Positions 1-64,000 of a stretch of 64,000 bases of DNA are shown here, one piece after another. Position 1 is the stretch's first letter, and every line of letters starts with the position of its first letter. This DNA is from Desulfuromonas sp. Its GTDB lineage: Bacteria; Desulfobacterota; Desulfuromonadia; Desulfuromonadales; Geothermobacteraceae. Where the stretch lies: NCBI GenBank assembly GCA_002868905.1, contig PKUA01000001.1:1-64000 (forward strand), read 5' to 3'. A program made the translations under genes and the position numbers. The notes under the pieces were generated by a model that was given only the letters and a program-made list of their open reading frames with translations, made no database searches and was not told where the DNA came from.

Positions 1-203
1 GTATAGGAGATGGAGGTCCTGACGCTGAGGGGGTAGTCATACGGATCGTAGAACGGGGTATAGTAGTACTCTCGATATGAAGACCCTGCGTAATACGGAC
101 CCTCATCATAATAGACAGCTCCACCGTAACTGGCCGGATAATAACAGCCGGCTAAAAATGAAACCAGGACGATGGAAAGAGTGCCGATAACCATCTTTCT
201 CAT
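1..203 (-). CDS. Tyr-rich small lipoprotein, 3' end outside window
   Basis: The reading frame starts at ATG 203 and stays open to the left edge, giving 67 residues. An AAAGGAG ribosome site lies 7 nt upstream of the ATG. The N-terminus is a lipoprotein signal: Met-Arg-Lys, a hydrophobic stretch, then the lipobox LAGC with Cys20. The mature part is remarkably rich in tyrosine (YYPASYGG, then EYYYTPFYDPYDYP). Such Tyr/Pro/Gly-rich lipoproteins are usually short envelope proteins of unknown role. No catalytic motif is visible and no function is proposed. The gene is cut by the window edge. Confidence 0.7.
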   Translation of the reverse strand, partial: MRKMVIGTLSIVLVSFLAGCYYPASYGGAVYYDEGPYYAGSSYREYYYTPFYDPYDYPLSVRTSISY

Positions 204-347
204 CTCTTGACTCCTTTTTCATCAATTATAGCAGTTTCTGCAGGCGCTTGCCCGCATGGCGGATAGACCTCGACGGGAGCATGGCTCAATGTTGCGGAAT
301 GGAACAGTCGGCAGGTGAGAGACGCGGAATTTCAGGGAGGTGGGTAC

Positions 348-381
348 TCCGGGCGCGACATTCATCAGTGTCACGCCCGGA
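348..381. repeat. Strong inverted repeat (hairpin) downstream of the Cys-rich gene
   Basis: TCCGGGCG at 348-355 pairs perfectly with CGCCCGGA at 374-381, and GACA/TGTC extends the stem after one mismatch. It lies 18 nt beyond the stop of the minus-strand gene ending at 399. It may end that transcript, but no T-run follows on either strand. A REP-like element is the alternative. Confidence 0.55.
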
Positions 382-398
382 GGGGTTACAGCGGGATG

Positions 399-578
399 TC
401 AGAGCGGTTTGGGACTACAAACGTTCGCTGCATCATGCACCTTGACGCCACAGTTGGTACAGCTGAAACGGGGGTTTTCAAACATTTTATCGACTTCGGG
501 GTTCCTCTCCTTCGCCGTGAGTTGACAGGCGTGCAGATCACAATGTTCTTCGGGGTTTTCGCAGCTGAATTCGGTCAT
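399..578 (-). CDS. Small Cys-rich protein, putative zinc or metal binding (59 aa)
   Basis: ATG 578 is preceded by AAAGGAGGCC, a near-ideal ribosome site, and the frame ends at TGA 401-399. The 59-residue product has six cysteines: C6, C13, C18, C40, C43 and C54. The pair FSCTNCG (C40-x2-C43) is a zinc-knuckle type turn, and H12 and H16 could also bind metal. There is no signal peptide, so it is probably cytoplasmic. The family is not recognised. The strong ribosome site and the ordered cysteines argue for a real gene. It stands alone between two hairpins, in the same direction as its neighbours. Confidence 0.7.
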   Translation of the reverse strand: MTEFSCENPEEHCDLHACQLTAKERNPEVDKMFENPRFSCTNCGVKVHDAANVCSPKPL

Positions 579-596
579 TTAGGCCTCCTTTTTTAT

Positions 597-652
597 AACC
601 TGAACCTGGCAGTTGCTGGTGGATGCGAGATTGCAGGTCTCCGGTTCAGGTT
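597..652. repeat. Inverted repeat between the DUF3750 gene and the Cys-rich gene
   Basis: AACCTGAACC at 597-606 is the perfect reverse complement of GGTTCAGGTT at 643-652, with a 36-nt loop. It lies in the minus-strand leader of the Cys-rich gene and after the DUF3750 gene. It could be a terminator without a T-run or a leader structure. Confidence 0.35.
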
Positions 653-738
653 TAAGAAAAGTTTAGCGGAAAATCGGCTTTCGTCCAGTCATTTTGGTGA
701 CTTCAGGTGCCATCCCTTGCCGCCGTGGTTGCCTGTGA

Positions 739-1296
739 TCAATTCCGGTAGCCGCTGCCGATTGCCGAGAAAGGGAGCTCGACATCGATTGCGGGGACCT
801 GTTGCAGAACCCAGGCGGTGAAGGTGTTGCTGTTCGGGCCGGGGAAAACCTTGTACTTCTCCTTCCACGGATAATCCTCGGCGGCCTGATGGATGGAACG
901 GATCAAATCATCGACTCCTGTTCCACGGTACTCCTTGAGGAGCTCCGGTTTCTCCCCGAACCAGAAGCGGTCGGGATGATCTTCGGCGATTCGCAGGACC
1001 GGCAGGCCGCGGCGGGCGCGCCAGCCAACCACTTCGTAAACGGTGTATTGGCTGGCCCCGGTCGGCTTGGCGGCAATCCATGTATGGATGGCGAACCAGC
1101 CGCGCCATCCCCAGGCAGAAGCTCCGTAGACCTGCAGAACCGCTTCCTGGGTGGTTTTAGGGTCGGGGGCGATGCCGGCGGGTTCACGGCTTGCCGTGCG
1201 CCAATCCCTGCCTCCTCCGCAGTTGGCCAGGAATAAAGGGAGCAGGATCACGATTCCAAGCGGCAGCAGGATCATTTTCAGGTGACGGGACCTCAT
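739..1296 (-). CDS. DUF3750 family lipoprotein
   Basis: This 185-aa protein has a lipoprotein signal: basic N-terminus, hydrophobic core and lipobox LANC (Cys26). The body matches the DUF3750 pattern as I know it. It reads VQ-type segment VLQVYGASAWGWRGWFAIHTWIA, then YEVVGWRARRG, then the PDRFWFGEKPELL block, then KVFPGPNSNTFTAWVLQQVP near the C-terminus. The conserved His (FAIHTWI) and the PGPNSNTF(T/V) block suggest a papain-like periplasmic hydrolase fold, but no biochemical role is established. It is probably anchored to a membrane and exposed to the periplasm. It appears to be a single gene, divergent from the kinase-like gene at 1465. Confidence 0.75.
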   Translation of the reverse strand: MRSRHLKMILLPLGIVILLPLFLANCGGGRDWRTASREPAGIAPDPKTTQEAVLQVYGASAWGWRGWFAIHTWIAAKPTGASQYTVYEVVGWRARRGLPVLRIAEDHPDRFWFGEKPELLKEYRGTGVDDLIRSIHQAAEDYPWKEKYKVFPGPNSNTFTAWVLQQVPAIDVELPFSAIGSGYRN

Positions 1297-1464
1297 GGCT
1301 TCCTCCCAAGTTCATATTATAGTAGACCAGTTTGGTGAAATGCTCAAACTTCAGGCGGCGACAGCATCCTTTTGTCGGCGGGGAGAATTCCTGATTGAAG
1401 CAAAGCTGGGAATCCAGTAAGATTCAACACTTGAGTTTCCAATTCAGGATCGAAGCGAGGAACT

Positions 1465-2118
1465 ATGATTCTTGGGTTTGCAGGTAAGGCGGCGTCGGGA
1501 AAAACCACGGCCGCAAAACATCTGGCGCCATTGCTTGATCGAGAGACGCATATCATTCCGATGGCGCAGGTTCTGCGTGAGGAAGTTGAGGGGTTTCTGC
1601 GTGCCATAGGCGCGGAGGAGCATGTTCCGTTGGTTTACGGCTCCCAGGAAGATAAGGTCCGGGTTTTCTACATTGACCAGGCGGGTGCCAAAAATGAATG
1701 TCCGCTGTGGGACGGATTCATGGCAGAACACTGCGACATCCAGTATCGCACCGGCCAAACGGCGATTACCGTGCGGCGAATCCTGCAGTGGTGGGGGACC
1801 GAGTATCGCCGGGCCGCAGATCCGGACTACTGGACCAAGGCATGGGACCGCAAGGTTAGCGGTCTTGATCTCGAACGGATGCACATTTTGGTTGACGATG
1901 TCCGCTTCATCAATGAACTGCAGGTCATTCGCGCCCACGGAGGGCGATTTGTCAAGATCGAACGACCGGGGTTTAACGGTGCGGGGAGTCATGCCAGTGA
2001 AACCTCCCTCGATGGATTCGATGACTGGGATGCCATCATCAAAAACAACGGTTCGCTCGAAGAATTTACACAGAAAGTTGCCCAGTTGCCCACCATGCTA
2101 ATCTTCGATTCAGAGTAA
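1465..2118 (+). CDS. Deoxynucleotide monophosphate kinase-like P-loop protein
   Basis: This 217-aa protein begins with the Walker A motif GFAGKAASGKTTAAKHLA (residues 4-21), placed at the N-terminus as in nucleoside monophosphate kinases. It continues with WWGTEYRRAADPDYWTKAW and LVDDVRFINELQVIRAHGGRFVKIERPG. Together these resemble phage T4 gp1-type dNMP kinases (lid/DDVRF region). The expected reaction is ATP-dependent phosphorylation of a (d)NMP in the cytoplasm. The start has a modest AGGA ribosome site. No phage genes flank it, so it is either an acquired or a resident housekeeping gene. The substrate cannot be told from sequence. Confidence 0.65.
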   Translation: MILGFAGKAASGKTTAAKHLAPLLDRETHIIPMAQVLREEVEGFLRAIGAEEHVPLVYGSQEDKVRVFYIDQAGAKNECPLWDGFMAEHCDIQYRTGQTAITVRRILQWWGTEYRRAADPDYWTKAWDRKVSGLDLERMHILVDDVRFINELQVIRAHGGRFVKIERPGFNGAGSHASETSLDGFDDWDAIIKNNGSLEEFTQKVAQLPTMLIFDSE

Positions 2119-2196
2119 CCGGAAAACTCCTGCCGTCGGTTGAGTGTGGTCGCCGATTGTGGCAGGATGTTCCCGAAGGGATGAAGGTTTTACCCC

Positions 2197-2976
2197 ATGC
2201 ATGATTTGTTGCGTGACAATCCGATCAGTAATTTCAGTCGTGGCTTTCTCTACCCTTTTCGAGGTGGCCGTTTCCTGTTGCGCAGTCCGAGGCTCTGGAA
2301 ATACGTTGTCGTCCCTTTTCTGATCAACCTGGTCATTTTCAGTCTCTCGGTCTGGTTCGGTCTCGATTTCTTCAACGACAAGATCGTGGCGATGATACCG
2401 AGCGGGGAGGCGTGGTATTGGGTGATCCTGTATTACCTGCTCTGGGTTGTCGCGATCGCACTGACAGCGGTTCTGGTTTTCTTCACGTTTACGGTTGTCG
2501 GCCTGCTGATCGCCTCTCCGTTCAACGACCTGCTTTCGGAGCGGACTGAAGAGGTCAAACTTGGCACGGCAGAGGGAATCCCCTTCTCGTTCGCGGCGAC
2601 CGGGAAAATCCTCTTCGAAGAGGCCAAGAAAATGGCCGTTTTCGTGGTCGGGATGTTGTTGCTGCTGCTGCTCAATCTGATCCCCGGAATCGGCACCCTG
2701 ATCTATTCGGTCCTGTCGTTTTTGTTTACGGTGTTTTTCCTGGCGGTCGAGTATTCCGGCTTCGTATTCAGTCGTAAAGGGGAAGGGTTCCGCCAACAGC
2801 GCCGCTACCTGTTGCAGCGCAAATTCCTCAATTTCGGTTTCGGGGTCGGAGTGCTCTGCCTGCTGGCCATACCGTTCCTGCAGTTTTTCTGCATCCCTCT
2901 CGGGGTCATCGGTGCCACGTTGTTGTGGTGCGACACCCGGGAGACAGGGCATCAGACGGTCGGAGGTGAAGGATGA
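2197..2976 (+). CDS. EI24 / CysZ-like integral membrane protein
   Basis: The 259-aa protein has several long hydrophobic helices, at about residues 42-60, 72-105, 146-185 and 222-250. The N-terminal block NPISNFSRGFLYPFRGGRFLLRSPRLWKYVVVPFLINL is typical of the EI24 family, to which the sulfate permease CysZ belongs. The segment SPFNDLLSERTEEVKLG between the membrane parts is also family-typical. No sulfate-assimilation genes lie nearby, so a transport substrate is not assigned. Its stop overlaps the start of the inositol-monophosphatase by 4 nt (ATGA), so the two are translationally coupled. Confidence 0.75.
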   Translation: MHDLLRDNPISNFSRGFLYPFRGGRFLLRSPRLWKYVVVPFLINLVIFSLSVWFGLDFFNDKIVAMIPSGEAWYWVILYYLLWVVAIALTAVLVFFTFTVVGLLIASPFNDLLSERTEEVKLGTAEGIPFSFAATGKILFEEAKKMAVFVVGMLLLLLLNLIPGIGTLIYSVLSFLFTVFFLAVEYSGFVFSRKGEGFRQQRRYLLQRKFLNFGFGVGVLCLLAIPFLQFFCIPLGVIGATLLWCDTRETGHQTVGGEG

Positions 2977-3758
2977 GAGTGATCGCGATTCAGGCTGCCC
3001 AGGCTGGGGGAGAGGTCCTGATGCAGCATTTCGGCCGATTGACCCAGATCGAGGAAAAACATCTTGGCGGGCTGGTCACCGAAGCCGACAGGAACAGCGA
3101 GCAGACGATCGTCGAGGCGATTCGCAGCACGTTTCCACGACACGATGTCCTGGCCGAGGAAAATACCTATGCAGCGGAAGGTTCACCCTACAAATGGATC
3201 ATCGATCCCTTAGATGGCACCACCAATTTTGCCCACAGTTTCCCCTGGTTCGCCATCTCCATCGCTCTCGAGGTGGAAGGTGAACTGGTCCTCGGTGTTA
3301 TTTACAATCCAGTATCAGGAGAAATGTTCGTCGCGGAGAAAGGGCAGGGTGCTTTCCTGAACGATCAACCGATCAAAGTGTCAACGGTGGACAGCCTCGA
3401 ACAATCGCTGCTTGCGACAGGGTTCCCGTATGATCGCAAAATCAGTGAGGTGAACAATTATGACCATTTCATCACCTTTCAGCAGGCAGCCCAGGCCTGT
3501 CGGCGTCCCGGCGCGGCCGCTCTCGATCTGGCGTGCGTTGCCGCCGGTCGGTTCGACGGCTATTGGGAGATGAAGCTGAAGCCGTGGGATGTCGCCGCCG
3601 GTAAACTCCTGGTGGAGGAGGCGGGGGGTACCGTCACCGACTTCAAAGGGACCCCGTGCGATATTTACGGAACCGAAACCCTCGCCTCCAACGGCCAGAT
3701 TCACGACACCATGCTTGAACTCCTCTCCCGTGGAGCAACGGCCACCTCCGCTGAATGA
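2973..3758 (+). CDS. suhB: Inositol-1-monophosphatase family protein
   Basis: The 261-aa product carries the metal-binding signature of the Mg-dependent IMPase/SuhB family. AEEN occurs at residues 61-64, WIIDPLDGTTNFAH at 75-88 (Asp78, Asp81), GAAALDLACVAAGRFDGYWE in the second half, and the C-terminal KPWDVAAGKLLVEEAGG metal-binding Asp. Expected activity is removal of phosphate from myo-inositol monophosphate or a similar small phosphate ester. SuhB orthologues also act in ribosomal RNA antitermination, so the physiological substrate stays open. It overlaps the EI24 gene upstream and the split TPR/protease gene downstream, in each case by an ATGA, making a tight three-gene operon. Confidence 0.85.
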   Translation: MRVIAIQAAQAGGEVLMQHFGRLTQIEEKHLGGLVTEADRNSEQTIVEAIRSTFPRHDVLAEENTYAAEGSPYKWIIDPLDGTTNFAHSFPWFAISIALEVEGELVLGVIYNPVSGEMFVAEKGQGAFLNDQPIKVSTVDSLEQSLLATGFPYDRKISEVNNYDHFITFQQAAQACRRPGAAALDLACVAAGRFDGYWEMKLKPWDVAAGKLLVEEAGGTVTDFKGTPCDIYGTETLASNGQIHDTMLELLSRGATATSAE

Positions 3759-5017
3759 ACGGTCGCAATTCACACCTGATGTCAGGATTTCTGGTTTGCT
3801 GCCTGATCGCTTTCACGGGTAGTTTGTGTATTGCCCAGCCGCTCGCCCTGGAACAGAGCCGGCAAGGGCTCGAAGCCATGAAGGAGGGTGATGCTGAGTC
3901 TGCAGCGGATTTCTTTCGTCAGGGGCTCGAGGTTGATCGGGGCAATCCTGTTCTGCAAGGGAACCTGGTAGCCGCTTTACTCATGACCGGTGAAAGCTTT
4001 CTGCAGCAAGGGCGCTTTGACGAAGCTGCTGAGGTCCTCGACGAGCTTGATGATCTTGGGATGGATGAACCGAGGGTTCTTTGGTTACAGGGCCGTGTCA
4101 TGTTCCAACAACGGGATTTCGAGTCTGCTGAGGTCGCCTTGCAGGAGCTTGTTGCGCTTCAGCCTGACAATGCCGGAGCCTGGGAGGGTCTGGCGGCAGT
4201 TTTCGACGGGCTCGGTCGCTACGATGAAGCCATTGCCAGTTTGCAAAAAGCGCTTTAACTCCAGCCCGACAATACAAAACTGCAACAACGTATAAACCAG
4301 GCCAGGCGGGAGGCTTCCCTCGCATTGCGCATGGAAAGCGAGTTGAGCGCCAGCTTCGAGGTTCACTACGAGGGGGAGGCGAACGAGGATCTCGGCAGCG
4401 CGGTTCTTGATCACCTGGAGGCGGCCTACGCCGAGCTCGGTTCGGAATACAATCTTTATCCGACCTTCAAGATACCGGTTATTCTCTACGGCAACCGCGA
4501 TTTTTCGGCCGTGACTTCGGCTCCCGAGTGGGTGGCCGGACTCTATGACGGCAAGATTCGCATCCCGCTTGGCGGCTTGCAGCGGGTCGAGGCACCTTTA
4601 AAGCGGCTTCTCTATCACGAATTCAGCCATGTTCTCATCCGGCAATTGAGTCGCGGCATGGTGCCGCACTGGCTCAGCGAAGGACTGGCGATGTATGCGG
4701 AAAGGCGTTTCCACGCTCCCCCTTTGGCCGTCCTGGCCGAGGCGAGCAAGTCAGGCAGCTTACTTGCGATTCAAGACCTCGAGACGGCATTCAGGGGCGG
4801 GGATCCGCGACGGGTTCGTCTCGCTTACGAGCAGGGATATGCGATGACCCGCTTCCTGATAGAAAATTTCGGGTGGTATCAAATTCCCGAAGTCCTGCGA
4901 CAGTTGGGTGAGGGAAAGGGAATACAGCAAGTGCTTTCAGACGTTTATGCCGGGGCGGAACTGACTCCCGACCGTCTGCTACGCGATGCGCTCCGTTCAA
5001 ACATGATATTTGACTGA
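3755..5017 (+). pseudogene. TPR / peptidase-MA-like secreted protease gene interrupted by an in-frame TAA
   Basis: ATG 3755 overlaps the previous stop. The first part (167 codons) has a signal-peptide-like N-terminus and TPR units (AAVFDGLGRYDEAIASLQKAL). It stops at TAA 4256-4258 exactly inside a TPR, where the normal text would continue with a Glu codon (GAA). The same frame continues without a gap: LQPDNTKLQQRINQARREA, then a gluzincin domain with HEFSH (His288, Glu289, His292 of the joined frame) and WLSEGLAMYAE. It ends at TGA 5015-5017. One GAA-to-TAA change explains the break. Downstream TTG 4325 or ATG 4331 could restart a secretion-signal-less protease fragment. The intact protein would be a periplasmic or secreted TPR-metallopeptidase. 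A sequencing error is possible. Confidence 0.75.
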
Positions 5018-5026
5018 AAATGACTG

Positions 5027-5054
5027 TTGCCTTGCCCTGTCAAACCCCTATACT
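5027..5054 (+). promoter_or_regulatory. Candidate sigma-70 promoter for the small gene at 5133
   Basis: TTGCCT (5027-5032), 16 bp, then TATACT (5049-5054). The -10 lies inside the inverted repeat ACCCCT/AGGGGT, which could be an operator. Confidence 0.4.
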
Positions 5055-5132
5055 TGAGGGGTAACCTTCCCGGCCGGGCGTTGTTCGCCGGCATCGTTTC
5101 GGTTCGGGGACCAACCGCAGTGAGGAGGACGC

Positions 5133-5348
5133 ATGACTGAGATGTACGATGGTATGTCACAAGAAGGTGAAACTGATCTCAGACAGGAACTCTCCCGGAT
5201 CGACCAGGCACTGGACATCATGGAACGTCACTCTGCCGCACTCAATGATGCGGAGGTGACCGTTCAGGAGGAGATGCGCCGGTGGGATCGTGAATTCAAG
5301 GACCAGCATCTACACAGTATCAACCGTTCCCGAAAACACAAGCGCTGA
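5133..5348 (+). CDS. Small charged helical protein, unknown function (71 aa)
   Basis: ATG 5133 has an AGGAGG ribosome site 5-6 nt upstream, a candidate promoter at 5027 and a strong terminator at 5367, so it is a complete single-gene unit. The 71-aa product is hydrophilic. It has a predicted coiled-coil stretch (LRQELSRIDQALDIMERH through VQEEMRRWDREF) and a basic tail (NRSRKHKR). There is no signal peptide, membrane segment or known motif. The basic tail could touch nucleic acid, but that is only a guess. The family is not recognised. Confidence 0.65.
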   Translation: MTEMYDGMSQEGETDLRQELSRIDQALDIMERHSAALNDAEVTVQEEMRRWDREFKDQHLHSINRSRKHKR

Positions 5349-5366
5349 CAACTGAATAGAAACGTT

Positions 5367-5393
5367 GAAAGGGCCCTGCGGGGCCCTTTCTTG
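5367..5393. terminator. Bidirectional rho-independent terminator
   Basis: A perfect 10-bp stem, GAAAGGGCCC (5367-5376) and GGGCCCTTTC (5381-5390), has loop TGCG and a T-rich flank. It separates two convergent small genes and can serve both. Confidence 0.85.
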
Positions 5394-5414
5394 TGGTTCA
5401 ACATGGCGGGAAAA

Positions 5415-5831
5415 TCAGTCTTGTCCCTCTTCCGGTTCCTCGGGGGGAAGTTCAGCCTTGATTGCGACGATCTCCTCCTCCAGGGTGGCCGCAGCAGTTC
5501 GGAGGCTGTCGAGTTTCTGGAAGATTTCGACGACGTCCTGATGCTCGAGAATGGATGATTCATCACCCTGGCGCAAATTGTCGATGGCGTTGCCGAGGTC
5601 GGAGTGTGCGGCCGCGATTTTTTTGTGGATCGAGGTCAGGTCGATTTTTTTCTGCACGACCCGTCTATATTGATTGGCCCTGAAAGTGGCCGAACTCCAG
5701 GTCTTGAGGGTCGCGTCCCAGATTTTTTCGGTTGCCCCGCGTTCTTCCTCGGTCGCGTTCTCTTCAGCAGAGACCTGTTGTGGTTCTGTCTCCTCTTGTT
5801 TCTGCTCTTTTTCCTGCTTGTTCTCGTCCAT
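5415..5831 (-). CDS. Acidic coiled-coil protein, unknown function (138 aa)
   Basis: ATG 5831 is preceded by AAGGAGG. The N-terminal 35 residues are low-complexity and very rich in Glu/Gln/Lys, with no hydrophobic signal. A central segment (KIWDATLKTWSSATFRANQYRRVVQKKI) leads into a long heptad-like helix (IAAAHSDLGNAIDNLRQG through LRTAAATLEEEIVAIKAEL). The tail is acidic (PPEEPEEGQD). It is probably a cytoplasmic structural or scaffolding protein. No family is recognised. It shares the terminator at 5367 with the convergent gene. Confidence 0.65.
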   Translation of the reverse strand: MDENKQEKEQKQEETEPQQVSAEENATEEERGATEKIWDATLKTWSSATFRANQYRRVVQKKIDLTSIHKKIAAAHSDLGNAIDNLRQGDESSILEHQDVVEIFQKLDSLRTAAATLEEEIVAIKAELPPEEPEEGQD

Positions 5832-5940
5832 GTTTCCTCCTTCTGAATTGGTTCATAGATATTTTCGAAGAATAACATCACGGCAGTTGCCGTCAAGACT
5901 TTGTTTCGTTGTCGAATATATATGTTTTCCCGATTCAGGC

Positions 5941-5969
5941 TTGTCGCAAGGATGTGGATGTCTTACACT
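5941..5969 (+). promoter_or_regulatory. Candidate sigma-70 promoter of fbp
   Basis: TTGTCG (5941-5946), 17 bp spacer, TACACT (5964-5969), about 80 nt before the fbp start. Confidence 0.4.
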
Positions 5970-6048
5970 GTCGCCGATTATTTGGGTAGAGATGTTGAGC
6001 CAGAGTCGATTCAGCTAGGTAATGAATTCGTAAAGGAGACAGGCAGTG

Positions 6049-6987
6049 ATGATTGGTGAAGCAGGTACGACCCCTTTTCAAAAAGATTTGCGACGTCATC
6101 TGCGTGAGAGGGATGAGGATCGCGACCTGACCCGTGTTATCTGTGAGTTGGCGACCGCTTCACGTTATGTCATTCATTCCATCAGGACAGGTGAACTCGG
6201 CGTTGCCGGTACCTCCAACCTCTACGGCGAGACCCAACTGGCACTCGATGTCCTCTCCGACCGGATACTTCAGAAACGGATGAAGTACTCCGGCGTTGTG
6301 GCGAAAATCGCCTCCGAGGAGATTGACGAAGTGATCTGTGTCAACCCCGACGGAAAATACTCCATTGTCTACGATCCGCTGGATGGGTCATCCCTGGTTG
6401 ATGTCAACCTGGCGGTTGGCACCATCGTCGGAATCTACGAAGGGCAGGAGCCTCTCTCTGCAGGGAATAAACTGGTCGCGGCGCTCTACATTCTGTACGG
6501 TCCGCGCTGCACCCTGGTCTATTCGACCGGAAACGGAGTGCACGAGTTCGCCATGAACGCCCTGATGGAGTACACCCTGGTGCAGGAGAACGTGCAGATG
6601 GCACCAAGCGGGACAATCTACTCACCGGGCGGTCAGAGAAATCAGTACACGCCGGGCGTTGAGAAGTTCGTCTCTTATCTGGAAGAGAAGGGCTCCAAAC
6701 TGAGGTATTCGGGCGGATTCGTGCCCGACATCAATCAGGTGCTGATCAAGGGGCAGGGTTTGTTCATGTACCCTCATCTTAAAAATGCGCCGCGGGGGAA
6801 ATTGCGGTTGCTGTACGAATTGAATCCGATGGCTTTTCTGATTGAGCAGGCCGGAGGGGCGGCGTCGAACGGTCGGCAGCGGATTCTCGACATCGAGCCG
6901 GAAGGGATCGACCACCGCGAGCCAATTTTTATCGGCAGCAAGGAAGATGTCGCCCGCGCCGAAAAGTTCGTAGCCGAATTCGGGTAA
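6049..6987 (+). CDS. fbp: Class 1 fructose-1,6-bisphosphatase
   Basis: The protein is about 312 aa, close to the usual length of FBPase I. It contains IASEEIDEV followed by YDPLDGSSLVDVNLAVGTIVGIYE, the Mg-binding DPLDGSS signature, and FLIEQAGGAASNGRQRILD near the end. It hydrolyses fructose-1,6-bisphosphate to fructose-6-phosphate in gluconeogenesis, which an organism growing on acetate needs. GTG 6046 and ATG 6049 are adjacent; AAAGGAGAC upstream fits either, and ATG is chosen. It is a single-gene unit ended by the hairpin at 7055. Confidence 0.95.
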   Translation: MIGEAGTTPFQKDLRRHLRERDEDRDLTRVICELATASRYVIHSIRTGELGVAGTSNLYGETQLALDVLSDRILQKRMKYSGVVAKIASEEIDEVICVNPDGKYSIVYDPLDGSSLVDVNLAVGTIVGIYEGQEPLSAGNKLVAALYILYGPRCTLVYSTGNGVHEFAMNALMEYTLVQENVQMAPSGTIYSPGGQRNQYTPGVEKFVSYLEEKGSKLRYSGGFVPDINQVLIKGQGLFMYPHLKNAPRGKLRLLYELNPMAFLIEQAGGAASNGRQRILDIEPEGIDHREPIFIGSKEDVARAEKFVAEFG

Positions 6988-7004
6988 AATTTTGTCATCA
7001 ATTG

Positions 7005-7030
7005 TAGAGACGTTGCATGCAACGCCTCTA
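7005..7030. repeat. 26-bp palindromic element
   Basis: TAGAG-a-CGTTGCATGCAACG-c-CTCTA reads the same on both strands apart from one A/C mismatch per arm. It lies between fbp and its terminator. It resembles the short palindromes of this core sequence that recur between genes in many bacterial genomes. Confidence 0.6.
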
Positions 7031-7054
7031 TCGGGTTGTATTCAAAGGGTATAA

Positions 7055-7086
7055 AAAAAGCCCGGGGCAGATGCCCCGGGCTTTTT
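7055..7086. terminator. Bidirectional terminator between fbp and korC
   Basis: AAAAAGCCCGGGGCA pairs with TGCCCCGGGCTTTTT around a 2-nt centre, with A/T runs on both sides. It serves the convergent fbp (+) and kor operon (-). Confidence 0.9.
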
Positions 7087-7106
7087 GATTCAACAAAGAA
7101 AACCGA

Positions 7107-7655
7107 TCAGTTCATCAGTTTCTTGACCTTCTCAAAACCGAGATTGAAGGCTTTCTTGTTCAGATCCTTGAACGCCTCCGGAACTTTGTTCAGCACGGCA
7201 GTTTCGCCGGCCTCTCGGGACACAACGTCGGTCAGCGCAATCATGGCGCCGAGGGCGACCACGTTGGCGACGATTTCGCGGCCGATTTCTTCCTTGGCCG
7301 TCCGCATGATCGGGATGCGGATGACTTTGTAGTCCCCTTCCGGCGTGTTCGGAACCATGTCGTCGTCAAGCAGCAACACACCGCCATCTTTGATGCCGAC
7401 GGCATACTTGTCTGCCGCTTCCTGGGTCATCGCCAGGCAGGCGTCGACGACGGTCGCTTTCGGGTAGTCGATCGGGGCGTCCGAGATGATAACCTCCGAC
7501 TTGGAGGCACCACCACGGGCTTCCGGTCCGTAACTCTGGGACTGGACAGCTTGTTTTCCTTCGATGATGCTGGCCGCTTCGGCCAGGATGATTCCGGCGG
7601 TGATCAGGCCCTGACCACCGGCGCCGGAAAACCGAATTTCATAACGTTCAGCCAT
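7107..7655 (-). CDS. korC: 2-oxoglutarate:ferredoxin oxidoreductase, gamma subunit
   Basis: This 182-aa protein starts with IRFSGAGGQGLITAGIILAEAA, the glycine-rich signature of the gamma domain of 2-oxoacid:ferredoxin oxidoreductases. QSQSYGPEARGGASKSEVIIS follows, also family-typical. It is the last gene of korDABC. The complex converts 2-oxoglutarate plus CoA to succinyl-CoA and CO2 and reduces ferredoxin in the cytoplasm. Assignment to 2-oxoglutarate rather than another 2-oxoacid rests on the four-gene layout and the adjacent mdh and icd. A good AAAGGGAG ribosome site precedes ATG 7655. Confidence 0.88.
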   Translation of the reverse strand: MAERYEIRFSGAGGQGLITAGIILAEAASIIEGKQAVQSQSYGPEARGGASKSEVIISDAPIDYPKATVVDACLAMTQEAADKYAVGIKDGGVLLLDDDMVPNTPEGDYKVIRIPIMRTAKEEIGREIVANVVALGAMIALTDVVSREAGETAVLNKVPEAFKDLNKKAFNLGFEKVKKLMN

Positions 7656-7679
7656 GTTTCTCGTCTCCCTTTCCGTTGA

Positions 7680-8498
7680 TTAGGCCGCGCCGCCGGCGCG
7701 TTTGATAACCTCTTTGTACATAGCAGTGTATTCCGGCTTGTCTTCCTGGTGGAGGATGCCGGTCAGGGTCTTGCCTTCGAGCTGCTCGGCCGTCATCTTG
7801 GATGCGGCGGCAACCGGAACGGAGATGTCCTTAAGGCGCTTCATCATGTCGACGACGCTACGGAACTTGTTGCGCCGGCCGTAAGTGGTCGGGCAGTCGT
7901 CGAGAACCTCGATAACCGCTAACCCCTTGTGCTTGATCCCTTCGGTGATCAGCTTGTCGATCTGGGTGGCGTGGAACGCGGTGGTCCGGGCGACGAACGT
8001 GGCACCAGCGCCAATGGCAAGCTTGCTGATGTCGAAAATCGGATCAGGGTTGCCGTACGGCGTGGTCGAGGCCTTGTCCCCGGTCGGTGTGCAGGGGGAG
8101 AACTGGCCGCCGGTCATGCCGTAGATGTAGTTGTTCATGATGACATAGGTCATGTCGATGTTACGGCGGCAGGCATGGATGAAGTGGTTACCGCCGATGG
8201 CGGTCCCGTCACCGTCACCGCCGCAGACGATCACGTTCATCTCCGGCTTGGCCATCTTAACGCCGGTGGCGAAAGCGGCGGCACGACCGTGAGCGGTGTG
8301 CAGGGTGCAGGCATCGAGATAGCCGGGAAGGCGGCTGGCGCAGCCGATCCCGGAGACGATCGCGGTATTGTCGCGGTCGAGTTCGCAGGTGTCCATGGCC
8401 CGGATCAGGCCTTTCATGACGATACCGTGACCGCAGCCGGGGCACCAGATATGCGGCAGCTTGCCGGGACGGATCGATTTATCATAATCGTAAGCCAT
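7680..8498 (-). CDS. korB: 2-oxoglutarate:ferredoxin oxidoreductase, beta (TPP-binding) subunit
   Basis: The 272-aa product has HIWCPGCGHGIVMKGLIRA near the N-terminus, SGIGCASRLPGYL, HTAHGRAAAFATGVKMA and the TPP/Mg motif VCGGDGDGTAIGGNHFIHACRRN with NNYIYGMTGGQ. These are the thiamine-diphosphate-binding features of the beta subunit. Its ATG overlaps the korA stop by 1 nt (TAATG), so the two chains are translationally coupled. With KorA it forms the catalytic core that decarboxylates the 2-oxoacid. Confidence 0.92.
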   Translation of the reverse strand: MAYDYDKSIRPGKLPHIWCPGCGHGIVMKGLIRAMDTCELDRDNTAIVSGIGCASRLPGYLDACTLHTAHGRAAAFATGVKMAKPEMNVIVCGGDGDGTAIGGNHFIHACRRNIDMTYVIMNNYIYGMTGGQFSPCTPTGDKASTTPYGNPDPIFDISKLAIGAGATFVARTTAFHATQIDKLITEGIKHKGLAVIEVLDDCPTTYGRRNKFRSVVDMMKRLKDISVPVAAASKMTAEQLEGKTLTGILHQEDKPEYTAMYKEVIKRAGGAA

Positions 8499-9637
8499 TA
8501 CAGCACCTCCTTAACCTGGGCAATGATCTGGCCAGGATTGATCGGCTCACCGTCGACCCGGTGAACGCCGGCAATTTTGCAAGCACCCATTGCCACACGC
8601 TCGACTTCCAAAATCATCTGACCGAGGTTCATCTCGGGGACGACAATAGCTTTCGCCTGCTTGGCGAGTTCGGCGGTCCGCTTCTCCGGGAACGGCCAGA
8701 GGGTGATCGGACGGAACAGGCCGGCCTTGATCCCTTCCTTGCGCAGTTCGTTGACCGCGTAGCGTGAGGAGCGGGCTGTCGAACCGTAAGCCCAGATAAT
8801 CACCTCGGCGTCTTCGGTCAGGTACTCCTCGTTGCTCTCGATGTCGGCCAGGGCGGTCGGATTCTTGACCTTGGAGATCTGCCGGCGCTCTTCAGCGTCA
8901 ACCAGATCGGCCTTGGTGGTCGGGAAGCCGTCTTCCGCCTTGTTCAGGCCTGTGACGTGGTATTTGTAGCCGGAGCCGAAAGCGGCCAGCGGCGGGACAT
9001 CCCCGAAGGAGGTGTCGTACGGTTTGTAGGCTTCCGGGCCGACACTCGGGGCGGTCCGGTCGATAACTTCGAGTTCGCCCGGTTCGGGGAACTCGACCGG
9101 CTCACGCATGTGGCCGACGATCTCATCGTACAGCACCTGGACCGGCATACGATATTTCTCGGCCAGGTTGAATGCGCGCACCGTTTCACTGAAGATTTCC
9201 TGGCAGGAGGCCGGGACGAGTGCGATGGCGGCATGATCGCCGTGGGTACCCCACATGGCCTGCATGACGTCGGACTGGCCGGGGCCGGTCGGCATCCCGG
9301 TAGACGGGCCGCCACGCATGACGTTGATGATAACGCAGGGAGTTTCGGCGATGCAGGCATAGCCGATCAACTCCTGCTTAAGGGAAACGCCGGGGCCGGA
9401 GGTCGCGGTCAGCGCCTTGGCACCGGTCAGCGAGGCTCCGATAACGGAGGCCATGGCGCCGATTTCGTCTTCCATCTGAATGAATTTTCCACCAATTTTC
9501 GGCAGTTCGCCGGATAGGACTTCCGCAACTTCGGTCGAGGGTGTAATCGGGTACCCGCCGAAGAAGGAACAGCCGGCATAAAGCGCCCCGTGGGCGCAGG
9601 CTTCGTTCCCCTGAAGGAGTGCAACTTTCTTGGCCAC
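8498..9637 (-). CDS. korA: 2-oxoglutarate:ferredoxin oxidoreductase, alpha subunit
   Basis: The 379-aa protein has the alpha/pyrimidine-domain blocks GNEACAHGALYAGCSFFGGYPITPSTE, QMEDEIGAMASVIGASLTGAKALTATSGPG and MRGGPSTGMPTGPGQSD. The catalytic-region Glu (EDEIGA) interacts with TPP bound on the beta subunit. It is the second gene of the operon, 23 nt after korD. In acetate-oxidising Geobacter relatives this enzyme runs the TCA cycle oxidatively and passes electrons to ferredoxin. Confidence 0.92.
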   Translation of the reverse strand: MAKKVALLQGNEACAHGALYAGCSFFGGYPITPSTEVAEVLSGELPKIGGKFIQMEDEIGAMASVIGASLTGAKALTATSGPGVSLKQELIGYACIAETPCVIINVMRGGPSTGMPTGPGQSDVMQAMWGTHGDHAAIALVPASCQEIFSETVRAFNLAEKYRMPVQVLYDEIVGHMREPVEFPEPGELEVIDRTAPSVGPEAYKPYDTSFGDVPPLAAFGSGYKYHVTGLNKAEDGFPTTKADLVDAEERRQISKVKNPTALADIESNEEYLTEDAEVIIWAYGSTARSSRYAVNELRKEGIKAGLFRPITLWPFPEKRTAELAKQAKAIVVPEMNLGQMILEVERVAMGACKIAGVHRVDGEPINPGQIIAQVKEVL

Positions 9638-9660
9638 GTTAACCTTCCTCCTCTATTGTG

Positions 9661-9861
9661 TTAGGCAATTTTATTAACTTTGATGGCAAAGTCGGGGCAG
9701 CGCAGTTCGCATTGCATGCAAGCGATGCAGGCTTCTGGCTTAGCGGCCTTGACAACGAAGAGATCCATTTCGAGAACCTTGGTCGGGCAGAATTCAACAC
9801 AGATATTGCAGCCCTTGCAATACTTCTCAATGATCTCGACTTCTCCTTTAGCCTTGCTCAT
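9661..9861 (-). CDS. korD: 2-oxoglutarate:ferredoxin oxidoreductase, delta (2[4Fe-4S] ferredoxin) subunit
   Basis: This 66-aa protein has two [4Fe-4S] motifs, CKGCNICVEFCP (Cys15, 18, 21, 25) and CIACMQCELRCP. It moves electrons from the KorAB active site to soluble ferredoxin. It is the first gene of korDABC, and its ATG 9861 is preceded by AAAGGAGAC. The 170-nt gap upstream, beyond the mdh terminator, should hold the operon promoter. I see no copy there of the palindrome found at mdh, icd and acnB. Confidence 0.9.
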   Translation of the reverse strand: MSKAKGEVEIIEKYCKGCNICVEFCPTKVLEMDLFVVKAAKPEACIACMQCELRCPDFAIKVNKIA

Positions 9862-10034
9862 TACCGTTAGTCTCCTTTGTCGAATTTACCGTTTGTCACG
9901 GTTTGTGAAAACGGCGGAATCCTACCATAGGTGGCGATTTTGTGCCAAGGATATTGTTTACGCCATCTGGGGTTTCAGCCGGGGTGAAAAGATTGTTCAT
10001 CCAGGTTGAAGAAGTGGGGCGGAGAATAAAAGAA

Positions 10035-10062
10035 AGAAGGGCAATGTCGCCATTGCCCTTCT
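10035..10062 (-). terminator. Terminator of mdh
   Basis: AGAAGGGCAATG and CATTGCCCTTCT form a perfect 12-bp stem with loop TCGC. On the minus strand it is followed by a T-rich tract (TTCTTTTATT). Confidence 0.88.
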
Positions 10063-10087
10063 CCTTGGCACTTGATCAAGTCATTCC

Positions 10088-11071
<984 letters not shown>

Positions 11072-11140
11072 TCACCGGCCCGGTCCGGCCGGCACGGTTA
11101 AAACCACGTTTGGAATTCAGTGCCACATATCAAAGAGGCG

Positions 11141-11155
11141 TGTATACAGTATACA
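11141..11155. promoter_or_regulatory. Palindromic operator overlapping the mdh promoter
   Basis: TGTATAC-A-GTATACA is a perfect 7-1-7 palindrome. On the minus strand TTGACA (11174-11169), 15 bp, then TATACT (11153-11148, inside the palindrome) form a promoter-like pair upstream of mdh. A protein bound here would cover the -10. The same arrangement is found before icd and acnB. Confidence 0.7.
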
Positions 11156-11339
11156 AACAAAATTTGGCTGTCAAGACCTTTGCGAACTGTCAAACATTTA
11201 TCTACATTTTGCCCGGAGACGTGGGTGGCTCATGGTCTTTTACCGTGCTGATCAATAGGGGGTCAGATGTGTCGATCGAGAGCTGAAAGCCGGTCGTTAT
11301 TCCTGAAATATCTGGATGAAGGGGCGATCGATGAAAAAA

Positions 11340-11367
11340 GAAAAGCCCGCCGGAAGGCGGGCTTTTC
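11340..11367 (-). terminator. Terminator of icd
   Basis: GAAAAGCCCGCC and GGCGGGCTTTTC form a perfect 12-bp stem with loop GGAA, followed on the minus strand by TTTTTTC. Confidence 0.9.
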
Positions 11368-11399
11368 GAGGTGTTGCTGAACCGATTGTCAGGACAGGC

Positions 11400-13625
11400 T
11401 TACATCGCGTCGATAATCGCGTTGTAGGTCGCACTCGGACGCATGGCCGCGGCGGCCTTGGCCGGATCGGGGCGGAAGTAACCGCCGACATCGACCGGCT
11501 CGCCCTGGCAGTCTATCAACTCCTGGTCGATCTTGGCTGCATTGTCGCTCAGTTGCTGGGCGACCTGGGCGAAGCGTGCCTTCAACTCGGCGTCCTTGTC
11601 CTGGGCGGCCAGGGCCTGGGCCCAGTAGACCGAAAGCCAGAAGCTGCTGCCGCGGTTGTCAATCTCTTTAACTTTCCGTGACGGAAGTTTCTGATTTTCG
11701 AGATAGCTACCGATCGCTGCGTCGAGGGTTTCAGCCAGGACGGCGGCCTTGTTGTTGTCGAAATTCTTGGCGACCAGTTCCAGGGACGGGACCAGAGCGC
11801 AATACTCACCGAGGGAATCCCAGCGGATGTGACCCTCCTTGAGGAGCTGCTGGACATGCTTCGGAGCCGAGCCGCCGGCGCCGGTCTCGAACAGGCCGCC
11901 ACCGGCCAGCAACGGCACGATGGAGAGCATGCGGGCGGAGGTGCCGAGTTCAAGGATCGGGAAGAGGTCGGTCAGGTAGTCTCGGAGGACGTTGCCGGTC
12001 ACCGAGATGGTGTTCAGACCTTTGCGGACCCGCTCGAGGGAAAATTTCATCGCTTCGACCGGGGCCATGATGCGGATGTCAAGCCCGGTGGTGTCGAATT
12101 CCGGGAGGTACTTGTTGACCTTCTTGATGATCTGTGCGTCGTGGCCGCGTTTCTCATCGAGCCAGAAGATGGCCGGCTCACCAGAGTCTTTGGCGCGGTT
12201 GACCGCCAGCTTGACCCAGTCTTTGATCGGGGTGTCTTTGGCCTGACTGGAGCGGTAGATGTCGCCGGTGCTGACCGGTTGTTCCATCAAGACTTCGCCA
12301 GCCGAATTGACCACCTGGAATTTGCCGTTGGACGGGGCTTCGAAGGTCTTGTCGTGGGAGCCGTACTCTTCGGCCTTCTGTGCCATCAGGCCGACGTTGG
12401 CGACGCTGCCCATGGTGGCCGGGTTGAACTGGCCGTTTTTGTTGGCATCTTCAACGATCTCACGGTACATGGTGGCATAGCAGCGGTCAGGAACCATGGC
12501 GATGGTGTCCTGCAGCTCGTCCTGCAGATTCCACATCCGGCCGCCGTCACGGACAACGTTCGGCATCGAGGCGTCGACGATCACGTCGTTCGGCACATGC
12601 AGGTTGGTGATGTTCTTGCGGGAATCGACCATGGCCAGGGCCGGGCCGGTCTCGTAACACTTGGCAATGTCGGCTTCAATTTCGGCCTTCTTGTCAGCCG
12701 GAAGCTTGGCGAGCTTGGCGAGGATGTCGCCCATGCCGTAATTCGGGCTGGCGCCGATCGACTTCAGGGAGTCGGCATGCTTCACGAGGGCGTCCTTGAA
12801 GTAGACCTTGACACAGTGGCCGAACATGATCGGATCAGAGATCTTCATCATGGTCGCCTTGAGGTGCAGGGAGAGAAGCACACCCTTCTCTTTGGCCTCT
12901 TGCGCGGTCTCAGCGTAGAATTTTTGCAGTTCGGCAACCTTCATCACCGAGCTGTCGAACACCTCGCCGGCCTGCAGGGCGACGTCCTTCATGTCGGTTG
13001 CGGTGCCAGATGCGTCAACGAACTGGATCTTGACGGTGTCGGCCTTCTCCATGGTGACAGACTTCTCGGTTTCGTAGAAGTCGCCGCCATCCATGTGGGC
13101 GACGCGGCACTTCGAGGTGCCCGGAGCCGGCCAGTCCTGCATCATGCGGTGGGGGTTCTTCTGGGCGAATTTTTTGACGGAAGCGGCAGCGCGGCGATCC
13201 GAGTTCCCTTCACGCAACACCGGGTTGACGGCCGAACCGAGACATTTGGCGAAGCGCGCCTGCAGTTCCTTCTCTGCCGGGGTGGTCGCTTCTTCGGGGT
13301 AGCTGGGGATGTCGTAGCCCTTCTCCTGCAGTTCCTTGATGGCATCCTGCAGCTGCGGAATCGAGGCGCTGATGTTCGGCAGTTTAATAACGTTGGCTTC
13401 GGGGGTCTTGACCAGGTCGCCCAGTTCCGCCAGGTAGTCGGAAATTTTTTGGTCTTCCGTCAGCTTGTCGGGGAAGTTGGCGATAATGCGCCCGGACAGG
13501 GAAATGTCCTTGGTTTCGACCTCGATGCCGGTACCCTTGGTGAAAGCCTGCACGACCGGCAGGAAGGCATAGGTTGCCAATGCCGGCGCTTCATCAATTT
13601 CTGACCAGATAATCTTTGCTGTCAT
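11400..13625 (-). CDS. icd: Isocitrate dehydrogenase, NADP-dependent, monomeric type
   Basis: From ATG 13625 (AAGGAGAG ribosome site) the protein is 741 aa, the size of monomeric IDH. The family start [28 protein letters not shown] is present. Other family blocks follow: RREGN-like [44 protein letters not shown] and [19 protein letters not shown]. It oxidatively decarboxylates isocitrate to 2-oxoglutarate, the substrate of KorDABC nearby. A longer in-frame ATG at 13658 lacks a ribosome site and adds residues not seen in the family. It is transcribed alone, from a palindrome-containing promoter about 190 nt upstream. Confidence 0.95.
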
Positions 13626-13809
13626 GTCTTCTCTCCTTGATGTTTGTGCAAATGCCACGGTGACGGGTCGGCTGAAGAGAAACCCGGGAATTCAGCCAAG
13701 ATGAAACCCGCAACACCGTGATTAAATTTGGATGTTGGGATAAATAAAAAATCTATTTAAAACGAATGGTTAACAGGGCGATGATGCCCGATAGCCTGCC
13801 AGTGAGCGC

Positions 13810-13824
13810 TGTATACAGTATACA
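13810..13824. promoter_or_regulatory. Palindromic operator overlapping the icd promoter
   Basis: TGTATAC-A-GTATACA is identical to the copy at mdh. On the minus strand TTGACA (13843-13838), 15 bp, and TATACT (13822-13817) again place the palindrome over the -10. The leader to the icd ATG is about 180 nt, AT-rich near 13740-13760, without other recognisable features. Confidence 0.7.
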
Positions 13825-13882
13825 AATAATCGAGGGGTGTCAAGGGGAAATGCGGCGATTGGAACCGGTCCAAAACGTCATT

Positions 13883-14617
13883 CTATCGTTCGGAATTCCG
13901 GATCCCTTTGGGGACCGGGAAGATCTCCGAAGAGCGGGCGGTGGCCCGCGCTTCGTCGAGGTCTGCCTGGCTGTGTTTGCGCGGTACCGTGAGAACCTGG
14001 CCCTGGTAGATCTGACGCGGATCCTTGATCTGGTCGCGGTTCGCCTTGTAGAGCAGCGGCCAGAGCAGGGGGTCGGCATACACCTCGGCTTGCGCGGAGA
14101 TCGTCCAGAGGGTCTCACCTGGAGTCACCTGGTAGCTGAAAACAGGTTGCGGCGGTGGAGGAGAGGGCGGCGGGGCAGGGGTCACCATCGTCACCGACTC
14201 AGATTGCTCTTCGGTCGATTCGTCGATGGAGGCCCGGGGGACGGATTTGTTCTGCTCCGCCTGCTGTTGTTGGCGCTGCAGCTCTTCAAGGATCTTCTGC
14301 TGACGGCGTTTTTCCTGCTCTAGCGCGTCTTTCCTGGAGCGGGCCTGCCGCGTCGCCAGTTTCGCTTTTTCGGCAGCAAAGGGGAGAATCTGCCGAGCAT
14401 GGTCATACTCTTCCTCGGCGATCAGGGATTCCCCGTGAAGCAGGACCGATCTGGCTTGGAGGAAGGCCTCCGGTGCCAACTCGGCAGCACCGGCCGCCGC
14501 CGCAATGTCGAGCTGGTTACGGGCCGTTTCCAGCTCGACAAGAGGCGGTTTGGCGCAGGCGCCAAGCCATAGCGTCAAAAGCAACGCCATCATATTGCGG
14601 GCGAGAGAGTTGGGCAC
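13883..14617 (-). CDS. LysM-domain lipoprotein
   Basis: The product has 244 aa. The lipobox LGAC (Cys21) follows a short hydrophobic signal. Residues 25-110 are Ala/Glu-rich helices (DUF4398-like ETARNQLDIAAAAGAAELAPEAF). A Gln-rich coiled coil (EQEKRRQQKILEELQRQQQQ) and a Pro-rich linker follow. A LysM domain of about 50 residues comes next (YQVTPGETLWTISAQ through QIYQGQVLTVPR). It should be anchored in the outer membrane and bind peptidoglycan. The start is GTG 14617 with GGAG six nt before it. It lies 13 nt after aspS and probably shares that transcript. Confidence 0.82.
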   Translation of the reverse strand: MPNSLARNMMALLLTLWLGACAKPPLVELETARNQLDIAAAAGAAELAPEAFLQARSVLLHGESLIAEEEYDHARQILPFAAEKAKLATRQARSRKDALEQEKRRQQKILEELQRQQQQAEQNKSVPRASIDESTEEQSESVTMVTPAPPPSPPPPQPVFSYQVTPGETLWTISAQAEVYADPLLWPLLYKANRDQIKDPRQIYQGQVLTVPRKHSQADLDEARATARSSEIFPVPKGIRNSER

Positions 14618-14630
14618 GTCCGCTCCGATA

Positions 14631-16430
<1,800 letters not shown>

Positions 16431-16489
16431 GAATTTCCTCCGTAAGGTTCGTATGGTTCGATCGGCCAGAGCCGACGACAAAAGATACA

Positions 16490-16519
16490 ATTATAGGAAC
16501 GCTTATTCCAGGGCGTCAA
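16490..16519 (-). promoter_or_regulatory. Sigma-70 promoter of aspS
   Basis: On the minus strand TTGACG (16519-16514), 18 bp, then a perfect TATAAT (16495-16490). The -35 overlaps the hisS stop codon, so aspS has its own promoter. Confidence 0.65.
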
Positions 16520-17778
16520 GGGGATTCGCCGAGGATCGCGGCCAGGCGTTCAACAACGTCTTCGAGGGGGATGTCCTGTTGGTTCCCGTCGCTCATGTCG
16601 CGTAGCGGTGCAACCCCCTGCGCCAGTTCGTTTTCACCCAGAATCAGAACCCGCTGAGCTCCGAGTTTGTCAGCTCGACGAAATTGGGCTTTGAGACTTC
16701 GACCTTGATAATCCATCTCGACGAAAAAACCTCTGCGCTGCAGGAGGGACATGATGCGGAACGCTTCGCCGGCACCCTCATCGCCAAGCCCGGCGATGAA
16801 CAGGGCCGGGCTTTGTTGCCGGGCGTCGGCATCCCCTTTGAGCAACACCAGTCGCTCCACTCCCATGGCGAAACCGATGCCGGTCAGGTCGGGCCCGCCG
16901 ATCTGTTTCAGCAGGCCGTCGTAACGTCCACCCGCAGCCACGGCGCTCTGAGCGCCAAGACGGTCGGTCAGCAGTTCGAAGGTGGTCTTGGTGTAGTAGT
17001 CGAGGCCACGGACCATGCGCGGATTGACTGTGTAATCAAGCTCCAGAACCTGGAGATGGGACCGGACCGTCGCGAAGTGGGTGTCGCACCCTGCGCAGAG
17101 ATGGTCGAGAATCGACGGTGCGCCGTCCATCGCCTCCTTGCAGGCCGGGACTTTGCAGTCGAGAACCCGCAGCGGGTTGGTCTTGTAACGACGGCGGCAG
17201 TCTTCGCACAACGGTTCAAGCCGCTCCTCGATGAAGTCGACCAGTTGCTTGCGGTACTCCGGTCGGCATTCCGGGCAGCCGAGGGAGTTGACCTGCAGGG
17301 CCACATCGTCGATGCCGACCTCCTGGAAATAGTGGACCAGCATGGCGAGGACCTGGGCATCGATTTTCGGATCGTCGACTCCGATCACCTCGGCCCCGAT
17401 CTGATGGAACTGCCGATAGCGACCTTTTTGCGGTCTCTCGTGGCGGAACATCGGTCCGAAATAATAGAGCTTGTTGATCGGGTCGGACGCATGCAGCTTG
17501 TGCTGGGCGAAGGCGCGCATCACAGGAGCGGTCCCTTCCGGACGGAGCGTCAGGGAATGTCCCCCCTTGTCCTGGAAGGTGTACATCTCCTTTTCCACGA
17601 TGTCGGTGGTTTCGCCGATGGACCGGCAGAAAAGTTCAGTCTTCTCCACGACCGGAACCCGGATTTCCTTGAAGCCGTAGCGTTGAAATACCTCTCTGGC
17701 GGTCTGTTCCAGTTCCTGCCAGATGCCACTTTCGGCCGGCAGGATATCATTCATACCTTTTACAGCGTTGATGCTCAC
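16516..17778 (-). CDS. hisS: Histidyl-tRNA synthetase
   Basis: The 420-aa protein opens with VKGMNDILPAES, the classical HisRS start. Motif 2 is LTLRPEGTAPVMRAF with YFGPMFRHERPQKGRYRQFHQIGAE. The histidine-binding blocks LDYYTKTTFE and GGRYDGL and a C-terminal anticodon domain (AQFRRADKLGAQRVLILGENE) follow. It charges tRNA-His. The start is GTG 17778, with a weak GAGGAT ribosome site. It lies downstream of the GGDEF gene but is separated from it by the hairpin at 17892. Confidence 0.95.
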   Translation of the reverse strand: MSINAVKGMNDILPAESGIWQELEQTAREVFQRYGFKEIRVPVVEKTELFCRSIGETTDIVEKEMYTFQDKGGHSLTLRPEGTAPVMRAFAQHKLHASDPINKLYYFGPMFRHERPQKGRYRQFHQIGAEVIGVDDPKIDAQVLAMLVHYFQEVGIDDVALQVNSLGCPECRPEYRKQLVDFIEERLEPLCEDCRRRYKTNPLRVLDCKVPACKEAMDGAPSILDHLCAGCDTHFATVRSHLQVLELDYTVNPRMVRGLDYYTKTTFELLTDRLGAQSAVAAGGRYDGLLKQIGGPDLTGIGFAMGVERLVLLKGDADARQQSPALFIAGLGDEGAGEAFRIMSLLQRRGFFVEMDYQGRSLKAQFRRADKLGAQRVLILGENELAQGVAPLRDMSDGNQQDIPLEDVVERLAAILGESP

Positions 17779-17891
17779 GACGATCCTCGTTGGTGCTGTG
17801 ATGCCTGTTGTGCCGGACCTGGGTCAGGTCGGCTGTGCAGTTTGTCCCTGCAACTCCCGGCCGGGAGGTGATTATGCTGCAGGGTGAACGT

Positions 17892-17920
17892 AAAACTGGC
17901 CGTTCTGTCGGAACGACCAG
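17892..17920 (-). terminator. Terminator after the Rec-GAF-GGDEF gene
   Basis: Read on the minus strand, CTGGTCGTTC and GAACGGCCAG form a 10-bp stem (one T-G pair) followed by TTTT. Confidence 0.7.
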
Positions 17921-17951
17921 TCGCTACCGAAATGTTGGTCACGGGTCGGGA

Positions 17952-19319
17952 CTAGCTCTTCACCTCTTCGGGACTCCGGGTGACGTTGCGCTGCTTTTTC
18001 CCCTCGTACATGGCTCGGTCCGCCATGTTCAAAATCCCGGTCTTGTCCTTGGCGTGATGCGGGAAGGTGGCATAACCTACCGTCGCGGTAATGCGTGATT
18101 TCTTGTCCGAATTGGCGAGGAAAAGATACGACTCGATTGAGGTCCGGATCCTTTCGGCGACGACACGGGCACCCTGGGTGCCGGTCTCGACCAGCAGGGC
18201 GGTGAACTCGTCTCCACCGTAACGGAACGGTACGTCGACCTCCCGAATGCTTTTCCGCAGCAGCTCGGAGACCTCCTGCAGTGCCGAACTTCCGGCCAGG
18301 TGACCATGGGTGTCGTTGATGGTTTTGAAATTATCGATATCGAAAAAGACCAGGGAGAACTCGAGACCATACCGTTCAGAGCGGCGGATCTCCTGGTCGA
18401 GGGCAATGTCAAGATACCGGAGGTTGTACAGGCCGGTCAGGTCGTCGGTGTAGATCAGTTCTCGCGCCCCCTGGTAGTGCAGAGCGTTGGCAAAGCCGAT
18501 ACAGGTCTGATCGCCAAGAAACTGAAGGTTCCCGTGTGGCGCATCTCCACAGTCCAACCCTTGCTGATTGCACACGACCAGGGCTCCCTTGGTGGTCGCA
18601 TCACATTTCAGCGGGTAGACGAAAATGGTGCGCAGGTCCGCCGGCAGGTTGCTCGATTCGGGGATGTCCTCTTTTTCAAGGGTCTGCAAACCGCTCCTGT
18701 CGATCGCGATATCAACGAGATGTTCTGCGAGACTCTCCGCTTCCGCCCGGTCAACATTACGGGTGGCAAAGACCTTTTTGCTTTCTTTACCGTCGGTCAG
18801 AAAAGCGAAACCACGGCCCCCGCCAATCTCCTGGCAGAGGGTGGATATGCTTCTCTCCAGCAGGCGTTCCAACTCGATCAGCGAGGCAATGTCCTGCCCC
18901 TTCTGGTAGAGGCGGATCTGCTGTTTGAGGATGGAGTTTTCATCCAGCAGGCGGCGCTGGTCGAGACATTTATGAACCAGGTGCCGGAGTTCTTCGGGGC
19001 TGAACGGTTTGGTGAGGTAGTCGCGGGCGCCGTTTTTCAAGGCGAGGATAGCTGTTTCAAGGGTAGCGTTGCCAGTGGCAAGGATGACCTCCGGCGGGTT
19101 GTCCAGGGCCCGTGCCTGGCGCAGCACTTCGAGGCCGTCGACCCCGGGCATAACGAGATCGGTGACAACCAGGTCGACTCCCCCCTGGCGAAGTCTTTCC
19201 ACAGCGGCGGTGCCTGAGTCGACGGTTTCGACCCGGTAGCTGTCTTCACTTAAAGCTTCTGCAAAAAGGTTGCGGAAGAACAGTTCGTCGTCCGCGACCA
19301 GTACAATGGGTTGCGACAT
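17952..19319 (-). CDS. Rec-GAF-GGDEF protein, probable Hypr-type (cGAMP) dinucleotide cyclase
   Basis: The 455-aa protein has a receiver domain (1-120; acidic pocket DD10-11, phospho-acceptor Asp54 in VVTDLVMPG, Lys104). A GAF-like domain spans about 140-285 and a GGDEF domain 290-445. The active site is RYGGDEF (GGDEF at 368-372), and an inhibitory-site motif RxxD (359-362) is present. In the base-contacting segment NDTHGHLAGSSAL, the Asp that contacts guanine in ordinary diguanylate cyclases (PleD Asp344) is Ser344. That Asp-to-Ser change marks the Hypr GGDEF enzymes of Geobacter, which make 3',3'-cGAMP (GacA). The protein probably makes cGAMP and some c-di-GMP, controlled by phosphorylation and perhaps by a GAF ligand. 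It follows comEC by 75 nt. Confidence 0.82.
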   Translation of the reverse strand: MSQPIVLVADDELFFRNLFAEALSEDSYRVETVDSGTAAVERLRQGGVDLVVTDLVMPGVDGLEVLRQARALDNPPEVILATGNATLETAILALKNGARDYLTKPFSPEELRHLVHKCLDQRRLLDENSILKQQIRLYQKGQDIASLIELERLLERSISTLCQEIGGGRGFAFLTDGKESKKVFATRNVDRAEAESLAEHLVDIAIDRSGLQTLEKEDIPESSNLPADLRTIFVYPLKCDATTKGALVVCNQQGLDCGDAPHGNLQFLGDQTCIGFANALHYQGARELIYTDDLTGLYNLRYLDIALDQEIRRSERYGLEFSLVFFDIDNFKTINDTHGHLAGSSALQEVSELLRKSIREVDVPFRYGGDEFTALLVETGTQGARVVAERIRTSIESYLFLANSDKKSRITATVGYATFPHHAKDKTGILNMADRAMYEGKKQRNVTRSPEEVKS

Positions 19320-19394
19320 TCGTTAAATCTCCGTTTTTTCAAGAGATTGAAGCTATCAGAAACTGTTGCGGGTGTCAACGGCTCAGAACACGAC

Positions 19395-21737
19395 TCAGGG
19401 CGGGGTTTCCCATGGTTTTATGCCCCAACCATTGCCGGTGGATGAGAGCAGAATCGTTCCATCCCGGTCGGTTCGCCACAAGCGAACTTGATGTCGCTGC
19501 AGAAGCTGCAGTGTTGAGCGGTGGGGGTGACCGTGGTTGTTACGGTATCCACAGGAGATGACCGCCTCGCGAATCAGGCAAGCTTCCAACAGCGGTCCCG
19601 GGTTGGAGGAACGGCTGCCGTGGTGGGGAATTTTAAGCAGCGTGACCTGCTCCGGGATGCCTGCTTCCGATAATTGCCTGATCCCCTCCTCCTCGATGTC
19701 CCCGGTGAGCAAGAGCCCGTCGGAACCGAGTCCCGCGTAAATGCTGATGGAGCGATCATTCAGGTTGGCTGCAACCTGGTCTGGTACGAACAGGTCAATC
19801 CGGTGCCCTTCATCCGGTCCGACGTCCTGCCAGCCAGGATGCAGCGGTTCAACCCTGATTTGACGCCGTTGCAGCAAAGTGTTCCACTCTGCCGGGAGAT
19901 CGGATGGTGGTACCGCTGTCAACAGGCGTGCGACCGGGAAGGTCTTGAGAATGTGGGTGAGACCTTCACGATGGTCCGGGTGATTGTGGGTCAGAATTAT
20001 CCCATCCAGCCTATGAACACCGAGTCGCCCCAACGCGGGACCGAGAAGTCGTTCCCCGACGTCAAAGTTTTTGCTGTAGGGAAGACCACCCCCATCGACC
20101 AGGTAATGGGCTCCGTTTTTCGAGAGCAGGAGGGACTCTCCCTGGCCGACGCTGAGTGCAGTCAACGAGAGGCCGGCGGGGTCGGGATATGGTAAACAGC
20201 CGAACAGGAGTCCGATGCCGACCAGAAGACCGCAGAAGGAAGTGGATTTGCGCGGCATGAACAGCAGGGTGAAAGCTATGAGGCCGATGGCCGTCAATTG
20301 CCACGGATCGAGATAGACGAAGCGTCCGGCGCCGAACCAGGTTGCATTCATCGTTTCAAGCCAACCGAAACCGACATGTAGCAAGAAACCCCCGACATGC
20401 CAGAGGAACTCGGCAGCCCCCGGACACAACAGGTAGCAGAGCAGACCGAGTAAGCCGAGCGGCAGGACTGTACATCCGATCAGGGGGATCGCCCAGAGGT
20501 TGTTGAACAGGCCCGCCGGAGCGAAGATATGGAAGTTGGCCAAGACAAACGGTGTCGTTGCCACAGTGGCGGCGAGGGAGGCGAGAAAAAGCCGGGACGG
20601 TGAGCGCAGCCAGACCGGTAACTTTCCGGTGTGTCTTGACCAGTGAGGAAGAGCCATCAGCAGTCCTGCCGCGCCGGCAAAGCTGAGTTGAAACGCCGGG
20701 GTGAAGAGCTGTAGTGGTTGCCCAAGCAGCAGGAACAGACCGATTGTCGCCAACAGGTGCATGGGGCGACACTGTCGGTTGAACAGAACAATGCCGATTG
20801 CCAGGGCTGTGGCGAGGAAGGCGCGCTGGGTGGAGATGGCGGCTCCTGTCAGCAGTAAAAAGAGGTAGAGCAGGGGCAGGACAAGCCAGGGGATGACTCT
20901 TGCCGGTGGCGACCAGAGCATCAACCTGCGGGAGCGGCAGTACAAAACGAGCAGCAATTGGTAGCAAACGAGAGCCACCAGGCTGAGATGAAGTCCCGAT
21001 ATGGCGAAGATGTGGGCAACGCCGCTGGCGGCAAGGAGTCGCCTTTGTGCGGGATCGAGGCGGTGGCGCTGGCCAAGCAGCAGGCTTTGCAGTAGTCGAC
21101 CCTCCGGCAGGGGAACGGCATTTTCGATGGCGCCGGCCAGCTTCTGTCTCCATTCGGCGATGGAGCGGTTCAGGGAGCCGTCAGGTCTTCGCTCAACGGC
21201 AATTTGCTCTCCCGATGTCAGATGTCCGGTCGCGGTTACCCCTTCACTTGCCAGAAACGTGGCGTAATCGAATTCTCCCGGGGTGCCGAAATTTCGTGGT
21301 GTGCGGAGGTGCGCCAGTGCATGAAGTCGGTCTCCGGGCAGCAGGTTCGGGACCTCCCGGTCGAGAAACAACCTGACAAGTCCCGGGACAGGTTCTCCTC
21401 CGGGCTCAATCCGGAGGTCCTCAAGCTCGACAAAGCCGCTCCGGTCGGCGAATAACTCGACCCGGTTTGCGTAACCGTTAAACCTGACCGGGTCGGAGAA
21501 CGGATCGATCAGTGCCCTCGCCTGGGTCGTCGGGTTGAGCGCGAGAGGGTAAAGCAGCAACCCGCAGCCGAGAAACAAACCGGCGCATTTGGCAGAGATG
21601 GGGATATGGCGCTGCCGGCAGACTGCAAGCAGCAAACAGATCAGGGCTGCGGACCAGATCGTCTCGGTGCTCAGGTCCAGGAGGGTTGCCAACCATAGTC
21701 CTGATATCAGGAAGGTGATCGGCAGCAGGGGGTGCAT
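19395..21737 (-). CDS. comEC: ComEC/Rec2 family DNA-uptake channel protein
   Basis: The 780-aa protein has an N-terminal DUF4131-type part with an OB-like domain (FNGYANRVELFADRSGFVELEDLRI). The central competence domain has many membrane helices and the block LLASSGVAHIFAISGLHLSLV. The C-terminal metallo-beta-lactamase-like domain has ILTHNHPDHREGL (HxHxxDH-like), LLLTGDIEEEG and KIPHHGSRSSN. ComEC brings single-stranded DNA through the inner membrane in natural transformation; the C-terminal domain may degrade one strand. It starts 3 nt after the secreted-protein gene upstream, so the two are co-transcribed. Type IV pili, usually needed for DNA uptake, are encoded elsewhere in the window. 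Confidence 0.9.
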   Translation of the reverse strand: MHPLLPITFLISGLWLATLLDLSTETIWSAALICLLLAVCRQRHIPISAKCAGLFLGCGLLLYPLALNPTTQARALIDPFSDPVRFNGYANRVELFADRSGFVELEDLRIEPGGEPVPGLVRLFLDREVPNLLPGDRLHALAHLRTPRNFGTPGEFDYATFLASEGVTATGHLTSGEQIAVERRPDGSLNRSIAEWRQKLAGAIENAVPLPEGRLLQSLLLGQRHRLDPAQRRLLAASGVAHIFAISGLHLSLVALVCYQLLLVLYCRSRRLMLWSPPARVIPWLVLPLLYLFLLLTGAAISTQRAFLATALAIGIVLFNRQCRPMHLLATIGLFLLLGQPLQLFTPAFQLSFAGAAGLLMALPHWSRHTGKLPVWLRSPSRLFLASLAATVATTPFVLANFHIFAPAGLFNNLWAIPLIGCTVLPLGLLGLLCYLLCPGAAEFLWHVGGFLLHVGFGWLETMNATWFGAGRFVYLDPWQLTAIGLIAFTLLFMPRKSTSFCGLLVGIGLLFGCLPYPDPAGLSLTALSVGQGESLLLSKNGAHYLVDGGGLPYSKNFDVGERLLGPALGRLGVHRLDGIILTHNHPDHREGLTHILKTFPVARLLTAVPPSDLPAEWNTLLQRRQIRVEPLHPGWQDVGPDEGHRIDLFVPDQVAANLNDRSISIYAGLGSDGLLLTGDIEEEGIRQLSEAGIPEQVTLLKIPHHGSRSSNPGPLLEACLIREAVISCGYRNNHGHPHRSTLQLLQRHQVRLWRTDRDGTILLSSTGNGWGIKPWETPP

Positions 21738-21740
21738 TGG

Positions 21741-22871
21741 TCAGCGTTCGGGGGCGAGGATACGTAGCAGGTTGATCAATCGATCAACCTCGATTCCACC
21801 GGGACGGCCGCTCCGCATGTCGAGCCCGGTCAGGGCCAGGCTGGTTTCCTGTGAGATGTCCAGTGGAGTGAGTTGCAGAGAGTCGATTCCGGCACGCCTT
21901 GGCAGGTCGACCACCAGAGTGTGCTCTTCATCGGAAAGGGTGACGGTGCCGAGTTCCAGAGTGGTGAACGAAGGGCCGAACTTGCGTGAAAAATCCAGAC
22001 TCTCGTCCAGTTGCAAGGAGATGGCATCGTTCCCCAATGCGCGTGCGGAAAGCAGGTAGACACCGGATCGGGGCGGTTGGAAGGAGATGGACACCCGGGT
22101 CAGTTCACTGCTGGCTCGAACCCAACTCCCGCCGCTGGGGTGGCCGAGATGATTGGCGCTGCTGATTTCCGCGTGATCCGGCAGGTCGGCTGTTTCCGCC
22201 TCAATGGTGACGGCCTCGGTATTGCGTGGCAGCCATTCGAGCAGATCGAGGAACTGCAGGGTATTGACCGCCAGGTCTTCCCACTCGAGAGGATCGTCAA
22301 GCCGCCAGCCCTCTGCTGGTGCGATCGGAGTCAGGTTCGGCGCGTAAAAGGTCAGGCTGTCGATGCCTCCGCCTGGCGGAATGGCGACGGTGATTTCCTG
22401 CTCCCCGGCCAGAAACTGAAATCGGCCGACTTCGACATCTTTGAAAACTCGATCTTCTCCCTTGACCTCAATAGTTTGGTTGCCGATAGTGAATTTGAAA
22501 TCAGCGCCGAGCAGGCGGGTGCTCAACAGGTAGTCGCCACTGACAGGGATCAGACACTTCAGGTGGGCGTAGGAGGTGCGCGCGACCCCGCTGACCCATT
22601 CTTTTCCGCTGAACGGGCCGTAGTTGCGCAAATATTTCCTGGCGACCATATCGGTCGGTTGTATGTGATTCTCGGCTTCGAAGAAAAATTGCCGTTCTCC
22701 CGACAAAATCCGCAGGTAGTCGGCGTCGTCCGGTTCGTCGGGGAGTCCGAAGTCCCAGCCCATGCCTGTCGTCAGGTTTCGTACCCAGTCGCGCTGGGTC
22801 AGGTTGCCGCTGGTAGCCGCGGCCATGACGGGAAAGAGAATGACCAGGAACAGGGTGAGAAGAGTTTTCAC
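21741..22871 (-). CDS. Secreted protein with two beta-sandwich (CBM-like) repeats, unknown function
   Basis: The 376-aa protein has a clear signal peptide (KTLLTLFLVILFPVMAAATS). It then contains two related modules of about 120 residues. Each begins with an FEAE/IEAE strand (FFFEAENHIQ; VTIEAETADLP), continues with S-G-x-YLLS-x-R-x-LG (SGDYLLSTRLLGA; SGVYLLSARALGN) and ends in GIDSL. This layout resembles carbohydrate-binding modules of the CBM6/35 type, but no carbohydrate site can be shown. Start is GTG 22871. It leads the operon with comEC and the GGDEF gene. A role at the cell surface in binding polymer, possibly linked to DNA uptake, is inference only. Confidence 0.7.
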   Translation of the reverse strand: MKTLLTLFLVILFPVMAAATSGNLTQRDWVRNLTTGMGWDFGLPDEPDDADYLRILSGERQFFFEAENHIQPTDMVARKYLRNYGPFSGKEWVSGVARTSYAHLKCLIPVSGDYLLSTRLLGADFKFTIGNQTIEVKGEDRVFKDVEVGRFQFLAGEQEITVAIPPGGGIDSLTFYAPNLTPIAPAEGWRLDDPLEWEDLAVNTLQFLDLLEWLPRNTEAVTIEAETADLPDHAEISSANHLGHPSGGSWVRASSELTRVSISFQPPRSGVYLLSARALGNDAISLQLDESLDFSRKFGPSFTTLELGTVTLSDEEHTLVVDLPRRAGIDSLQLTPLDISQETSLALTGLDMRSGRPGGIEVDRLINLLRILAPER

Positions 22872-22993
22872 GGGAGATCCCTTTGCTATTTACCAAACCA
22901 TGAGTATTGCCTCGGGAAAACGGCTAATAACCGTTGCAGGCTCAGCCTAATGTTTATCACAGCAGGATCGATTCGCAAAGCGTCAGTTCCATG

Positions 22994-23239
22994 TCACCAG
23001 TGTTGCTGCCGCTTGTGTCGTGGAGTCGCTTTAAATTTCCACTGGCATGAAGGGTAAGTAACGGCAAAGTTTTCAGCGTGGCGGCGTCTCCTGGCGGGGG
23101 ACTTGCCGGCGGTATCTTTTCGTTTGCGTCGTCCGTTCGTCATGGCGGATTGGCTGGTTGTCGGCGGATTTTCTCGGTCCGGCAGGAGTTGTAACAGGAT
23201 GCCGGTCGCCAGTGACAGCAGCATGAATACCTCGAACAT
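22994..23239 (-). CDS. Small single-span membrane protein with basic tail (81 aa)
   Basis: ATG 23239 has AAAGGAG eight nt upstream. The 81-aa product begins with one hydrophobic helix (FEVFMLLSLATGILLQLL) and ends in a long tail rich in Arg and Lys (NGRRKRKDTAGK, ARRRRH, RHKRQQHW). A positively charged cytoplasmic tail is likely. No family is recognised. The frame extends further upstream to 23473, but that part has no ribosome site and unconvincing composition. It lies between the secreted-protein gene and the divergent acnB and may be spurious. Confidence 0.45.
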   Translation of the reverse strand: MFEVFMLLSLATGILLQLLPDRENPPTTSQSAMTNGRRKRKDTAGKSPARRRRHAENFAVTYPSCQWKFKATPRHKRQQHW

Positions 23240-23480
23240 GATAAAGCTCCTTTCTGCGATTGTGACGGTTTCGTTGGGCACGACCCGCACTGTTTGCCCG
23301 GGTTGGTTCCGTGTTTGATTTCCAATGTAAACGCCCCATGTGACAGAATAAGTCACGTGGGGAAGGGCAGTGTTTGTTCGGTAAGAACAGAATTCAATGG
23401 CATGACACATCTGACCGGTTTTTAAAGCGATTCCAAGAGGGAGAAATTGCGATTTTGGTATTTGCAAAATCAACGGAAAT

Positions 23481-23495
23481 CGTATACAGTATGCA
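23481..23495. promoter_or_regulatory. Near-palindromic operator overlapping the acnB promoter
   Basis: CGTATAC-A-GTATGCA matches the mdh/icd palindrome at 13 of 15 positions. In the acnB direction TTGCAA (23462-23467), 15 bp, TATACA (23483-23488) repeats the promoter geometry seen at mdh and icd. The element lies 128 nt before the acnB start. Confidence 0.65.
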
Positions 23496-23622
23496 ACGCT
23501 TTAACGGCTCTCGCGACAAGGAAATACTTGAAATTTCAGGTTTTTCAGTCTGAATAAAAAATGGGGATACCCCGCAAAACTGGTGTCGACCATCGGTCGG
23601 CTCACTGAATTGGAGGAGAGAT

Positions 23623-26163
23623 ATGATCGACGCTTATTTACGCCATGAAGAAGAGAGAAATGCCCAGGGGATTCCGGCCCTGCCGTTGAACCCGGAACAG
23701 ACAACGTCCCTTTGCGAGCTGTTGCAGAATCCCCCGGCCGGCAAGGAAGAGTTCCTGATGAACCTTTTCACCCAGCGGATTTCGCCCGGTGTCGATCCGG
23801 CCGCCGAAGTCAAAGCCGCCTTTCTCGCCGATATCCTGACCGGCGCCAAGAGCTCACCGCTGATCGACAAGGTCAAAGCGGTGCAGATCCTCGGCACCAT
23901 GATCGGTGGCTACAACGTGCAGCCGCTGATCGATGCCCTTAAGGACAGCGCCCTGGCCGATGAGGCCGCATGCGCTCTCTCCGGCCTGACCTACATCTAC
24001 GATGCGGCCGACCAGGTGTTCGAACTGGCCAAGAACAACGCCGCTGCCAAGAAGGTCGCCGAGTCCTGGGCCAACGCCGAGTGGTTCACCAACAAGCCGG
24101 AGATCCCGGAGTCCATCACCGTCAAGGTGTTCAAGGTTGAAGGCGAGATCAATACCGACGACTTCTCCCCGGCCGGCGATGCCTGGAGCCGTCCCGACAT
24201 TCCGCTGCATGCCCTGGCCATGGGCAAGACCCGCTTCCCCGGTGGCATCGAAGAGATCGCCAAGTGGCGTGAAGAGGGGCACCAGGTCGCTTTTGTCGGC
24301 GACGTGGTCGGCACCGGTTCTTCCCGTAAATCGGCCTGCAATAGCGTGCTCTGGTGTATCGGTGACGACATCCCGGCGGTCCCGAACAAGCGCCGTGGTG
24401 GTGTCATCATCGGTGGCGTCATCGCCCCGATCTTCTTCAACACCGCCCAGGACTCCGGCGCTCTGCCGCTGAAGATGGATGTGGCCAACCTCAACATGGG
24501 CGACGTCATCACTATCAATACCGCCAAGGGTGAAGTGACCAATCAGGCAGGTGAGGTCGTTTCGACCTTCGAAATCAAGCCGAACACGGTGCCGGACGAG
24601 TACCGCGCCGGCGGCCGGATTCCGCTGATCATCGGTCGTTCACTGACCACCGCCGCCCGCGAGGCGCTCAACCTCGGCGAGGCCGAGTTCTTTGCCTTGC
24701 CGGATAACCCGACCCCGAAATCGGGCCAGGGTTACACCCAGGCGCAAAAGATGGTCGGCAAGGCGTGCGGCGTCGACGGGATTCTCCCCGGTACTGCCTG
24801 TGAGCCGCTGATGACCACCGTCGGTTCCCAGGATACCACCGGCCCGATGACCGCCGACGAGATCAAGGAGCTCGCCTGCCTCAAGTTCCAGTCACCGATG
24901 TTCATGCAGAGCTTCTGCCACACCGCAGCCTATCCGAAGCCGGCCGACGTCAAGATGCACAACACCCTGCCGGACTTCATCGCCGAGCGTGAGGGCGTTG
25001 CCCTGCGTCCCGGTGACGGCGTTATCCATAGCTGGCTAAACCGCCTGCTGGTCCCCGACACCGTCGGCACCGGCGGCGATTCGCACACCCGCTTCCCGAT
25101 CGGTATCAGCTTCCCGGCCGGCTCCGGCCTGGTCGCCTTCGGTGGCGCCATGGGCTTCATGCCGCTCGATATGCCGGAGTCGGTGCTGGTCCGTTTCAAG
25201 GGTGAGTTCAACGAAGGGATCACCCTGCGCGACGCGGTCAACGCCATCCCGTACTACGCGATCAAGCAGGGGCTGCTGACCGTACCGAAGAAGAACAAGG
25301 TCAACATCTTCAACGGTCGCATCCTCGAGATGGAAGGGCTGCCGAAACTCTCGGTCGAGCAGGCTTTCGAGCTGACCGACGCCGCCGCTGAGCGCTCTGC
25401 CGCCGCCGGTTGCATCCAGCTCTCCGAGGATTCGGTCAGCGAATATCTCCGCTCCAACATCGCCCTGATGGAGAAGATGATCGAGGAGGGCTACCAGCAT
25501 CCCGACACCTTGCGCAAGCGGATCGAGGCGGTACAGGAGTGGCTCAAGGATCCGAAGCTGATCAAGGCCGACGCCAACGCCGAGTACGCCGCCGTGATCG
25601 AGATCGACCTGGCCGAGATTACCGAGCCGATCCTCGCCTGCCCGAACGATCCGGACGACGTCAAGCTCCTCTCCGATGTTGCCGGCACCGAGATCCAGGA
25701 CGTTTTTCTCGGTTCCTGCATGACCAACATCGGTCACTTCCGCGCCGCCGCCGAGATCTGGCGTGGCCAGAAGTTCAACCCGGCCGTCCGTACCTGGATC
25801 TGCCCGCCGACCCGGATGGACCAGGACAAGCTTAAGGAAGAGTCGATCTTCTCGATCTACAGCGCCATGGGCGCCCGCATCGAGATTGCCGGCTGCTCGC
25901 TTTGCATGGGCAACCAGGCCCGTGTTCCCGATGGGGTCAACATGTTCTCCACCTCGACCCGTAACTTCGACGACCGGATCGGTAATGGCGCCAAGGTTTA
26001 CCTCGGTTCCGCCGAACTCGGTGCCGTGACCAGCAACATGGGCAAGCTGCCGACACCGGCCGAGTACCTGGCCGTGTTCAAGGAGAAGGTCGCGCCGAAG
26101 AAGGACGAGATCTATCAGTACCTGCAGTTCGACGAGATGGACGGTTACAAGCAGTCGGCCTGA
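23623..26163 (+). CDS. acnB: Aconitate hydratase B / 2-methylisocitrate dehydratase
   Basis: The 846-aa protein has the AcnB-specific domain order. The N-terminal HEAT-like domain (DAYLRHEEERNAQGIPALPL) is followed by the swivel domain (VKVEGEINTDDFSPAGDAW-type block; VGTGSSRKSACNSVLW) and then the catalytic domains. These contain GGDSHTRFPIGISFPAGSG, the cluster ligands FLGSCMTNIGHF and CSLCMGNQARV, and STSTRNFDDRIG. It binds one [4Fe-4S] cluster and interconverts citrate and isocitrate. GGAGGAGA precedes ATG 23623. It is a single-gene unit that ends at a strong terminator and supplies isocitrate to Icd. Confidence 0.96.
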   Translation: MIDAYLRHEEERNAQGIPALPLNPEQTTSLCELLQNPPAGKEEFLMNLFTQRISPGVDPAAEVKAAFLADILTGAKSSPLIDKVKAVQILGTMIGGYNVQPLIDALKDSALADEAACALSGLTYIYDAADQVFELAKNNAAAKKVAESWANAEWFTNKPEIPESITVKVFKVEGEINTDDFSPAGDAWSRPDIPLHALAMGKTRFPGGIEEIAKWREEGHQVAFVGDVVGTGSSRKSACNSVLWCIGDDIPAVPNKRRGGVIIGGVIAPIFFNTAQDSGALPLKMDVANLNMGDVITINTAKGEVTNQAGEVVSTFEIKPNTVPDEYRAGGRIPLIIGRSLTTAAREALNLGEAEFFALPDNPTPKSGQGYTQAQKMVGKACGVDGILPGTACEPLMTTVGSQDTTGPMTADEIKELACLKFQSPMFMQSFCHTAAYPKPADVKMHNTLPDFIAEREGVALRPGDGVIHSWLNRLLVPDTVGTGGDSHTRFPIGISFPAGSGLVAFGGAMGFMPLDMPESVLVRFKGEFNEGITLRDAVNAIPYYAIKQGLLTVPKKNKVNIFNGRILEMEGLPKLSVEQAFELTDAAAERSAAAGCIQLSEDSVSEYLRSNIALMEKMIEEGYQHPDTLRKRIEAVQEWLKDPKLIKADANAEYAAVIEIDLAEITEPILACPNDPDDVKLLSDVAGTEIQDVFLGSCMTNIGHFRAAAEIWRGQKFNPAVRTWICPPTRMDQDKLKEESIFSIYSAMGARIEIAGCSLCMGNQARVPDGVNMFSTSTRNFDDRIGNGAKVYLGSAELGAVTSNMGKLPTPAEYLAVFKEKVAPKKDEIYQYLQFDEMDGYKQSA

Positions 26164-26224
26164 TCAACCATATTCATTTTCAGGGGCTGATCTAAGACCC
26201 TGGTTCATTGTGTTTCAATGACAG

Positions 26225-26260
26225 CCCCCGTCGGGTTTCTCCGGCGGGGGTTTCTTTTCT
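26225..26260 (+). terminator. Terminator of acnB
   Basis: CCCCCGTCGG and CCGGCGGGGG form a 10-bp stem (one T-G pair) with loop GTTTCT, followed by TTTCTTTTCT. Confidence 0.88.
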
Positions 26261-26290
26261 ATTGCTCCGGTGGTTGAATGCCGAAATCCT

Positions 26291-26344
26291 CAATTGGCAG
26301 GGGCGCTGCTTGCCGCGCCCCAGGGCGGAGCGAGCGCCGCCCCT
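26291..26344 (+). repeat. Dispersed two-hairpin repeat, copy 1
   Basis: The element begins AATTGG, then GGGGCGC/GCGCCCC (7-bp hairpin) and AGGGCGG/CCGCCCCT (second hairpin). A second copy with only a few differences occurs in opposite orientation at 45281-45334. It sits between acnB and the sensor-kinase gene. The rest of the 26261-26544 gap shows no gene. Confidence 0.7.
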
Positions 26345-26544
26345 ACGGTTCAATGTGTAATTGCCGGAGCAATATGTCGCCTTCGCGGCCGACAGGACGG
26401 GAAGATATGTTTTGACCTTGCAGGCCATTTCTCCCTAAGATAGTGAAATCACATTCCTGATTCGATGTAAGGCTTTCCGTCTGCCATAAATGGGACAATC
26501 AGGAATATTGTCATGCTCAAAGGAGTTGGCTCCAGGGCGCGAAG

Positions 26545-28047
26545 ATGAAGACCGGACTCAGAACGGAAATCGTTATCAGCGTCAGTCTGCTGCTGGCCGC
26601 GGCCTTGTTGTTCGCCGGCTTTTTGCTGGTGAAACTGACCGAGCAGGAGTTGCTGGAGCAGCGCCGCTCCGCTTCGTTCGATACGGTGCGTCAGGTCGTT
26701 GCCATGCTCGAAGCAAGCTTCGCCCAGGGACATTCCGATGCCTGGAAGGACGAGGCCGCGGTTCTATTCCAGGCATTTCGACATCGGTCCGACCTTGCCG
26801 GGTGGCGTTTTGTCGATGCGGCGGGGGTGACTCTGTTCAGCATGCTGTCCGGCGAGCAGGAGTCCTTCTCTGAACTCCCTGTCAGCCGGTTGTTGAGCGG
26901 AGAGATCGTTGAGAGTGTCACCTATTCATCGAGCTGGTTTACCGGAGAGGTCCCAACTTCAAATCGCCTTGACCTGGTTGCCCCGGTAACGCGGGGAGGT
27001 GATTTTGTCGGTGCGTTCCAGGCGCGTTTCTCCCTGTCGCCTCTGGTAGAGCGGGTTCACAAGGCTCAACGTCTGATTTTTATCTGCGTGATCGGGTACG
27101 GCCTGGTTTTGGCCTTTTTCGGTGTTTACCAACTCAGTCGCAACGTGGTGCAGCCGGTGCGGCGATTGCAAAGCGCTACCGCCGACGTTGCTTCGGGCTC
27201 ACTTGCCCGGGTCGATGTGACCGGCGGACCGGGAGAGATCACTGATCTGGCCGAGAGCTTCAACCAGATGGTTGACGCCCTCGGCACCAGTCGCGATGAG
27301 ACCGAGGCTCATATCGAATCACTGACCGAGGCCAATCGTGCCCTGGCCCGGGCCAGGGACGATCTGGTCCGGTCGGAAAAAATGGCGTCGGTCGGCCACC
27401 TGGCGGCGGGGATGGCTCACGAAATAGGTAACCCTCTCGGTGCCTTGTTCGGCTACCTCGATATGCTCGGCAGCGATTTGCCGGGAGAAGCGGAGCGCGA
27501 CCTGGTGAGGCGTGCCCGCGACGAGGCCGGAAGAATTGACACCCTGGTACGTGAGCTGCTCGATTATGCAGCCCCGGAAACACAACCGGGCGCACTTTGT
27601 TGTCCGGTGAACCTGTTGCGCGAAACCGTGACGCTGCTTTCTCATCAGGGGGCGATTAGTCGGTTGAAAGTGGAGGACCGATTGCGGGAGCCAGCAGGGA
27701 AAGTACGAATTGGGCCGCAGCGGCTTCAGCAAGTCTGGGTCAACCTGATCCTCAACGCCAGGGATGCGATGGAAAACGAGGGGAGGTTAACGTTGTCGTC
27801 CGGGGAGTCAGGGGGGATGCTGACCATCTCACTGACTGATAGCGGCAGCGGGATGACCGCAGCGGTCGCCCGACAGATTTTTGAGCCGTTCTTTACGACC
27901 AAGGACCCTGGCAAGGGAAGGGGGCTCGGCCTGGCGGTCTGCCAGAGAATTGTCGAGGATGCCGGTGGACGAATCGAGGTCAGTTCAGCCGACGAAGGCG
28001 GTTCGGAGTTTCGCGTTTCTTTGCCGGTTGCCGAAGAGAGAACCTGA
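26545..28047 (+). CDS. Membrane sensor histidine kinase paired with a sigma-54 activator
   Basis: The 500-aa protein has membrane helices at 10-30 and 176-196 enclosing a periplasmic sensor domain of about 145 residues. A HAMP domain (197-249) and a coiled linker follow. The HisKA domain has GMAHEIGNPLGALFGY (phosphorylated His292), and the HATPase domain has WVNLILNARDAME, LTDSGSGMT and GLGLAVCQRIVEDAGG. It should autophosphorylate and pass phosphate to the response regulator that starts at its stop codon (TGATG overlap). The sensed signal is unknown. The pair precedes the minor pilin cluster, suggesting it controls that cluster. Confidence 0.88.
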   Translation: MKTGLRTEIVISVSLLLAAALLFAGFLLVKLTEQELLEQRRSASFDTVRQVVAMLEASFAQGHSDAWKDEAAVLFQAFRHRSDLAGWRFVDAAGVTLFSMLSGEQESFSELPVSRLLSGEIVESVTYSSSWFTGEVPTSNRLDLVAPVTRGGDFVGAFQARFSLSPLVERVHKAQRLIFICVIGYGLVLAFFGVYQLSRNVVQPVRRLQSATADVASGSLARVDVTGGPGEITDLAESFNQMVDALGTSRDETEAHIESLTEANRALARARDDLVRSEKMASVGHLAAGMAHEIGNPLGALFGYLDMLGSDLPGEAERDLVRRARDEAGRIDTLVRELLDYAAPETQPGALCCPVNLLRETVTLLSHQGAISRLKVEDRLREPAGKVRIGPQRLQQVWVNLILNARDAMENEGRLTLSSGESGGMLTISLTDSGSGMTAAVARQIFEPFFTTKDPGKGRGLGLAVCQRIVEDAGGRIEVSSADEGGSEFRVSLPVAEERT

Positions 28048-29408
28048 TGGGAAAAGAGCATGGCAACATCCTGGTTGTCGATGACGAAGCGCCGATGCGT
28101 CATATGCTCCGGCTGTTGCTCGAACGGAACGGCTATGCCGTTGCCGAGGCGTCGAGCGGCCGGCAGGGGTTGAGCAGGCTGCAAACAGGAGAGTACCCCC
28201 TGGTCTTGTGTGATATCCGGATGCCGGACTTGAACGGCCTCGAATTTCTCCAGGAGAAATTGGCCAGGGAGCTTAACGGTACCGTCATCATGATGAGCGC
28301 CTATGGCACCATCGACACCGCGGTGGAATGCATGAAAAACGGCGCCTATGACTTTATCTCGAAGCCGTTCCGTCCCGACGAGGTCCTGCTTGCTATCCGC
28401 AAGGCGGAAGAGCGTCTCGAGCTGCACCGGGAAAACACCCAGTTGAAGCAGAAAATTCGACGTTCCGTCCGGCCCCAGGGGCTGGAAGCGATTGTGCACC
28501 GAAGTGCGTCGATGAAAGAACTCCTGGCAACGGTCGCCAAGGTCGCGTCCAGCTCGGCGTCGGTGTTGATCACCGGCGAGACCGGGACCGGCAAGGAGCT
28601 GGTTGCGCGGGCCCTCCATCTGGAGAGTCCGCGTTGTGACAAGCCGTTTCTGGCTGTCAATTGCAGCGCCATTGCCTCGGGGTTGCTGGAGAGCGAGCTT
28701 TTCGGGCATGCCAGGGGGGCTTTTACCGGTGCCGACCGGGAGCGGGAAGGGCTTTTCGGCGCCGCCGATGGCGGAACGTTGTTGCTGGATGAAATTGCCG
28801 ACCTGCCGATGGAACTGCAGCCGAAGCTGTTGAGGGTGTTGCAGGAACAAGAGGTGCGCCGGGTCGGTGAGAGCCGCGCCCGCAAAATCGATGTTCGGTT
28901 GGTCGCGGCGAGCGCGACCAACCTGGCTGATGCTGTTACCCAGGGACGGTTCCGCGAGGACCTTTATTATCGATTGGCGGTGGTAACCCTCGAAATCCCG
29001 CCGCTGAGAAAACGAAGGGATGATATTGCCGCTCTGGTTGAGTCGTATCTCCCCCTGATCGCTTCACGCATGAACCGCCCGGTTCCACGTCTGTCGGACC
29101 AGGCCATGGCGAAGCTGGAAAGCCATGACTGGCCGGGCAATGTTCGTGAGCTGGTCAACTGCCTCGAAAAGACCCTTGTGCTCTGCCATGAGGAGTTCAT
29201 AGAAGAGACAGCTCTCACTTTGCCGGGGATTTCGCTTGAACCGGAGCGGGCCCTTTCGCTGAAAACAGCCGTGGCGGAACTCGAACGGGACCATATTTGT
29301 CGAGCCCTTGCCGAAACCGGCGGTAATCGGACCCGGGCGGCCAAACTCCTGGAAATCAGCCTGCGCGCCCTGATGTACAAGATCAAGGATTATCGCATCG
29401 ATGGTTGA
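28047..29408 (+). CDS. NtrC-family sigma-54-dependent response regulator
   Basis: The 453-aa protein has a receiver domain (Asp56 in LVLCDIRMPDLNG, Lys106-type SKPF). The AAA+ domain has Walker A GETGTGKE, the sigma-54 contact loop GAFTGA, Walker B GGTLLLDEIADLP and an arginine-finger region (REDLYYRL). The C-terminal Fis-type helix-turn-helix is GGNRTRAAKLLEISLRALMYKI. It activates RpoN promoters when phosphorylated, by the kinase encoded just upstream. A near-consensus -24/-12 promoter lies 137 nt after its end, before pilV, and is its most likely target. Confidence 0.92.
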   Translation: MGKEHGNILVVDDEAPMRHMLRLLLERNGYAVAEASSGRQGLSRLQTGEYPLVLCDIRMPDLNGLEFLQEKLARELNGTVIMMSAYGTIDTAVECMKNGAYDFISKPFRPDEVLLAIRKAEERLELHRENTQLKQKIRRSVRPQGLEAIVHRSASMKELLATVAKVASSSASVLITGETGTGKELVARALHLESPRCDKPFLAVNCSAIASGLLESELFGHARGAFTGADREREGLFGAADGGTLLLDEIADLPMELQPKLLRVLQEQEVRRVGESRARKIDVRLVAASATNLADAVTQGRFREDLYYRLAVVTLEIPPLRKRRDDIAALVESYLPLIASRMNRPVPRLSDQAMAKLESHDWPGNVRELVNCLEKTLVLCHEEFIEETALTLPGISLEPERALSLKTAVAELERDHICRALAETGGNRTRAAKLLEISLRALMYKIKDYRIDG

Positions 29409-29543
29409 TCGGGGGCTGCGGGGGCCGGACAGGCTGTTGCAAATATTGCGCACTCACTATGCAAAATTTGCATTTTTTGACGAAATTCCCTCTGTTTCGA
29501 AAAAAAACCGACACGATTTCGGCCGTTTGCCGAAGATGTTCTT

Positions 29544-29559
29544 TGGTATGTGTCTTGCT
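29544..29559 (+). promoter_or_regulatory. Sigma-54 (-24/-12) promoter of the pilV-pilW-pilX-pilY1 operon
   Basis: TTGGTATGTGTCTTGCT contains GG (29545-29546), exactly 10 bp, then GC (29557-29558), close to TGGCACG-N4-TTGCT. A transcript would start near 29570, about 27 nt before pilV. The AT-rich stretch 29440-29530 upstream may hold activator sites. Confidence 0.72.
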
Positions 29560-29596
29560 GATTACCCAGGTTAACTTACTTTTTCGGAGAGCGCCC

Positions 29597-30025
29597 ATGC
29601 AGAACCACATGTCGGATGAATCAGGTTTTTCGCTCGTCGAACTTCTGGTGGCCGTTTTTATCCTCGCTATCGGTCTTCTCGGCATGGCGGAACTTCAGGT
29701 AACCGCAATCAAGGCTAACGCCCAAAGCAGTTCGATCAGCGTGGCGAACGCCCTGGCCCAAAAGGCCGTCGAGGATATCGCGGCCATGTCGGCCGATGAG
29801 GCGATTTTTTCCACGGCCGTAACCGATGCAACCTGGGCCGGCAGCCCGTTCACCGTTGACGGGGCCGGGGTTTACAACGTGACCTACGACCTGGAGCCGA
29901 ATTTCGGTACCGTGACAGGCCTCTCCAGGATCACCCTGCACGTCAGAAGCGCGGGTCTGGTTTCGAATGTCCTCGGAAACAGCATGCGCGCTGTCGACGT
30001 GATCACTTTCAAACGTTCGTTCTAG
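29597..30025 (+). CDS. pilV: Type IV pilus minor pilin PilV
   Basis: The 142-aa prepilin has leader and cleavage site SG|FSLVELLVAVFILAIGLLGM, with Glu5 of the mature protein present. This is the PilV/GspI-type helix that ends in GMAELQ. The globular part is short and ends with DVITFKRSF. Start ATG 29597 has GGAG seven nt upstream; the open frame further upstream is not coding. It should form part of the priming complex or pilus tip with PilW, PilX and PilY1, whose genes follow directly. Prepilin peptidase is not in this window. Confidence 0.85.
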   Translation: MQNHMSDESGFSLVELLVAVFILAIGLLGMAELQVTAIKANAQSSSISVANALAQKAVEDIAAMSADEAIFSTAVTDATWAGSPFTVDGAGVYNVTYDLEPNFGTVTGLSRITLHVRSAGLVSNVLGNSMRAVDVITFKRSF

Positions 30026-30034
30026 GAGATCGCC

Positions 30035-30940
30035 ATGCTGAGTCGTAGAACAAGCACGACCAACGCCAGCGGGTTTACCATGGTCGAAACCATCATGGTG
30101 ATGGCCATCCTCAGTATCGTCATGATGGCGATCATGAGTCTCTATATCCCGGCGGTTCGCTCATCATCCGTTCAGACTGAGTTGAGCGAGACCCAGGCCA
30201 ACCTCCGGCTGGCCATGGACCGGATGACCCGTGACCTCCTCTCCGCGGGATTCCTGGTCCGGCCCGAATATGCTGCCGGCGGTGCGGCGGGAGCGATCTT
30301 ATGGCAAGGAGATGTCGCCTCCGAGGATACCGATGACCTGACAATCCGGACTCGCTTGATTGGTGATTCGTTCGGGCGGGTCGTTGACAACGACGGCGCC
30401 GGGAAATTCGCCCTGAGCAATCAGGATATGGCATCGGCTTTTACCGTCAATTCGACGGTGCGAATTTTCCAACCGATGTCTGCCGTAGAAGCCGAAGGGA
30501 TCGGCGTCGATTACGATGAGGACGACCCGACAACCTACGACGATTACCTGCACACGGTGACCGCCATCGATGACTCGGGGACGGGAACGGTCAACGGCAC
30601 GACCTACCCGGCCATCCTGACCCTGAATCCCGCACCGACCGGTACTTTCAACCAGTCCGTGATTGTAAAAATCAGGGACAATGCGCAACCCCCGATGCAG
30701 ACGATTCGTTATCGGGTCAACAACGGGGCGCTCGAGCGTATCGTGAATGGCGTAACGCAATTGCTCGCTCCCGGAGTCGAGTCGGTCCTGTTCGACTATG
30801 AGCGGTCCGCCACCGGGGCGGTGAAGAAGATTGACATTACCCTGACCGGTGAGCCGGTGGGCCGGGAAGGCGGGGGGATCGAGTCCGAGGATAAAGAGCG
30901 GCAACTGCAAACCTCGGTCACCCTGCGAAACGTCTATTGA
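30035..30940 (+). CDS. pilW: Type IV pilus minor pilin PilW
   Basis: This 301-aa prepilin has cleavage site SG|FTMVETIMVMAILSIVMMAIM with Glu5, followed by the PilW/GspJ-type segment TQANLRLAMDRMTRDLLSAGF. The large C-terminal domain is acidic, with DYDEDDPTTYDDY. A TAGGAGAT site precedes ATG 30035, nine nt after pilV. In known systems PilW acts with PilV and PilX to build the tip complex carrying PilY1. Confidence 0.85.
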   Translation: MLSRRTSTTNASGFTMVETIMVMAILSIVMMAIMSLYIPAVRSSSVQTELSETQANLRLAMDRMTRDLLSAGFLVRPEYAAGGAAGAILWQGDVASEDTDDLTIRTRLIGDSFGRVVDNDGAGKFALSNQDMASAFTVNSTVRIFQPMSAVEAEGIGVDYDEDDPTTYDDYLHTVTAIDDSGTGTVNGTTYPAILTLNPAPTGTFNQSVIVKIRDNAQPPMQTIRYRVNNGALERIVNGVTQLLAPGVESVLFDYERSATGAVKKIDITLTGEPVGREGGGIESEDKERQLQTSVTLRNVY

Positions 30941-30950
30941 GGAGGTCTTT

Positions 30951-31493
30951 ATGTTGAACGTCGCCAAGAGAGTCTGCGCGGGAGAGCGTGGTATGGCGTT
31001 GATCCTGGCAATCGGGTTTCTTACCATTTTGAGTATTGTCGGTGCGCTTGTTATCCGGGTTTCAACTGAGGACCTCACCAAGGCGGGTTTAGAGAGAACC
31101 GAGCGGGAAGTGTTCTACGCCGTCGACCGCGCCGTTGAGTATTCGATGACCCGCGGTTTGATCCTGAGCATGCCGGTCAACGGGACGGTCGACCTGATCA
31201 ATGACAACATCGACGGGACAGCCACCAAGCACCACACCGTGATCGACACGGGTGACAGTGTCCTCGACTCGGGCAGCGTCGCCGACCTGGGACCGAACGA
31301 TCTCCCCGCGGCCGCCGCCGAGCTGTTCGGTGACGAGTTCGGAGCGAATTACTATCACGTCGAGGTGAAATCGAAGTCGACCCGCCTGGATGCGGGTGGC
31401 AACCCGGTTGAAGAGACCCACGTCGATTCGAGCATCGTACGCTTGTTCAAGCGTGACGACGACACCATTTTCCGTACCTCAAGAGGAGGTTGA
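30951..31493 (+). CDS. pilX: Type IV pilus minor pilin PilX
   Basis: The 180-aa product starts at ATG 30951. GAGGAGG overlaps the pilW stop just upstream. The leader ends ERG|MALILAIGFLTILSIVGALVI. The usual Glu5 is missing, as is common in PilX/GspK-type tip pilins. TEREVFYAVDRAVEYS after the helix is the typical PilX region. The remainder is a small acidic globular domain. It lies between pilW and pilY1 in the operon. Confidence 0.82.
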   Translation: MLNVAKRVCAGERGMALILAIGFLTILSIVGALVIRVSTEDLTKAGLERTEREVFYAVDRAVEYSMTRGLILSMPVNGTVDLINDNIDGTATKHHTVIDTGDSVLDSGSVADLGPNDLPAAAAELFGDEFGANYYHVEVKSKSTRLDAGGNPVEETHVDSSIVRLFKRDDDTIFRTSRGG

Positions 31494-31495
31494 TC

Positions 31496-34400
31496 ATGTT
31501 TATGTCCAGATGCCTAACGGTTTTTTCGATCTGCCTGCTCCTGTTGTTCGGCGGCATGTCCGTTGTATCGGCGACCCCGCCGGACGACTACCTCGGGGAT
31601 TCCTCGATCTATACCGGGGTGCCGAGTCAGCGCCCGACCCCGAACGTCCTGTTCGTCATCGATACCAGCCGTTCCACCCTGTCACGCGCGCCGGGGGTCG
31701 GCTACGATTCGGCGACTACCTACTCGATCGCCACCGGCTTCGATACCGACCAACTCTACGTCGGCGACCAGTTCGGTACCTTCTCCCCATCTCGGGCCCT
31801 TGGCTCGGTCAAGTTGACCAACAACGGCACCGATCCCTATGTATTTTGTAACCCGTCCTACACCGTGCCGGACCCAATGGGCGGGCCGGATATTGCAAAG
31901 AACACCGATGTGCAGGCTATTCTTGCGGCCAATGGCACCTATTCCGGCGCCGGCACCAACAAGTTCCCCAATCTCGCAACCGACGGAGACTGCCTGGGCG
32001 CCCCGCAGGGCCGTGTTTATGCCACCGGGAATTATTTGAACTACACGTACGCACTTTCGGTGGTGGAAGCCGATGCCGTCATCATCCAGCACACCTATAA
32101 CTGGTGCCGAAACGCGAGGCAGTGCTTTACTGAAACTGGGAATTTTCTCCTGACCGCCGATCTCATCAATGCGGGTGCGGCCCAGGAACCGGGGGTCGGT
32201 TCCGAATGGGAGCTTTACTGGAGTTCGACGACGGAACCGGCAACCTACCCGGATGATGACTCCGACGGAATATGGGACGGTGTCGATGGCTGGGATCCCG
32301 CCACTTATCAGAACTATTATCTTCCGGCCTCAGCTGATGCCGTCACCCAGCGCGAGGCTTTCTACTCGGCGCTTGAGCCGGTCATCCGGGGGGCGAGCGG
32401 GGCGGTCAACCTCGGTTTTCTCGCCTACAACCCGAACAACCAGGGGGCGGTGGTCGGCCAACATATGGCGTTTTACGGCGACGACCCGAGCGCGCTGATC
32501 GACGCCCTGCCGCAGGGGGACGAGGACGGCGACGGCGACATCGAGGACGAGGACCCGTCTGTTATCGCCTCCGGCCCGAACCGGCCCCAGGCCGAGGCGT
32601 TGTACGATGCCGGCTACTACTTCATGGTCGACAACGGCAGCTTCACCCCGGTCTATCGCAAGAAGGACGGGGCATTGCCGTCCCAGCAATCGATCAACCT
32701 GACCGCGAGCGACCAGATCCCCGCCGATATGATCAACATCTGCGGCTACAACCACGTAATCCTTTTGACCAACGGCCTCCCCAACCAGGACGGCGACCCG
32801 GCCCTCGACCTCGGCGACTACGACAACGACGAGTATGGGAACGAGGGGACTTACGGCGCCGGCACTCACTACCTCGACGATGTCGCCTACTACCTGCACA
32901 ACGTGGTCGACATCAACGGCGACGCCAAGCCGGGAGACGTCACGGTTCACACCATCCTCGCTTTCCAGACCGAGGACGAGCTGATCAAGAACACCGCCGA
33001 GGACGGCGGCGGCTACTTTTACAATGTCCAGGACACCAACGGCCTGACCAAGGCGCTGCAGGAGATCCTGGCGAGTATCGTCAGCGAGACCGACACCGCC
33101 TTCGTCGCGCCGGTCGTCCCGGCCAGCTCGACCAACCGGACCATCAGCAGTAACAAGGTCTACCTCGGTCTGTTCAAACCGCAGTCGAACGAACCGTGGC
33201 ACGGCAACCTGAAAAAGTACAAGGTCAACAGCGATAACGAACTGCTCGACTCTCTCGGCAACCGGGCGACCGACGACCAGGGAGATTTCGTCTACTCCCA
33301 GTCATACTGGGGGACCGGGACGATCGCCGGACAGACCAAGATCATGTCGGCGGACGGCCCGCGCAACACGGTGCCTGCGGGTTACGACCCGGAAGATCCG
33401 ACGGCCATCGTCGATCTGCACGGAGGTGACGGCGGTATCGTCAACGCAGGCGGCGCCGGCGGTACCCTGCAGGCGCGCGACTTCACCACCAACCCGCGCA
33501 AAATCTACACCTACCTGACGCCGGCAAACAGCGGGGTTGCCTCGGCCGACAGCAGCCTGATCGCCACGCAGAACCTGTTCGCCGTCAGCAACACCGACAT
33601 CACGTACAACACCACCCTCGATGTCCCCGATGCGACGGTCCGCAACAAGCTGATTAATTATGTCCACGGCTACGCTGCATTCAGCACTACGCCGACCGCC
33701 AAGCGGAATTGGATCTTCGGCGACATCCTCCATTCGAAGCCGTTGGTGTTCAACTACACCAACTACACCGACGCGAATGAAACGACCTGTTTCCCCAGCC
33801 CGCTGTTCGATCCGACCGACAGCGACCCGGTGGTCGCCGCCAGCAACGGCACGACCAGCTTCAACTCATCGGTGATTTTCGTCGGGGCGAACGACGGTAT
33901 GCTGCACGCCATCCGCGACTGCGACGGGGAGGAGCTCTGGGCTTTTGTTCCGCCGAGCCTGCTCAACCATCTCAAGTGGCTGCCGCAGTCCGGCCACGAG
34001 TATTACGTCGACGCGCCGGCGTCCGCCTACGTGCACGACTTCGACAACGACGGGGCGATCGAACCGGGTGCGGGCGACAAGGTGATCCTGGTCATGGGGC
34101 TGCGGCGCGGCGGCGGCAAGTCCTTTTTGACTCCGAATGAGCCGCGTGGTTCCTACTTCGCGATCGACGTGACCAAGCCGAACTCGCCGGTCTTCCTCGG
34201 GGAGGTCGACAATACCTCCACCAACCTCGGGGAGATGGGAGAGACCTGGAGCCAGCCGCGCCTGCACAAGATCATGGACGGGACGACCGAGAAATTGGTC
34301 TTTTTTGTCGGCGCCGGCTACGACACCAACGAGGACCGGCGCTGGGGGAACACCCAGGATTTCCCGACGTCGAACGTATCGAGCCCGGTCAACCCCTTCC

Positions 34401-35605
34401 TTGACACCGACACCACCGTGCTGACCAATGACGGCGACCCGGGGGTCAGCAACGCCGGGGTGACTTCGGCCGGGGGTGGGTCGCAGCTTAACCCGAAGGG
34501 GCGCGGCCTGTTCATCATCGAACTCGCGACGTTGAATAAGGACGGTAATGGCGACTACACCCCGGACTTCTCCAACGGCGGGACGGTCGTCTGGAAATAC
34601 ACCTACGCTGAGGACTCCGACATGACCTTCTCGATCCCCAGCGATATCGCCGTCATCGATTGGGACGGGGACGGTTTTGCCGACCGGGCTTATGCCGGCG
34701 ACACCGGCGGCCGGGTCTGGTGCTTCGAAATGCCGATCGACCGGGTCACCGACCCCGCCAACCCGACCGGGGACAAGTCGGCCTGGACCGGCCGGAAGAT
34801 CTTCAACGGCAATCAGGGCTATACCGGGTCGTTCGACTCGGACGGGGTCATGAGCAGCTCGGCGGACGGATCTCTCGGCAAGAAGTTCTTTTATCGCCCG
34901 TCGATCTCGCGTATCGGTCCCTACGCCGCCCTCTACTTTGGCTCCGGTGACCGTGTTCACCCGCTCAACCTCGCTTCGAACGATCGGCTCTACATGCTGA
35001 TCGACCGTGGCCAGGGCGCAGCCAGCGACGATGCCGGCACGACCTTTGACGAGACGACGGCGATCACGGAACAGAATCTGGTCGATGTGACCGAGAACGA
35101 ACTGCAGAACAGCTCCAGCGCCGACCAGGTGGCCGGGGTGCTTGATGAACTTTACGATGACGCCAACTTAGGCTGGTATATCCGCTTGCAAAATCCGGGT
35201 GAAAAGATGCTGGCACCTCCAGTCGTCTTCTTCGGCCAGGTGTTCTACACCACCTACGCGCCGTTGGTCGGATCGGTGTCCGGGTGCGAAGTCGGTAACC
35301 TGGGGGTTTCGAGGCTCTACCATCTCACCTACCGGACCGGCGAGGCGGCCTACGACTACGACTCGTCCAACAATGCGGACGACACCTCGTCTAATACCCG
35401 GGCGGACGGGGACGACGGCGAGGTGCTGAAAAAGTCAGACCGGGTCCGGGTCCTGGGTGAAGGTATCCCGTCCGGTATCGTGACCCTGATGGATGCCAGC
35501 GGCAAGGTCACCATGATGATCAGCGCGAGTAACCGCGTCGGAGCCTACGATGCACCGGACGCCAAGCTCATTACCCCTGTCTACTGGATTCAGTGGAACG
35601 AATAG
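31496..35605 (+). CDS. pilY1: PilY1-like pilus tip adhesin/assembly protein
   Basis: From ATG 31496 (GAGGAGG six nt upstream) the protein has 1369 aa and a signal peptide (LTVFSICLLLLFGGMSVVSA). A von Willebrand A-like domain starts at about residue 50 with VLFVIDTSRST, a MIDAS motif (Asp56, Ser58, Ser60). The C-terminal PilY1 beta-propeller (about 760-1300) has FVGANDGMLHAI and two EF-hand-like calcium loops, DFDNDGAIE (848-856) and DWDGDGFAD (1055-1063). PilY1 caps the pilus, controls retraction through Ca binding and mediates attachment. TTG 31490 is an in-frame but less likely start. The gene ends at a strong terminator. Confidence 0.88.
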   Translation: MFMSRCLTVFSICLLLLFGGMSVVSATPPDDYLGDSSIYTGVPSQRPTPNVLFVIDTSRSTLSRAPGVGYDSATTYSIATGFDTDQLYVGDQFGTFSPSRALGSVKLTNNGTDPYVFCNPSYTVPDPMGGPDIAKNTDVQAILAANGTYSGAGTNKFPNLATDGDCLGAPQGRVYATGNYLNYTYALSVVEADAVIIQHTYNWCRNARQCFTETGNFLLTADLINAGAAQEPGVGSEWELYWSSTTEPATYPDDDSDGIWDGVDGWDPATYQNYYLPASADAVTQREAFYSALEPVIRGASGAVNLGFLAYNPNNQGAVVGQHMAFYGDDPSALIDALPQGDEDGDGDIEDEDPSVIASGPNRPQAEALYDAGYYFMVDNGSFTPVYRKKDGALPSQQSINLTASDQIPADMINICGYNHVILLTNGLPNQDGDPALDLGDYDNDEYGNEGTYGAGTHYLDDVAYYLHNVVDINGDAKPGDVTVHTILAFQTEDELIKNTAEDGGGYFYNVQDTNGLTKALQEILASIVSETDTAFVAPVVPASSTNRTISSNKVYLGLFKPQSNEPWHGNLKKYKVNSDNELLDSLGNRATDDQGDFVYSQSYWGTGTIAGQTKIMSADGPRNTVPAGYDPEDPTAIVDLHGGDGGIVNAGGAGGTLQARDFTTNPRKIYTYLTPANSGVASADSSLIATQNLFAVSNTDITYNTTLDVPDATVRNKLINYVHGYAAFSTTPTAKRNWIFGDILHSKPLVFNYTNYTDANETTCFPSPLFDPTDSDPVVAASNGTTSFNSSVIFVGANDGMLHAIRDCDGEELWAFVPPSLLNHLKWLPQSGHEYYVDAPASAYVHDFDNDGAIEPGAGDKVILVMGLRRGGGKSFLTPNEPRGSYFAIDVTKPNSPVFLGEVDNTSTNLGEMGETWSQPRLHKIMDGTTEKLVFFVGAGYDTNEDRRWGNTQDFPTSNVSSPVNPFLDTDTTVLTNDGDPGVSNAGVTSAGGGSQLNPKGRGLFIIELATLNKDGNGDYTPDFSNGGTVVWKYTYAEDSDMTFSIPSDIAVIDWDGDGFADRAYAGDTGGRVWCFEMPIDRVTDPANPTGDKSAWTGRKIFNGNQGYTGSFDSDGVMSSSADGSLGKKFFYRPSISRIGPYAALYFGSGDRVHPLNLASNDRLYMLIDRGQGAASDDAGTTFDETTAITEQNLVDVTENELQNSSSADQVAGVLDELYDDANLGWYIRLQNPGEKMLAPPVVFFGQVFYTTYAPLVGSVSGCEVGNLGVSRLYHLTYRTGEAAYDYDSSNNADDTSSNTRADGDDGEVLKKSDRVRVLGEGIPSGIVTLMDASGKVTMMISASNRVGAYDAPDAKLITPVYWIQWNE

Positions 35606-35614
35606 ACAACCTCC

Positions 35615-35644
35615 GGGCCCGCCTTAGCGGCGGGCCCTTTTTTT
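35615..35644 (+). terminator. Terminator of the pilV-pilY1 operon
   Basis: GGGCCCGCC and GGCGGGCCC form a perfect 9-bp stem with loop TTAGC, then seven Ts. Confidence 0.92.
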
Positions 35645-35681
35645 CACCCGGACCGCAGCTTGAACAGATACGGGTTTAGCC

Positions 35682-35709
35682 TTGCATCATCGTCAAAACC
35701 GTTTACAAT
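35682..35709 (+). promoter_or_regulatory. Sigma-70 promoter of the lipoprotein gene at 35741
   Basis: TTGCAT (35682-35687), 16 bp, TACAAT (35704-35709), 31 nt before the start codon. Confidence 0.55.
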
Positions 35710-35740
35710 CCAGGCAATATCATTTGTCAAGGAGTTCCCG

Positions 35741-36682
35741 ATGAGGATTTCTCTGCTATGTGTCGCCCTGCTGGTTCTGGTTTTGGGCGGTTGTACTGAA
35801 AACGAACCGGTTTCGCCCCGAAACAACGACCGGGGAGAGGTCGGAGACTCCGGAAAGGTCGGCTCCACTCCGTCCCAGGCGAGTGACTCCGTCGCCTCAA
35901 AGCGGTTAAAGCTCGTTATTCGGCCGCAGGAACCGGCGTTGGGAGATTGTCTTCAGGCCAGTGTGGTGCCCGGGGCGGAAGGTATCACCCTGACCTGGGA
36001 GATCAACGGGCAGGTCGTGCAGATCGGCGATGTCGACCGTCTCTGCCTTACGGAAGGGGCGAGGGGGGATGTGGTTTCGGTCACGGCTGCCAATGACGTC
36101 ACCTCAACCAGCGAGAACGTTACAATTCAGAATGCCGCGCCGGTGGTTGTTGACGCGCCCGTCACGCTGACCATCGATGGAGACGAGAAGTATTTTGAGG
36201 TCAACCCCCAGGTTGAGGATGCCGATTTCGACATCATCGACCTGAGTTACGAGTGGCGGGTCAACCGTGAATTGCGCGAGGACATTGAGGGGAACAGGTT
36301 TCCGCTCGTCGGTTTAAACCGGGACGACCGGCTTGAAGTCCGAATCAAGCCGAATGACGGCTTGGTCGATGGGCCCGCTTTTCTGGTCAGCGATATCGTG
36401 GTGCAGAATTCCCCACCTAAAATCACCTCGCTACCGACGCAAAATTTTTCCGCGGCGATTTACAGCTATCAAGTTGTCGCAGCCGACCCCGAGGGGGATC
36501 CGATTACCTTCAATCTCGGCGAGGCTCCGGAAGGGATGAGCATCGATGCCGAAACCGGAATGCTGACCTGGCCGCTGCAAGGTGTTTCTCCCGGAGACTA
36601 CACGATAGAGATTCGTGCAAGAGATTCTGCCGGGGCCGAAACGGTCCAATCATTCTCCCTCTCCCTGGGTGAGCCGCAGTAA
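35741..36682 (+). CDS. Lipoprotein with Ig/cadherin-like repeats, unknown function
   Basis: The protein has 313 aa from ATG 35741 (AAGGAG upstream). The lipobox LGGC follows a short signal. A low-complexity Ser/Gly/Asp linker comes next, then domains of beta-strand character. The third ends with the putative-Ig pattern YSYQVVAADPEGDPITFNLGEAPEGMSID through LTWPLQG and DYTIEIRARDSAGAE, typical of He_PIG/cadherin-like modules. These bind partners or polymers outside the cell and may need calcium. It has its own promoter and follows the PilY1 operon, so a surface role is plausible, but no direct link is visible. Confidence 0.75.
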   Translation: MRISLLCVALLVLVLGGCTENEPVSPRNNDRGEVGDSGKVGSTPSQASDSVASKRLKLVIRPQEPALGDCLQASVVPGAEGITLTWEINGQVVQIGDVDRLCLTEGARGDVVSVTAANDVTSTSENVTIQNAAPVVVDAPVTLTIDGDEKYFEVNPQVEDADFDIIDLSYEWRVNRELREDIEGNRFPLVGLNRDDRLEVRIKPNDGLVDGPAFLVSDIVVQNSPPKITSLPTQNFSAAIYSYQVVAADPEGDPITFNLGEAPEGMSIDAETGMLTWPLQGVSPGDYTIEIRARDSAGAETVQSFSLSLGEPQ

Positions 36683-36690
36683 GGGGACCG

Positions 36691-37434
36691 CTAACCTTCC
36701 CGTCGATACACCGCGAGTGGTCCCCACGACTGGTTGATCGACATCATCTCGATCGCGTTGAGGTTGACATGCTCCGGCATTGAAGCCGCGAAGTAGATGA
36801 CCTCGGCGATATCTTCCGCCCGAAGCGGTTCAGCCTTGTCGTAAACCCCGGCTGCCTTGTCATCATCCCCCTTGAAACGGACCTGTGAGAATTCGGTCTC
36901 GGCCATGCCGGGGGCGAGGTTGGTGACCCGGACCCGGCTGCCGAGCAGGTCGGCGCGCAGGTTGCGGGAGAACTGCTGGACGAACGCCTTGGTCGCGCCG
37001 TAGACGTTTCCTCCCGGGTAGGGCCAGCTGCCGGCCGTCGAGCCGATGTTGACGATCTGGCCGCGGTCCCGTTCCACCATCCCCGGCAGCACCGCCCGGG
37101 TGCAGTACATCACCCCCTTGATGTTGGTGTCGACCATCGTCTCCCAGTCCTCCATGTCGACCTCCCAGGCCGGTTCCAGCCCGAGGGCGAGGCCGGCGTT
37201 ATTGAGCAGCAGGTCGACTTCGAGTGCGCCGAGACATTCGAACACCCGCTCTTTGTCACGCACGTCGAGCCGGATTGTCTGTTCGACGGCGCTGCCGAGT
37301 TCTCCTCCGAGCGCATCGAGCCGCTCCTTGCGACGCCCCACCAGGATCAGTTTCCAGCCGTTTTCGGCAAACTTGCGGGCGCAGGCGGCGCCGAAACCGG
37401 CGGTGGCTCCGGTGATCAGGATGGTTTTTTTCAT
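36691..37434 (-). CDS. Short-chain dehydrogenase/reductase, YdfG-like
   Basis: The 247-aa classical SDR has the NADP site GATAGFGAACARKFAENG with basic residues after the second strand (GRRKERLD). It also has LLNNAGLALG, the catalytic Ser in VNIGSTAGSWPYPGG and YGATKAF (Tyr-x3-Lys). The C-terminus INQSWGPL resembles the E. coli YdfG (3-hydroxy acid/serine dehydrogenase) subgroup. The likely reaction is NADP-dependent oxidation or reduction of a small hydroxy acid or malonic semialdehyde. The substrate is not certain. It stands alone, convergent with the lipoprotein gene. Confidence 0.85.
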   Translation of the reverse strand: MKKTILITGATAGFGAACARKFAENGWKLILVGRRKERLDALGGELGSAVEQTIRLDVRDKERVFECLGALEVDLLLNNAGLALGLEPAWEVDMEDWETMVDTNIKGVMYCTRAVLPGMVERDRGQIVNIGSTAGSWPYPGGNVYGATKAFVQQFSRNLRADLLGSRVRVTNLAPGMAETEFSQVRFKGDDDKAAGVYDKAEPLRAEDIAEVIYFAASMPEHVNLNAIEMMSINQSWGPLAVYRREG

Positions 37435-37500
37435 ATCAGTTCAGCTCCCATGATTTCGGTCGTTCCCGCCGGAATATATTGTCTCGGCGCGCTAGTTCAT

Positions 37501-37523
37501 AACTATGGACTTTCGGTCCAAGT
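37501..37523. repeat. Small hairpin motif, left copy
   Basis: CTATGGACTTTCGGTCCAAGT contains the stem TGGAC/GTCCA with a TTTCG loop. A relative at 37683-37708 has a different but still paired stem. Confidence 0.5.
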
Positions 37524-37536
37524 CTTTCAGGTGTTT

Positions 37537-37637
37537 AATCCCCCTCTCCCCCTGTGGGAGAGGGACGGGGTGAGGGGGGCGCTCGTCAGTTTCCCTCACA
37601 TCCGGCCTTCGGCCACCTTCTCCCTCAAGGAGAAGGG
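37537..37637. repeat. Dispersed-repeat-like block of three hairpins
   Basis: CCCTCTCCC/GGGAGAGGG (37542-37564), GGCC-TTC-GGCC (near 37603-37614) and CCTTCTCC/GGAGAAGG (37616-37636) follow each other. The wording (CCCTCTCCC ... ACGGGGTGAGGG) is that of a repeat family found between genes in many bacterial genomes. No ORF is present in 37435-37711. Confidence 0.6.
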
Positions 37638-37682
37638 ATGTTGACTTGAGCCCGCTTTTGCAAGGATTTTCAGCCTTTCAGA

Positions 37683-37708
37683 AACCTATGCACTTTCAGT
37701 GCAAAGTT
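37683..37708. repeat. Small hairpin motif, right copy
   Basis: CTATGCACTTTCAGTGCAAAGT contains the stem TGCAC/GTGCA with a TTTCA loop. It is a direct relative of the motif at 37501-37523, with paired changes that preserve the stem. Confidence 0.5.
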
Positions 37709-37711
37709 GGT

Positions 37712-38284
37712 TCATTTTCGTTGCCAAGCCCCCTTGTCGTTCTGAACATACCACCCCCTCCGCGCTTTGTCGCGCCAGGAATCGGCAAAGATATCCCTGA
37801 CTTCATCGGCCTTGTCAGGGAAACCGTTGGCCCGCGCGATCTCCTCATACAGCCGTCGGCGATCACTGTTCTCGGCTTCGGTCAGGCGCTTGATGGCGGC
37901 CCGGTCTTTCAACCCGAGTCTGTCTGTGGAGCGGATGTCGACCATGCCGTTCCGATCGATCCCGACCTGCCCGCCATCCAGGAAAGGGAGTAGCTGGTCG
38001 GCCCGGTCTTTCATGGCATTTTTCAGGGCGCGGATCTCCGGGGTTGTGACGTCGATGTCCTGGGCCGCGTAGGCGGTCGAGAGCATGATGCTCCAGTGGC
38101 TGCCGCTGTCAGGCTGTTTCGTGGCCGGCGTTTCATCCGGCGTCTTGGGCTGACCCCAAACCTCGTCGACGATCCGGTCGGCCGCTCCGCGGATCTCCTC
38201 GGCCGGGAAATAGATGTTGATGGTGACGCAGGAGAGAATCAGCAAAACCGCCAGGCACAGAGTGCCGCGAAAAAATCTTGTCAT
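37712..38284 (-). CDS. DUF1318 (YdbL-like) lipoprotein
   Basis: The 190-aa protein has a lipobox LILSC and then VTINIYFPAEEIRGAADRIVDEVWG. The C-terminal DUF1318 domain (IRALKNAMKDRADQLLPFLDGGQVGIDRNGMVDIR) is the YdbL domain. In E. coli YdbL is soluble and a separate small lipoprotein, YnbE, partners YdbH. Here the lipidated N-terminal strand (VTINIY) sits on the DUF1318 protein itself, suggesting one chain does both jobs. AAGGAGA precedes ATG 38284. It lies 80 nt after the YdbH-like gene in the same direction. Confidence 0.8.
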   Translation of the reverse strand: MTRFFRGTLCLAVLLILSCVTINIYFPAEEIRGAADRIVDEVWGQPKTPDETPATKQPDSGSHWSIMLSTAYAAQDIDVTTPEIRALKNAMKDRADQLLPFLDGGQVGIDRNGMVDIRSTDRLGLKDRAAIKRLTEAENSDRRRLYEEIARANGFPDKADEVRDIFADSWRDKARRGWYVQNDKGAWQRK

Positions 38285-38364
38285 GGGGATCTCCTTCTCC
38301 GGTTTCTGTCCGGGCGCTGAGCCGGATTTTCTATGTACGAACTATATCGTCCGGGAACCGATTA

Positions 38365-41055
38365 TCAACGTTCCGTCCGTTCGATTCGCTGCAGTCGTCT
38401 CACCATCTCCTTGAAGGAGATCGTCGGCGACGAGACCAGCACGTCGATACGCGGCGGCAGGAGGCTCCCCTCGATCACGTAGCGGGGGTCGGTTTCCCGC
38501 GCGGTCCCCTGCACCTGGAACAGGTCGTTTTTCAAGGAACAGAGCAGGCCGATCTTGCGGTAACGGTAGAAGTCGATGAACTGGTAGATCCCCTGGGACA
38601 GCGCGGCGGAGAGACCGCCCTGGCTCAGGGTGTTGATGTTATTCAGCGCCTTGACGCTGATGTTGCGCGTACCGGAGGTGCGGGTCTCGAAGCGGGCCTG
38701 GAAGGTGGATGGCGTGGTGCCGAACAGTTCGAGGTGGTGGATGTAGCCGTCGGCGATGCCGTTCATTTCCCCGAACGCGAAGGTTTCGGTCAGCTGCAGC
38801 AGGTCGATGCCGGAGAAGTCGACGTCGAGTCGGAAGAGCGGATGGGCCGCAAACGGGGAGCGGACCGACATGTTGGAAAGTTCGACCCGGCCGCCGAACA
38901 GGTTGGCGCTTGCTCCTCCGTCCAGGCTCAGTCGATCGTTGCTGTAGCGTATCCCCCTGAGTTCGGCCTCGAGCAGACCGTTGAGGGGTGGCCAGCCGAG
39001 GTCTTCACTCAAGGCGCCCAGTTTCACCCCGGAGAGGCGAGCCGAGGTCTTGAAAAAAGGGGACTCGTCCCAACCCAGAGTTGCTTCGAACAGGTTGAGT
39101 TCTCCGCCGGCAAGTTGCAGAGGGAGTGTTTCATGCATTAACAGCCGGTTGGGGGACGCGGTCAGGGTGATGCCTGTTTCTTCTCCGTGCAGCGGGCCGG
39201 CCTCGAAACTTTCCCAGGTGAGTCGACCGGTTTTTTCCTGCCCCGTAGCCAGTCCCGGTTCCCGGACTATGAGCGGAACGGTTCCGTCGATATTCCGGAT
39301 CGCCAGGTCGGACCCGAGGCGCAGGCCGGCGTGTTGCAGTTGAATCGCAATATTCAAATCCCGGCCGGTCGGCGTCCATCGCAGATTCCCTTCGGCTTCC
39401 AGGCCTCCCGCCATGACGAGGTGGTTCAGTTGCGACAGGGCGAAACTTCCATGTTTTTTTACCTGACGGGAGAAATCGCCGCCCAACTCGACGACAGCGA
39501 TTCGGCCACCGAGGCGACCGGAGCGTAAATCGGTCTCGGCGGTCAGGTCGGCGGTCACCAGTTGCGCGAGGGAGAGTTCCCCTTGAACCAGTTGCCAGAG
39601 GCCGGGTTCGGTTCGCTGTCCCCGCAGGTTGAAGTGAAGCGGAAGGTCGGCGAGTTCGCCGTACCAGTTGCCGAGCAGGGCTTCTGTCAGGTTGATTTCA
39701 CCGTTGACGGTAAAGGAGGTCCTGGCGCCGATCTCCAGACTCCCCGCAAGCCGAAGGGTGCCCCCGGTCCAGCCGGACAAGCCATCAGCGCTGAAGAATT
39801 CAAGATCGTCCGCCGTCAGCTGGTGGAGAGTGATACTCCAGGCGTCAGCGTAACGGTCAATCTTGGCATCGGCCCTGAACCCACCTTTCCAGCCTTGCCC
39901 TTCCAGTTCGCCTCGAAGCCGAAGCGACGGCAGCGTGAAGCCCGCATCGCTCCAGCGAAGTTGGCCGGACAAGGCGATGTTTCGCGGTTGAGGAGCGTTG
40001 TCGAACCGCCTGACCAGACCCTTGCTCAACTGGGTCGGGTCGATGCTGGCCAATTCCCAGGTCCCCTTCAATAGGCCTTTTTCCCATGTTATACCCAGGG
40101 CAAAACGACTTGTTCCCGGCAGGTCGATCGTTGCCTCCGCCACCCAGTTCTTCTCTTGCCCCGCCAGGGTGAACTCGAGTCCTTTGAGGTTCAGGACTCT
40201 CTCGTCCAGCCGAGCGCGCCCGTCGCTCGCCGTCACTTTTCCTTGCAGCATGTCGTTCCCCCAGGTCAGTTCGATGCGTGCCTGGTTCAGCGTCCAGTCA
40301 GCCTCCGGTGGCCAGGGGCGGGATTCCCCGGCGGCCTCAAGAACTCTGTCCGCCATGGCGGCATCCAGACGGTCGAGTCCGAGGGAGACCCGACCTTCAA
40401 CAAGCCCGGGCGCAAGGGTGACGGGGCGAACCAGGAGAGGAGACCCGTCGAAAATAAAGGCCTCGATGGTGAGACGGGGTGATTCCGTCCAGCTCCCATG
40501 ACCTTGAATCGTGACCGGCAGGCGCGAGTCGATGCCGACCTGTCCGGTCACTCGAACGGGAAATGTTGAGGTCAACCCAGCGGTCAGGTTGAGTTGGTCG
40601 ACGTGCAGGACTTTGGTGCCGAGCACCGCTGCCAGGCTGCCGTTTTGAACAGTGACAGTTTCGATTTCCAGCCAGGGACGGGAAAGGGAGGGCGGGGGGC
40701 TTCGGGTTTCTGACTCCGGCCACCGGTTGATGGAGACCTCCGGCCCTGTGAATTTGACTGATGTCAGCCGCCCTTGCAGGAGCTGCCAGGGGGAAAAGGT
40801 CAGCTCAGTGCTGGGGAAGGACAACTCGAACTCCTCTCCCCGCTGAAACTTCAGCCGGTTCAAGACGACCCGGTCGGATTCCAACTCAATCCGTTCGATC
40901 TGAAAATCGCCGTCAAGACGGTCGGACAGGGCGTTGCAAAGCCAGGGGCGCAAGGTGGTGTCGATGAGGGGTTGTCTCTGCAACCAGGCGAACGTACTCG
41001 CCAAGATAATGAGTGCCAGAACAGAACTGCCGATCGCCCAGGTTCGATAAATCAT
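38365..41055 (-). CDS. YdbH-like AsmA-family intermembrane lipid transport protein
   Basis: The 896-aa protein has one N-terminal membrane anchor (IGSSVLALIILASTFAWL). It continues as a very long, mostly beta-strand periplasmic body with repeated GxLxxxx-VxG patterns. It ends in the YdbH domain: GEMNGIADGYIHHLELFGTTPSTFQARFETR, ISVKALNNINTLSQGGLSAALSQGIYQFIDFYRYRKIGLLCSLKNDLFQVQG and LPPRIDVLVSSPTISFKEMVRRL. YdbH, with TamB and YhdP, is thought to carry phospholipids from inner to outer membrane. It is followed by the DUF1318 partner, as in other proteobacteria. No separate YnbE gene is found in the 80-nt gap. Confidence 0.85.
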   Translation of the reverse strand: MIYRTWAIGSSVLALIILASTFAWLQRQPLIDTTLRPWLCNALSDRLDGDFQIERIELESDRVVLNRLKFQRGEEFELSFPSTELTFSPWQLLQGRLTSVKFTGPEVSINRWPESETRSPPPSLSRPWLEIETVTVQNGSLAAVLGTKVLHVDQLNLTAGLTSTFPVRVTGQVGIDSRLPVTIQGHGSWTESPRLTIEAFIFDGSPLLVRPVTLAPGLVEGRVSLGLDRLDAAMADRVLEAAGESRPWPPEADWTLNQARIELTWGNDMLQGKVTASDGRARLDERVLNLKGLEFTLAGQEKNWVAEATIDLPGTSRFALGITWEKGLLKGTWELASIDPTQLSKGLVRRFDNAPQPRNIALSGQLRWSDAGFTLPSLRLRGELEGQGWKGGFRADAKIDRYADAWSITLHQLTADDLEFFSADGLSGWTGGTLRLAGSLEIGARTSFTVNGEINLTEALLGNWYGELADLPLHFNLRGQRTEPGLWQLVQGELSLAQLVTADLTAETDLRSGRLGGRIAVVELGGDFSRQVKKHGSFALSQLNHLVMAGGLEAEGNLRWTPTGRDLNIAIQLQHAGLRLGSDLAIRNIDGTVPLIVREPGLATGQEKTGRLTWESFEAGPLHGEETGITLTASPNRLLMHETLPLQLAGGELNLFEATLGWDESPFFKTSARLSGVKLGALSEDLGWPPLNGLLEAELRGIRYSNDRLSLDGGASANLFGGRVELSNMSVRSPFAAHPLFRLDVDFSGIDLLQLTETFAFGEMNGIADGYIHHLELFGTTPSTFQARFETRTSGTRNISVKALNNINTLSQGGLSAALSQGIYQFIDFYRYRKIGLLCSLKNDLFQVQGTARETDPRYVIEGSLLPPRIDVLVSSPTISFKEMVRRLQRIERTER

Positions 41056-41232
41056 GTCGTTTTCCGCCGGTTTGCAGGAACCTTGTTCCTAATTCTCCCC
41101 GGCAAACATGGCAGCGTCAACCGGGGCCCCGCATCATTGGTGATCCGGGTAGCGCGGGATCGTGTGCGTTGCGTGATGAAAAGCGGGGAGGGCGGAGTTC
41201 AGATGGTTATATCGGGTGGGACGAAAAAGGGT

Positions 41233-43482
41233 TCAGATCGCCTTGCGGAGTCGCTCAAGTTCGGTTTCAAGCAGGAGGACAATCTTGGAGGCCTGTTCCA
41301 GGTCGTTGTCCCGCCCGAGCTGTTCGAGACTTTTCACCAGCTCGAAAGCTTCATCTGCTTTGAGCAGGCCGATGACCGATTTCAAGCTGTGGGCGGCGTA
41401 CTCCAACTTCTTGTGGTCACGCATCTTAAGAGCCGTGTGCAACTCCTGCATGTCCGCAGGGAAGTCTCGCAGAAAGTCCTGGCGCAATCCGACCAGCAAG
41501 TGATCGTATGCGGCATTGTCAATCGGTTCCGAACGTTTGATGCTGATCTGCTTTTCAATGGTGCGGTAAAAAGTCGCCGGATCGATCGGTTTGGTCAGGT
41601 AGGCATCCATCCCGGCGGCGAGGCAGGTCTCCCGGTCCTTGGTCATGGCATGAGCCGAGATGCCGACAATCGGGATGTGGGTCCCGGTTTTTCCCTCCCA
41701 GGCCCGAATCCGCATGGTCGCTTCGATGCCGTCCATGACCGGCATCTGGACATCCATCAGAATCAGGTCGAAGGTCTCCGTGTCGAGCAGGTCGAGGGCA
41801 ACTTTGCCGTTGGGGGCGATCACCATCTGCCACTGGCGTTTGGCGGCCAGTTCGGCGGCGAGCTTCTGATTGAAGCGGTTGTCCTCCACCAGAAGGATTC
41901 GCGGGGAACGTTGGTCGATGAGGGTTGTGTCGGTCATGTCGATGACGACGTCCGTGTCCTCTTCGACGGGCGCGTGCGCAGTTAATTCGTCCGACAGCGG
42001 GAAGTTGGCGGTGAAGGAGAACTCGCTCCCCCGGCCGGGGCAGCTCTCAATATCGATCTCGCCCCCCATTAACCCGACCAGTTGCCGACTGATGGCGAGG
42101 CCGAGGCCGGTGCCGCCGTAACGGCGGGTGGTGCTGGTGTCGGCCTGGCTGAAACTTTCGAACAGGCGCTGCCGGTCCTCTTCGGAAATGCCGATCCCCG
42201 TATCCCTGACCTTGAACAGCAGGCGTGCGTCTTCGGATTCCGTCGTCTGGCGCAGGTCGAGCTGCACGGTCAGCGACACTTCACCGTGATTTGTGAACTT
42301 GATCGCGTTGCCGAGAAGGTTGACCATGACCTGGCGCAGGCGCAAGGGGTCTCCGACCAGGTTTGGCGGCACGTCGCTGCTGATGTGCCAGTTCAGTTTC
42401 AGCCCTTTCTGTTCGGCACGCAGCTTGAACGGACTGACGGCCAGCTTGATCTGTTCATGCAGGTTGAAGGGGATCTGTTCGAATTCGAGCTTGCCGGCTT
42501 CGATCTTGGAGAAGTCGAGGATGTCGTTGATGACTTTCAGCAGGGAGTTGGCCGCGCCGCGGGCCATTTCGAGATTCTCCCGTTGTTCCGGTTGCAGGTC
42601 GGAATCGAGGGTGAGGTCTGTCATGCCGATGATGGCGTTCATCGGCGTGCGTATCTCGTGACTCATGTTGGCGAGGAAATCGCTCTTGGAGCGACTGGCG
42701 GCAACCGCCTCCTCTTTGGCCTGCTCCAGTTCCTGCTGGGACCGGCGGAACCCCCGGTAGCCGATTTCAATGCCGAACAGGCCAAGAATCCAGATGATGG
42801 CGAGGGCGACGGCGTGGGCCTGGATATCGGTTTTCGCCTGGACGTAGAACGGGTCCATCGGGATGTCGACGCTCAGTCCGCCGGCGATGTTCCCCTGGTC
42901 GAAGCTTTTCCCCGGGTGGCACTGGTGACAGCCGGTTTCCCCTTCGACCGGATAAATGTAGCGGAGGTGGTCTCCGTCGCCCCGGTTGACAATGCTATAG
43001 GTCTCCTCGCGGTTGTTGACGAGGTCCCCGAGAACCGATGTCTCCCAGGAATCAGGGGTGTTGTCGGGGTTGATGACGTTGAGGCTGGTCAGGTGGGTTG
43101 TGATGCCGAACTCCGCCTTTTTCATCGTCGCGACCAGGCGGTTCATATATTCCGGGCTGACCAGGGTGAGCACCTGCCCGTCGTGGGTCTTCAGGTCGCG
43201 GTGGGTCAGCTTGTCGAGGTAGGGGTCGGGAGCGATCTGCTGGCTGCGCGGGACGTAGATGCCGCCGAAGCTCATGGCCCACTGCCGGTAGAGCAGGTCC
43301 TGGTGGGCGATGGCTCGTGCCTGGCTGACCGCCAGCTTGTTGATGTAGCGATTTGATTCCAGGGCGCTCCAGGCAACGGCGGAGCCGAGGATAAGTGTCC
43401 AGAGAAACATCAGGATCAGGCGGAGGCGTTTCAGGGGCCGCGCCTGGTCCGGGCTATGAAAATTCAGAAACCAATTTGTCAT
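41233..43482 (-). CDS. Haem-binding hybrid sensor histidine kinase with HPt domain
   Basis: The 749-aa protein has membrane helices at about 22-40 and 203-222. Between them is a periplasmic Tll0287/DUF3365-like sensor domain with one c-type haem site, GCHQCHPGK (Cys185, Cys188, His189). The HisKA domain has ANMSHEIRTPMNAIIGM, and HATPase blocks are NLLGNAIKFTN, DTGIGIS and GTGLGLAISRQLV. A receiver (ILLVEDNRFNQ, Asp in DLILMDVQMPVMDG) and a C-terminal HPt domain (YAAHSLKSVIGL, His698) follow. It should sense redox state or a gas through haem and relay phosphate via HPt to an unlinked regulator. No response-regulator gene is adjacent. The 177-nt gap to the YdbH-like gene holds no recognised feature. 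Confidence 0.9.
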   Translation of the reverse strand: MTNWFLNFHSPDQARPLKRLRLILMFLWTLILGSAVAWSALESNRYINKLAVSQARAIAHQDLLYRQWAMSFGGIYVPRSQQIAPDPYLDKLTHRDLKTHDGQVLTLVSPEYMNRLVATMKKAEFGITTHLTSLNVINPDNTPDSWETSVLGDLVNNREETYSIVNRGDGDHLRYIYPVEGETGCHQCHPGKSFDQGNIAGGLSVDIPMDPFYVQAKTDIQAHAVALAIIWILGLFGIEIGYRGFRRSQQELEQAKEEAVAASRSKSDFLANMSHEIRTPMNAIIGMTDLTLDSDLQPEQRENLEMARGAANSLLKVINDILDFSKIEAGKLEFEQIPFNLHEQIKLAVSPFKLRAEQKGLKLNWHISSDVPPNLVGDPLRLRQVMVNLLGNAIKFTNHGEVSLTVQLDLRQTTESEDARLLFKVRDTGIGISEEDRQRLFESFSQADTSTTRRYGGTGLGLAISRQLVGLMGGEIDIESCPGRGSEFSFTANFPLSDELTAHAPVEEDTDVVIDMTDTTLIDQRSPRILLVEDNRFNQKLAAELAAKRQWQMVIAPNGKVALDLLDTETFDLILMDVQMPVMDGIEATMRIRAWEGKTGTHIPIVGISAHAMTKDRETCLAAGMDAYLTKPIDPATFYRTIEKQISIKRSEPIDNAAYDHLLVGLRQDFLRDFPADMQELHTALKMRDHKKLEYAAHSLKSVIGLLKADEAFELVKSLEQLGRDNDLEQASKIVLLLETELERLRKAI

Positions 43483-43565
43483 TACTGATGCCGATTTCCT
43501 CTCGACGAGTGTATTTCGGCGATCTTAATCTAAGATGAAGATTAATTCAATAACAAATTTTAATT

Positions 43566-44204
43566 TTAATCCTCTTTGTTTGATTGGTTTCTTTCGGGGG
43601 CAGGGTACTGTTCCCGTTTGCGCCAGACCCAGATGAGTGTCGCCAGCAGACCGAGAACGAAGAGGATTGCCAGCCGTCCGCTCCAGCGTTCGACATTTTC
43701 CCAGCTTGCCCCGGCGACATAGCCGAGGCCCGGGTAGGCCAACCCCCAGAGCATGGCGCTGATGGTGGCGAAGCAGAGAAACGATCCCGGCGGCATGCGG
43801 GCGCCACCGGCGACAAACGGGATCAGACCGCGGACCGGGCCGAAGAACCGGCCGAAAAACACGCTTTTTCCGCCATGCCGGGCGAAAAAAATTTCCGCCC
43901 TCTGAACCGTTCTCTTTTGACGGCGCAACAGCCGGGTTCGCAGCAGGCGTCCACCCATTCGGGCACCGAGCAGGAAACTCGCCAGGTCACCGAGAAAAGC
44001 GCCGATGGCCGAGACCGTGATCAGGGTTGCGATGTCTCCGCGGCCATGCAGGGCCAGGAACCCGGCGGCGACGCAGATGGTGCTCCCCGGGAGCAGCAGG
44101 CCGACGCCGACCAGCGACTCGCCCAGGGCAACCAGGAAAATCAGCAGGTAATATGGGGTGCCGGTCGGTAACCAGAAAAAAAATTGCTCCAGCCAGGGTT
44201 CCAT
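43566..44204 (-). CDS. DedA family membrane protein
   Basis: The 212-aa protein has about five hydrophobic segments and the DedA/VTT signature: ESLVGVGLLLPGSTICVAAGFLA near the N-terminus, ISAIGAFLGDLASFLLGARMG, and GRFFGPVRGLIPFVAGGARMPPGSFL. It lies in the inner membrane. Members of this family are lipid scramblases or undecaprenyl-phosphate flippases that support envelope homeostasis. The exact substrate is not shown by sequence. It is a single gene with short gaps on both sides. Confidence 0.88.
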   Translation of the reverse strand: MEPWLEQFFFWLPTGTPYYLLIFLVALGESLVGVGLLLPGSTICVAAGFLALHGRGDIATLITVSAIGAFLGDLASFLLGARMGGRLLRTRLLRRQKRTVQRAEIFFARHGGKSVFFGRFFGPVRGLIPFVAGGARMPPGSFLCFATISAMLWGLAYPGLGYVAGASWENVERWSGRLAILFVLGLLATLIWVWRKREQYPAPERNQSNKED

Positions 44205-44291
44205 CCTGGTTCCTCATCCCTACGCTCGGTCCAATTTCGGCAACGACCCCGTGTCATCCGGAGTTTTCAAATGGACGCTTCGCTATTAATG

Positions 44292-44873
44292 TTACTCGAT
44301 CGGGTGCAGACTTGCCTGGATTTCGTCGAAGATCGGCTGAAAAGAACTGAAGTTAGCTGCTGAAGCGATACATTCGAGCAGTCCGAGGTCTGCTTTGAGG
44401 GGCAGGAACAGGAGGCGTCGGTTGTCGGCCGGGGTGTAACCGAGGATCTCGATGGCGTCACCGGTCGGACGTTCCACCGGCTTTTGGGCGGTCACCTGGA
44501 AGGTCGGGAAGCGCTGGCGGTAGAGTTGCAGGAGCGGCTCGACATCAAACTGGGTTTCCCGGGGTTCGAGGATGGTCAGCCGGATGCGGATATCCCCGAA
44601 CGTTTCGGCGGGATAACCCTGCCAGGCAACGGCATAAGACGCCGGTGATTCCCACATCGGTGTTGACATGGCGCGTTGCCATTCCTGCGGGATTTCGAGG
44701 TTGATGCCGAGATTGGCGTCGACGAACAGGCGCGAGGGGAGATCGTCCGCCCCATTGCCGTTTTTGGAGAGACCGCCGCAGCCGGCTGTCAGGCAGCAGA
44801 GACAGAAAAAGGAGACTATCAGGGAGTGGCGGACAGGCTCAAAGGGGATCAGGCGTATATGCCGGCGGACCAT
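44292..44873 (-). CDS. Lipoprotein of unknown function
   Basis: From ATG 44873 (GGAG seven nt upstream) the product has 193 aa. The lipobox LTAGC ends a signal with hydrophobic core (SLIVSFFCLCCLTAGC). The mature part has the pattern LFVDANLGINLEIPQEWQRA, typical of PsbP/DUF1795-like proteins whose first strands precede a PxxW motif. It ends in FQPIFDEIQASLHPIE. No catalytic residues are evident. It starts 21 nt after the ferredoxin gene and is probably co-transcribed with it. An in-frame GTG at 44879 is an alternative start. Confidence 0.7.
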   Translation of the reverse strand: MVRRHIRLIPFEPVRHSLIVSFFCLCCLTAGCGGLSKNGNGADDLPSRLFVDANLGINLEIPQEWQRAMSTPMWESPASYAVAWQGYPAETFGDIRIRLTILEPRETQFDVEPLLQLYRQRFPTFQVTAQKPVERPTGDAIEILGYTPADNRRLLFLPLKADLGLLECIASAANFSSFQPIFDEIQASLHPIE

Positions 44874-44894
44874 CCTCACGCTCCAACTCTGCCG

Positions 44895-45116
44895 TCAATC
44901 CTGCCAGTGGATGCAGGCGGCCGGACAGGCATCCATCGCTTCTTCGATCTTGTCTTCCTGGGCACCGTACGGGTCGTGCACAATCGACTTGTGGTCATGA
45001 TGGTCGTGGCCGCCTGCTTCGTCATCCCCCTCCATGCGGAAGACTTCCGGGCAGATCTGGGTGCAGACTTCACAGCCGATACAGCAATCCTGGTCAACTA
45101 CGGGAACGGGTCTCAT
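44895..45116 (-). CDS. Monocluster-type [4Fe-4S] ferredoxin with His-rich insert
   Basis: The 73-aa protein has CCIGCEVCTQICPEVFRM (cluster ligands Cys12, Cys15, Cys18) and a distal ACPAACIHW (Cys64). Cys22 and Cys68 may form a disulfide or belong to a second site. Between them lies GGHDHHDHKSIVHDPYG, a histidine cluster (His37, 39, 40, 42, 47) unusual for this small family. It transfers low-potential electrons in the cytoplasm. A role as partner of KorDABC is possible but not shown by position. It precedes a lipoprotein gene. Confidence 0.85.
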   Translation of the reverse strand: MRPVPVVDQDCCIGCEVCTQICPEVFRMEGDDEAGGHDHHDHKSIVHDPYGAQEDKIEEAMDACPAACIHWQD

Positions 45117-45280
45117 CGATGGTCTCCATATTCATAAATTGTGTTGATTCGCAACGGGCGTTTTGTCGAATTCACTGCAAGAATGAGCCCATAGTTTACC
45201 AAGAACTCGGGATTTGCAAACCGGTTTTTCCTGCGGATCGGTGCCGGGCTTTTTTGCCGCGGCGAGGAACCCTTGAACTT

Positions 45281-45334
45281 CAGGGGCGGCGCCTGCCCCG
45301 CCCTGGGTCGCGGCAAGCAGCGCCCCAACCAATT
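45281..45334 (-). repeat. Dispersed two-hairpin repeat, copy 2 (inverted)
   Basis: This is the reverse complement of the element at 26291-26344, from AATTGG through GGGGCGCTGCTTGCCGCG to GCGCCGCCCCT. It lies in the 310-nt gap between the divergent ferredoxin and rnr genes. Nothing else was recognised in that gap apart from space for two promoters. Confidence 0.7.
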
Positions 45335-45426
45335 CAGAGTTTCGATATCTGTCCTCTGAAGCAATACGATGGTAATCTGCCCCTGTTGCAGTTTTGTTTT
45401 CTGCCGTTTCGTGATAAAAGCCGGGT

Positions 45427-47400
45427 ATGCGTAGAAAATCCAAGCAGAGTCGGCACCAAAGATCCCGCAAACATCCTCATCAAGAGCGTGGCCGTCGTAA
45501 GCCTTCGCCGCCGGGGAAGACGGTGGTCGGGACTTTTTCCTGGCGCGCTTCCGGCAACGGCCGAGTCGAAGTCGAGCAGATGTCGACCGGAGTGCAGATT
45601 CGTCCCGGGCAGGCAGCCGGGGCGATGACGGGGGACCGGGTCGAGGTGAGGCTCGAACGGAGGCTTCGCCACGGGTTCGCCGGTACGGTGCTTAAAATCG
45701 TCGAAGCGTCACCTGAACCGGTTCTGGCCCGCTTTGTCCCTCACGGAAAGGGCGGGATGGCGCATCCGCTTGCCGGATATGACCCGCCCCTGCAGGTCGG
45801 ACCCGGAGGAATCGGCGGGGCCGGACCGGGCGATCTGGTTCAGGCCGAAGTGTTGGGAGTGGGTAAGTCGGGACAGCGGCGTGCCCGGGTGATCGCGGTT
45901 CTCGGGATGGAGGATGCCCCGGGAAGCGAAGTGAGGCTGGTGATCCGGAAGTTTGGTCTGCCGGTCGATTTCTCCCCGGGAGCTTGCCGGGAGGCGAGTG
46001 CCTTGCCGGATCGGGTTACAGCCGCTGAGCCAGAGGGTCGCGTCGATTTGCGCGAACTACCGTTCGTGACCATCGACGGGGCCGACGCGAAGGATTTCGA
46101 CGATGCCGTAGCGGTTGAGCGAAAAGAGGAAGGATACCGGCTCCGGGTCGCGATTGCCGATGTCGCCCATTATGTCCGCCCCGGCAGTCCCATCGACCGG
46201 GAAGCCGTCGAACGTGGGACCAGTGTCTATTTCCCCGGGCGCTGTCTGCCGATGTTGCCGGAGGCGCTCAGCAACGGCATCTGTTCCTTGCGCCCCGACG
46301 AGGACCGGCTCGCCATGGTGGTGGACATGGAATGCGACAAGGACGGCAATCTGCGGCGGAGCGATGTTCAGGCCGCTGTTATCCGGAGCTGCAAAAGATT
46401 GACCTACCAGGAGGTACAGCGTCATTTCGACGCCGGGGACAAAGACGAGCCGGACGCCCCGCAACTCGACCTGATGTTGGAACTGTCCCGGAAGCGGATC
46501 GCCCTGCGACAGCAAAGGGGGAGTCTCGATCTCGACCTGCCCGAATATCGTGTCAGTGTCGATGACGCGGGCAGGCCGGTCGCCCTCGGACGGGCCGGGC
46601 GGCTCCCGGCCCACCGTTTGATCGAAGAGTTCATGCTGTTAGCCAACCAGGCGGTCGCTGAACGACTGTTGAAAAAAGGGGTGCCTTATCTGCATCGCGC
46701 CCACGATCCTCCGCCCCCGGAAAAGCTCTCGGCGTTGCAGGAGCTTGCCGAACACTGTGGATTATCCCCCCGGTTCACTCCGGAGAAGGTTCGGCCGGCA
46801 GAGTTGCAGAAACTACTCTCCGACAGCGCCTCGTCGCCCTATGCCCCTTTGCTGCACCAGGCAACTCTCCGTGCCATGGCCCAGGCGGTCTATCGCGTGG
46901 AAAAAGGCGGTCATTTTGCCCTGGCCCTGGCCCAATATTGTCACTTCACCTCTCCGATCAGGCGGTATCCCGACCTTCTGGTGCATCGTGCCCTGAAATA
47001 TTCCATCGGTCTGCAAGAGAAGACCCCGGCCCGGGACGAGTTGATGACGCAGGGAGAGGAGCTCTCCCGGCTGGAACGGCGCGCCCAGGGGGCGGAACGA
47101 GAAGTGGTCGGGATGCTGCAGTGCCGATTTCTTCTCGATCATATCGGCCTGGTTGCCCCGGCCCGGATTATTTCGGTGCAGTCCTTCGGGTTTTTCGTCG
47201 CACTGGAGGATCCGCCGGTGGAAGGTCTGGTGCCGGTCGCCTCGTTGCGTGATGATTATTACGTTTTCGAAGAAGAATCCCTGCGGCTTATCGGCTATAA
47301 TCAGCGAAAGTGTTATGGTGTCGGTGACGAAGTCTCGGTCAAATTGCGTCGGGTCGACGTTTTCCGCCGCCAGGTCGATTTCGAGGTGCTGGAGGAATAA
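45427..47400 (+). CDS. rnr: Ribonuclease R family 3'-5' exoribonuclease
   Basis: The 657-aa protein begins with a basic, disordered tail (RRKSKQSRHQRSRKHPHQE). One or two cold-shock-like domains follow. The RNB catalytic domain has FVTIDGADAKDFDDAVAVE (metal-binding Asp residues) and IADVAHYVRPGSPIDREA, YFPGRCLPMLPEALSNGICSLRP and HFTSPIRRYPDLLVHRAL. A C-terminal S1 domain has GLVAPARIISVQSFGFFVAL. It degrades structured RNA from the 3' end. It is shorter than E. coli RNase R because the N-terminal helix-turn-helix part is missing. The start at 45427 has only a weak ribosome site. Confidence 0.88.
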   Translation: MRRKSKQSRHQRSRKHPHQERGRRKPSPPGKTVVGTFSWRASGNGRVEVEQMSTGVQIRPGQAAGAMTGDRVEVRLERRLRHGFAGTVLKIVEASPEPVLARFVPHGKGGMAHPLAGYDPPLQVGPGGIGGAGPGDLVQAEVLGVGKSGQRRARVIAVLGMEDAPGSEVRLVIRKFGLPVDFSPGACREASALPDRVTAAEPEGRVDLRELPFVTIDGADAKDFDDAVAVERKEEGYRLRVAIADVAHYVRPGSPIDREAVERGTSVYFPGRCLPMLPEALSNGICSLRPDEDRLAMVVDMECDKDGNLRRSDVQAAVIRSCKRLTYQEVQRHFDAGDKDEPDAPQLDLMLELSRKRIALRQQRGSLDLDLPEYRVSVDDAGRPVALGRAGRLPAHRLIEEFMLLANQAVAERLLKKGVPYLHRAHDPPPPEKLSALQELAEHCGLSPRFTPEKVRPAELQKLLSDSASSPYAPLLHQATLRAMAQAVYRVEKGGHFALALAQYCHFTSPIRRYPDLLVHRALKYSIGLQEKTPARDELMTQGEELSRLERRAQGAEREVVGMLQCRFLLDHIGLVAPARIISVQSFGFFVALEDPPVEGLVPVASLRDDYYVFEEESLRLIGYNQRKCYGVGDEVSVKLRRVDVFRRQVDFEVLEE

Positions 47401-47445
47401 ACGGTCCGGGAACTCAGATCGTTTGCCTGGCGAGTATGAAAGATT

Positions 47446-48426
47446 ATGGAGATTATTCGAGACCTGGAACAACTTAAGCCGCTTACGGCACCGACCATCG
47501 CGACACTCGGCAACTTTGACGGTGTGCATATCGGTCACCGTGAAATTTTCCGTGGCGTCGTCCGGAAAGCCAGGGAGACGGGGGGGACGGCGGTCGTCGT
47601 GACATTTGTTCCGCATCCGCTCAAAGTGCTGATGCCGGAGCGGGCTCCCCGGTTGTTAAACACCTATGCCGAGAAAGAGCGATTGATCGCCGCCTCCTGC
47701 ATCGATCTGCTTGTCCAGGTCCCTTTCGATGAGACAATGGCGACCTGCCCGGCCGCCGAATTCGTCAAGCGGGTCCTGGTCGACGGCCTGCGGATCCGCC
47801 ATCTGATCGTCGGTTATGATTATGCCTTCGGTTACCGGCGTTCCGGCGACGTCGAATTGCTGCGGAGACTCGGAGATGAGTACGGGTTTACGGTTGAGAC
47901 GGTGCAGCCGGTCTGCCATGAGGGAGCAGCTTTCAGTTCAACCCGCGTTCGCCATCTGTTGGCCGCTGGTGATGTCTCCGGCGTGGTCCCGTTGCTCGGT
48001 CGACATTTTACCCTCGAGGGAGAGGTTGTCCGCGGAGCCAGTCGGGGGCATCGACTCGGGTTCCCGACCGCCAACCTGACGACGGAGAAGGAGATTCTGC
48101 CACGGCCCGGTGTCTACGCCGTCAAGGCGAAGCTGGACGACAGCTACTTTGACGCGGTGATGAACATCGGATTCAATCCGACCTTCGGCCTGGAAAGAAT
48201 TTCTCTCGAGGTTCACCTGCTTGACTTTGCCAGAGACATCTACGGACGGCAGTTGAGGGTCTATTTCGTCGAGCGGCTGCGGGACGAAATGGTCTTTTCC
48301 TCTATCGAGGACCTGGTGGCGCAGATCGATCGCGACGTGGCGTCGACCCGTTCCATTCTCCAGGATTGCGATATCATCGAATACCGGGAATACCTCGATT
48401 GCGGATTTCAGCCCGGAGATTCCTGA
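47446..48426 (+). CDS. ribF: Bifunctional riboflavin kinase / FAD synthetase
   Basis: The 326-aa protein has the N-terminal nucleotidyltransferase domain with TLGNFDGVHIGHREI (HxGH-type) and a FSSTRVRHLL block. The C-terminal flavokinase domain follows, with VVRGASRGHRLGFPTANL and VMNIGFNPTFG, then HLLDFARDIYGRQLRVYF. It converts riboflavin to FMN and FMN to FAD. It follows rnr by 45 nt and may share its transcript. No FMN riboswitch is seen upstream. Confidence 0.94.
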   Translation: MEIIRDLEQLKPLTAPTIATLGNFDGVHIGHREIFRGVVRKARETGGTAVVVTFVPHPLKVLMPERAPRLLNTYAEKERLIAASCIDLLVQVPFDETMATCPAAEFVKRVLVDGLRIRHLIVGYDYAFGYRRSGDVELLRRLGDEYGFTVETVQPVCHEGAAFSSTRVRHLLAAGDVSGVVPLLGRHFTLEGEVVRGASRGHRLGFPTANLTTEKEILPRPGVYAVKAKLDDSYFDAVMNIGFNPTFGLERISLEVHLLDFARDIYGRQLRVYFVERLRDEMVFSSIEDLVAQIDRDVASTRSILQDCDIIEYREYLDCGFQPGDS

Positions 48427-48450
48427 TCAACAGGACGTCGCCCTGGTTGT

Positions 48451-48466
48451 CGGCACGGGTTTTGCT
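48451..48466 (+). promoter_or_regulatory. Sigma-54 (-24/-12) promoter of the pilB operon
   Basis: CGGCACGGGTTTTGCT matches TGGCACG-N4-TTGCT at all but one position. GG is at 48452-48453 and GC at 48464-48465, with 10 bp between. The leader to pilB would be about 260 nt. Confidence 0.78.
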
Positions 48467-48608
48467 CAACTTGTTTGGTCGGTCCCGGTTGGAACGGCGC
48501 AGGAAGCCTCGCTTCCGGGTGGTCGATATTAGGGCCATGACCTCACCACGGACTTATGGGACAACGGTGGTTCGATTTCGTATTCTGTAAGGAAATAGAG
48601 GCTTTAAC

Positions 48609-48638
48609 TTGACACCTTCGGATTTGATTCGCTAACAT
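48609..48638 (+). promoter_or_regulatory. Second, sigma-70-like promoter of pilB
   Basis: TTGACA (48609-48614), 18 bp, TAACAT (48633-48638), about 90 nt before pilB. It could give constitutive expression beside the RpoN promoter. Confidence 0.45.
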
Positions 48639-48734
48639 GACCGGTCAGCATGGATTCATTAACGTAAGGAGATTTCAGAAAGCGTGTGCTATGCATTTTC
48701 TGAAGAATGAACGGCCCGGAGGGGATGTTTAACC

Positions 48735-50435
48735 ATGTCTAGCGATCGTCTCGGCGAACTGCTGGTTCGCAATAAAATCATCGATGAAAATCAGCTCTCC
48801 AAGGCGCTGGCCGAACAGAAGACGTCCGGCGGTCGGCTCGGAGCGAGCCTGGTCAAGCTCGGCTTCGTCCAGGAAGATGATCTGGCGGCGTTCCTGTCGC
48901 GCCAGTACGGCGTACCGTCCATCAACCTGGCCGAGTTCGAAATCGACCCGGCCGTGACCAAGTTGATTCCACCCGAAGCGACCCAGAAATACCAGATCAT
49001 ACCGGTCAACCGTGCCGGATCCACCTTGATCGTCGCTATGAGCGACCCCTCCAATATGCTGGCTATTGACGATATCAAGTTTATGACCGGCTACAATGTC
49101 GAGGTGGTGGTCGCCCCAGAAAAATCGATCAAGGAGGCGATCGACAAGTATTACGACCAGTCGGCTTCCTTCGACGAGGTGATGGGTGACCTGGACGATA
49201 TCGACCTCGAACTGGTCGACGAGGAGGATGACGTCGACCTCAGCGCCCTCGAAGCAGCGAGCGAGGATGCCCCGGTCGTCAAGCTGGTCAACCTGATCCT
49301 GACCGATGCTATCAAGCGGGGCGCCTCGGATATTCATATCGAACCCTACGAAAAATCCTTCCGGGTTCGTTATCGGATCGACGGGGTGCTCTACGAGGTG
49401 ATGAAGCCGCCGATGAAACTGAAGGCCGCCATTACCTCGCGTATCAAGATCATGTCCGAGATGGATATCGCAGAGCGTCGCCTGCCGCAGGATGGCAGGA
49501 TCAAAATTAAGCTGCCCGGCGGTAAGGACATGGATTACCGGGTTAACTGCCTGCCGACCCTGTTCGGAGAGAAGGTTTGTCTCCGTCTGCTCGACAAATC
49601 GAACCTGCAGCTTGATATGACCAAGCTCGGCTACGAAGAGGCGGCACTTGCCAATTTCAAGGAACAGATTCACAAACCGTTCGGGATGGTCCTGGTCACC
49701 GGGCCGACCGGTTCCGGCAAAACCGTTTCGCTTTACTCGGCCCTGGGCGAACTGAACAAGGTGACCGAGAATATTTCGACGGCCGAAGACCCGGTCGAGT
49801 TCAACTTCGCCGGGATCAACCAGGTACAGATGCACGAGGAGATCGGGCTCAATTTCGCCTCGGCCCTGCGGGCCTTTCTGCGTCAGGACCCGGATATCAT
49901 TATGATCGGTGAGATCCGGGACTTCGAAACCGCCGAGATCGGGGTCAAGGCGGCCCTGACCGGGCATCTGGTGCTCTCGACCCTGCACACCAACGACGCG
50001 CCGAGCACCATCAATCGGTTGCTCAACATGGGGGTCGAGCCTTTCCTGGTCGCGTCCGCCGTCAACTTGATCACCGCCCAACGGCTGGCACGTCGTGTCT
50101 GCCAGGAGTGCAAGGTCCCGGAGGATATCCCGAAGCAGGCGTTGATTGAAGCAGGGGTGCCGGCTGGCGAAGTCGACGACCTTGTCTGCTACCGTGGTGA
50201 GGGGTGCTCGGTCTGCAACAACACCGGCTACAAGGGGCGGGTCGGTCTCTACCAGGTCATGCCGATGTCCGAGGAGATTCGCGAGATGGTCCTGGCCGGA
50301 GCGAATACCGCGGAGATCAAGCGCGAATCGATGCGTCTCGGGGTCAAGACCATGCGCCAGTCGGCCTTGACCAAGTTGCGTGAGGGTATGGTCTCCATGG
50401 AGGAAGTCTTGCGTTGCACGATTGCGGACGACTGA
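48735..50435 (+). CDS. pilB: Type IV pilus extension ATPase PilB
   Basis: The 566-aa protein has an N-terminal MshEN domain with LGELLVRNKIIDENQLSKAL and GRLGASLVKLGFVQEDDLAAFLSRQ, the two-motif pattern that binds c-di-GMP in other family members. The ATPase core has Walker A GPTGSGKT, an Asp box, Walker B QDPDIIMIGEIRD and a His box TGHLVLSTLHTND. A Cys4 zinc site follows (CQECKVP ... CSVCNNTGYKGR). It powers pilin addition at the inner membrane through PilC. It is the first gene of pilB-T-C-S-R, under the promoters at 48451 and 48609. Confidence 0.95.
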   Translation: MSSDRLGELLVRNKIIDENQLSKALAEQKTSGGRLGASLVKLGFVQEDDLAAFLSRQYGVPSINLAEFEIDPAVTKLIPPEATQKYQIIPVNRAGSTLIVAMSDPSNMLAIDDIKFMTGYNVEVVVAPEKSIKEAIDKYYDQSASFDEVMGDLDDIDLELVDEEDDVDLSALEAASEDAPVVKLVNLILTDAIKRGASDIHIEPYEKSFRVRYRIDGVLYEVMKPPMKLKAAITSRIKIMSEMDIAERRLPQDGRIKIKLPGGKDMDYRVNCLPTLFGEKVCLRLLDKSNLQLDMTKLGYEEAALANFKEQIHKPFGMVLVTGPTGSGKTVSLYSALGELNKVTENISTAEDPVEFNFAGINQVQMHEEIGLNFASALRAFLRQDPDIIMIGEIRDFETAEIGVKAALTGHLVLSTLHTNDAPSTINRLLNMGVEPFLVASAVNLITAQRLARRVCQECKVPEDIPKQALIEAGVPAGEVDDLVCYRGEGCSVCNNTGYKGRVGLYQVMPMSEEIREMVLAGANTAEIKRESMRLGVKTMRQSALTKLREGMVSMEEVLRCTIADD

Positions 50436-50479
50436 TTCCACACCGTTTCATAACCATTTTGCCAGGTTCGAGGTAATTT

Positions 50480-51601
50480 ATGGCCAGCATGCACCAACTG
50501 TTGAAAACCATGGTCGACCAGGGCGGCTCCGACTTGCATATTACCACCGGGACACCCCCGCAGCTTCGGATTGACGGCAACATGGTGCCACTGAAACTGC
50601 CGAAAATGTCTCCGGCCGATACCAAGCAGATCTGCTATAGTATCCTGACCGACGCCCAGAAACGGAAGTTCGAGGAGGAGAACGAACTCGACCTCTCTTT
50701 TGGTGTGAAGGGGCTGGCCCGATTCCGCGGCAATATCTACATGCAGCGAGGCGCCCTGGCCGGGGCGTTCCGTTTGATCCCCTACAAGTTCCTCTCGTTC
50801 GAGGAACTCGGCCTGCCACATGTGGTCAAAAATATGTCAAAGCGGCCCAACGGCTTGATTCTGGTGACCGGTCCGACCGGGAGCGGCAAATCGACCACCC
50901 TCGCTTCCATTATCGATTATATTAACGATCAACGTCATGATCACATCATTACGATCGAAGACCCGATTGAGTATTTGCACCCGCACAAGAAATGCGTGGT
51001 TAATCAACGGGAGGTCGGTGCCGACACCCAATCTTTCAAGAAAGCGTTGAAATATATTCTGCGCCAGGATCCGGACGTGGTCCTGCTCGGCGAGTTGCGT
51101 GACCTGGAGACAATCGAGGCTGCGCTGACTATCGCAGAAACCGGCCATCTCTGTTTTGCGACCCTGCACACCAACTCCTGTGTGCAGACCATCAACCGGA
51201 TCGTCGATGTCTTCCCTCCGCATCAGCAGACCCAGGTTCGCACCCAGCTCTCCTTCGTACTGGAGGGGGTGCTCTCACAGACCCTGTTGCCGCGGGCCGA
51301 TGGACGGGGCCGGGCCCTGGCGGTTGAGTGCATGGTGCCGAACATGGCGATCCGCGCCTTGATCCGGGATGACAAGGTGCACCAGATCTATTCCCAGATG
51401 CAGATGGGGCAGGAGAAGTTCGGGATGCAGACCCTGAACCAGTCACTCTTCATGTTGTACCATAACAAGAAGATTTCCCTGGAAATGGCTCTCACCCGCT
51501 CGCATGAGCCGGATGAGCTGAAGAATATGGTCGCAAACCCTGAATCGGTTCTCAAACGCGGTGTCCAGAGCGGGTCTGGCGGACAACGCAAACAGGCTTG
51601 A
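50480..51601 (+). CDS. pilT: Type IV pilus retraction ATPase PilT
   Basis: The 373-aa protein has the PilT N-terminal PAS-like domain (GGSDLHITTGTPPQLRIDG), Walker A GPTGSGKSTTLASII, and the Asp-box line ITIEDPIEYLHPHKKC. Walker B is RQDPDVVLLGELRDLETI, and the His box AETGHLCFATLHTNS. The C-terminal AIRALIRDDKVHQIYSQMQ is the AIRNLIRE-type retraction motif of PilT. It removes pilins to retract the fibre. It lies 44 nt after pilB and 8 nt before pilC. Confidence 0.95.
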   Translation: MASMHQLLKTMVDQGGSDLHITTGTPPQLRIDGNMVPLKLPKMSPADTKQICYSILTDAQKRKFEEENELDLSFGVKGLARFRGNIYMQRGALAGAFRLIPYKFLSFEELGLPHVVKNMSKRPNGLILVTGPTGSGKSTTLASIIDYINDQRHDHIITIEDPIEYLHPHKKCVVNQREVGADTQSFKKALKYILRQDPDVVLLGELRDLETIEAALTIAETGHLCFATLHTNSCVQTINRIVDVFPPHQQTQVRTQLSFVLEGVLSQTLLPRADGRGRALAVECMVPNMAIRALIRDDKVHQIYSQMQMGQEKFGMQTLNQSLFMLYHNKKISLEMALTRSHEPDELKNMVANPESVLKRGVQSGSGGQRKQA

Positions 51602-51609
51602 GGTGAATC

Positions 51610-52827
51610 ATGGGTAAGTTTGCCTGGCAAGGTAAAACCAGGACTGGAAAATCGCAGAAAGGTGTGATCGAGGCTCCGGACGAGGCTGCCGCATCTGCAG
51701 CGCTACGTCGTCAAGGGCTCATGCTCTCCTCCATCAAGGAGCAGGGCAAGGGCATGAGCATGGAGATCAACATCCCCGGGATGGAGCCGAAAGTTACGAC
51801 CAAGGACCTGGTTGTCTTTACACGGCAGTTCTCGACCATGATCGATGCCGGCCTGCCGCTGGTGCAGTGCCTCGACATTCTTTCCCGGCAGCAGGAAAAC
51901 AAGACATTTAAAAAAATTCTTCTCAAAATAAAGGAAGATGTCGAGTCCGGTTCGACCTTCGCCGATGCTCTCAAGAAACACCCCAAGGCTTTTGATGAGC
52001 TCTATGTCAACCTGGTTGCCGCGGGCGAGGTCGGTGGTATTCTCGATACGATCCTTAACCGTTTGGCGGCCTATATTGAAAAAGCGATGAAGTTGAAGAA
52101 GCAGGTCAAAAGCGCCATGACCTACCCGACGACAATCATCGGCATTGCAGTGGTCGTTATTTCAGTCATCTTGGTTTTCGTTATCCCCTCGTTTGAGAAG
52201 ATGTTTAAGGATTTCGGTGGAGAGCTGCCAATGCCGACCCAGATTGTTATCAGTATCAGTAACTTCATCCAGAGTTACATTCTCGCCATCATTATCGGCG
52301 TCGTTGTCACTGTTTGGCTACTCAAACGGATCTACAAGACTCCGAGAGGGCGTTTGCAAATGGATGCCCTGTTTCTCAGGCTCCCGGTCATGGGGGTGTT
52401 GATTCGCAAGGTTGCCGTTGCCAAATTTACCCGAACTCTCGGGACCATGATCTCAAGCGGCGTGCCGATTCTGGACGGTTTGGGCATTGTTGCCAAGACG
52501 GCCGGCAACAAGGTCGTCGAAAATGCCGTCAATAAGGTGGCCCAGAGCATCAGTGAAGGTAAAACCATCGCAGAACCGCTTGAAAAGTCGGGTGTGTTCC
52601 CGCCGATGGTCTGCCAGATGATCGCCGTGGGTGAACAATCCGGAGCCATCGACACCATGCTGAATAAAATCGCCGATTTTTACGACGATGAGGTCGACGA
52701 TGCGGTTTCGAATCTGACCGCCATGATGGAGCCGCTGTTGATGCTTTTCCTCGGTACGACGGTAGGTGGACTGGTTATCGCCATGTATCTCCCCATCTTT
52801 AAACTGGCAGGAACGGTTGGCGGTTAG
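51610..52827 (+). CDS. pilC: Type IV pilus inner-membrane platform protein PilC
   Basis: The 405-aa protein has the GspF/PilC plan: an N-terminal KFAWQGKTRTGKSQKGVIEA motif and two homologous cytoplasmic T2SSF domains. The first contains FTRQFSTMIDAGLPLVQCLDIL; the second contains FTRTLGTMISSGVPILDGLGIV. Three membrane helices include IIGIAVVVISVILVFVIPSFEKMF and the last one near the C-terminus (LLMLFLGTTVGGLVIAMYLPIF). It transmits force from PilB and PilT to the pilin pool. GAGGTGA precedes ATG 51610. Confidence 0.95.
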   Translation: MGKFAWQGKTRTGKSQKGVIEAPDEAAASAALRRQGLMLSSIKEQGKGMSMEINIPGMEPKVTTKDLVVFTRQFSTMIDAGLPLVQCLDILSRQQENKTFKKILLKIKEDVESGSTFADALKKHPKAFDELYVNLVAAGEVGGILDTILNRLAAYIEKAMKLKKQVKSAMTYPTTIIGIAVVVISVILVFVIPSFEKMFKDFGGELPMPTQIVISISNFIQSYILAIIIGVVVTVWLLKRIYKTPRGRLQMDALFLRLPVMGVLIRKVAVAKFTRTLGTMISSGVPILDGLGIVAKTAGNKVVENAVNKVAQSISEGKTIAEPLEKSGVFPPMVCQMIAVGEQSGAIDTMLNKIADFYDDEVDDAVSNLTAMMEPLLMLFLGTTVGGLVIAMYLPIFKLAGTVGG

Positions 52828-52858
52828 TCAGACCACCCGCGACAAGACAGGCGCGTCA

Positions 52859-54514
52859 GTGAATTCTGATTGGGAGGGTCCGTCCAGAAAACAACTCAGC
52901 TGGTTCGTTTTCTTGCGGGTTCTTTTTATCACCCTGTTTCTGGGTGGTTCGATAATTTATCAGGTCAAAGGTCAGTTCGGAAATGTTGACCTGTTACTTG
53001 GCTACTTTTACCTCCTGACCGGGTTTTCTTTCCTGCACGCGATCCTTTCTGCGATCGCGCTACCGGTGATTAACAACACCAGGTTTTATGCCCAGAGTCA
53101 GATATGCTGGGATCTCATCTTTTGTACCGGTCTCATTTATCTCACCGGTGGCGGAAGCAGCCTTTTTCCGTTTATCTATATCTTCGTTATTATCAGTTCC
53201 GCGGTATTCTCGACCCAGAAAACCACGATCCTGGTCGCGGCGGCTTCTTCCATTCTCTACGGCAGCCTGGTAGACCTGCAATACTTCGGTTACCTGCCCC
53301 TGCTCCCCGGCCTGGAAATGACGGAACCGCTGGCTGGCGGGGATGCCCTGTTTACGGTATTTGTCCATGTCGTAGCTTTTTTGTTGACCGCATTGATGGG
53401 TTCCTTTCTGGCAGGCCGATGGCATCGCAGTGAAAAGGCTCTTGAAGCGCAAAAAATTGACTACGAAGACCTGGAAAAACTGAATCGACAGATTCTTTCG
53501 AGTATCAGCAGCGGCTTGTTGATTATCAACGACAGGGGCCGAATCCGCAGTTTTAACCAGGGGGCGTCGAATATCATGGGGTATTCCCTGGAAGAAATCT
53601 ATAATCAACCCGTGGAGCATATCTTTTCAGGGATAACGTTTCATGAGACGGGGGAGTTTCGGTGTGTCAACCGGGATGAGGGTGTGGTGCAGACCAAAAG
53701 CGGCGAGAAAAGGAACGTCGGTTACGCTAGCTCCCTGATTCACGATCCGCATGAGAAATGTCTGGGGCTTCTGATCACTTTCCAGGATCTGACTCGGGTC
53801 AAGAAGATGGAAGAAGACCTGAAGCGTGCCGACCGCCTGGCTGCGGTCGGCCGACTCGCCTCCGGCATGGCTCATGAAATCCGTAACCCCCTTGCCTCGA
53901 TCAGCGGTTCGATTCAACTGCTTATGGAGGAAGATTCTCTCTCTAAAGAGAATCGGATGTTGATGAAGATCGTTCTGAGGGAGGCGGAGAGGTTGAACGG
54001 CCTGCTGACCGATTTTCTTCAATATGCCCGGCCGAAACCTCCGCAAAAAGAAAAAGCGGACCTCGTTGAGATGGTTCGAGAGATGATCCAGGTCCTGGCG
54101 AGCGATCTGCGTTTCAGGGATGTCGAATGGGTGACAGACTTTCCTGACCGCGCGGAATTCTTTATCGACCAAAACCAGATCCGGCAGGCGGTTTGGGATT
54201 TGTTGATCAATGCTGCCGAGGCAGTCGACGGGGAGGGCAAGATCCGGGTGACGATCGATCCGACCGCCCAGGTCCTCGGGATCGAGGATAATGGGAAAGG
54301 GGTCGATGAATCGGACAAAGATAAGTTGTTCGAGCCGTTTTTTACCACGAAAGCGGATGGGACAGGGTTGGGGCTTGCCTCGGTCCACAGTATAATTGAG
54401 TCGCATGGCGGATGGATTGATGTGCGGACCAGTTGTTTTGGCGGCGGAGGGTTCTTCATTTACTTTCCGGTGGATGATGCAAACGAGCTGTCAGATGGCA
54501 GAGTTGTTTCTTAA
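52859..54514 (+). CDS. pilS: Sensor histidine kinase PilS
   Basis: The protein has about 551 aa. It has an N-terminal region of six membrane helices (about residues 15-180), a PAS domain (SSISSGLLIINDRGRIRSFNQGASNIMGY) and HisKA with SGMAHEIRNPLASISGSIQLL. The HATPase has LLINAAEAVD, IEDNGKGVDES and GTGLGLASVHSIIESHGG. In Pseudomonas PilS senses pilin in the inner membrane and controls PilR. The start is uncertain. GTG 52859 lies just before the first helix, while TTG 52817 has an AGGA site and overlaps pilC. Overlap with pilC implies one transcript. Confidence 0.9.
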   Translation: MNSDWEGPSRKQLSWFVFLRVLFITLFLGGSIIYQVKGQFGNVDLLLGYFYLLTGFSFLHAILSAIALPVINNTRFYAQSQICWDLIFCTGLIYLTGGGSSLFPFIYIFVIISSAVFSTQKTTILVAAASSILYGSLVDLQYFGYLPLLPGLEMTEPLAGGDALFTVFVHVVAFLLTALMGSFLAGRWHRSEKALEAQKIDYEDLEKLNRQILSSISSGLLIINDRGRIRSFNQGASNIMGYSLEEIYNQPVEHIFSGITFHETGEFRCVNRDEGVVQTKSGEKRNVGYASSLIHDPHEKCLGLLITFQDLTRVKKMEEDLKRADRLAAVGRLASGMAHEIRNPLASISGSIQLLMEEDSLSKENRMLMKIVLREAERLNGLLTDFLQYARPKPPQKEKADLVEMVREMIQVLASDLRFRDVEWVTDFPDRAEFFIDQNQIRQAVWDLLINAAEAVDGEGKIRVTIDPTAQVLGIEDNGKGVDESDKDKLFEPFFTTKADGTGLGLASVHSIIESHGGWIDVRTSCFGGGGFFIYFPVDDANELSDGRVVS

Positions 54515-54529
54515 AAAGGGATTCTTCTT

Positions 54530-55912
54530 GTGAAAAGAGATCAAATTCAGATCCTGGTTGTTGATGACGAAGAGAGCATGCGTGAGTTCCTCAGCATCAT
54601 GCTTCACCGCGAAGGGTATCGGGCCGAGGCGGTCAATGACGGTGCCCAGGCTTTGGCACGAATCAAGGAAAAGACCTTCGACCTGATCATTACCGATATC
54701 CAGATGCCGCGGGTCGACGGTTTTGAACTTCTCAAGCAGGTCATGAAAGTCCAGCCGGAAACCGTGGTGGTGATGGTGACCGCTTTTTCGACCACCGAGC
54801 AGGCGGTCGAGGCGATGAAACAGGGAGCCTATGACTACATCACCAAGCCGTTCAAGAATGATGAAATCAGACTGATCGTCAAGAACGCTTTGGAGCGGAA
54901 AGCTCTTCGCCAGGAGAATCTCGCCCTGAAAAAGGAATTGGGCAAGAGGGAATCGTTCGATCTGTTGATCGGTAAGAGCAAGGCAATGCAGCGGGTTTAC
55001 GACCTGATCGAAAAAATCGCCCCGAGCCGGGTCAACGTCTTGTTGACCGGTGAAAGCGGCACCGGCAAGGAGGTCGTGGCACGGGCCATTCACCACCGCA
55101 GCGAGCGTGCGGAAGGGCCTTTCGTGCCGATCAACTGCGGAGCGATCCCGGAGAACCTGTTGGAGAGCGAGCTGTTCGGGCATGAAAAAGGTTCCTTCAC
55201 CGGGGCCATTCACCGCAAGGAGGGGCTGTTTGAGATCGCCAATGGCGGGACCCTGTTTCTCGACGAGATCGGAGAATTGCCGCAGATGATGCAGGTCAAG
55301 TTGCTGCGGGTCCTGCAGGATCAGCTGTTCCGGCGGGTCGGCGGGACCCGCGATGTCCAGGCGGATGTCCGCCTGATCTGTGCCACCAACCGCAACCTGG
55401 AAACGGCCGTCGTGGAAGGGGCGTTTCGTGAAGACCTGTTCTACAGAATCAATGTCATCCGGCTTGAGTTGCCACCACTCAGGGATCGTCTGGAGGATAT
55501 CCCTCTGCTGGTACAACACTTCACCCGGGGGGGGCACGACGGAAAAGAGATCGAAATGACTGAAGGCGCCCTGCGGAAACTGCTTGATTACCACTGGCCC
55601 GGGAACATTCGGGAGTTGGAAAACGTGGTCGAGCGCTGCCTGGTGCTTGGCGGAGGAGAACATATCACGGAAGATTCCCTCCCGGGGCAATTTGTCGGCC
55701 AGACCGTTCACGGACTTGGCGGTTCGGTCGAGGTGCCGGACACCGGACTCGACCTGGACAATTACCTTGCCGGGATTGAACGGGAGATCCTGCTTAAGGC
55801 ATTGGATAAAACTGGTGGTGTTCGAAAAAAGGCCGCCGAGTTGCTCGGTATAAGCTTCCGCTCGATCCGGTATCGACTCGCCAAATTCGGTCTGGGGGAT
55901 GAGGACGAATAG
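54530..55912 (+). CDS. pilR: Sigma-54-dependent response regulator PilR
   Basis: The 460-aa protein has a receiver domain (Asp56 in LIITDIQMPRVDG), and an AAA+ domain with Walker A GESGTGKE and Walker B GGTLFLDEIGELP. The sigma-54 contact loop reads GSFTGA rather than GAFTGA. The C-terminal Fis-type helix-turn-helix is TGGVRKKAAELLGISFRSIRYRL. Start is GTG 54530. It is paired with PilS upstream and precedes pilA, whose promoter has a near-perfect -24/-12 element. It is the expected activator of pilA in this group. Confidence 0.95.
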   Translation: MKRDQIQILVVDDEESMREFLSIMLHREGYRAEAVNDGAQALARIKEKTFDLIITDIQMPRVDGFELLKQVMKVQPETVVVMVTAFSTTEQAVEAMKQGAYDYITKPFKNDEIRLIVKNALERKALRQENLALKKELGKRESFDLLIGKSKAMQRVYDLIEKIAPSRVNVLLTGESGTGKEVVARAIHHRSERAEGPFVPINCGAIPENLLESELFGHEKGSFTGAIHRKEGLFEIANGGTLFLDEIGELPQMMQVKLLRVLQDQLFRRVGGTRDVQADVRLICATNRNLETAVVEGAFREDLFYRINVIRLELPPLRDRLEDIPLLVQHFTRGGHDGKEIEMTEGALRKLLDYHWPGNIRELENVVERCLVLGGGEHITEDSLPGQFVGQTVHGLGGSVEVPDTGLDLDNYLAGIEREILLKALDKTGGVRKKAAELLGISFRSIRYRLAKFGLGDEDE

Positions 55913-56050
55913 GGATTCGCGGCCCTGTCTCCGGGTGAGGTGACAAAATACGTCGGTTCCCTGGACGCAGAATGTCGTTTTCAGTTTTTCTGCATTGCCG
56001 AAAACCCGGATGTGTTGCAATCTGGGCGGCTTTGGGGGCCGCGAGCGGAT

Positions 56051-56066
56051 TGGCATCGCTTTTGCT
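56051..56066 (+). promoter_or_regulatory. Sigma-54 (-24/-12) promoter of pilA
   Basis: TGGCATCGCTTTTGCT has GG (56052-56053), 10 bp, GC (56064-56065), a close match to TGGCACG-N4-TTGCT. The leader to pilA is about 120 nt. PilR, encoded just upstream, is the likely activator. The rest of the 55913-56196 gap shows no gene. Confidence 0.78.
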
Positions 56067-56196
56067 GTTTGAAAAGTCACCAAGTGTGAGGTATAAGTTT
56101 CAAGACCTGTTCGTGCGGAGCAGTTTTGATCAAATTTGGCCCTGGCTTGAGGGAAGTCCCCTGAAGCTGATTTATGAACTCGAAAGGAGAAACATT

Positions 56197-56424
56197 ATGC
56201 TCAAGAAATTCCGCAAGAACCAAAAGGGTTTCACCCTGATCGAGCTGTTGATCGTTGTTGCGATCATCGGCATCCTGGCCGCCATCGCCATCCCGCAGTT
56301 CTCGGCCTACCGCCAGAAGGCTTACAACGCCGCTGCGCAGAGTGACCTGAAGAACATCAAGACCGGGATGGAAGCCTACATGTCGGACAATCAGCAGTAT
56401 CCGACCGCTATGGCTCTGCAGTAG
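56197..56424 (+). CDS. pilA: Short type IVa major pilin, PilA-N / e-pilin type
   Basis: AAAGGAGA precedes ATG 56197. The 75-aa prepilin has an 11-residue leader ending KG and a mature chain of 64 residues starting FTLIELLIVVAIIGILAAIA (Glu5 present). The globular domain found in ordinary type IV pilins is absent, as in Geobacter PilA-N (61 residues). Aromatic residues are at mature positions 1, 24, 27, 32, 50 and 57. The spacing nearly equals that of the G. sulfurreducens pilin linked to conductive fibres, with Tyr50 in place of Phe51. The C-terminus is slightly longer (TAMALQ). The partner domain is encoded by the next gene. Confidence 0.95.
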   Translation: MLKKFRKNQKGFTLIELLIVVAIIGILAAIAIPQFSAYRQKAYNAAAQSDLKNIKTGMEAYMSDNQQYPTAMALQ

Positions 56425-56455
56425 GCCTAACTTAGACTAAGAAAGGATGACCGAA

Positions 56456-56815
56456 ATGAAAAAAATTATCGCGATTACGATTTTTCTCAGCCTCGCCCTG
56501 GCAGGCACTTCGTTTGGTGCCACTCTTTTGGCCGCTGCCGCTGACGCCGGCAAGGAACTGCAGGCGACCGCTCCGGTGAACACCCTGATCGGCAAGACCT
56601 CCAAGGGTGTGCGGCTTTCCGCCACTTACGAGTCGACAGCTTTCGCCATGGTTACCGTGCATGTCAACGGTTCCAAGTACTACGGCACCGCTTATGACTC
56701 CACCGCGATCATGGTTTCTTCCCCCGCTGGCGACATCAACGCCGCCTTCGCCGCTCCGAGCACCTCGGTCGGCGCCACTGCCTTCACCGCCGGTGACGGC
56801 TGGTCGGCCCTGTAA
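56456..56815 (+). CDS. PilA-C / Spc-like pilin partner protein
   Basis: The 119-aa protein begins with a Sec-type signal (KKIIAITIFLSLALAGTSFG), then ATLLAAAADAGKELQATAPVNTLIGKTSKGV and a beta-rich domain ending GDGWSAL. It lies 31 nt after pilA. In Geobacter the equivalent (GSU1497, PilA-C or short pilin chaperone) is the globular half of a split pilin; it stabilises PilA-N and has been modelled in a PilA-N/C filament. The chosen ATG 56456 has AAAGG 9 nt upstream; ATG 56447 is too close to it. A terminator-like hairpin follows. Confidence 0.85.
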   Translation: MKKIIAITIFLSLALAGTSFGATLLAAAADAGKELQATAPVNTLIGKTSKGVRLSATYESTAFAMVTVHVNGSKYYGTAYDSTAIMVSSPAGDINAAFAAPSTSVGATAFTAGDGWSAL

Positions 56816-56835
56816 GCCTGACCTGATTGAATGCG

Positions 56836-56870
56836 ACAGCCGGCAGGGCGTTTTTGCCCCTGCCGGCTGT
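56836..56870 (+). terminator. Hairpin terminator after the pilA-C gene
   Basis: ACAGCCGGCAGGG and CCCTGCCGGCTGT form a perfect 13-bp stem with a 9-nt loop. The following T-run is weak (TCTGCTTT), so it may let some transcription continue into the ABC genes. Confidence 0.75.
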
Positions 56871-56889
56871 TCTGCTTTCGGCCAAACGT

Positions 56890-57696
56890 ATGTCAGCTCA
56901 CCAGTTCGTCGCCCTCACACTCGCCAACCTGAGGATGATTATCCGTGACCGCGTCCTGCACGGGGTGCTTGGCGTCGCCGGAGTCATGCTGGTGCTGGTG
57001 CCGGCGTTCAGCTCCTTCTCCATGCGCCAATCGCAAGAGGTGGCGATCTCTCTTTCGCTCTCGGCCATCTCCCTGGTCCTCATGGTGTTGACCCTGCTGC
57101 TCGGCACCTCGTCGATCTGGCGGGATATCGAACGGCGCTACACCGCCTCGATCATGACCCTGCCGGTCAGTCGCGTGATCTACCTGCTCGGCAAGTTTGC
57201 CGCCATGGCGCTGTTCCTTCTGATCTGCGCCGTTATTCTGACGGCGGCCGGGTCTTTGGTGGTGCTGCTCGCCGCAACCCAGTATCCGTCGGATTTACCG
57301 ATCTCCTGGGGGACAATCGCTCTGGCCGTCTTGGCCGATCTGGTCAAATACCTGCTGCTCGGTGGGATTGCCATCCTGCTTTCGACGGTCAGCACCTCCT
57401 TTTTCCTGCCGTTTTTCGGGACCCTGGCCATCTACCTGGCCGGCAGCGCCTCGCAGGAGGTCTTCGAGTACGTCAGTGGGCAGTTCGGTCAGGAAATTCC
57501 TGCACTCTCACTCGCTGCCATCAAGGGGACCTACTACCTGCTGCCGAATTTCGCCGCGTTCAATTTCAAGGTCCATGCGGTCTATGCACTGCAGGTCCAG
57601 CCCGGATCCGTCGTTTTCGCCTGTATCTATGCCGCGACTTACACCGGACTGCTCCTGATCCTAGCGGCGTGGTCTTTTAACCGCAGGGCGTTGTAG
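56890..57696 (+). CDS. ABC-2 type transporter permease
   Basis: From ATG 56890 the protein has 268 aa and six hydrophobic segments in the ABC-2 permease pattern. It opens with LTLANLRMIIRDRVLHGVLG, continues SIWRDIERRYTASIMTLPVSRVIYLLGKF and ends with helix GLLLILAAWSFNRRAL. With the ATPase encoded at 58557 it forms an exporter; the gene between them may encode an accessory part. The frame extends upstream into the hairpin at 56836, so the earlier ATG is rejected. The substrate is unknown. Confidence 0.85.
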   Translation: MSAHQFVALTLANLRMIIRDRVLHGVLGVAGVMLVLVPAFSSFSMRQSQEVAISLSLSAISLVLMVLTLLLGTSSIWRDIERRYTASIMTLPVSRVIYLLGKFAAMALFLLICAVILTAAGSLVVLLAATQYPSDLPISWGTIALAVLADLVKYLLLGGIAILLSTVSTSFFLPFFGTLAIYLAGSASQEVFEYVSGQFGQEIPALSLAAIKGTYYLLPNFAAFNFKVHAVYALQVQPGSVVFACIYAATYTGLLLILAAWSFNRRAL

Positions 57697-58538
57697 TGAA
57701 ATTTCGGCTGCTGTTCGGAATACTCCTGCTGGCCCATGCATTGCTCCTGCCCCACCTTTCCGAAAGATTGAAACAGCGCTCGGTCGAGGTCAAACTCGGC
57801 TATATCCCTCATCCGCAGATTCTCAAGGTGAGTGTCGCCGATCACAGTCTCCCGGTGGCGGAAGCGGCGGTCATGAAGGTGTTGTTCTATTTTGGAACCC
57901 TGGTCGAAAAATTCCAGGAGAATATCGTCATTCGTCCCGAATATCTCAATATGTACCGTACCTTGGAGACCGCCATCCTGCTTGACCCGTACAACATGGA
58001 CGGTTACTATTTTGCCCAGGCGGCTTTCACCTGGGAGGTCGGTCGGGTAAAAGAGGTCAACCGGCTGCTTGAAATCGGGGTAGAAAACCGCCAATGGGAC
58101 TACTGGCTCCCCTTCTACATCGGTTTTAATCGGGCCTATTTTCTCAAGGACTTTGCCGGTGCTGCACCGTATATGAAACTTGCCGCCGAACGTTCGGGCG
58201 ACCCGCTGTTCGCCAAACTCGCGGCGCGCTATTTCTACGAATCGAAACAGACCGATCTCGGCCTGCTTTTTCTGGATACCATAATTGCGCAGACCAAGGA
58301 CAAGGCGATCAAGGCGACCTACGAGATGCGTCGAGCGGCCTTGCTGATGGTAACCGCACTTGAGAAAGGCGTCGCCGCCTATCGATCGGCGCGAGGGAGC
58401 AACCCGGAACGTATCGAGGACCTGGTAACGGAGGGGTTGATTCCTGAGGTTCCCGTCGACCCTTATGGCGGGAATTTCTATCTCGATTCCGACGGGCGGG
58501 TTCGAACCACCAGCAAATTAGCCGAACAGCCAAAGTGA
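57696..58538 (+). CDS. Membrane-anchored TPR-like accessory protein of the ABC cassette
   Basis: The 280-aa protein starts at GTG 57696, sharing one base with the permease stop (TAGTG). One N-terminal hydrophobic segment (KFRLLFGILLLAHALLLPHL) is followed by helical repeats of TPR character (YFAQAAFTWEVGRVKEVNRLLEIGVE; FIGFNRAYFLKDFAGAAPYMKLAAE). The C-terminal motif VPVDPYGGNFYLDSDGRV is seen in pseudopilin-like and TPR proteins of the envelope. Function unknown; gene order ties it to the transporter. Confidence 0.7.
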   Translation: MKFRLLFGILLLAHALLLPHLSERLKQRSVEVKLGYIPHPQILKVSVADHSLPVAEAAVMKVLFYFGTLVEKFQENIVIRPEYLNMYRTLETAILLDPYNMDGYYFAQAAFTWEVGRVKEVNRLLEIGVENRQWDYWLPFYIGFNRAYFLKDFAGAAPYMKLAAERSGDPLFAKLAARYFYESKQTDLGLLFLDTIIAQTKDKAIKATYEMRRAALLMVTALEKGVAAYRSARGSNPERIEDLVTEGLIPEVPVDPYGGNFYLDSDGRVRTTSKLAEQPK

Positions 58539-58556
58539 GGAGATTCTGCACTGGCC

Positions 58557-59468
58557 ATGAACCCGATCTCTATTGAAGGATTGACCAAGGTTTACCGTGA
58601 CAAGAAGCGCCGCCGGGTGACAGCGCTCCAGGGACTCGACTTGCAGATCGAGGCAGGAGAGGTGTTCGGATTTTTGGGGCCGAACGGTGCCGGCAAGAGC
58701 ACAACCATCAAAACCCTGGTCGGGCAGATCCAGTCGACAGCCGGTTGTGCAAAGCTGTTCGGAATCGCTGCGGGTGATCCCCGTGCCAGGCGAAGAATCG
58801 GCTATCTTCCTGAAAATCCGTCGTTTTACGATTTTTTGACCGCAAAGGAGTACCTCTCTCTCGTTGGTCGTTGTTTCGGTATGGACCGTTCAGCCATTGA
58901 ACGGGAGAGCGAGCGTGTCCTTGAATTGGTCGATCTTCACCCTGCTGCAAAGCGGAAGATCCAGGGCTACAGCAAGGGGATGGTGCAGCGACTCGGCCTG
59001 GCCCAGACCCTGCTGCATGATCCCGACCTGTTTATTCTCGATGAGCCGATGAGTGGACTCGATCCCCTTGGCCGGGCGCTGGTGAAACAGGTCATGATCG
59101 ACCTCAGACGACGGGGCAAGACCATCTTCTTCAGCACCCATGTCACGGCAGATGTCGAAGCGGTGTGTGATCGCGTTGCCGTTCTTGTGGGGGGGAAACT
59201 GCAAACGGTTAACCGGGTCAGCGAACTTCTCGAGAAGGGAATCGAGGGCTACGTCATTCAGCTGCCGAGTGCGACGGCCGGTCTGTGGTCTGATTTTGAA
59301 GCGAGGCCACAATCCGATGACGTATGCGAAGTGTTCGTACCCCGTGGCAAGTTCAACAGCTTTATGGCGATTGCCGGCCGGGAGGGGGTTGAGGTCCAAC
59401 TGATTGAACCACGTCGGCGCAGTATTGAGCAGTTTTTCCTTGAGATCGTACGGCGCGAAACGGAATGA
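58557..59468 (+). CDS. ABC transporter ATP-binding protein
   Basis: The 303-aa protein has Walker A GPNGAGKSTT, a Q-loop region (YLPENPSFYDFLTAKEYLSLV), signature YSKGMVQRLGLAQ, Walker B LFILDEPMSGLDPLG and H-loop FFSTHVTADVE. It ends in a C-terminal DUF4162-type extension. It energises the permease at 56890. It overlaps the next gene by 4 nt (ATGA). The ABC set with the TPR protein lies next to the pilins here, as I recall for Geobacter (GSU1498-1500), which suggests a role linked to pili or surface polymers. Confidence 0.93.
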   Translation: MNPISIEGLTKVYRDKKRRRVTALQGLDLQIEAGEVFGFLGPNGAGKSTTIKTLVGQIQSTAGCAKLFGIAAGDPRARRRIGYLPENPSFYDFLTAKEYLSLVGRCFGMDRSAIERESERVLELVDLHPAAKRKIQGYSKGMVQRLGLAQTLLHDPDLFILDEPMSGLDPLGRALVKQVMIDLRRRGKTIFFSTHVTADVEAVCDRVAVLVGGKLQTVNRVSELLEKGIEGYVIQLPSATAGLWSDFEARPQSDDVCEVFVPRGKFNSFMAIAGREGVEVQLIEPRRRSIEQFFLEIVRRETE

Positions 59469-61222
59469 GTTTGCGCCTGAAAAAGCCCTACCAAGCTTTA
59501 TTACTGATTCTGGTGACTCTCGGGATCTATTACCCGACTCTGTTTGCTCCCTTTAACTCCCTGGACGACCAACTTCTGGTCAATACCCTGCTCAACCAGC
59601 AGGGGTTTTCCTGGTCGCGGCATTTTTCCCCGGGCGGGTTGTACGATTATTATCGACCGCTGGTCACGTTAAGTTTCGAAATTGATCACCATATCGGCGG
59701 ACTGCAGGAGCCGTTCATGCACCTGTTTAACGTCTTGGTGCACGCGGTCAATGTTCTCCTGGTCTGGCTCTTTGCTCGGCGCTTCGGCCGGTTCATCCGG
59801 AACAGTTCGGATCTTATTCCGCTACTTGCTGCCCTGCTCTTCGCCGTCCATCCCATTCACACCGAGACGGTTAACTGGATCATGGGCCGCACCGATTTGC
59901 TGGCCGGCACCTTCTGTTTTGCGGCGCTCTGGTCCCTTGTCATCTTCCTGGAGCGAAGACAAATGGGGTGGGGGATTCTCAGCGGCGTTACTTTGCTGGG
60001 AGGGGCTCTGTGCAAAGAGACGGCCCTGTTTTTGGTCCCGGGCGCCTGCTTCCTGCTGGTGTGCCGTGCCGTGGGTGGGGGACGCCAATGGCGAGGACGT
60101 TGGCTGCTCCTGCCGTTTTACAGCATCGCAATCGGAGCTTATTTTTTTCTGCGCTGGGGGGCCTTTCAAACTGACCGTGGCTTGTCGCATACGACAAAGC
60201 TGGTGGCCTCCGCCGTAGGTGTAGCCAGCTCACCCGGCGTGAGCGAGGCCACTGCCACTCATTTCCCCTGGTTGGACGCCGTTCGCGTCGCGCTTAAGGC
60301 GAGCGGTTTTTATGCCGTCAAGCTGTTTCAGCCGCTGCCACTCAACTTTGGCATTAATCATGTCGATCCGGTTTTTCTCGTGCCTGGTCTCTGTCTGGTC
60401 GTTCTTCTGACCGTGTCGGCCTGGAGAAGACAGCCGATCGGTTGGCTGTTCCTGGTTGCTGCCTCGATTGCCGTATCGGCTCTGGCCGTCCTTTACACTC
60501 AACTGGCCTGGACTCCTGTTGCAGAGCGGTACATGTATATCCCCTGCGGGCCGTTTCTTGTCGGACTGGTGTATCTGGTTGGTTCGAAAGTCACGCTCCC
60601 TGTTGGAAGGGCCGTCGCCGCGATGTTGGTCCCGGCAGTGATTGGCGGCGCGGTTTGGGCGACTGCGACACGCAATATCGTCTGGCAGGACAACCTGACC
60701 CTTTACCAGGACACGGTCAGGAAATCGCCCGACTTCGCCCGGGCCAAAACCCAGCTGGCCATGGCACTGCGCGAACGAGGACGGAAGGAAGAGGCTCTGG
60801 CGCTGCTGGGTGAAAATTCCAGCGCAAGCGGTGGAGAAGCGATGATGAACCGGGCCGCCGCCCTATGGGAAGAAGGCGACTACGAAGCGGCCAGGGCTGA
60901 ATTGCTGGAACTGCTTGAGAATCCGCGTGGAATCGAGATCAAGATTCTGAACAACCTGGTCGCCATTACCATGGAACAGGCCAATAAAACCGAGGACGAA
61001 GACTTGAAACGTCTTTATTACGAGGATATCCTTGGGTGGTTAAAACGAATTTATTCGCTTTGGCCCAACGGTTTTGTCTCGTATCGAATCGGCCGTGTCC
61101 ACTTGATCCTGAACAACAGGAGCGCGGCACAGCGCGCTTTTGCCAAGGCCGCCGAGACTCTTCCTCCCGATTCTCTTTATCACGAACCGGCAGCCAAGCT
61201 GGCAAGGACATTAGCTGAATGA
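59465..61222 (+). CDS. GT-C glycosyltransferase-like membrane protein with C-terminal TPRs
   Basis: The 585-aa protein has about eleven membrane helices and then soluble TPR-like repeats (ARAKTQLAMALRERGRKEEALALLGE and GEAMMNRAAALWEEGDYEAARAELLELL). The first periplasmic loop carries FNSLDDQLL, an acidic pair as in GT-C enzymes that use polyprenyl-phosphate sugars. HPIHTETVNWIMGRTDLLAG is the hallmark of TMTC/DUF1736-like O-mannosyltransferase relatives. It probably transfers a lipid-linked sugar to a protein or glycan in the periplasm. ATGA overlaps on both sides couple it to its neighbours. Confidence 0.8.
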   Translation: MSLRLKKPYQALLLILVTLGIYYPTLFAPFNSLDDQLLVNTLLNQQGFSWSRHFSPGGLYDYYRPLVTLSFEIDHHIGGLQEPFMHLFNVLVHAVNVLLVWLFARRFGRFIRNSSDLIPLLAALLFAVHPIHTETVNWIMGRTDLLAGTFCFAALWSLVIFLERRQMGWGILSGVTLLGGALCKETALFLVPGACFLLVCRAVGGGRQWRGRWLLLPFYSIAIGAYFFLRWGAFQTDRGLSHTTKLVASAVGVASSPGVSEATATHFPWLDAVRVALKASGFYAVKLFQPLPLNFGINHVDPVFLVPGLCLVVLLTVSAWRRQPIGWLFLVAASIAVSALAVLYTQLAWTPVAERYMYIPCGPFLVGLVYLVGSKVTLPVGRAVAAMLVPAVIGGAVWATATRNIVWQDNLTLYQDTVRKSPDFARAKTQLAMALRERGRKEEALALLGENSSASGGEAMMNRAAALWEEGDYEAARAELLELLENPRGIEIKILNNLVAITMEQANKTEDEDLKRLYYEDILGWLKRIYSLWPNGFVSYRIGRVHLILNNRSAAQRAFAKAAETLPPDSLYHEPAAKLARTLAE

Positions 61223-62064
61223 TGTTGTACTGTTATTTTCGACTCTTGCGTCCAAGGCAATGGTTGAAAAACCTCATGATTTATTTCCCGCCATTTTTGA
61301 GTGGGGCGCTGCAGCATCCCGGGATGCTCTCCCGGGGGATTCTGCCGCTGATCGCTTTTTGTTGCGCATCGAGCGCCTCCTATATCCTGAATGACCTGTG
61401 CGATGTCGAAAACGATACCCACCATCCGAAAAAACGGACCCGTCCCATCGCGTCCGGAGAAGTCTCAAGAAACCATGCCATCGTATTCCTGATAGTGCTG
61501 CTGATTTTGGCAGGATTTCTGTCCTGGAGCATCTCCCCGCTTTTCCTGGGCTATGTTCTGTTGTACCTTTCGATAACATTCACCTATTCGTTCAAGCTCA
61601 AGCAGTTGCCGATCTTCGATGTCTTTAGCATCTCGTTCGGTTTTGTCCTGCGGCTTTATAGCGGCGGGGAGGTGTTTGATGTCTACGTATCGGACTGGCT
61701 GTTCCTGAGCGTCTTTTTGTTGTCGCTTTTTTTGAGTATCGGAAAGCGGTGTGGTGAACAGAAAATTCTGGGAGACGCGGCACCTTCTCATCGGAGTGCC
61801 TTGGCTCATTATCCGGATGGGTTCCTTGAGAGCGCGATGTATTTAACGGGCGCCGCGGTTCTCATTACTTATGCCATGTACGCCATCTCAACACCTTTGC
61901 TGGTTTATAGTGTCCCCCTCTGCGTGTTCGGGCTGTTGCGTTACTTGTTGAATGTTAAATCCGGCGGCAGGGGGGAGCCTGTCGATGCCCTATTGAAAGA
62001 CCCGGTCCTCTTCATGGTCGGTTTTCTCTGGGTCGTAATGGTCGGTTTAAGTGTCTATCAATGA
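61219..62064 (+). CDS. UbiA-family prenyltransferase, DPPR-synthase-like
   Basis: The 281-aa protein has eight or so membrane helices, a start LLRPRQWLKNLMIYFPPFLSG and the first Asp-rich site YILNDLCDVENDTHHPKKRTRPIASG (NDxxDxxxD). KLKQLPIFDVFSISFGFVLRLYSGG follows, with SIGKRCGE in the second half. This subgroup includes decaprenyl-phosphate phosphoribose synthase (Rv3806c type), which starts the pathway to polyprenyl-phosphate pentoses. The neighbouring GT-C and GT2 genes suggest glycan work rather than quinone synthesis. Confidence 0.85.
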   Translation: MMLYCYFRLLRPRQWLKNLMIYFPPFLSGALQHPGMLSRGILPLIAFCCASSASYILNDLCDVENDTHHPKKRTRPIASGEVSRNHAIVFLIVLLILAGFLSWSISPLFLGYVLLYLSITFTYSFKLKQLPIFDVFSISFGFVLRLYSGGEVFDVYVSDWLFLSVFLLSLFLSIGKRCGEQKILGDAAPSHRSALAHYPDGFLESAMYLTGAAVLITYAMYAISTPLLVYSVPLCVFGLLRYLLNVKSGGRGEPVDALLKDPVLFMVGFLWVVMVGLSVYQ

Positions 62065-63113
62065 AGCGAGTTTACGTCGTGATCGTCAACTGGAATGGTT
62101 GGGCCGACACCATCGAGTGTCTGGAGAGCCTGTTTCGACTTGACTACCCTGACTATCGCATCATTGTCTGTGACAACGGATCGACCGACGATTCCTTCGG
62201 CCGCCTCGTTGATTGGGCGGAGGGGAGGCTGGCCCATGTATCAACACCGGATTTTGTCAGCCGACATCATCAGACCGCACCTCCGGTCAAAAAGCCGATC
62301 AAATTTCAGATCTGTAACCGGGCTGAAGCCGAAGCGGGTGGATGCTTCGATGCGGACCCCCCGTTGGTCCTGATCCGGGCCGGAGAGAACCTCGGCTTCG
62401 CCGGGGGGAACAATATCGCTCTTCGTTATGCCATGGCCCGGGACGATTTTTCTCATGCCTGGTTGCTCAACAATGACACGGTGGTCGAATCCGGTGCCTT
62501 GCAGGCCCTGGTGGAGCGAATGTCGGAAAAGCCATCTGCGGGAATCTGCGGATCGACCTTGGCTCTATATGACCGGCCTGACCAGATTCAGGCGCGGGCC
62601 GGCGGGTGGTATTGCCGCTGGATCGGCCTCCCCTGGCATCTTGGTCAACTCGGCAAGGTCAGTCAGCGGCCACGAGTGACCCGGGTTGAGAGATGGATGA
62701 ACTATGTCGTCGGAGCATCAATGCTGGTATCGCGGGATTTTCTGGTCGATGTCGGCTTGATGTGTGAAGATTACTTCCTGTTTTTCGAAGAGACCGACTG
62801 GGCGCTGCGGGGAGGGGAGCGATTCACTCTGGCTTACGCGCCTGAGAGTGTCGTTTATCACAAGGTCGGGCGGAGCATCGGCACCAGCTCCGACCCGCGC
62901 CGGAAGAGCCCTCTTTGCGACTATTACGCAATTCGGAACAGGTTGCGGTTTACCCGGCGGTATTTCCCGGAAGCGTTGCCCACCGTCTGGTTGACGGTCG
63001 CAATGGCGGTCCTGGTTCGATTGCTCCTGGGGCGGATTGATCGGGCGCTCATGCTTTTGCAGCTGTTACTCGGTCGTGATGTGCCGCCGCCTGAGAAGGT
63101 ACGTGTTGCATGA
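62061..63113 (+). CDS. Family 2 glycosyltransferase
   Basis: The 350-aa protein has the GT2 start VYVVIVNWNGWADTIECLESLFRLDYPDYRIIVCDNGSTDDS. The nucleotide-sugar and acceptor blocks are ENLGFAGGNNIALRYA, AWLLNNDTVVESGAL (DxD-like NND) and LMCEDYFLFFEETDWALRG. The C-terminus has one or two hydrophobic helices. It resembles rhamnosyltransferase-type enzymes of surface polysaccharide synthesis. It overlaps UbiA-like and the next GT gene by 4 nt each. Confidence 0.88.
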   Translation: MKRVYVVIVNWNGWADTIECLESLFRLDYPDYRIIVCDNGSTDDSFGRLVDWAEGRLAHVSTPDFVSRHHQTAPPVKKPIKFQICNRAEAEAGGCFDADPPLVLIRAGENLGFAGGNNIALRYAMARDDFSHAWLLNNDTVVESGALQALVERMSEKPSAGICGSTLALYDRPDQIQARAGGWYCRWIGLPWHLGQLGKVSQRPRVTRVERWMNYVVGASMLVSRDFLVDVGLMCEDYFLFFEETDWALRGGERFTLAYAPESVVYHKVGRSIGTSSDPRRKSPLCDYYAIRNRLRFTRRYFPEALPTVWLTVAMAVLVRLLLGRIDRALMLLQLLLGRDVPPPEKVRVA

Positions 63114-63868
63114 AAGTCACGGTGGTAACGCTCTGTCTGAACGAGGTCGATTTCCTGTCCGGCGCACTTCAAAGCGTTGCGGATCAGGATCACGACGACC
63201 TGGAGCATCTCGTGATCGACGGAGGTTCAACAGATGGTTCGGTCGAGATTGTTCGACGGTTTGCCGAACGAAATCCGCGGCTGCGATGGTGGTCCGGGCA
63301 GGACGAGGGGATCAGCGCGGCGATGAATCGCGGCCTTCATTTTGCAACCGGTGAATTAATCGCTTTTTTACACGCCGACGATTGCTATGCCGGCCCTCAG
63401 AGCGTGTCAGAGGTCGTCAGGGCTTTTCAGGACCACCCGGGAGCGGTATGGTTGACTGCCGGGATTCGGGAAATCTCTGCAGATGATCGTGTCCTCAGAG
63501 TTTTACCGGTGCGACGTTACTCCCGGCGAAGATTGTTGCGTAATAATATTGTTTTTCACCCGTCAACGTTTGTGCGACGGGATGTGCTGGACTCTCTCGG
63601 CGGTTTTGATACAGAGCTGAAATATGCGATGGACTATGATCTCTGGCTGCGTTTGGCGCGTATTGCCCGGCCGGTCGTGCTGGAGAAAATCGTCGCCTGT
63701 TTTCGGGTCCATCCCGGGAGTCTATCCACCGTTCAAAGGATTAACGCCCTGGATGAAGAATACACCGTGAGAAAACGCTTCTTACCAGGAAACCTTGCAA
63801 GGTTTTTTCACTGGTTCTATCAGGTGATACGGAGAACCCAGGAAAAGGGAAGGGGCGGGGCTCAATGA
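63110..63868 (+). CDS. Family 2 glycosyltransferase (WcaA/WbyL-like)
   Basis: The 252-aa protein starts KVTVVTLCLNEVDFLSGALQSVADQDHDDLEHLVIDGGSTDGS. ARWWSGQDEGISAAMNRGLHFATGELIAFLHADD-type blocks follow, with the metal-binding DxD as HADD. VRRDVLDSLGGFDTELKYAMDYDLWLRLA comes later. This is the pattern of GT2 enzymes in O-antigen or colanic-acid type clusters. It is the last complete gene of the train, and the cluster probably goes on past the right edge. Confidence 0.88.
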   Translation: MKVTVVTLCLNEVDFLSGALQSVADQDHDDLEHLVIDGGSTDGSVEIVRRFAERNPRLRWWSGQDEGISAAMNRGLHFATGELIAFLHADDCYAGPQSVSEVVRAFQDHPGAVWLTAGIREISADDRVLRVLPVRRYSRRRLLRNNIVFHPSTFVRRDVLDSLGGFDTELKYAMDYDLWLRLARIARPVVLEKIVACFRVHPGSLSTVQRINALDEEYTVRKRFLPGNLARFFHWFYQVIRRTQEKGRGGAQ

Positions 63869-63895
63869 ATTTCAAGTGGAGATAGTGGGAAAACA

Positions 63896-64000
63896 TTGAA
63901 TTTTCGATTGCTGAAATATATATCGTTGTTGCCGGGGTTTCGCTCTCTCCGCGAATCCAGAGAGAGGAGACTTTTTCGCAGGCCGGACCAGATGGACACG
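63896..64000 (+). CDS. Possible next gene of the glycan cluster, 3' end outside window
   Basis: From TTG 63896 the frame stays open to the edge for 35 codons (NFRLLKYISLLPGFRSLRESRERRLF). A GGAG-containing stretch lies upstream and the preceding stop is only 28 nt away. No ATG or GTG start is available in this frame. The product is too short to classify. Confidence 0.35.
   Translation, partial: MNFRLLKYISLLPGFRSLRESRERRLFRRPDQMDT

Follow-up and report, generated by a model that had tools for sequence, protein, structure and literature searches.

A GacA-type Hypr GGDEF gene beside hisS in a Desulfuromonas genome, and predicted OFF switches among the A20 GEMM-I riboswitches of the same genome

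A much-studied Hypr enzyme is GacA, which makes 3',3'-cGAMP and is known as GSU1658 in Geobacter sulfurreducens and, for its GGDEF domain, from Gmet_1914 of G. metallireducens (PDB 6d9m / 5VS9). Ser348 of this protein touches the base, the combination of Ser with GGEEF is inactive, and native enzymes with Ser or Thr at this place carry GGDE[F/Y] only (PMC6456294, eLife 2019, 6d9m structure). In addition, residue 304 stacks across the dimer and influences the product ratio; among the residues tested there (Tyr, Ser, Ala, Gln and Arg), enzymes with Tyr, Ser, Ala or Gln make mainly cGAMP, while the Y304R mutant makes more c-di-GMP (PMC6456294). Two other Hypr enzymes, GSU1937 and Bd0367, which we compared by description only, likewise have Ser at the selectivity position, and GSU1937 differs from the protein studied here in its HAMP and transmembrane parts and its GGDDF motif (PMC8835794, PMC9140294). 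On the receptor side, the crystal structure work on the cGAMP riboswitch numbers two of its features as A14 and the pair C15-G40, and it includes a G20A GEMM-I RNA in complex with cGAMP (4YB1, PMC6274999); a G20A RNA has also served as a c-AMP-GMP sensor (PMC11352751). Two switches illustrate the opposite output plans: in pilM, a cGAMP ON switch of G. metallireducens, the terminator takes up the 3' strand of the aptamer, whereas in Cd1, a c-di-GMP OFF switch of Clostridium difficile, the terminator is compatible with the aptamer and the antiterminator is formed by the aptamer 3' strand and the 5' arm of the terminator (PMC9262584).

The gene under study lies in a stretch of 64,000 nucleotides, referred to here as the window, and its product has in common with GacA the domain order, the selectivity Ser, the GGDEF motif, the I-site residues, the REC phosphoacceptor Asp, which was the same in 18/18 orthologs compared, and the place beside hisS (Table 1; residues given in GacA numbering follow the G. 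metallireducens protein). Among solved structures the GGDEF domain was closest to the G. metallireducens GacA domain 6d9m (189 bits, 88/155 residues identical), compared with 132 bits for PleD, and a structural search, which gave little information on the middle domain, returned GGDEF and REC-GGDEF proteins, 6d9m being one of the top matches (Z 18.6 at 54% identity). The alignment matched Ser344 to Ser348 of 6d9m and to an Asp in PleD, so that the original prediction, which had read this Ser as the counterpart of the base-selecting Asp344 of PleD, was borne out, and the residue falls within the guanine-contact position when GacA and a canonical cyclase are aligned with it. PleD, the canonical diguanylate cyclase of Caulobacter, shares the GGDEF fold and an aligned RxxD I-site with the window protein but combines Asp344 with GGEEF, while the window protein combines Ser344 with an intact GGDEF, as had been predicted, and follows the "Goldilocks" rule of Ser with GGDEF rather than GGEEF. 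The inhibitory RxxD motif claimed earlier is also present, and the second I-site arginine is retained too. Less can be said for the proposed GAF-like middle domain: the strand and helix order of an AlphaFold2 model is GAF-like at low confidence (pLDDT mostly 50-65), but a Pfam search of the window protein gave no match to this region, and among 18 orthologs GAF was matched in 3 and GAF_2 in 2, with poor E-values.

Table 1. Positions of the features discussed. Coordinates refer to the window except for the last row, where G000 denotes this genome and C numbers its contigs.
Feature	Position	Strand	Basis or remark
gacA ortholog, REC-(GAF-like)-GGDEF Hypr protein, 455 aa	17952..19319	-	ATG start; one ORF
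REC domain, residues 6-115	18975..19304	-	Pfam PF00072, E 1.2e-27
REC phosphoacceptor Asp54	19158-19160	-	codon read
Middle domain, residues about 140-285, GAF-like (weak)	18465..18902	-	ortholog Pfam matches and low-confidence model
GGDEF domain, residues 290-444	17988..18452	-	Pfam PF00990, E 4.4e-40; identical span in genome-wide search
Leu300, cross-dimer residue (Tyr304 of G. metallireducens GacA)	18420..18422	-	codon and ortholog alignment
Ser344, Hypr signature (Ser348 of G. metallireducens GacA, Asp344 of PleD)	18288..18290	-	codon AGT, in GHLAGSSAL; alignment
I-site RxxD, residues 359-362 (R359-E-V-D362, REVD)	18234..18245	-	sequence and ortholog alignment
GGDEF motif, residues 368-372, Asp in third place	18204..18218	-	sequence and ortholog alignment
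Second I-site arginine R390	18150-18152	-	sequence and ortholog alignment
hisS, kept downstream neighbour	16516..17778	-	
aspS, kept next gene downstream	14631..16490	-	
comEC/rec2-like gene (presumed), kept upstream neighbour	19395..21737	-	
acnB	23623-26163	+	
Second Hypr GGDEF protein, 336 residues	G000:C38:61618-62088 (locus L170:5604-6611)	-	Ser348, GGDEF and Ala at 304 (GacA numbering)

Orthologs were sought in 58 genomes of the order, including that of the window itself, at a threshold of E <= 1e-50, and 52 of these contained one match each. All 52 keep Ser348, Asn339, the GGDEF motif, R363, D366 and R394 (GacA numbering). Since Ser occupies the selectivity position in every ortholog examined, while Asp stands there in all but one of the remaining GGDEF domains in this genome whose motif could be read, Ser344 is not a chance substitution. 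The gene lies near acnB and hisS, as stated in the original prediction, and the upstream neighbour is taken, from its sequence, to be comEC/rec2-like. The order comEC-gacA-hisS-aspS, in the same orientation, was found in nearly all orthologs whose flanks reach far enough. In G. sulfurreducens hisS is GSU1659 (PMC2923632), next in number to gacA (GSU1658), and the position of the gene is therefore kept across orders. The conserved gene order, together with orthologs in 52/58 genomes that all combine Ser with GGDEF, thus identifies the window gene, as far as sequence comparison goes, as the local ortholog of gacA and an ordinary member of a known family, and this agrees with the earlier proposal of a probable cGAMP synthase with a Hypr signature, which the best match to 6d9m and the conserved selectivity, Asn339 and I-site residues support as well. 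When contigs of named genomes were scanned with the window protein, only distant relatives were recovered, with the canonical Asp in those checked. REC-GAF-GGDEF look-alikes from Desulfuromonadales and Geobacteraceae MAGs (L038-L045) have Asp with GGEEF, mostly with His at the place of residue 304, and are non-Hypr proteins with a combination that the Goldilocks rule permits for diguanylate cyclases. Elsewhere in the window, at 26545-35605 and 50480-52827, there are genes for a histidine kinase with a sigma-54 response regulator, for pseudopilin-like and PilY1-like proteins and for an ATPase resembling PilT, probably a set of type IV pilus genes.

From these residues we infer how catalysis, product ratio and regulation of the window protein would work. 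Asp370 of the GGDEF motif would hold Mg2+ and Ser344 would take guanine or adenine, so that the protein probably forms cGAMP as a promiscuous enzyme, and its intact I-site would bind dinucleotide and exert feedback; inputs would arrive through the REC domain and the GAF-like domain. We consider it very likely that this gacA ortholog encodes a dimeric promiscuous dinucleotide cyclase whose main product in the cell would be 3',3'-cGAMP. One difference from GacA is at the cross-dimer contact, where Tyr304 is replaced by Leu300. Other orthologs have Tyr, His, Gln, Phe, Ser or Val at this place and the window protein is the only one of the 52 with Leu; because Leu is outside the residues reported as tested there, its product ratio may differ. 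An enzyme of the GacA fold whose cellular role is chiefly that of a diguanylate cyclase, either through the changed contact at Leu300 or for want of a cGAMP receptor, would fit the influence of residue 304 on the ratio seen in Y304R, the uniqueness of Leu and the absence from the genome of the validated Geobacter-type cGAMP riboswitch. However, the residue favouring c-di-GMP is Arg, the usual one in diguanylate cyclases, which occurs at 304 in none of the 52 orthologs, several other residues at this place are compatible with mainly cGAMP production, and a plain c-di-GMP role would have no need of the invariant Ser344, all of which makes this alternative improbable.

A second source of cGAMP has also to be considered, since one more of the 16 GGDEF matches in the genome, besides the window protein, carries Ser. 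The I-site of this second Hypr protein is degenerate (RRVN, lacking the arginine at 394 in GacA numbering). Relatives of the second type with Ser and GGDEF were examined at 24 further loci and this type is common in the order. A quick tree of GGDEF domains placed the GacA group and the second Hypr group each in a clade of its own; the free tree requires two changes for the origin of Ser, and a tree with a single Ser clade scored higher and was not rejected (AU 0.72). That the second protein is the main cGAMP synthase and the window protein idle or minor would be in line with its active-site residues, a degenerate I-site that might escape feedback inhibition, the presence of the second type in four genomes of one family (f18) in which no GacA match passed the threshold, and the finding that GSU1937, the second Hypr enzyme of G. 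sulfurreducens, outweighs GacA on Fe(III) citrate (PMC8835794), but every catalytic residue of the window protein is intact and conserved, which speaks against idleness and makes this alternative very improbable.

The receptors of a signal made by the GacA ortholog would have to be sought outside the window, where an Rfam search at the gathering threshold gave no match of any family, in agreement with the earlier statement that no GEMM-Ib riboswitch was recognised there. The whole genome contained 16 GEMM-I matches, 15 of them over the cut-off, and according to our own reading of the alignment position 20 is A in 11 and G in 5. We take alignment position 20 to be A14 of the crystal numbering and the pair 21-46 to be C15-G40. 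The suggested genome search for GEMM-Ib riboswitches yielded 0 exact matches to the Geobacter-type cGAMP signature, A20 with C21-G46 (AAUACUAAACC ... CGGAAAGC), although other orders of the class have it in abundance; Geobacter, with GacA, has such riboswitches, whereas this organism has the enzyme and lacks them. Instead, all 11 A20 aptamers of the genome have G21-C46. The exact A20/G21-C46 pattern occurred 10 times in this genome, the top count in the searches of relatives and of the class, in 82/277 genomes of the class (a few by chance) and in few genomes elsewhere in the phylum. Because the G20A GEMM-I RNA, which carries the same A20 change, binds cGAMP, it is plausible by analogy that the A20/G21 aptamers bind cGAMP as well, and the receptors would probably be among these 11 riboswitches. 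Same-family relatives keep the enzyme and have few or no A20 aptamers, which counts against this reading. A phylogenetic profile of A20 aptamers against GacA (28/52 genomes with GacA and 0/6 without; Fisher 0.024, kinship ignored) was set aside, as four of the six GacA-less genomes belong to one family nearly devoid of GEMM-I and the exact pattern undercounts, with loci L212 (G024) and L209 (G004) read as A20. Three tandem A20/G21 riboswitches lie inside 1 kb at G000:C17:11616-12549 (L032:3017-3950), and a terminator-like hairpin of almost the same sequence comes after each of them, although the U tract of the third is broken. Three G20 riboswitches on contigs C65, C73 and C22 (L025, L031, L036) have the Geobacter-type C21-G46 pair, and both of those that could be classified show the ON layout.

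The layout of all aptamer sets was classified with one script. In the control set of Geobacter-type A20/C21 aptamers, aptamer and terminator overlapped, as in an ON switch, in 33/33 classifiable cases, in agreement with the literature. The 11 A20/G21 riboswitches of this genome comprised nine with stand-alone terminators, one without a terminator by the rule used, and an ambiguous one on contig C1 that was classed differently in two analyses. Among relatives, 35 A20/G21 riboswitches were stand-alone, 9 overlapping, 2 near and 15 unclassifiable, and the stand-alone count is conservative since in several of the 9 overlapping cases the hairpin concerned is the predicted antiterminator. The stand-alone plan of A20/G21 switches, which occurs in 14 further families, is thus well supported, differs from that of A20/C21 (Fisher 1.8e-15, kinship ignored) and was also found in 16/16 classifiable G20/G21 aptamers of relatives. 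Moreover, the pairing of terminator arm and aptamer strand had a mean of -13.4 kcal/mol compared to -8.4 kcal/mol for letter-shuffled arms, and for transcripts ended before the closing arm the predicted antiterminator had a mean probability of 0.48-0.99 in 8/9 cases and 0 in one. When strands and arms were matched locus by locus, 220/2000 permutations were as low for the A20/G21 set, which is not significant alone, and 13/2000 for the pooled A20 and G20 sets, which is significant, suggesting only partial covariation between aptamer strand and terminator arm. A stand-alone terminator with an antiterminator that uses the aptamer 3' strand is the plan of Cd1 and opposite to the overlapping layout of pilM; unlike Cd1, the A20/G21 riboswitches have at position 20 the A that is associated with recognition of cGAMP. 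By layout they are therefore predicted to be OFF switches. A literature text search, from whose scope the founding cGAMP-riboswitch and Hypr papers fell out, returned no description of OFF-type A20 switches.

Where the genes after the A20 switches could be read, they encoded both members of a two-partner secretion system (ShlB/FhaC-like and TPS-domain proteins), a PilZ protein, a protein with a weak match to SpoIIAA, and large exported-looking proteins without clear families; two riboswitches run off contig ends, and some targets thus lie outside this readable set. At G000:C56:1-3720 (L028) two A20 riboswitches stand upstream of genes for a ShlB/FhaC-like transporter and a TPS-domain exoprotein. 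The identifiable downstream genes are, judged by their sequences, mainly surface and secretion genes. Several multihaem cytochromes are present elsewhere in the genome, and none turned up immediately after the A20 riboswitches with readable targets. Control of extracellular electron transfer, which the original prediction had carried over from Geobacter, is accordingly unsupported in this organism, because the identifiable downstream genes are mainly of the surface and secretion type and the Geobacter-type riboswitch is absent by pattern.

Taken together, the results show that GacA, along with the selectivity Ser and the flanking genes, is common throughout the order (52/58 sampled genomes), far beyond Geobacter. 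In the present genome the synthase is found with many A20/G21 aptamers whose expression platforms are of the OFF type in place of the validated Geobacter-type riboswitches. A tentative reading, which we consider possible although rather unlikely, is that the A20/G21-C46 aptamers are a second lineage of A20 GEMM-I riboswitches, built as OFF switches, through which GacA-derived cGAMP shuts down surface and secretion genes in this bacterium and across its order, contrary to the ON response in Geobacter. If the A20/G21 aptamers bind cGAMP, the signal would silence its regulon in this organism. This raises the testable questions of how one signal can have opposite effects in neighbouring orders and of whether the first use of cGAMP signalling was something else than metal respiration.
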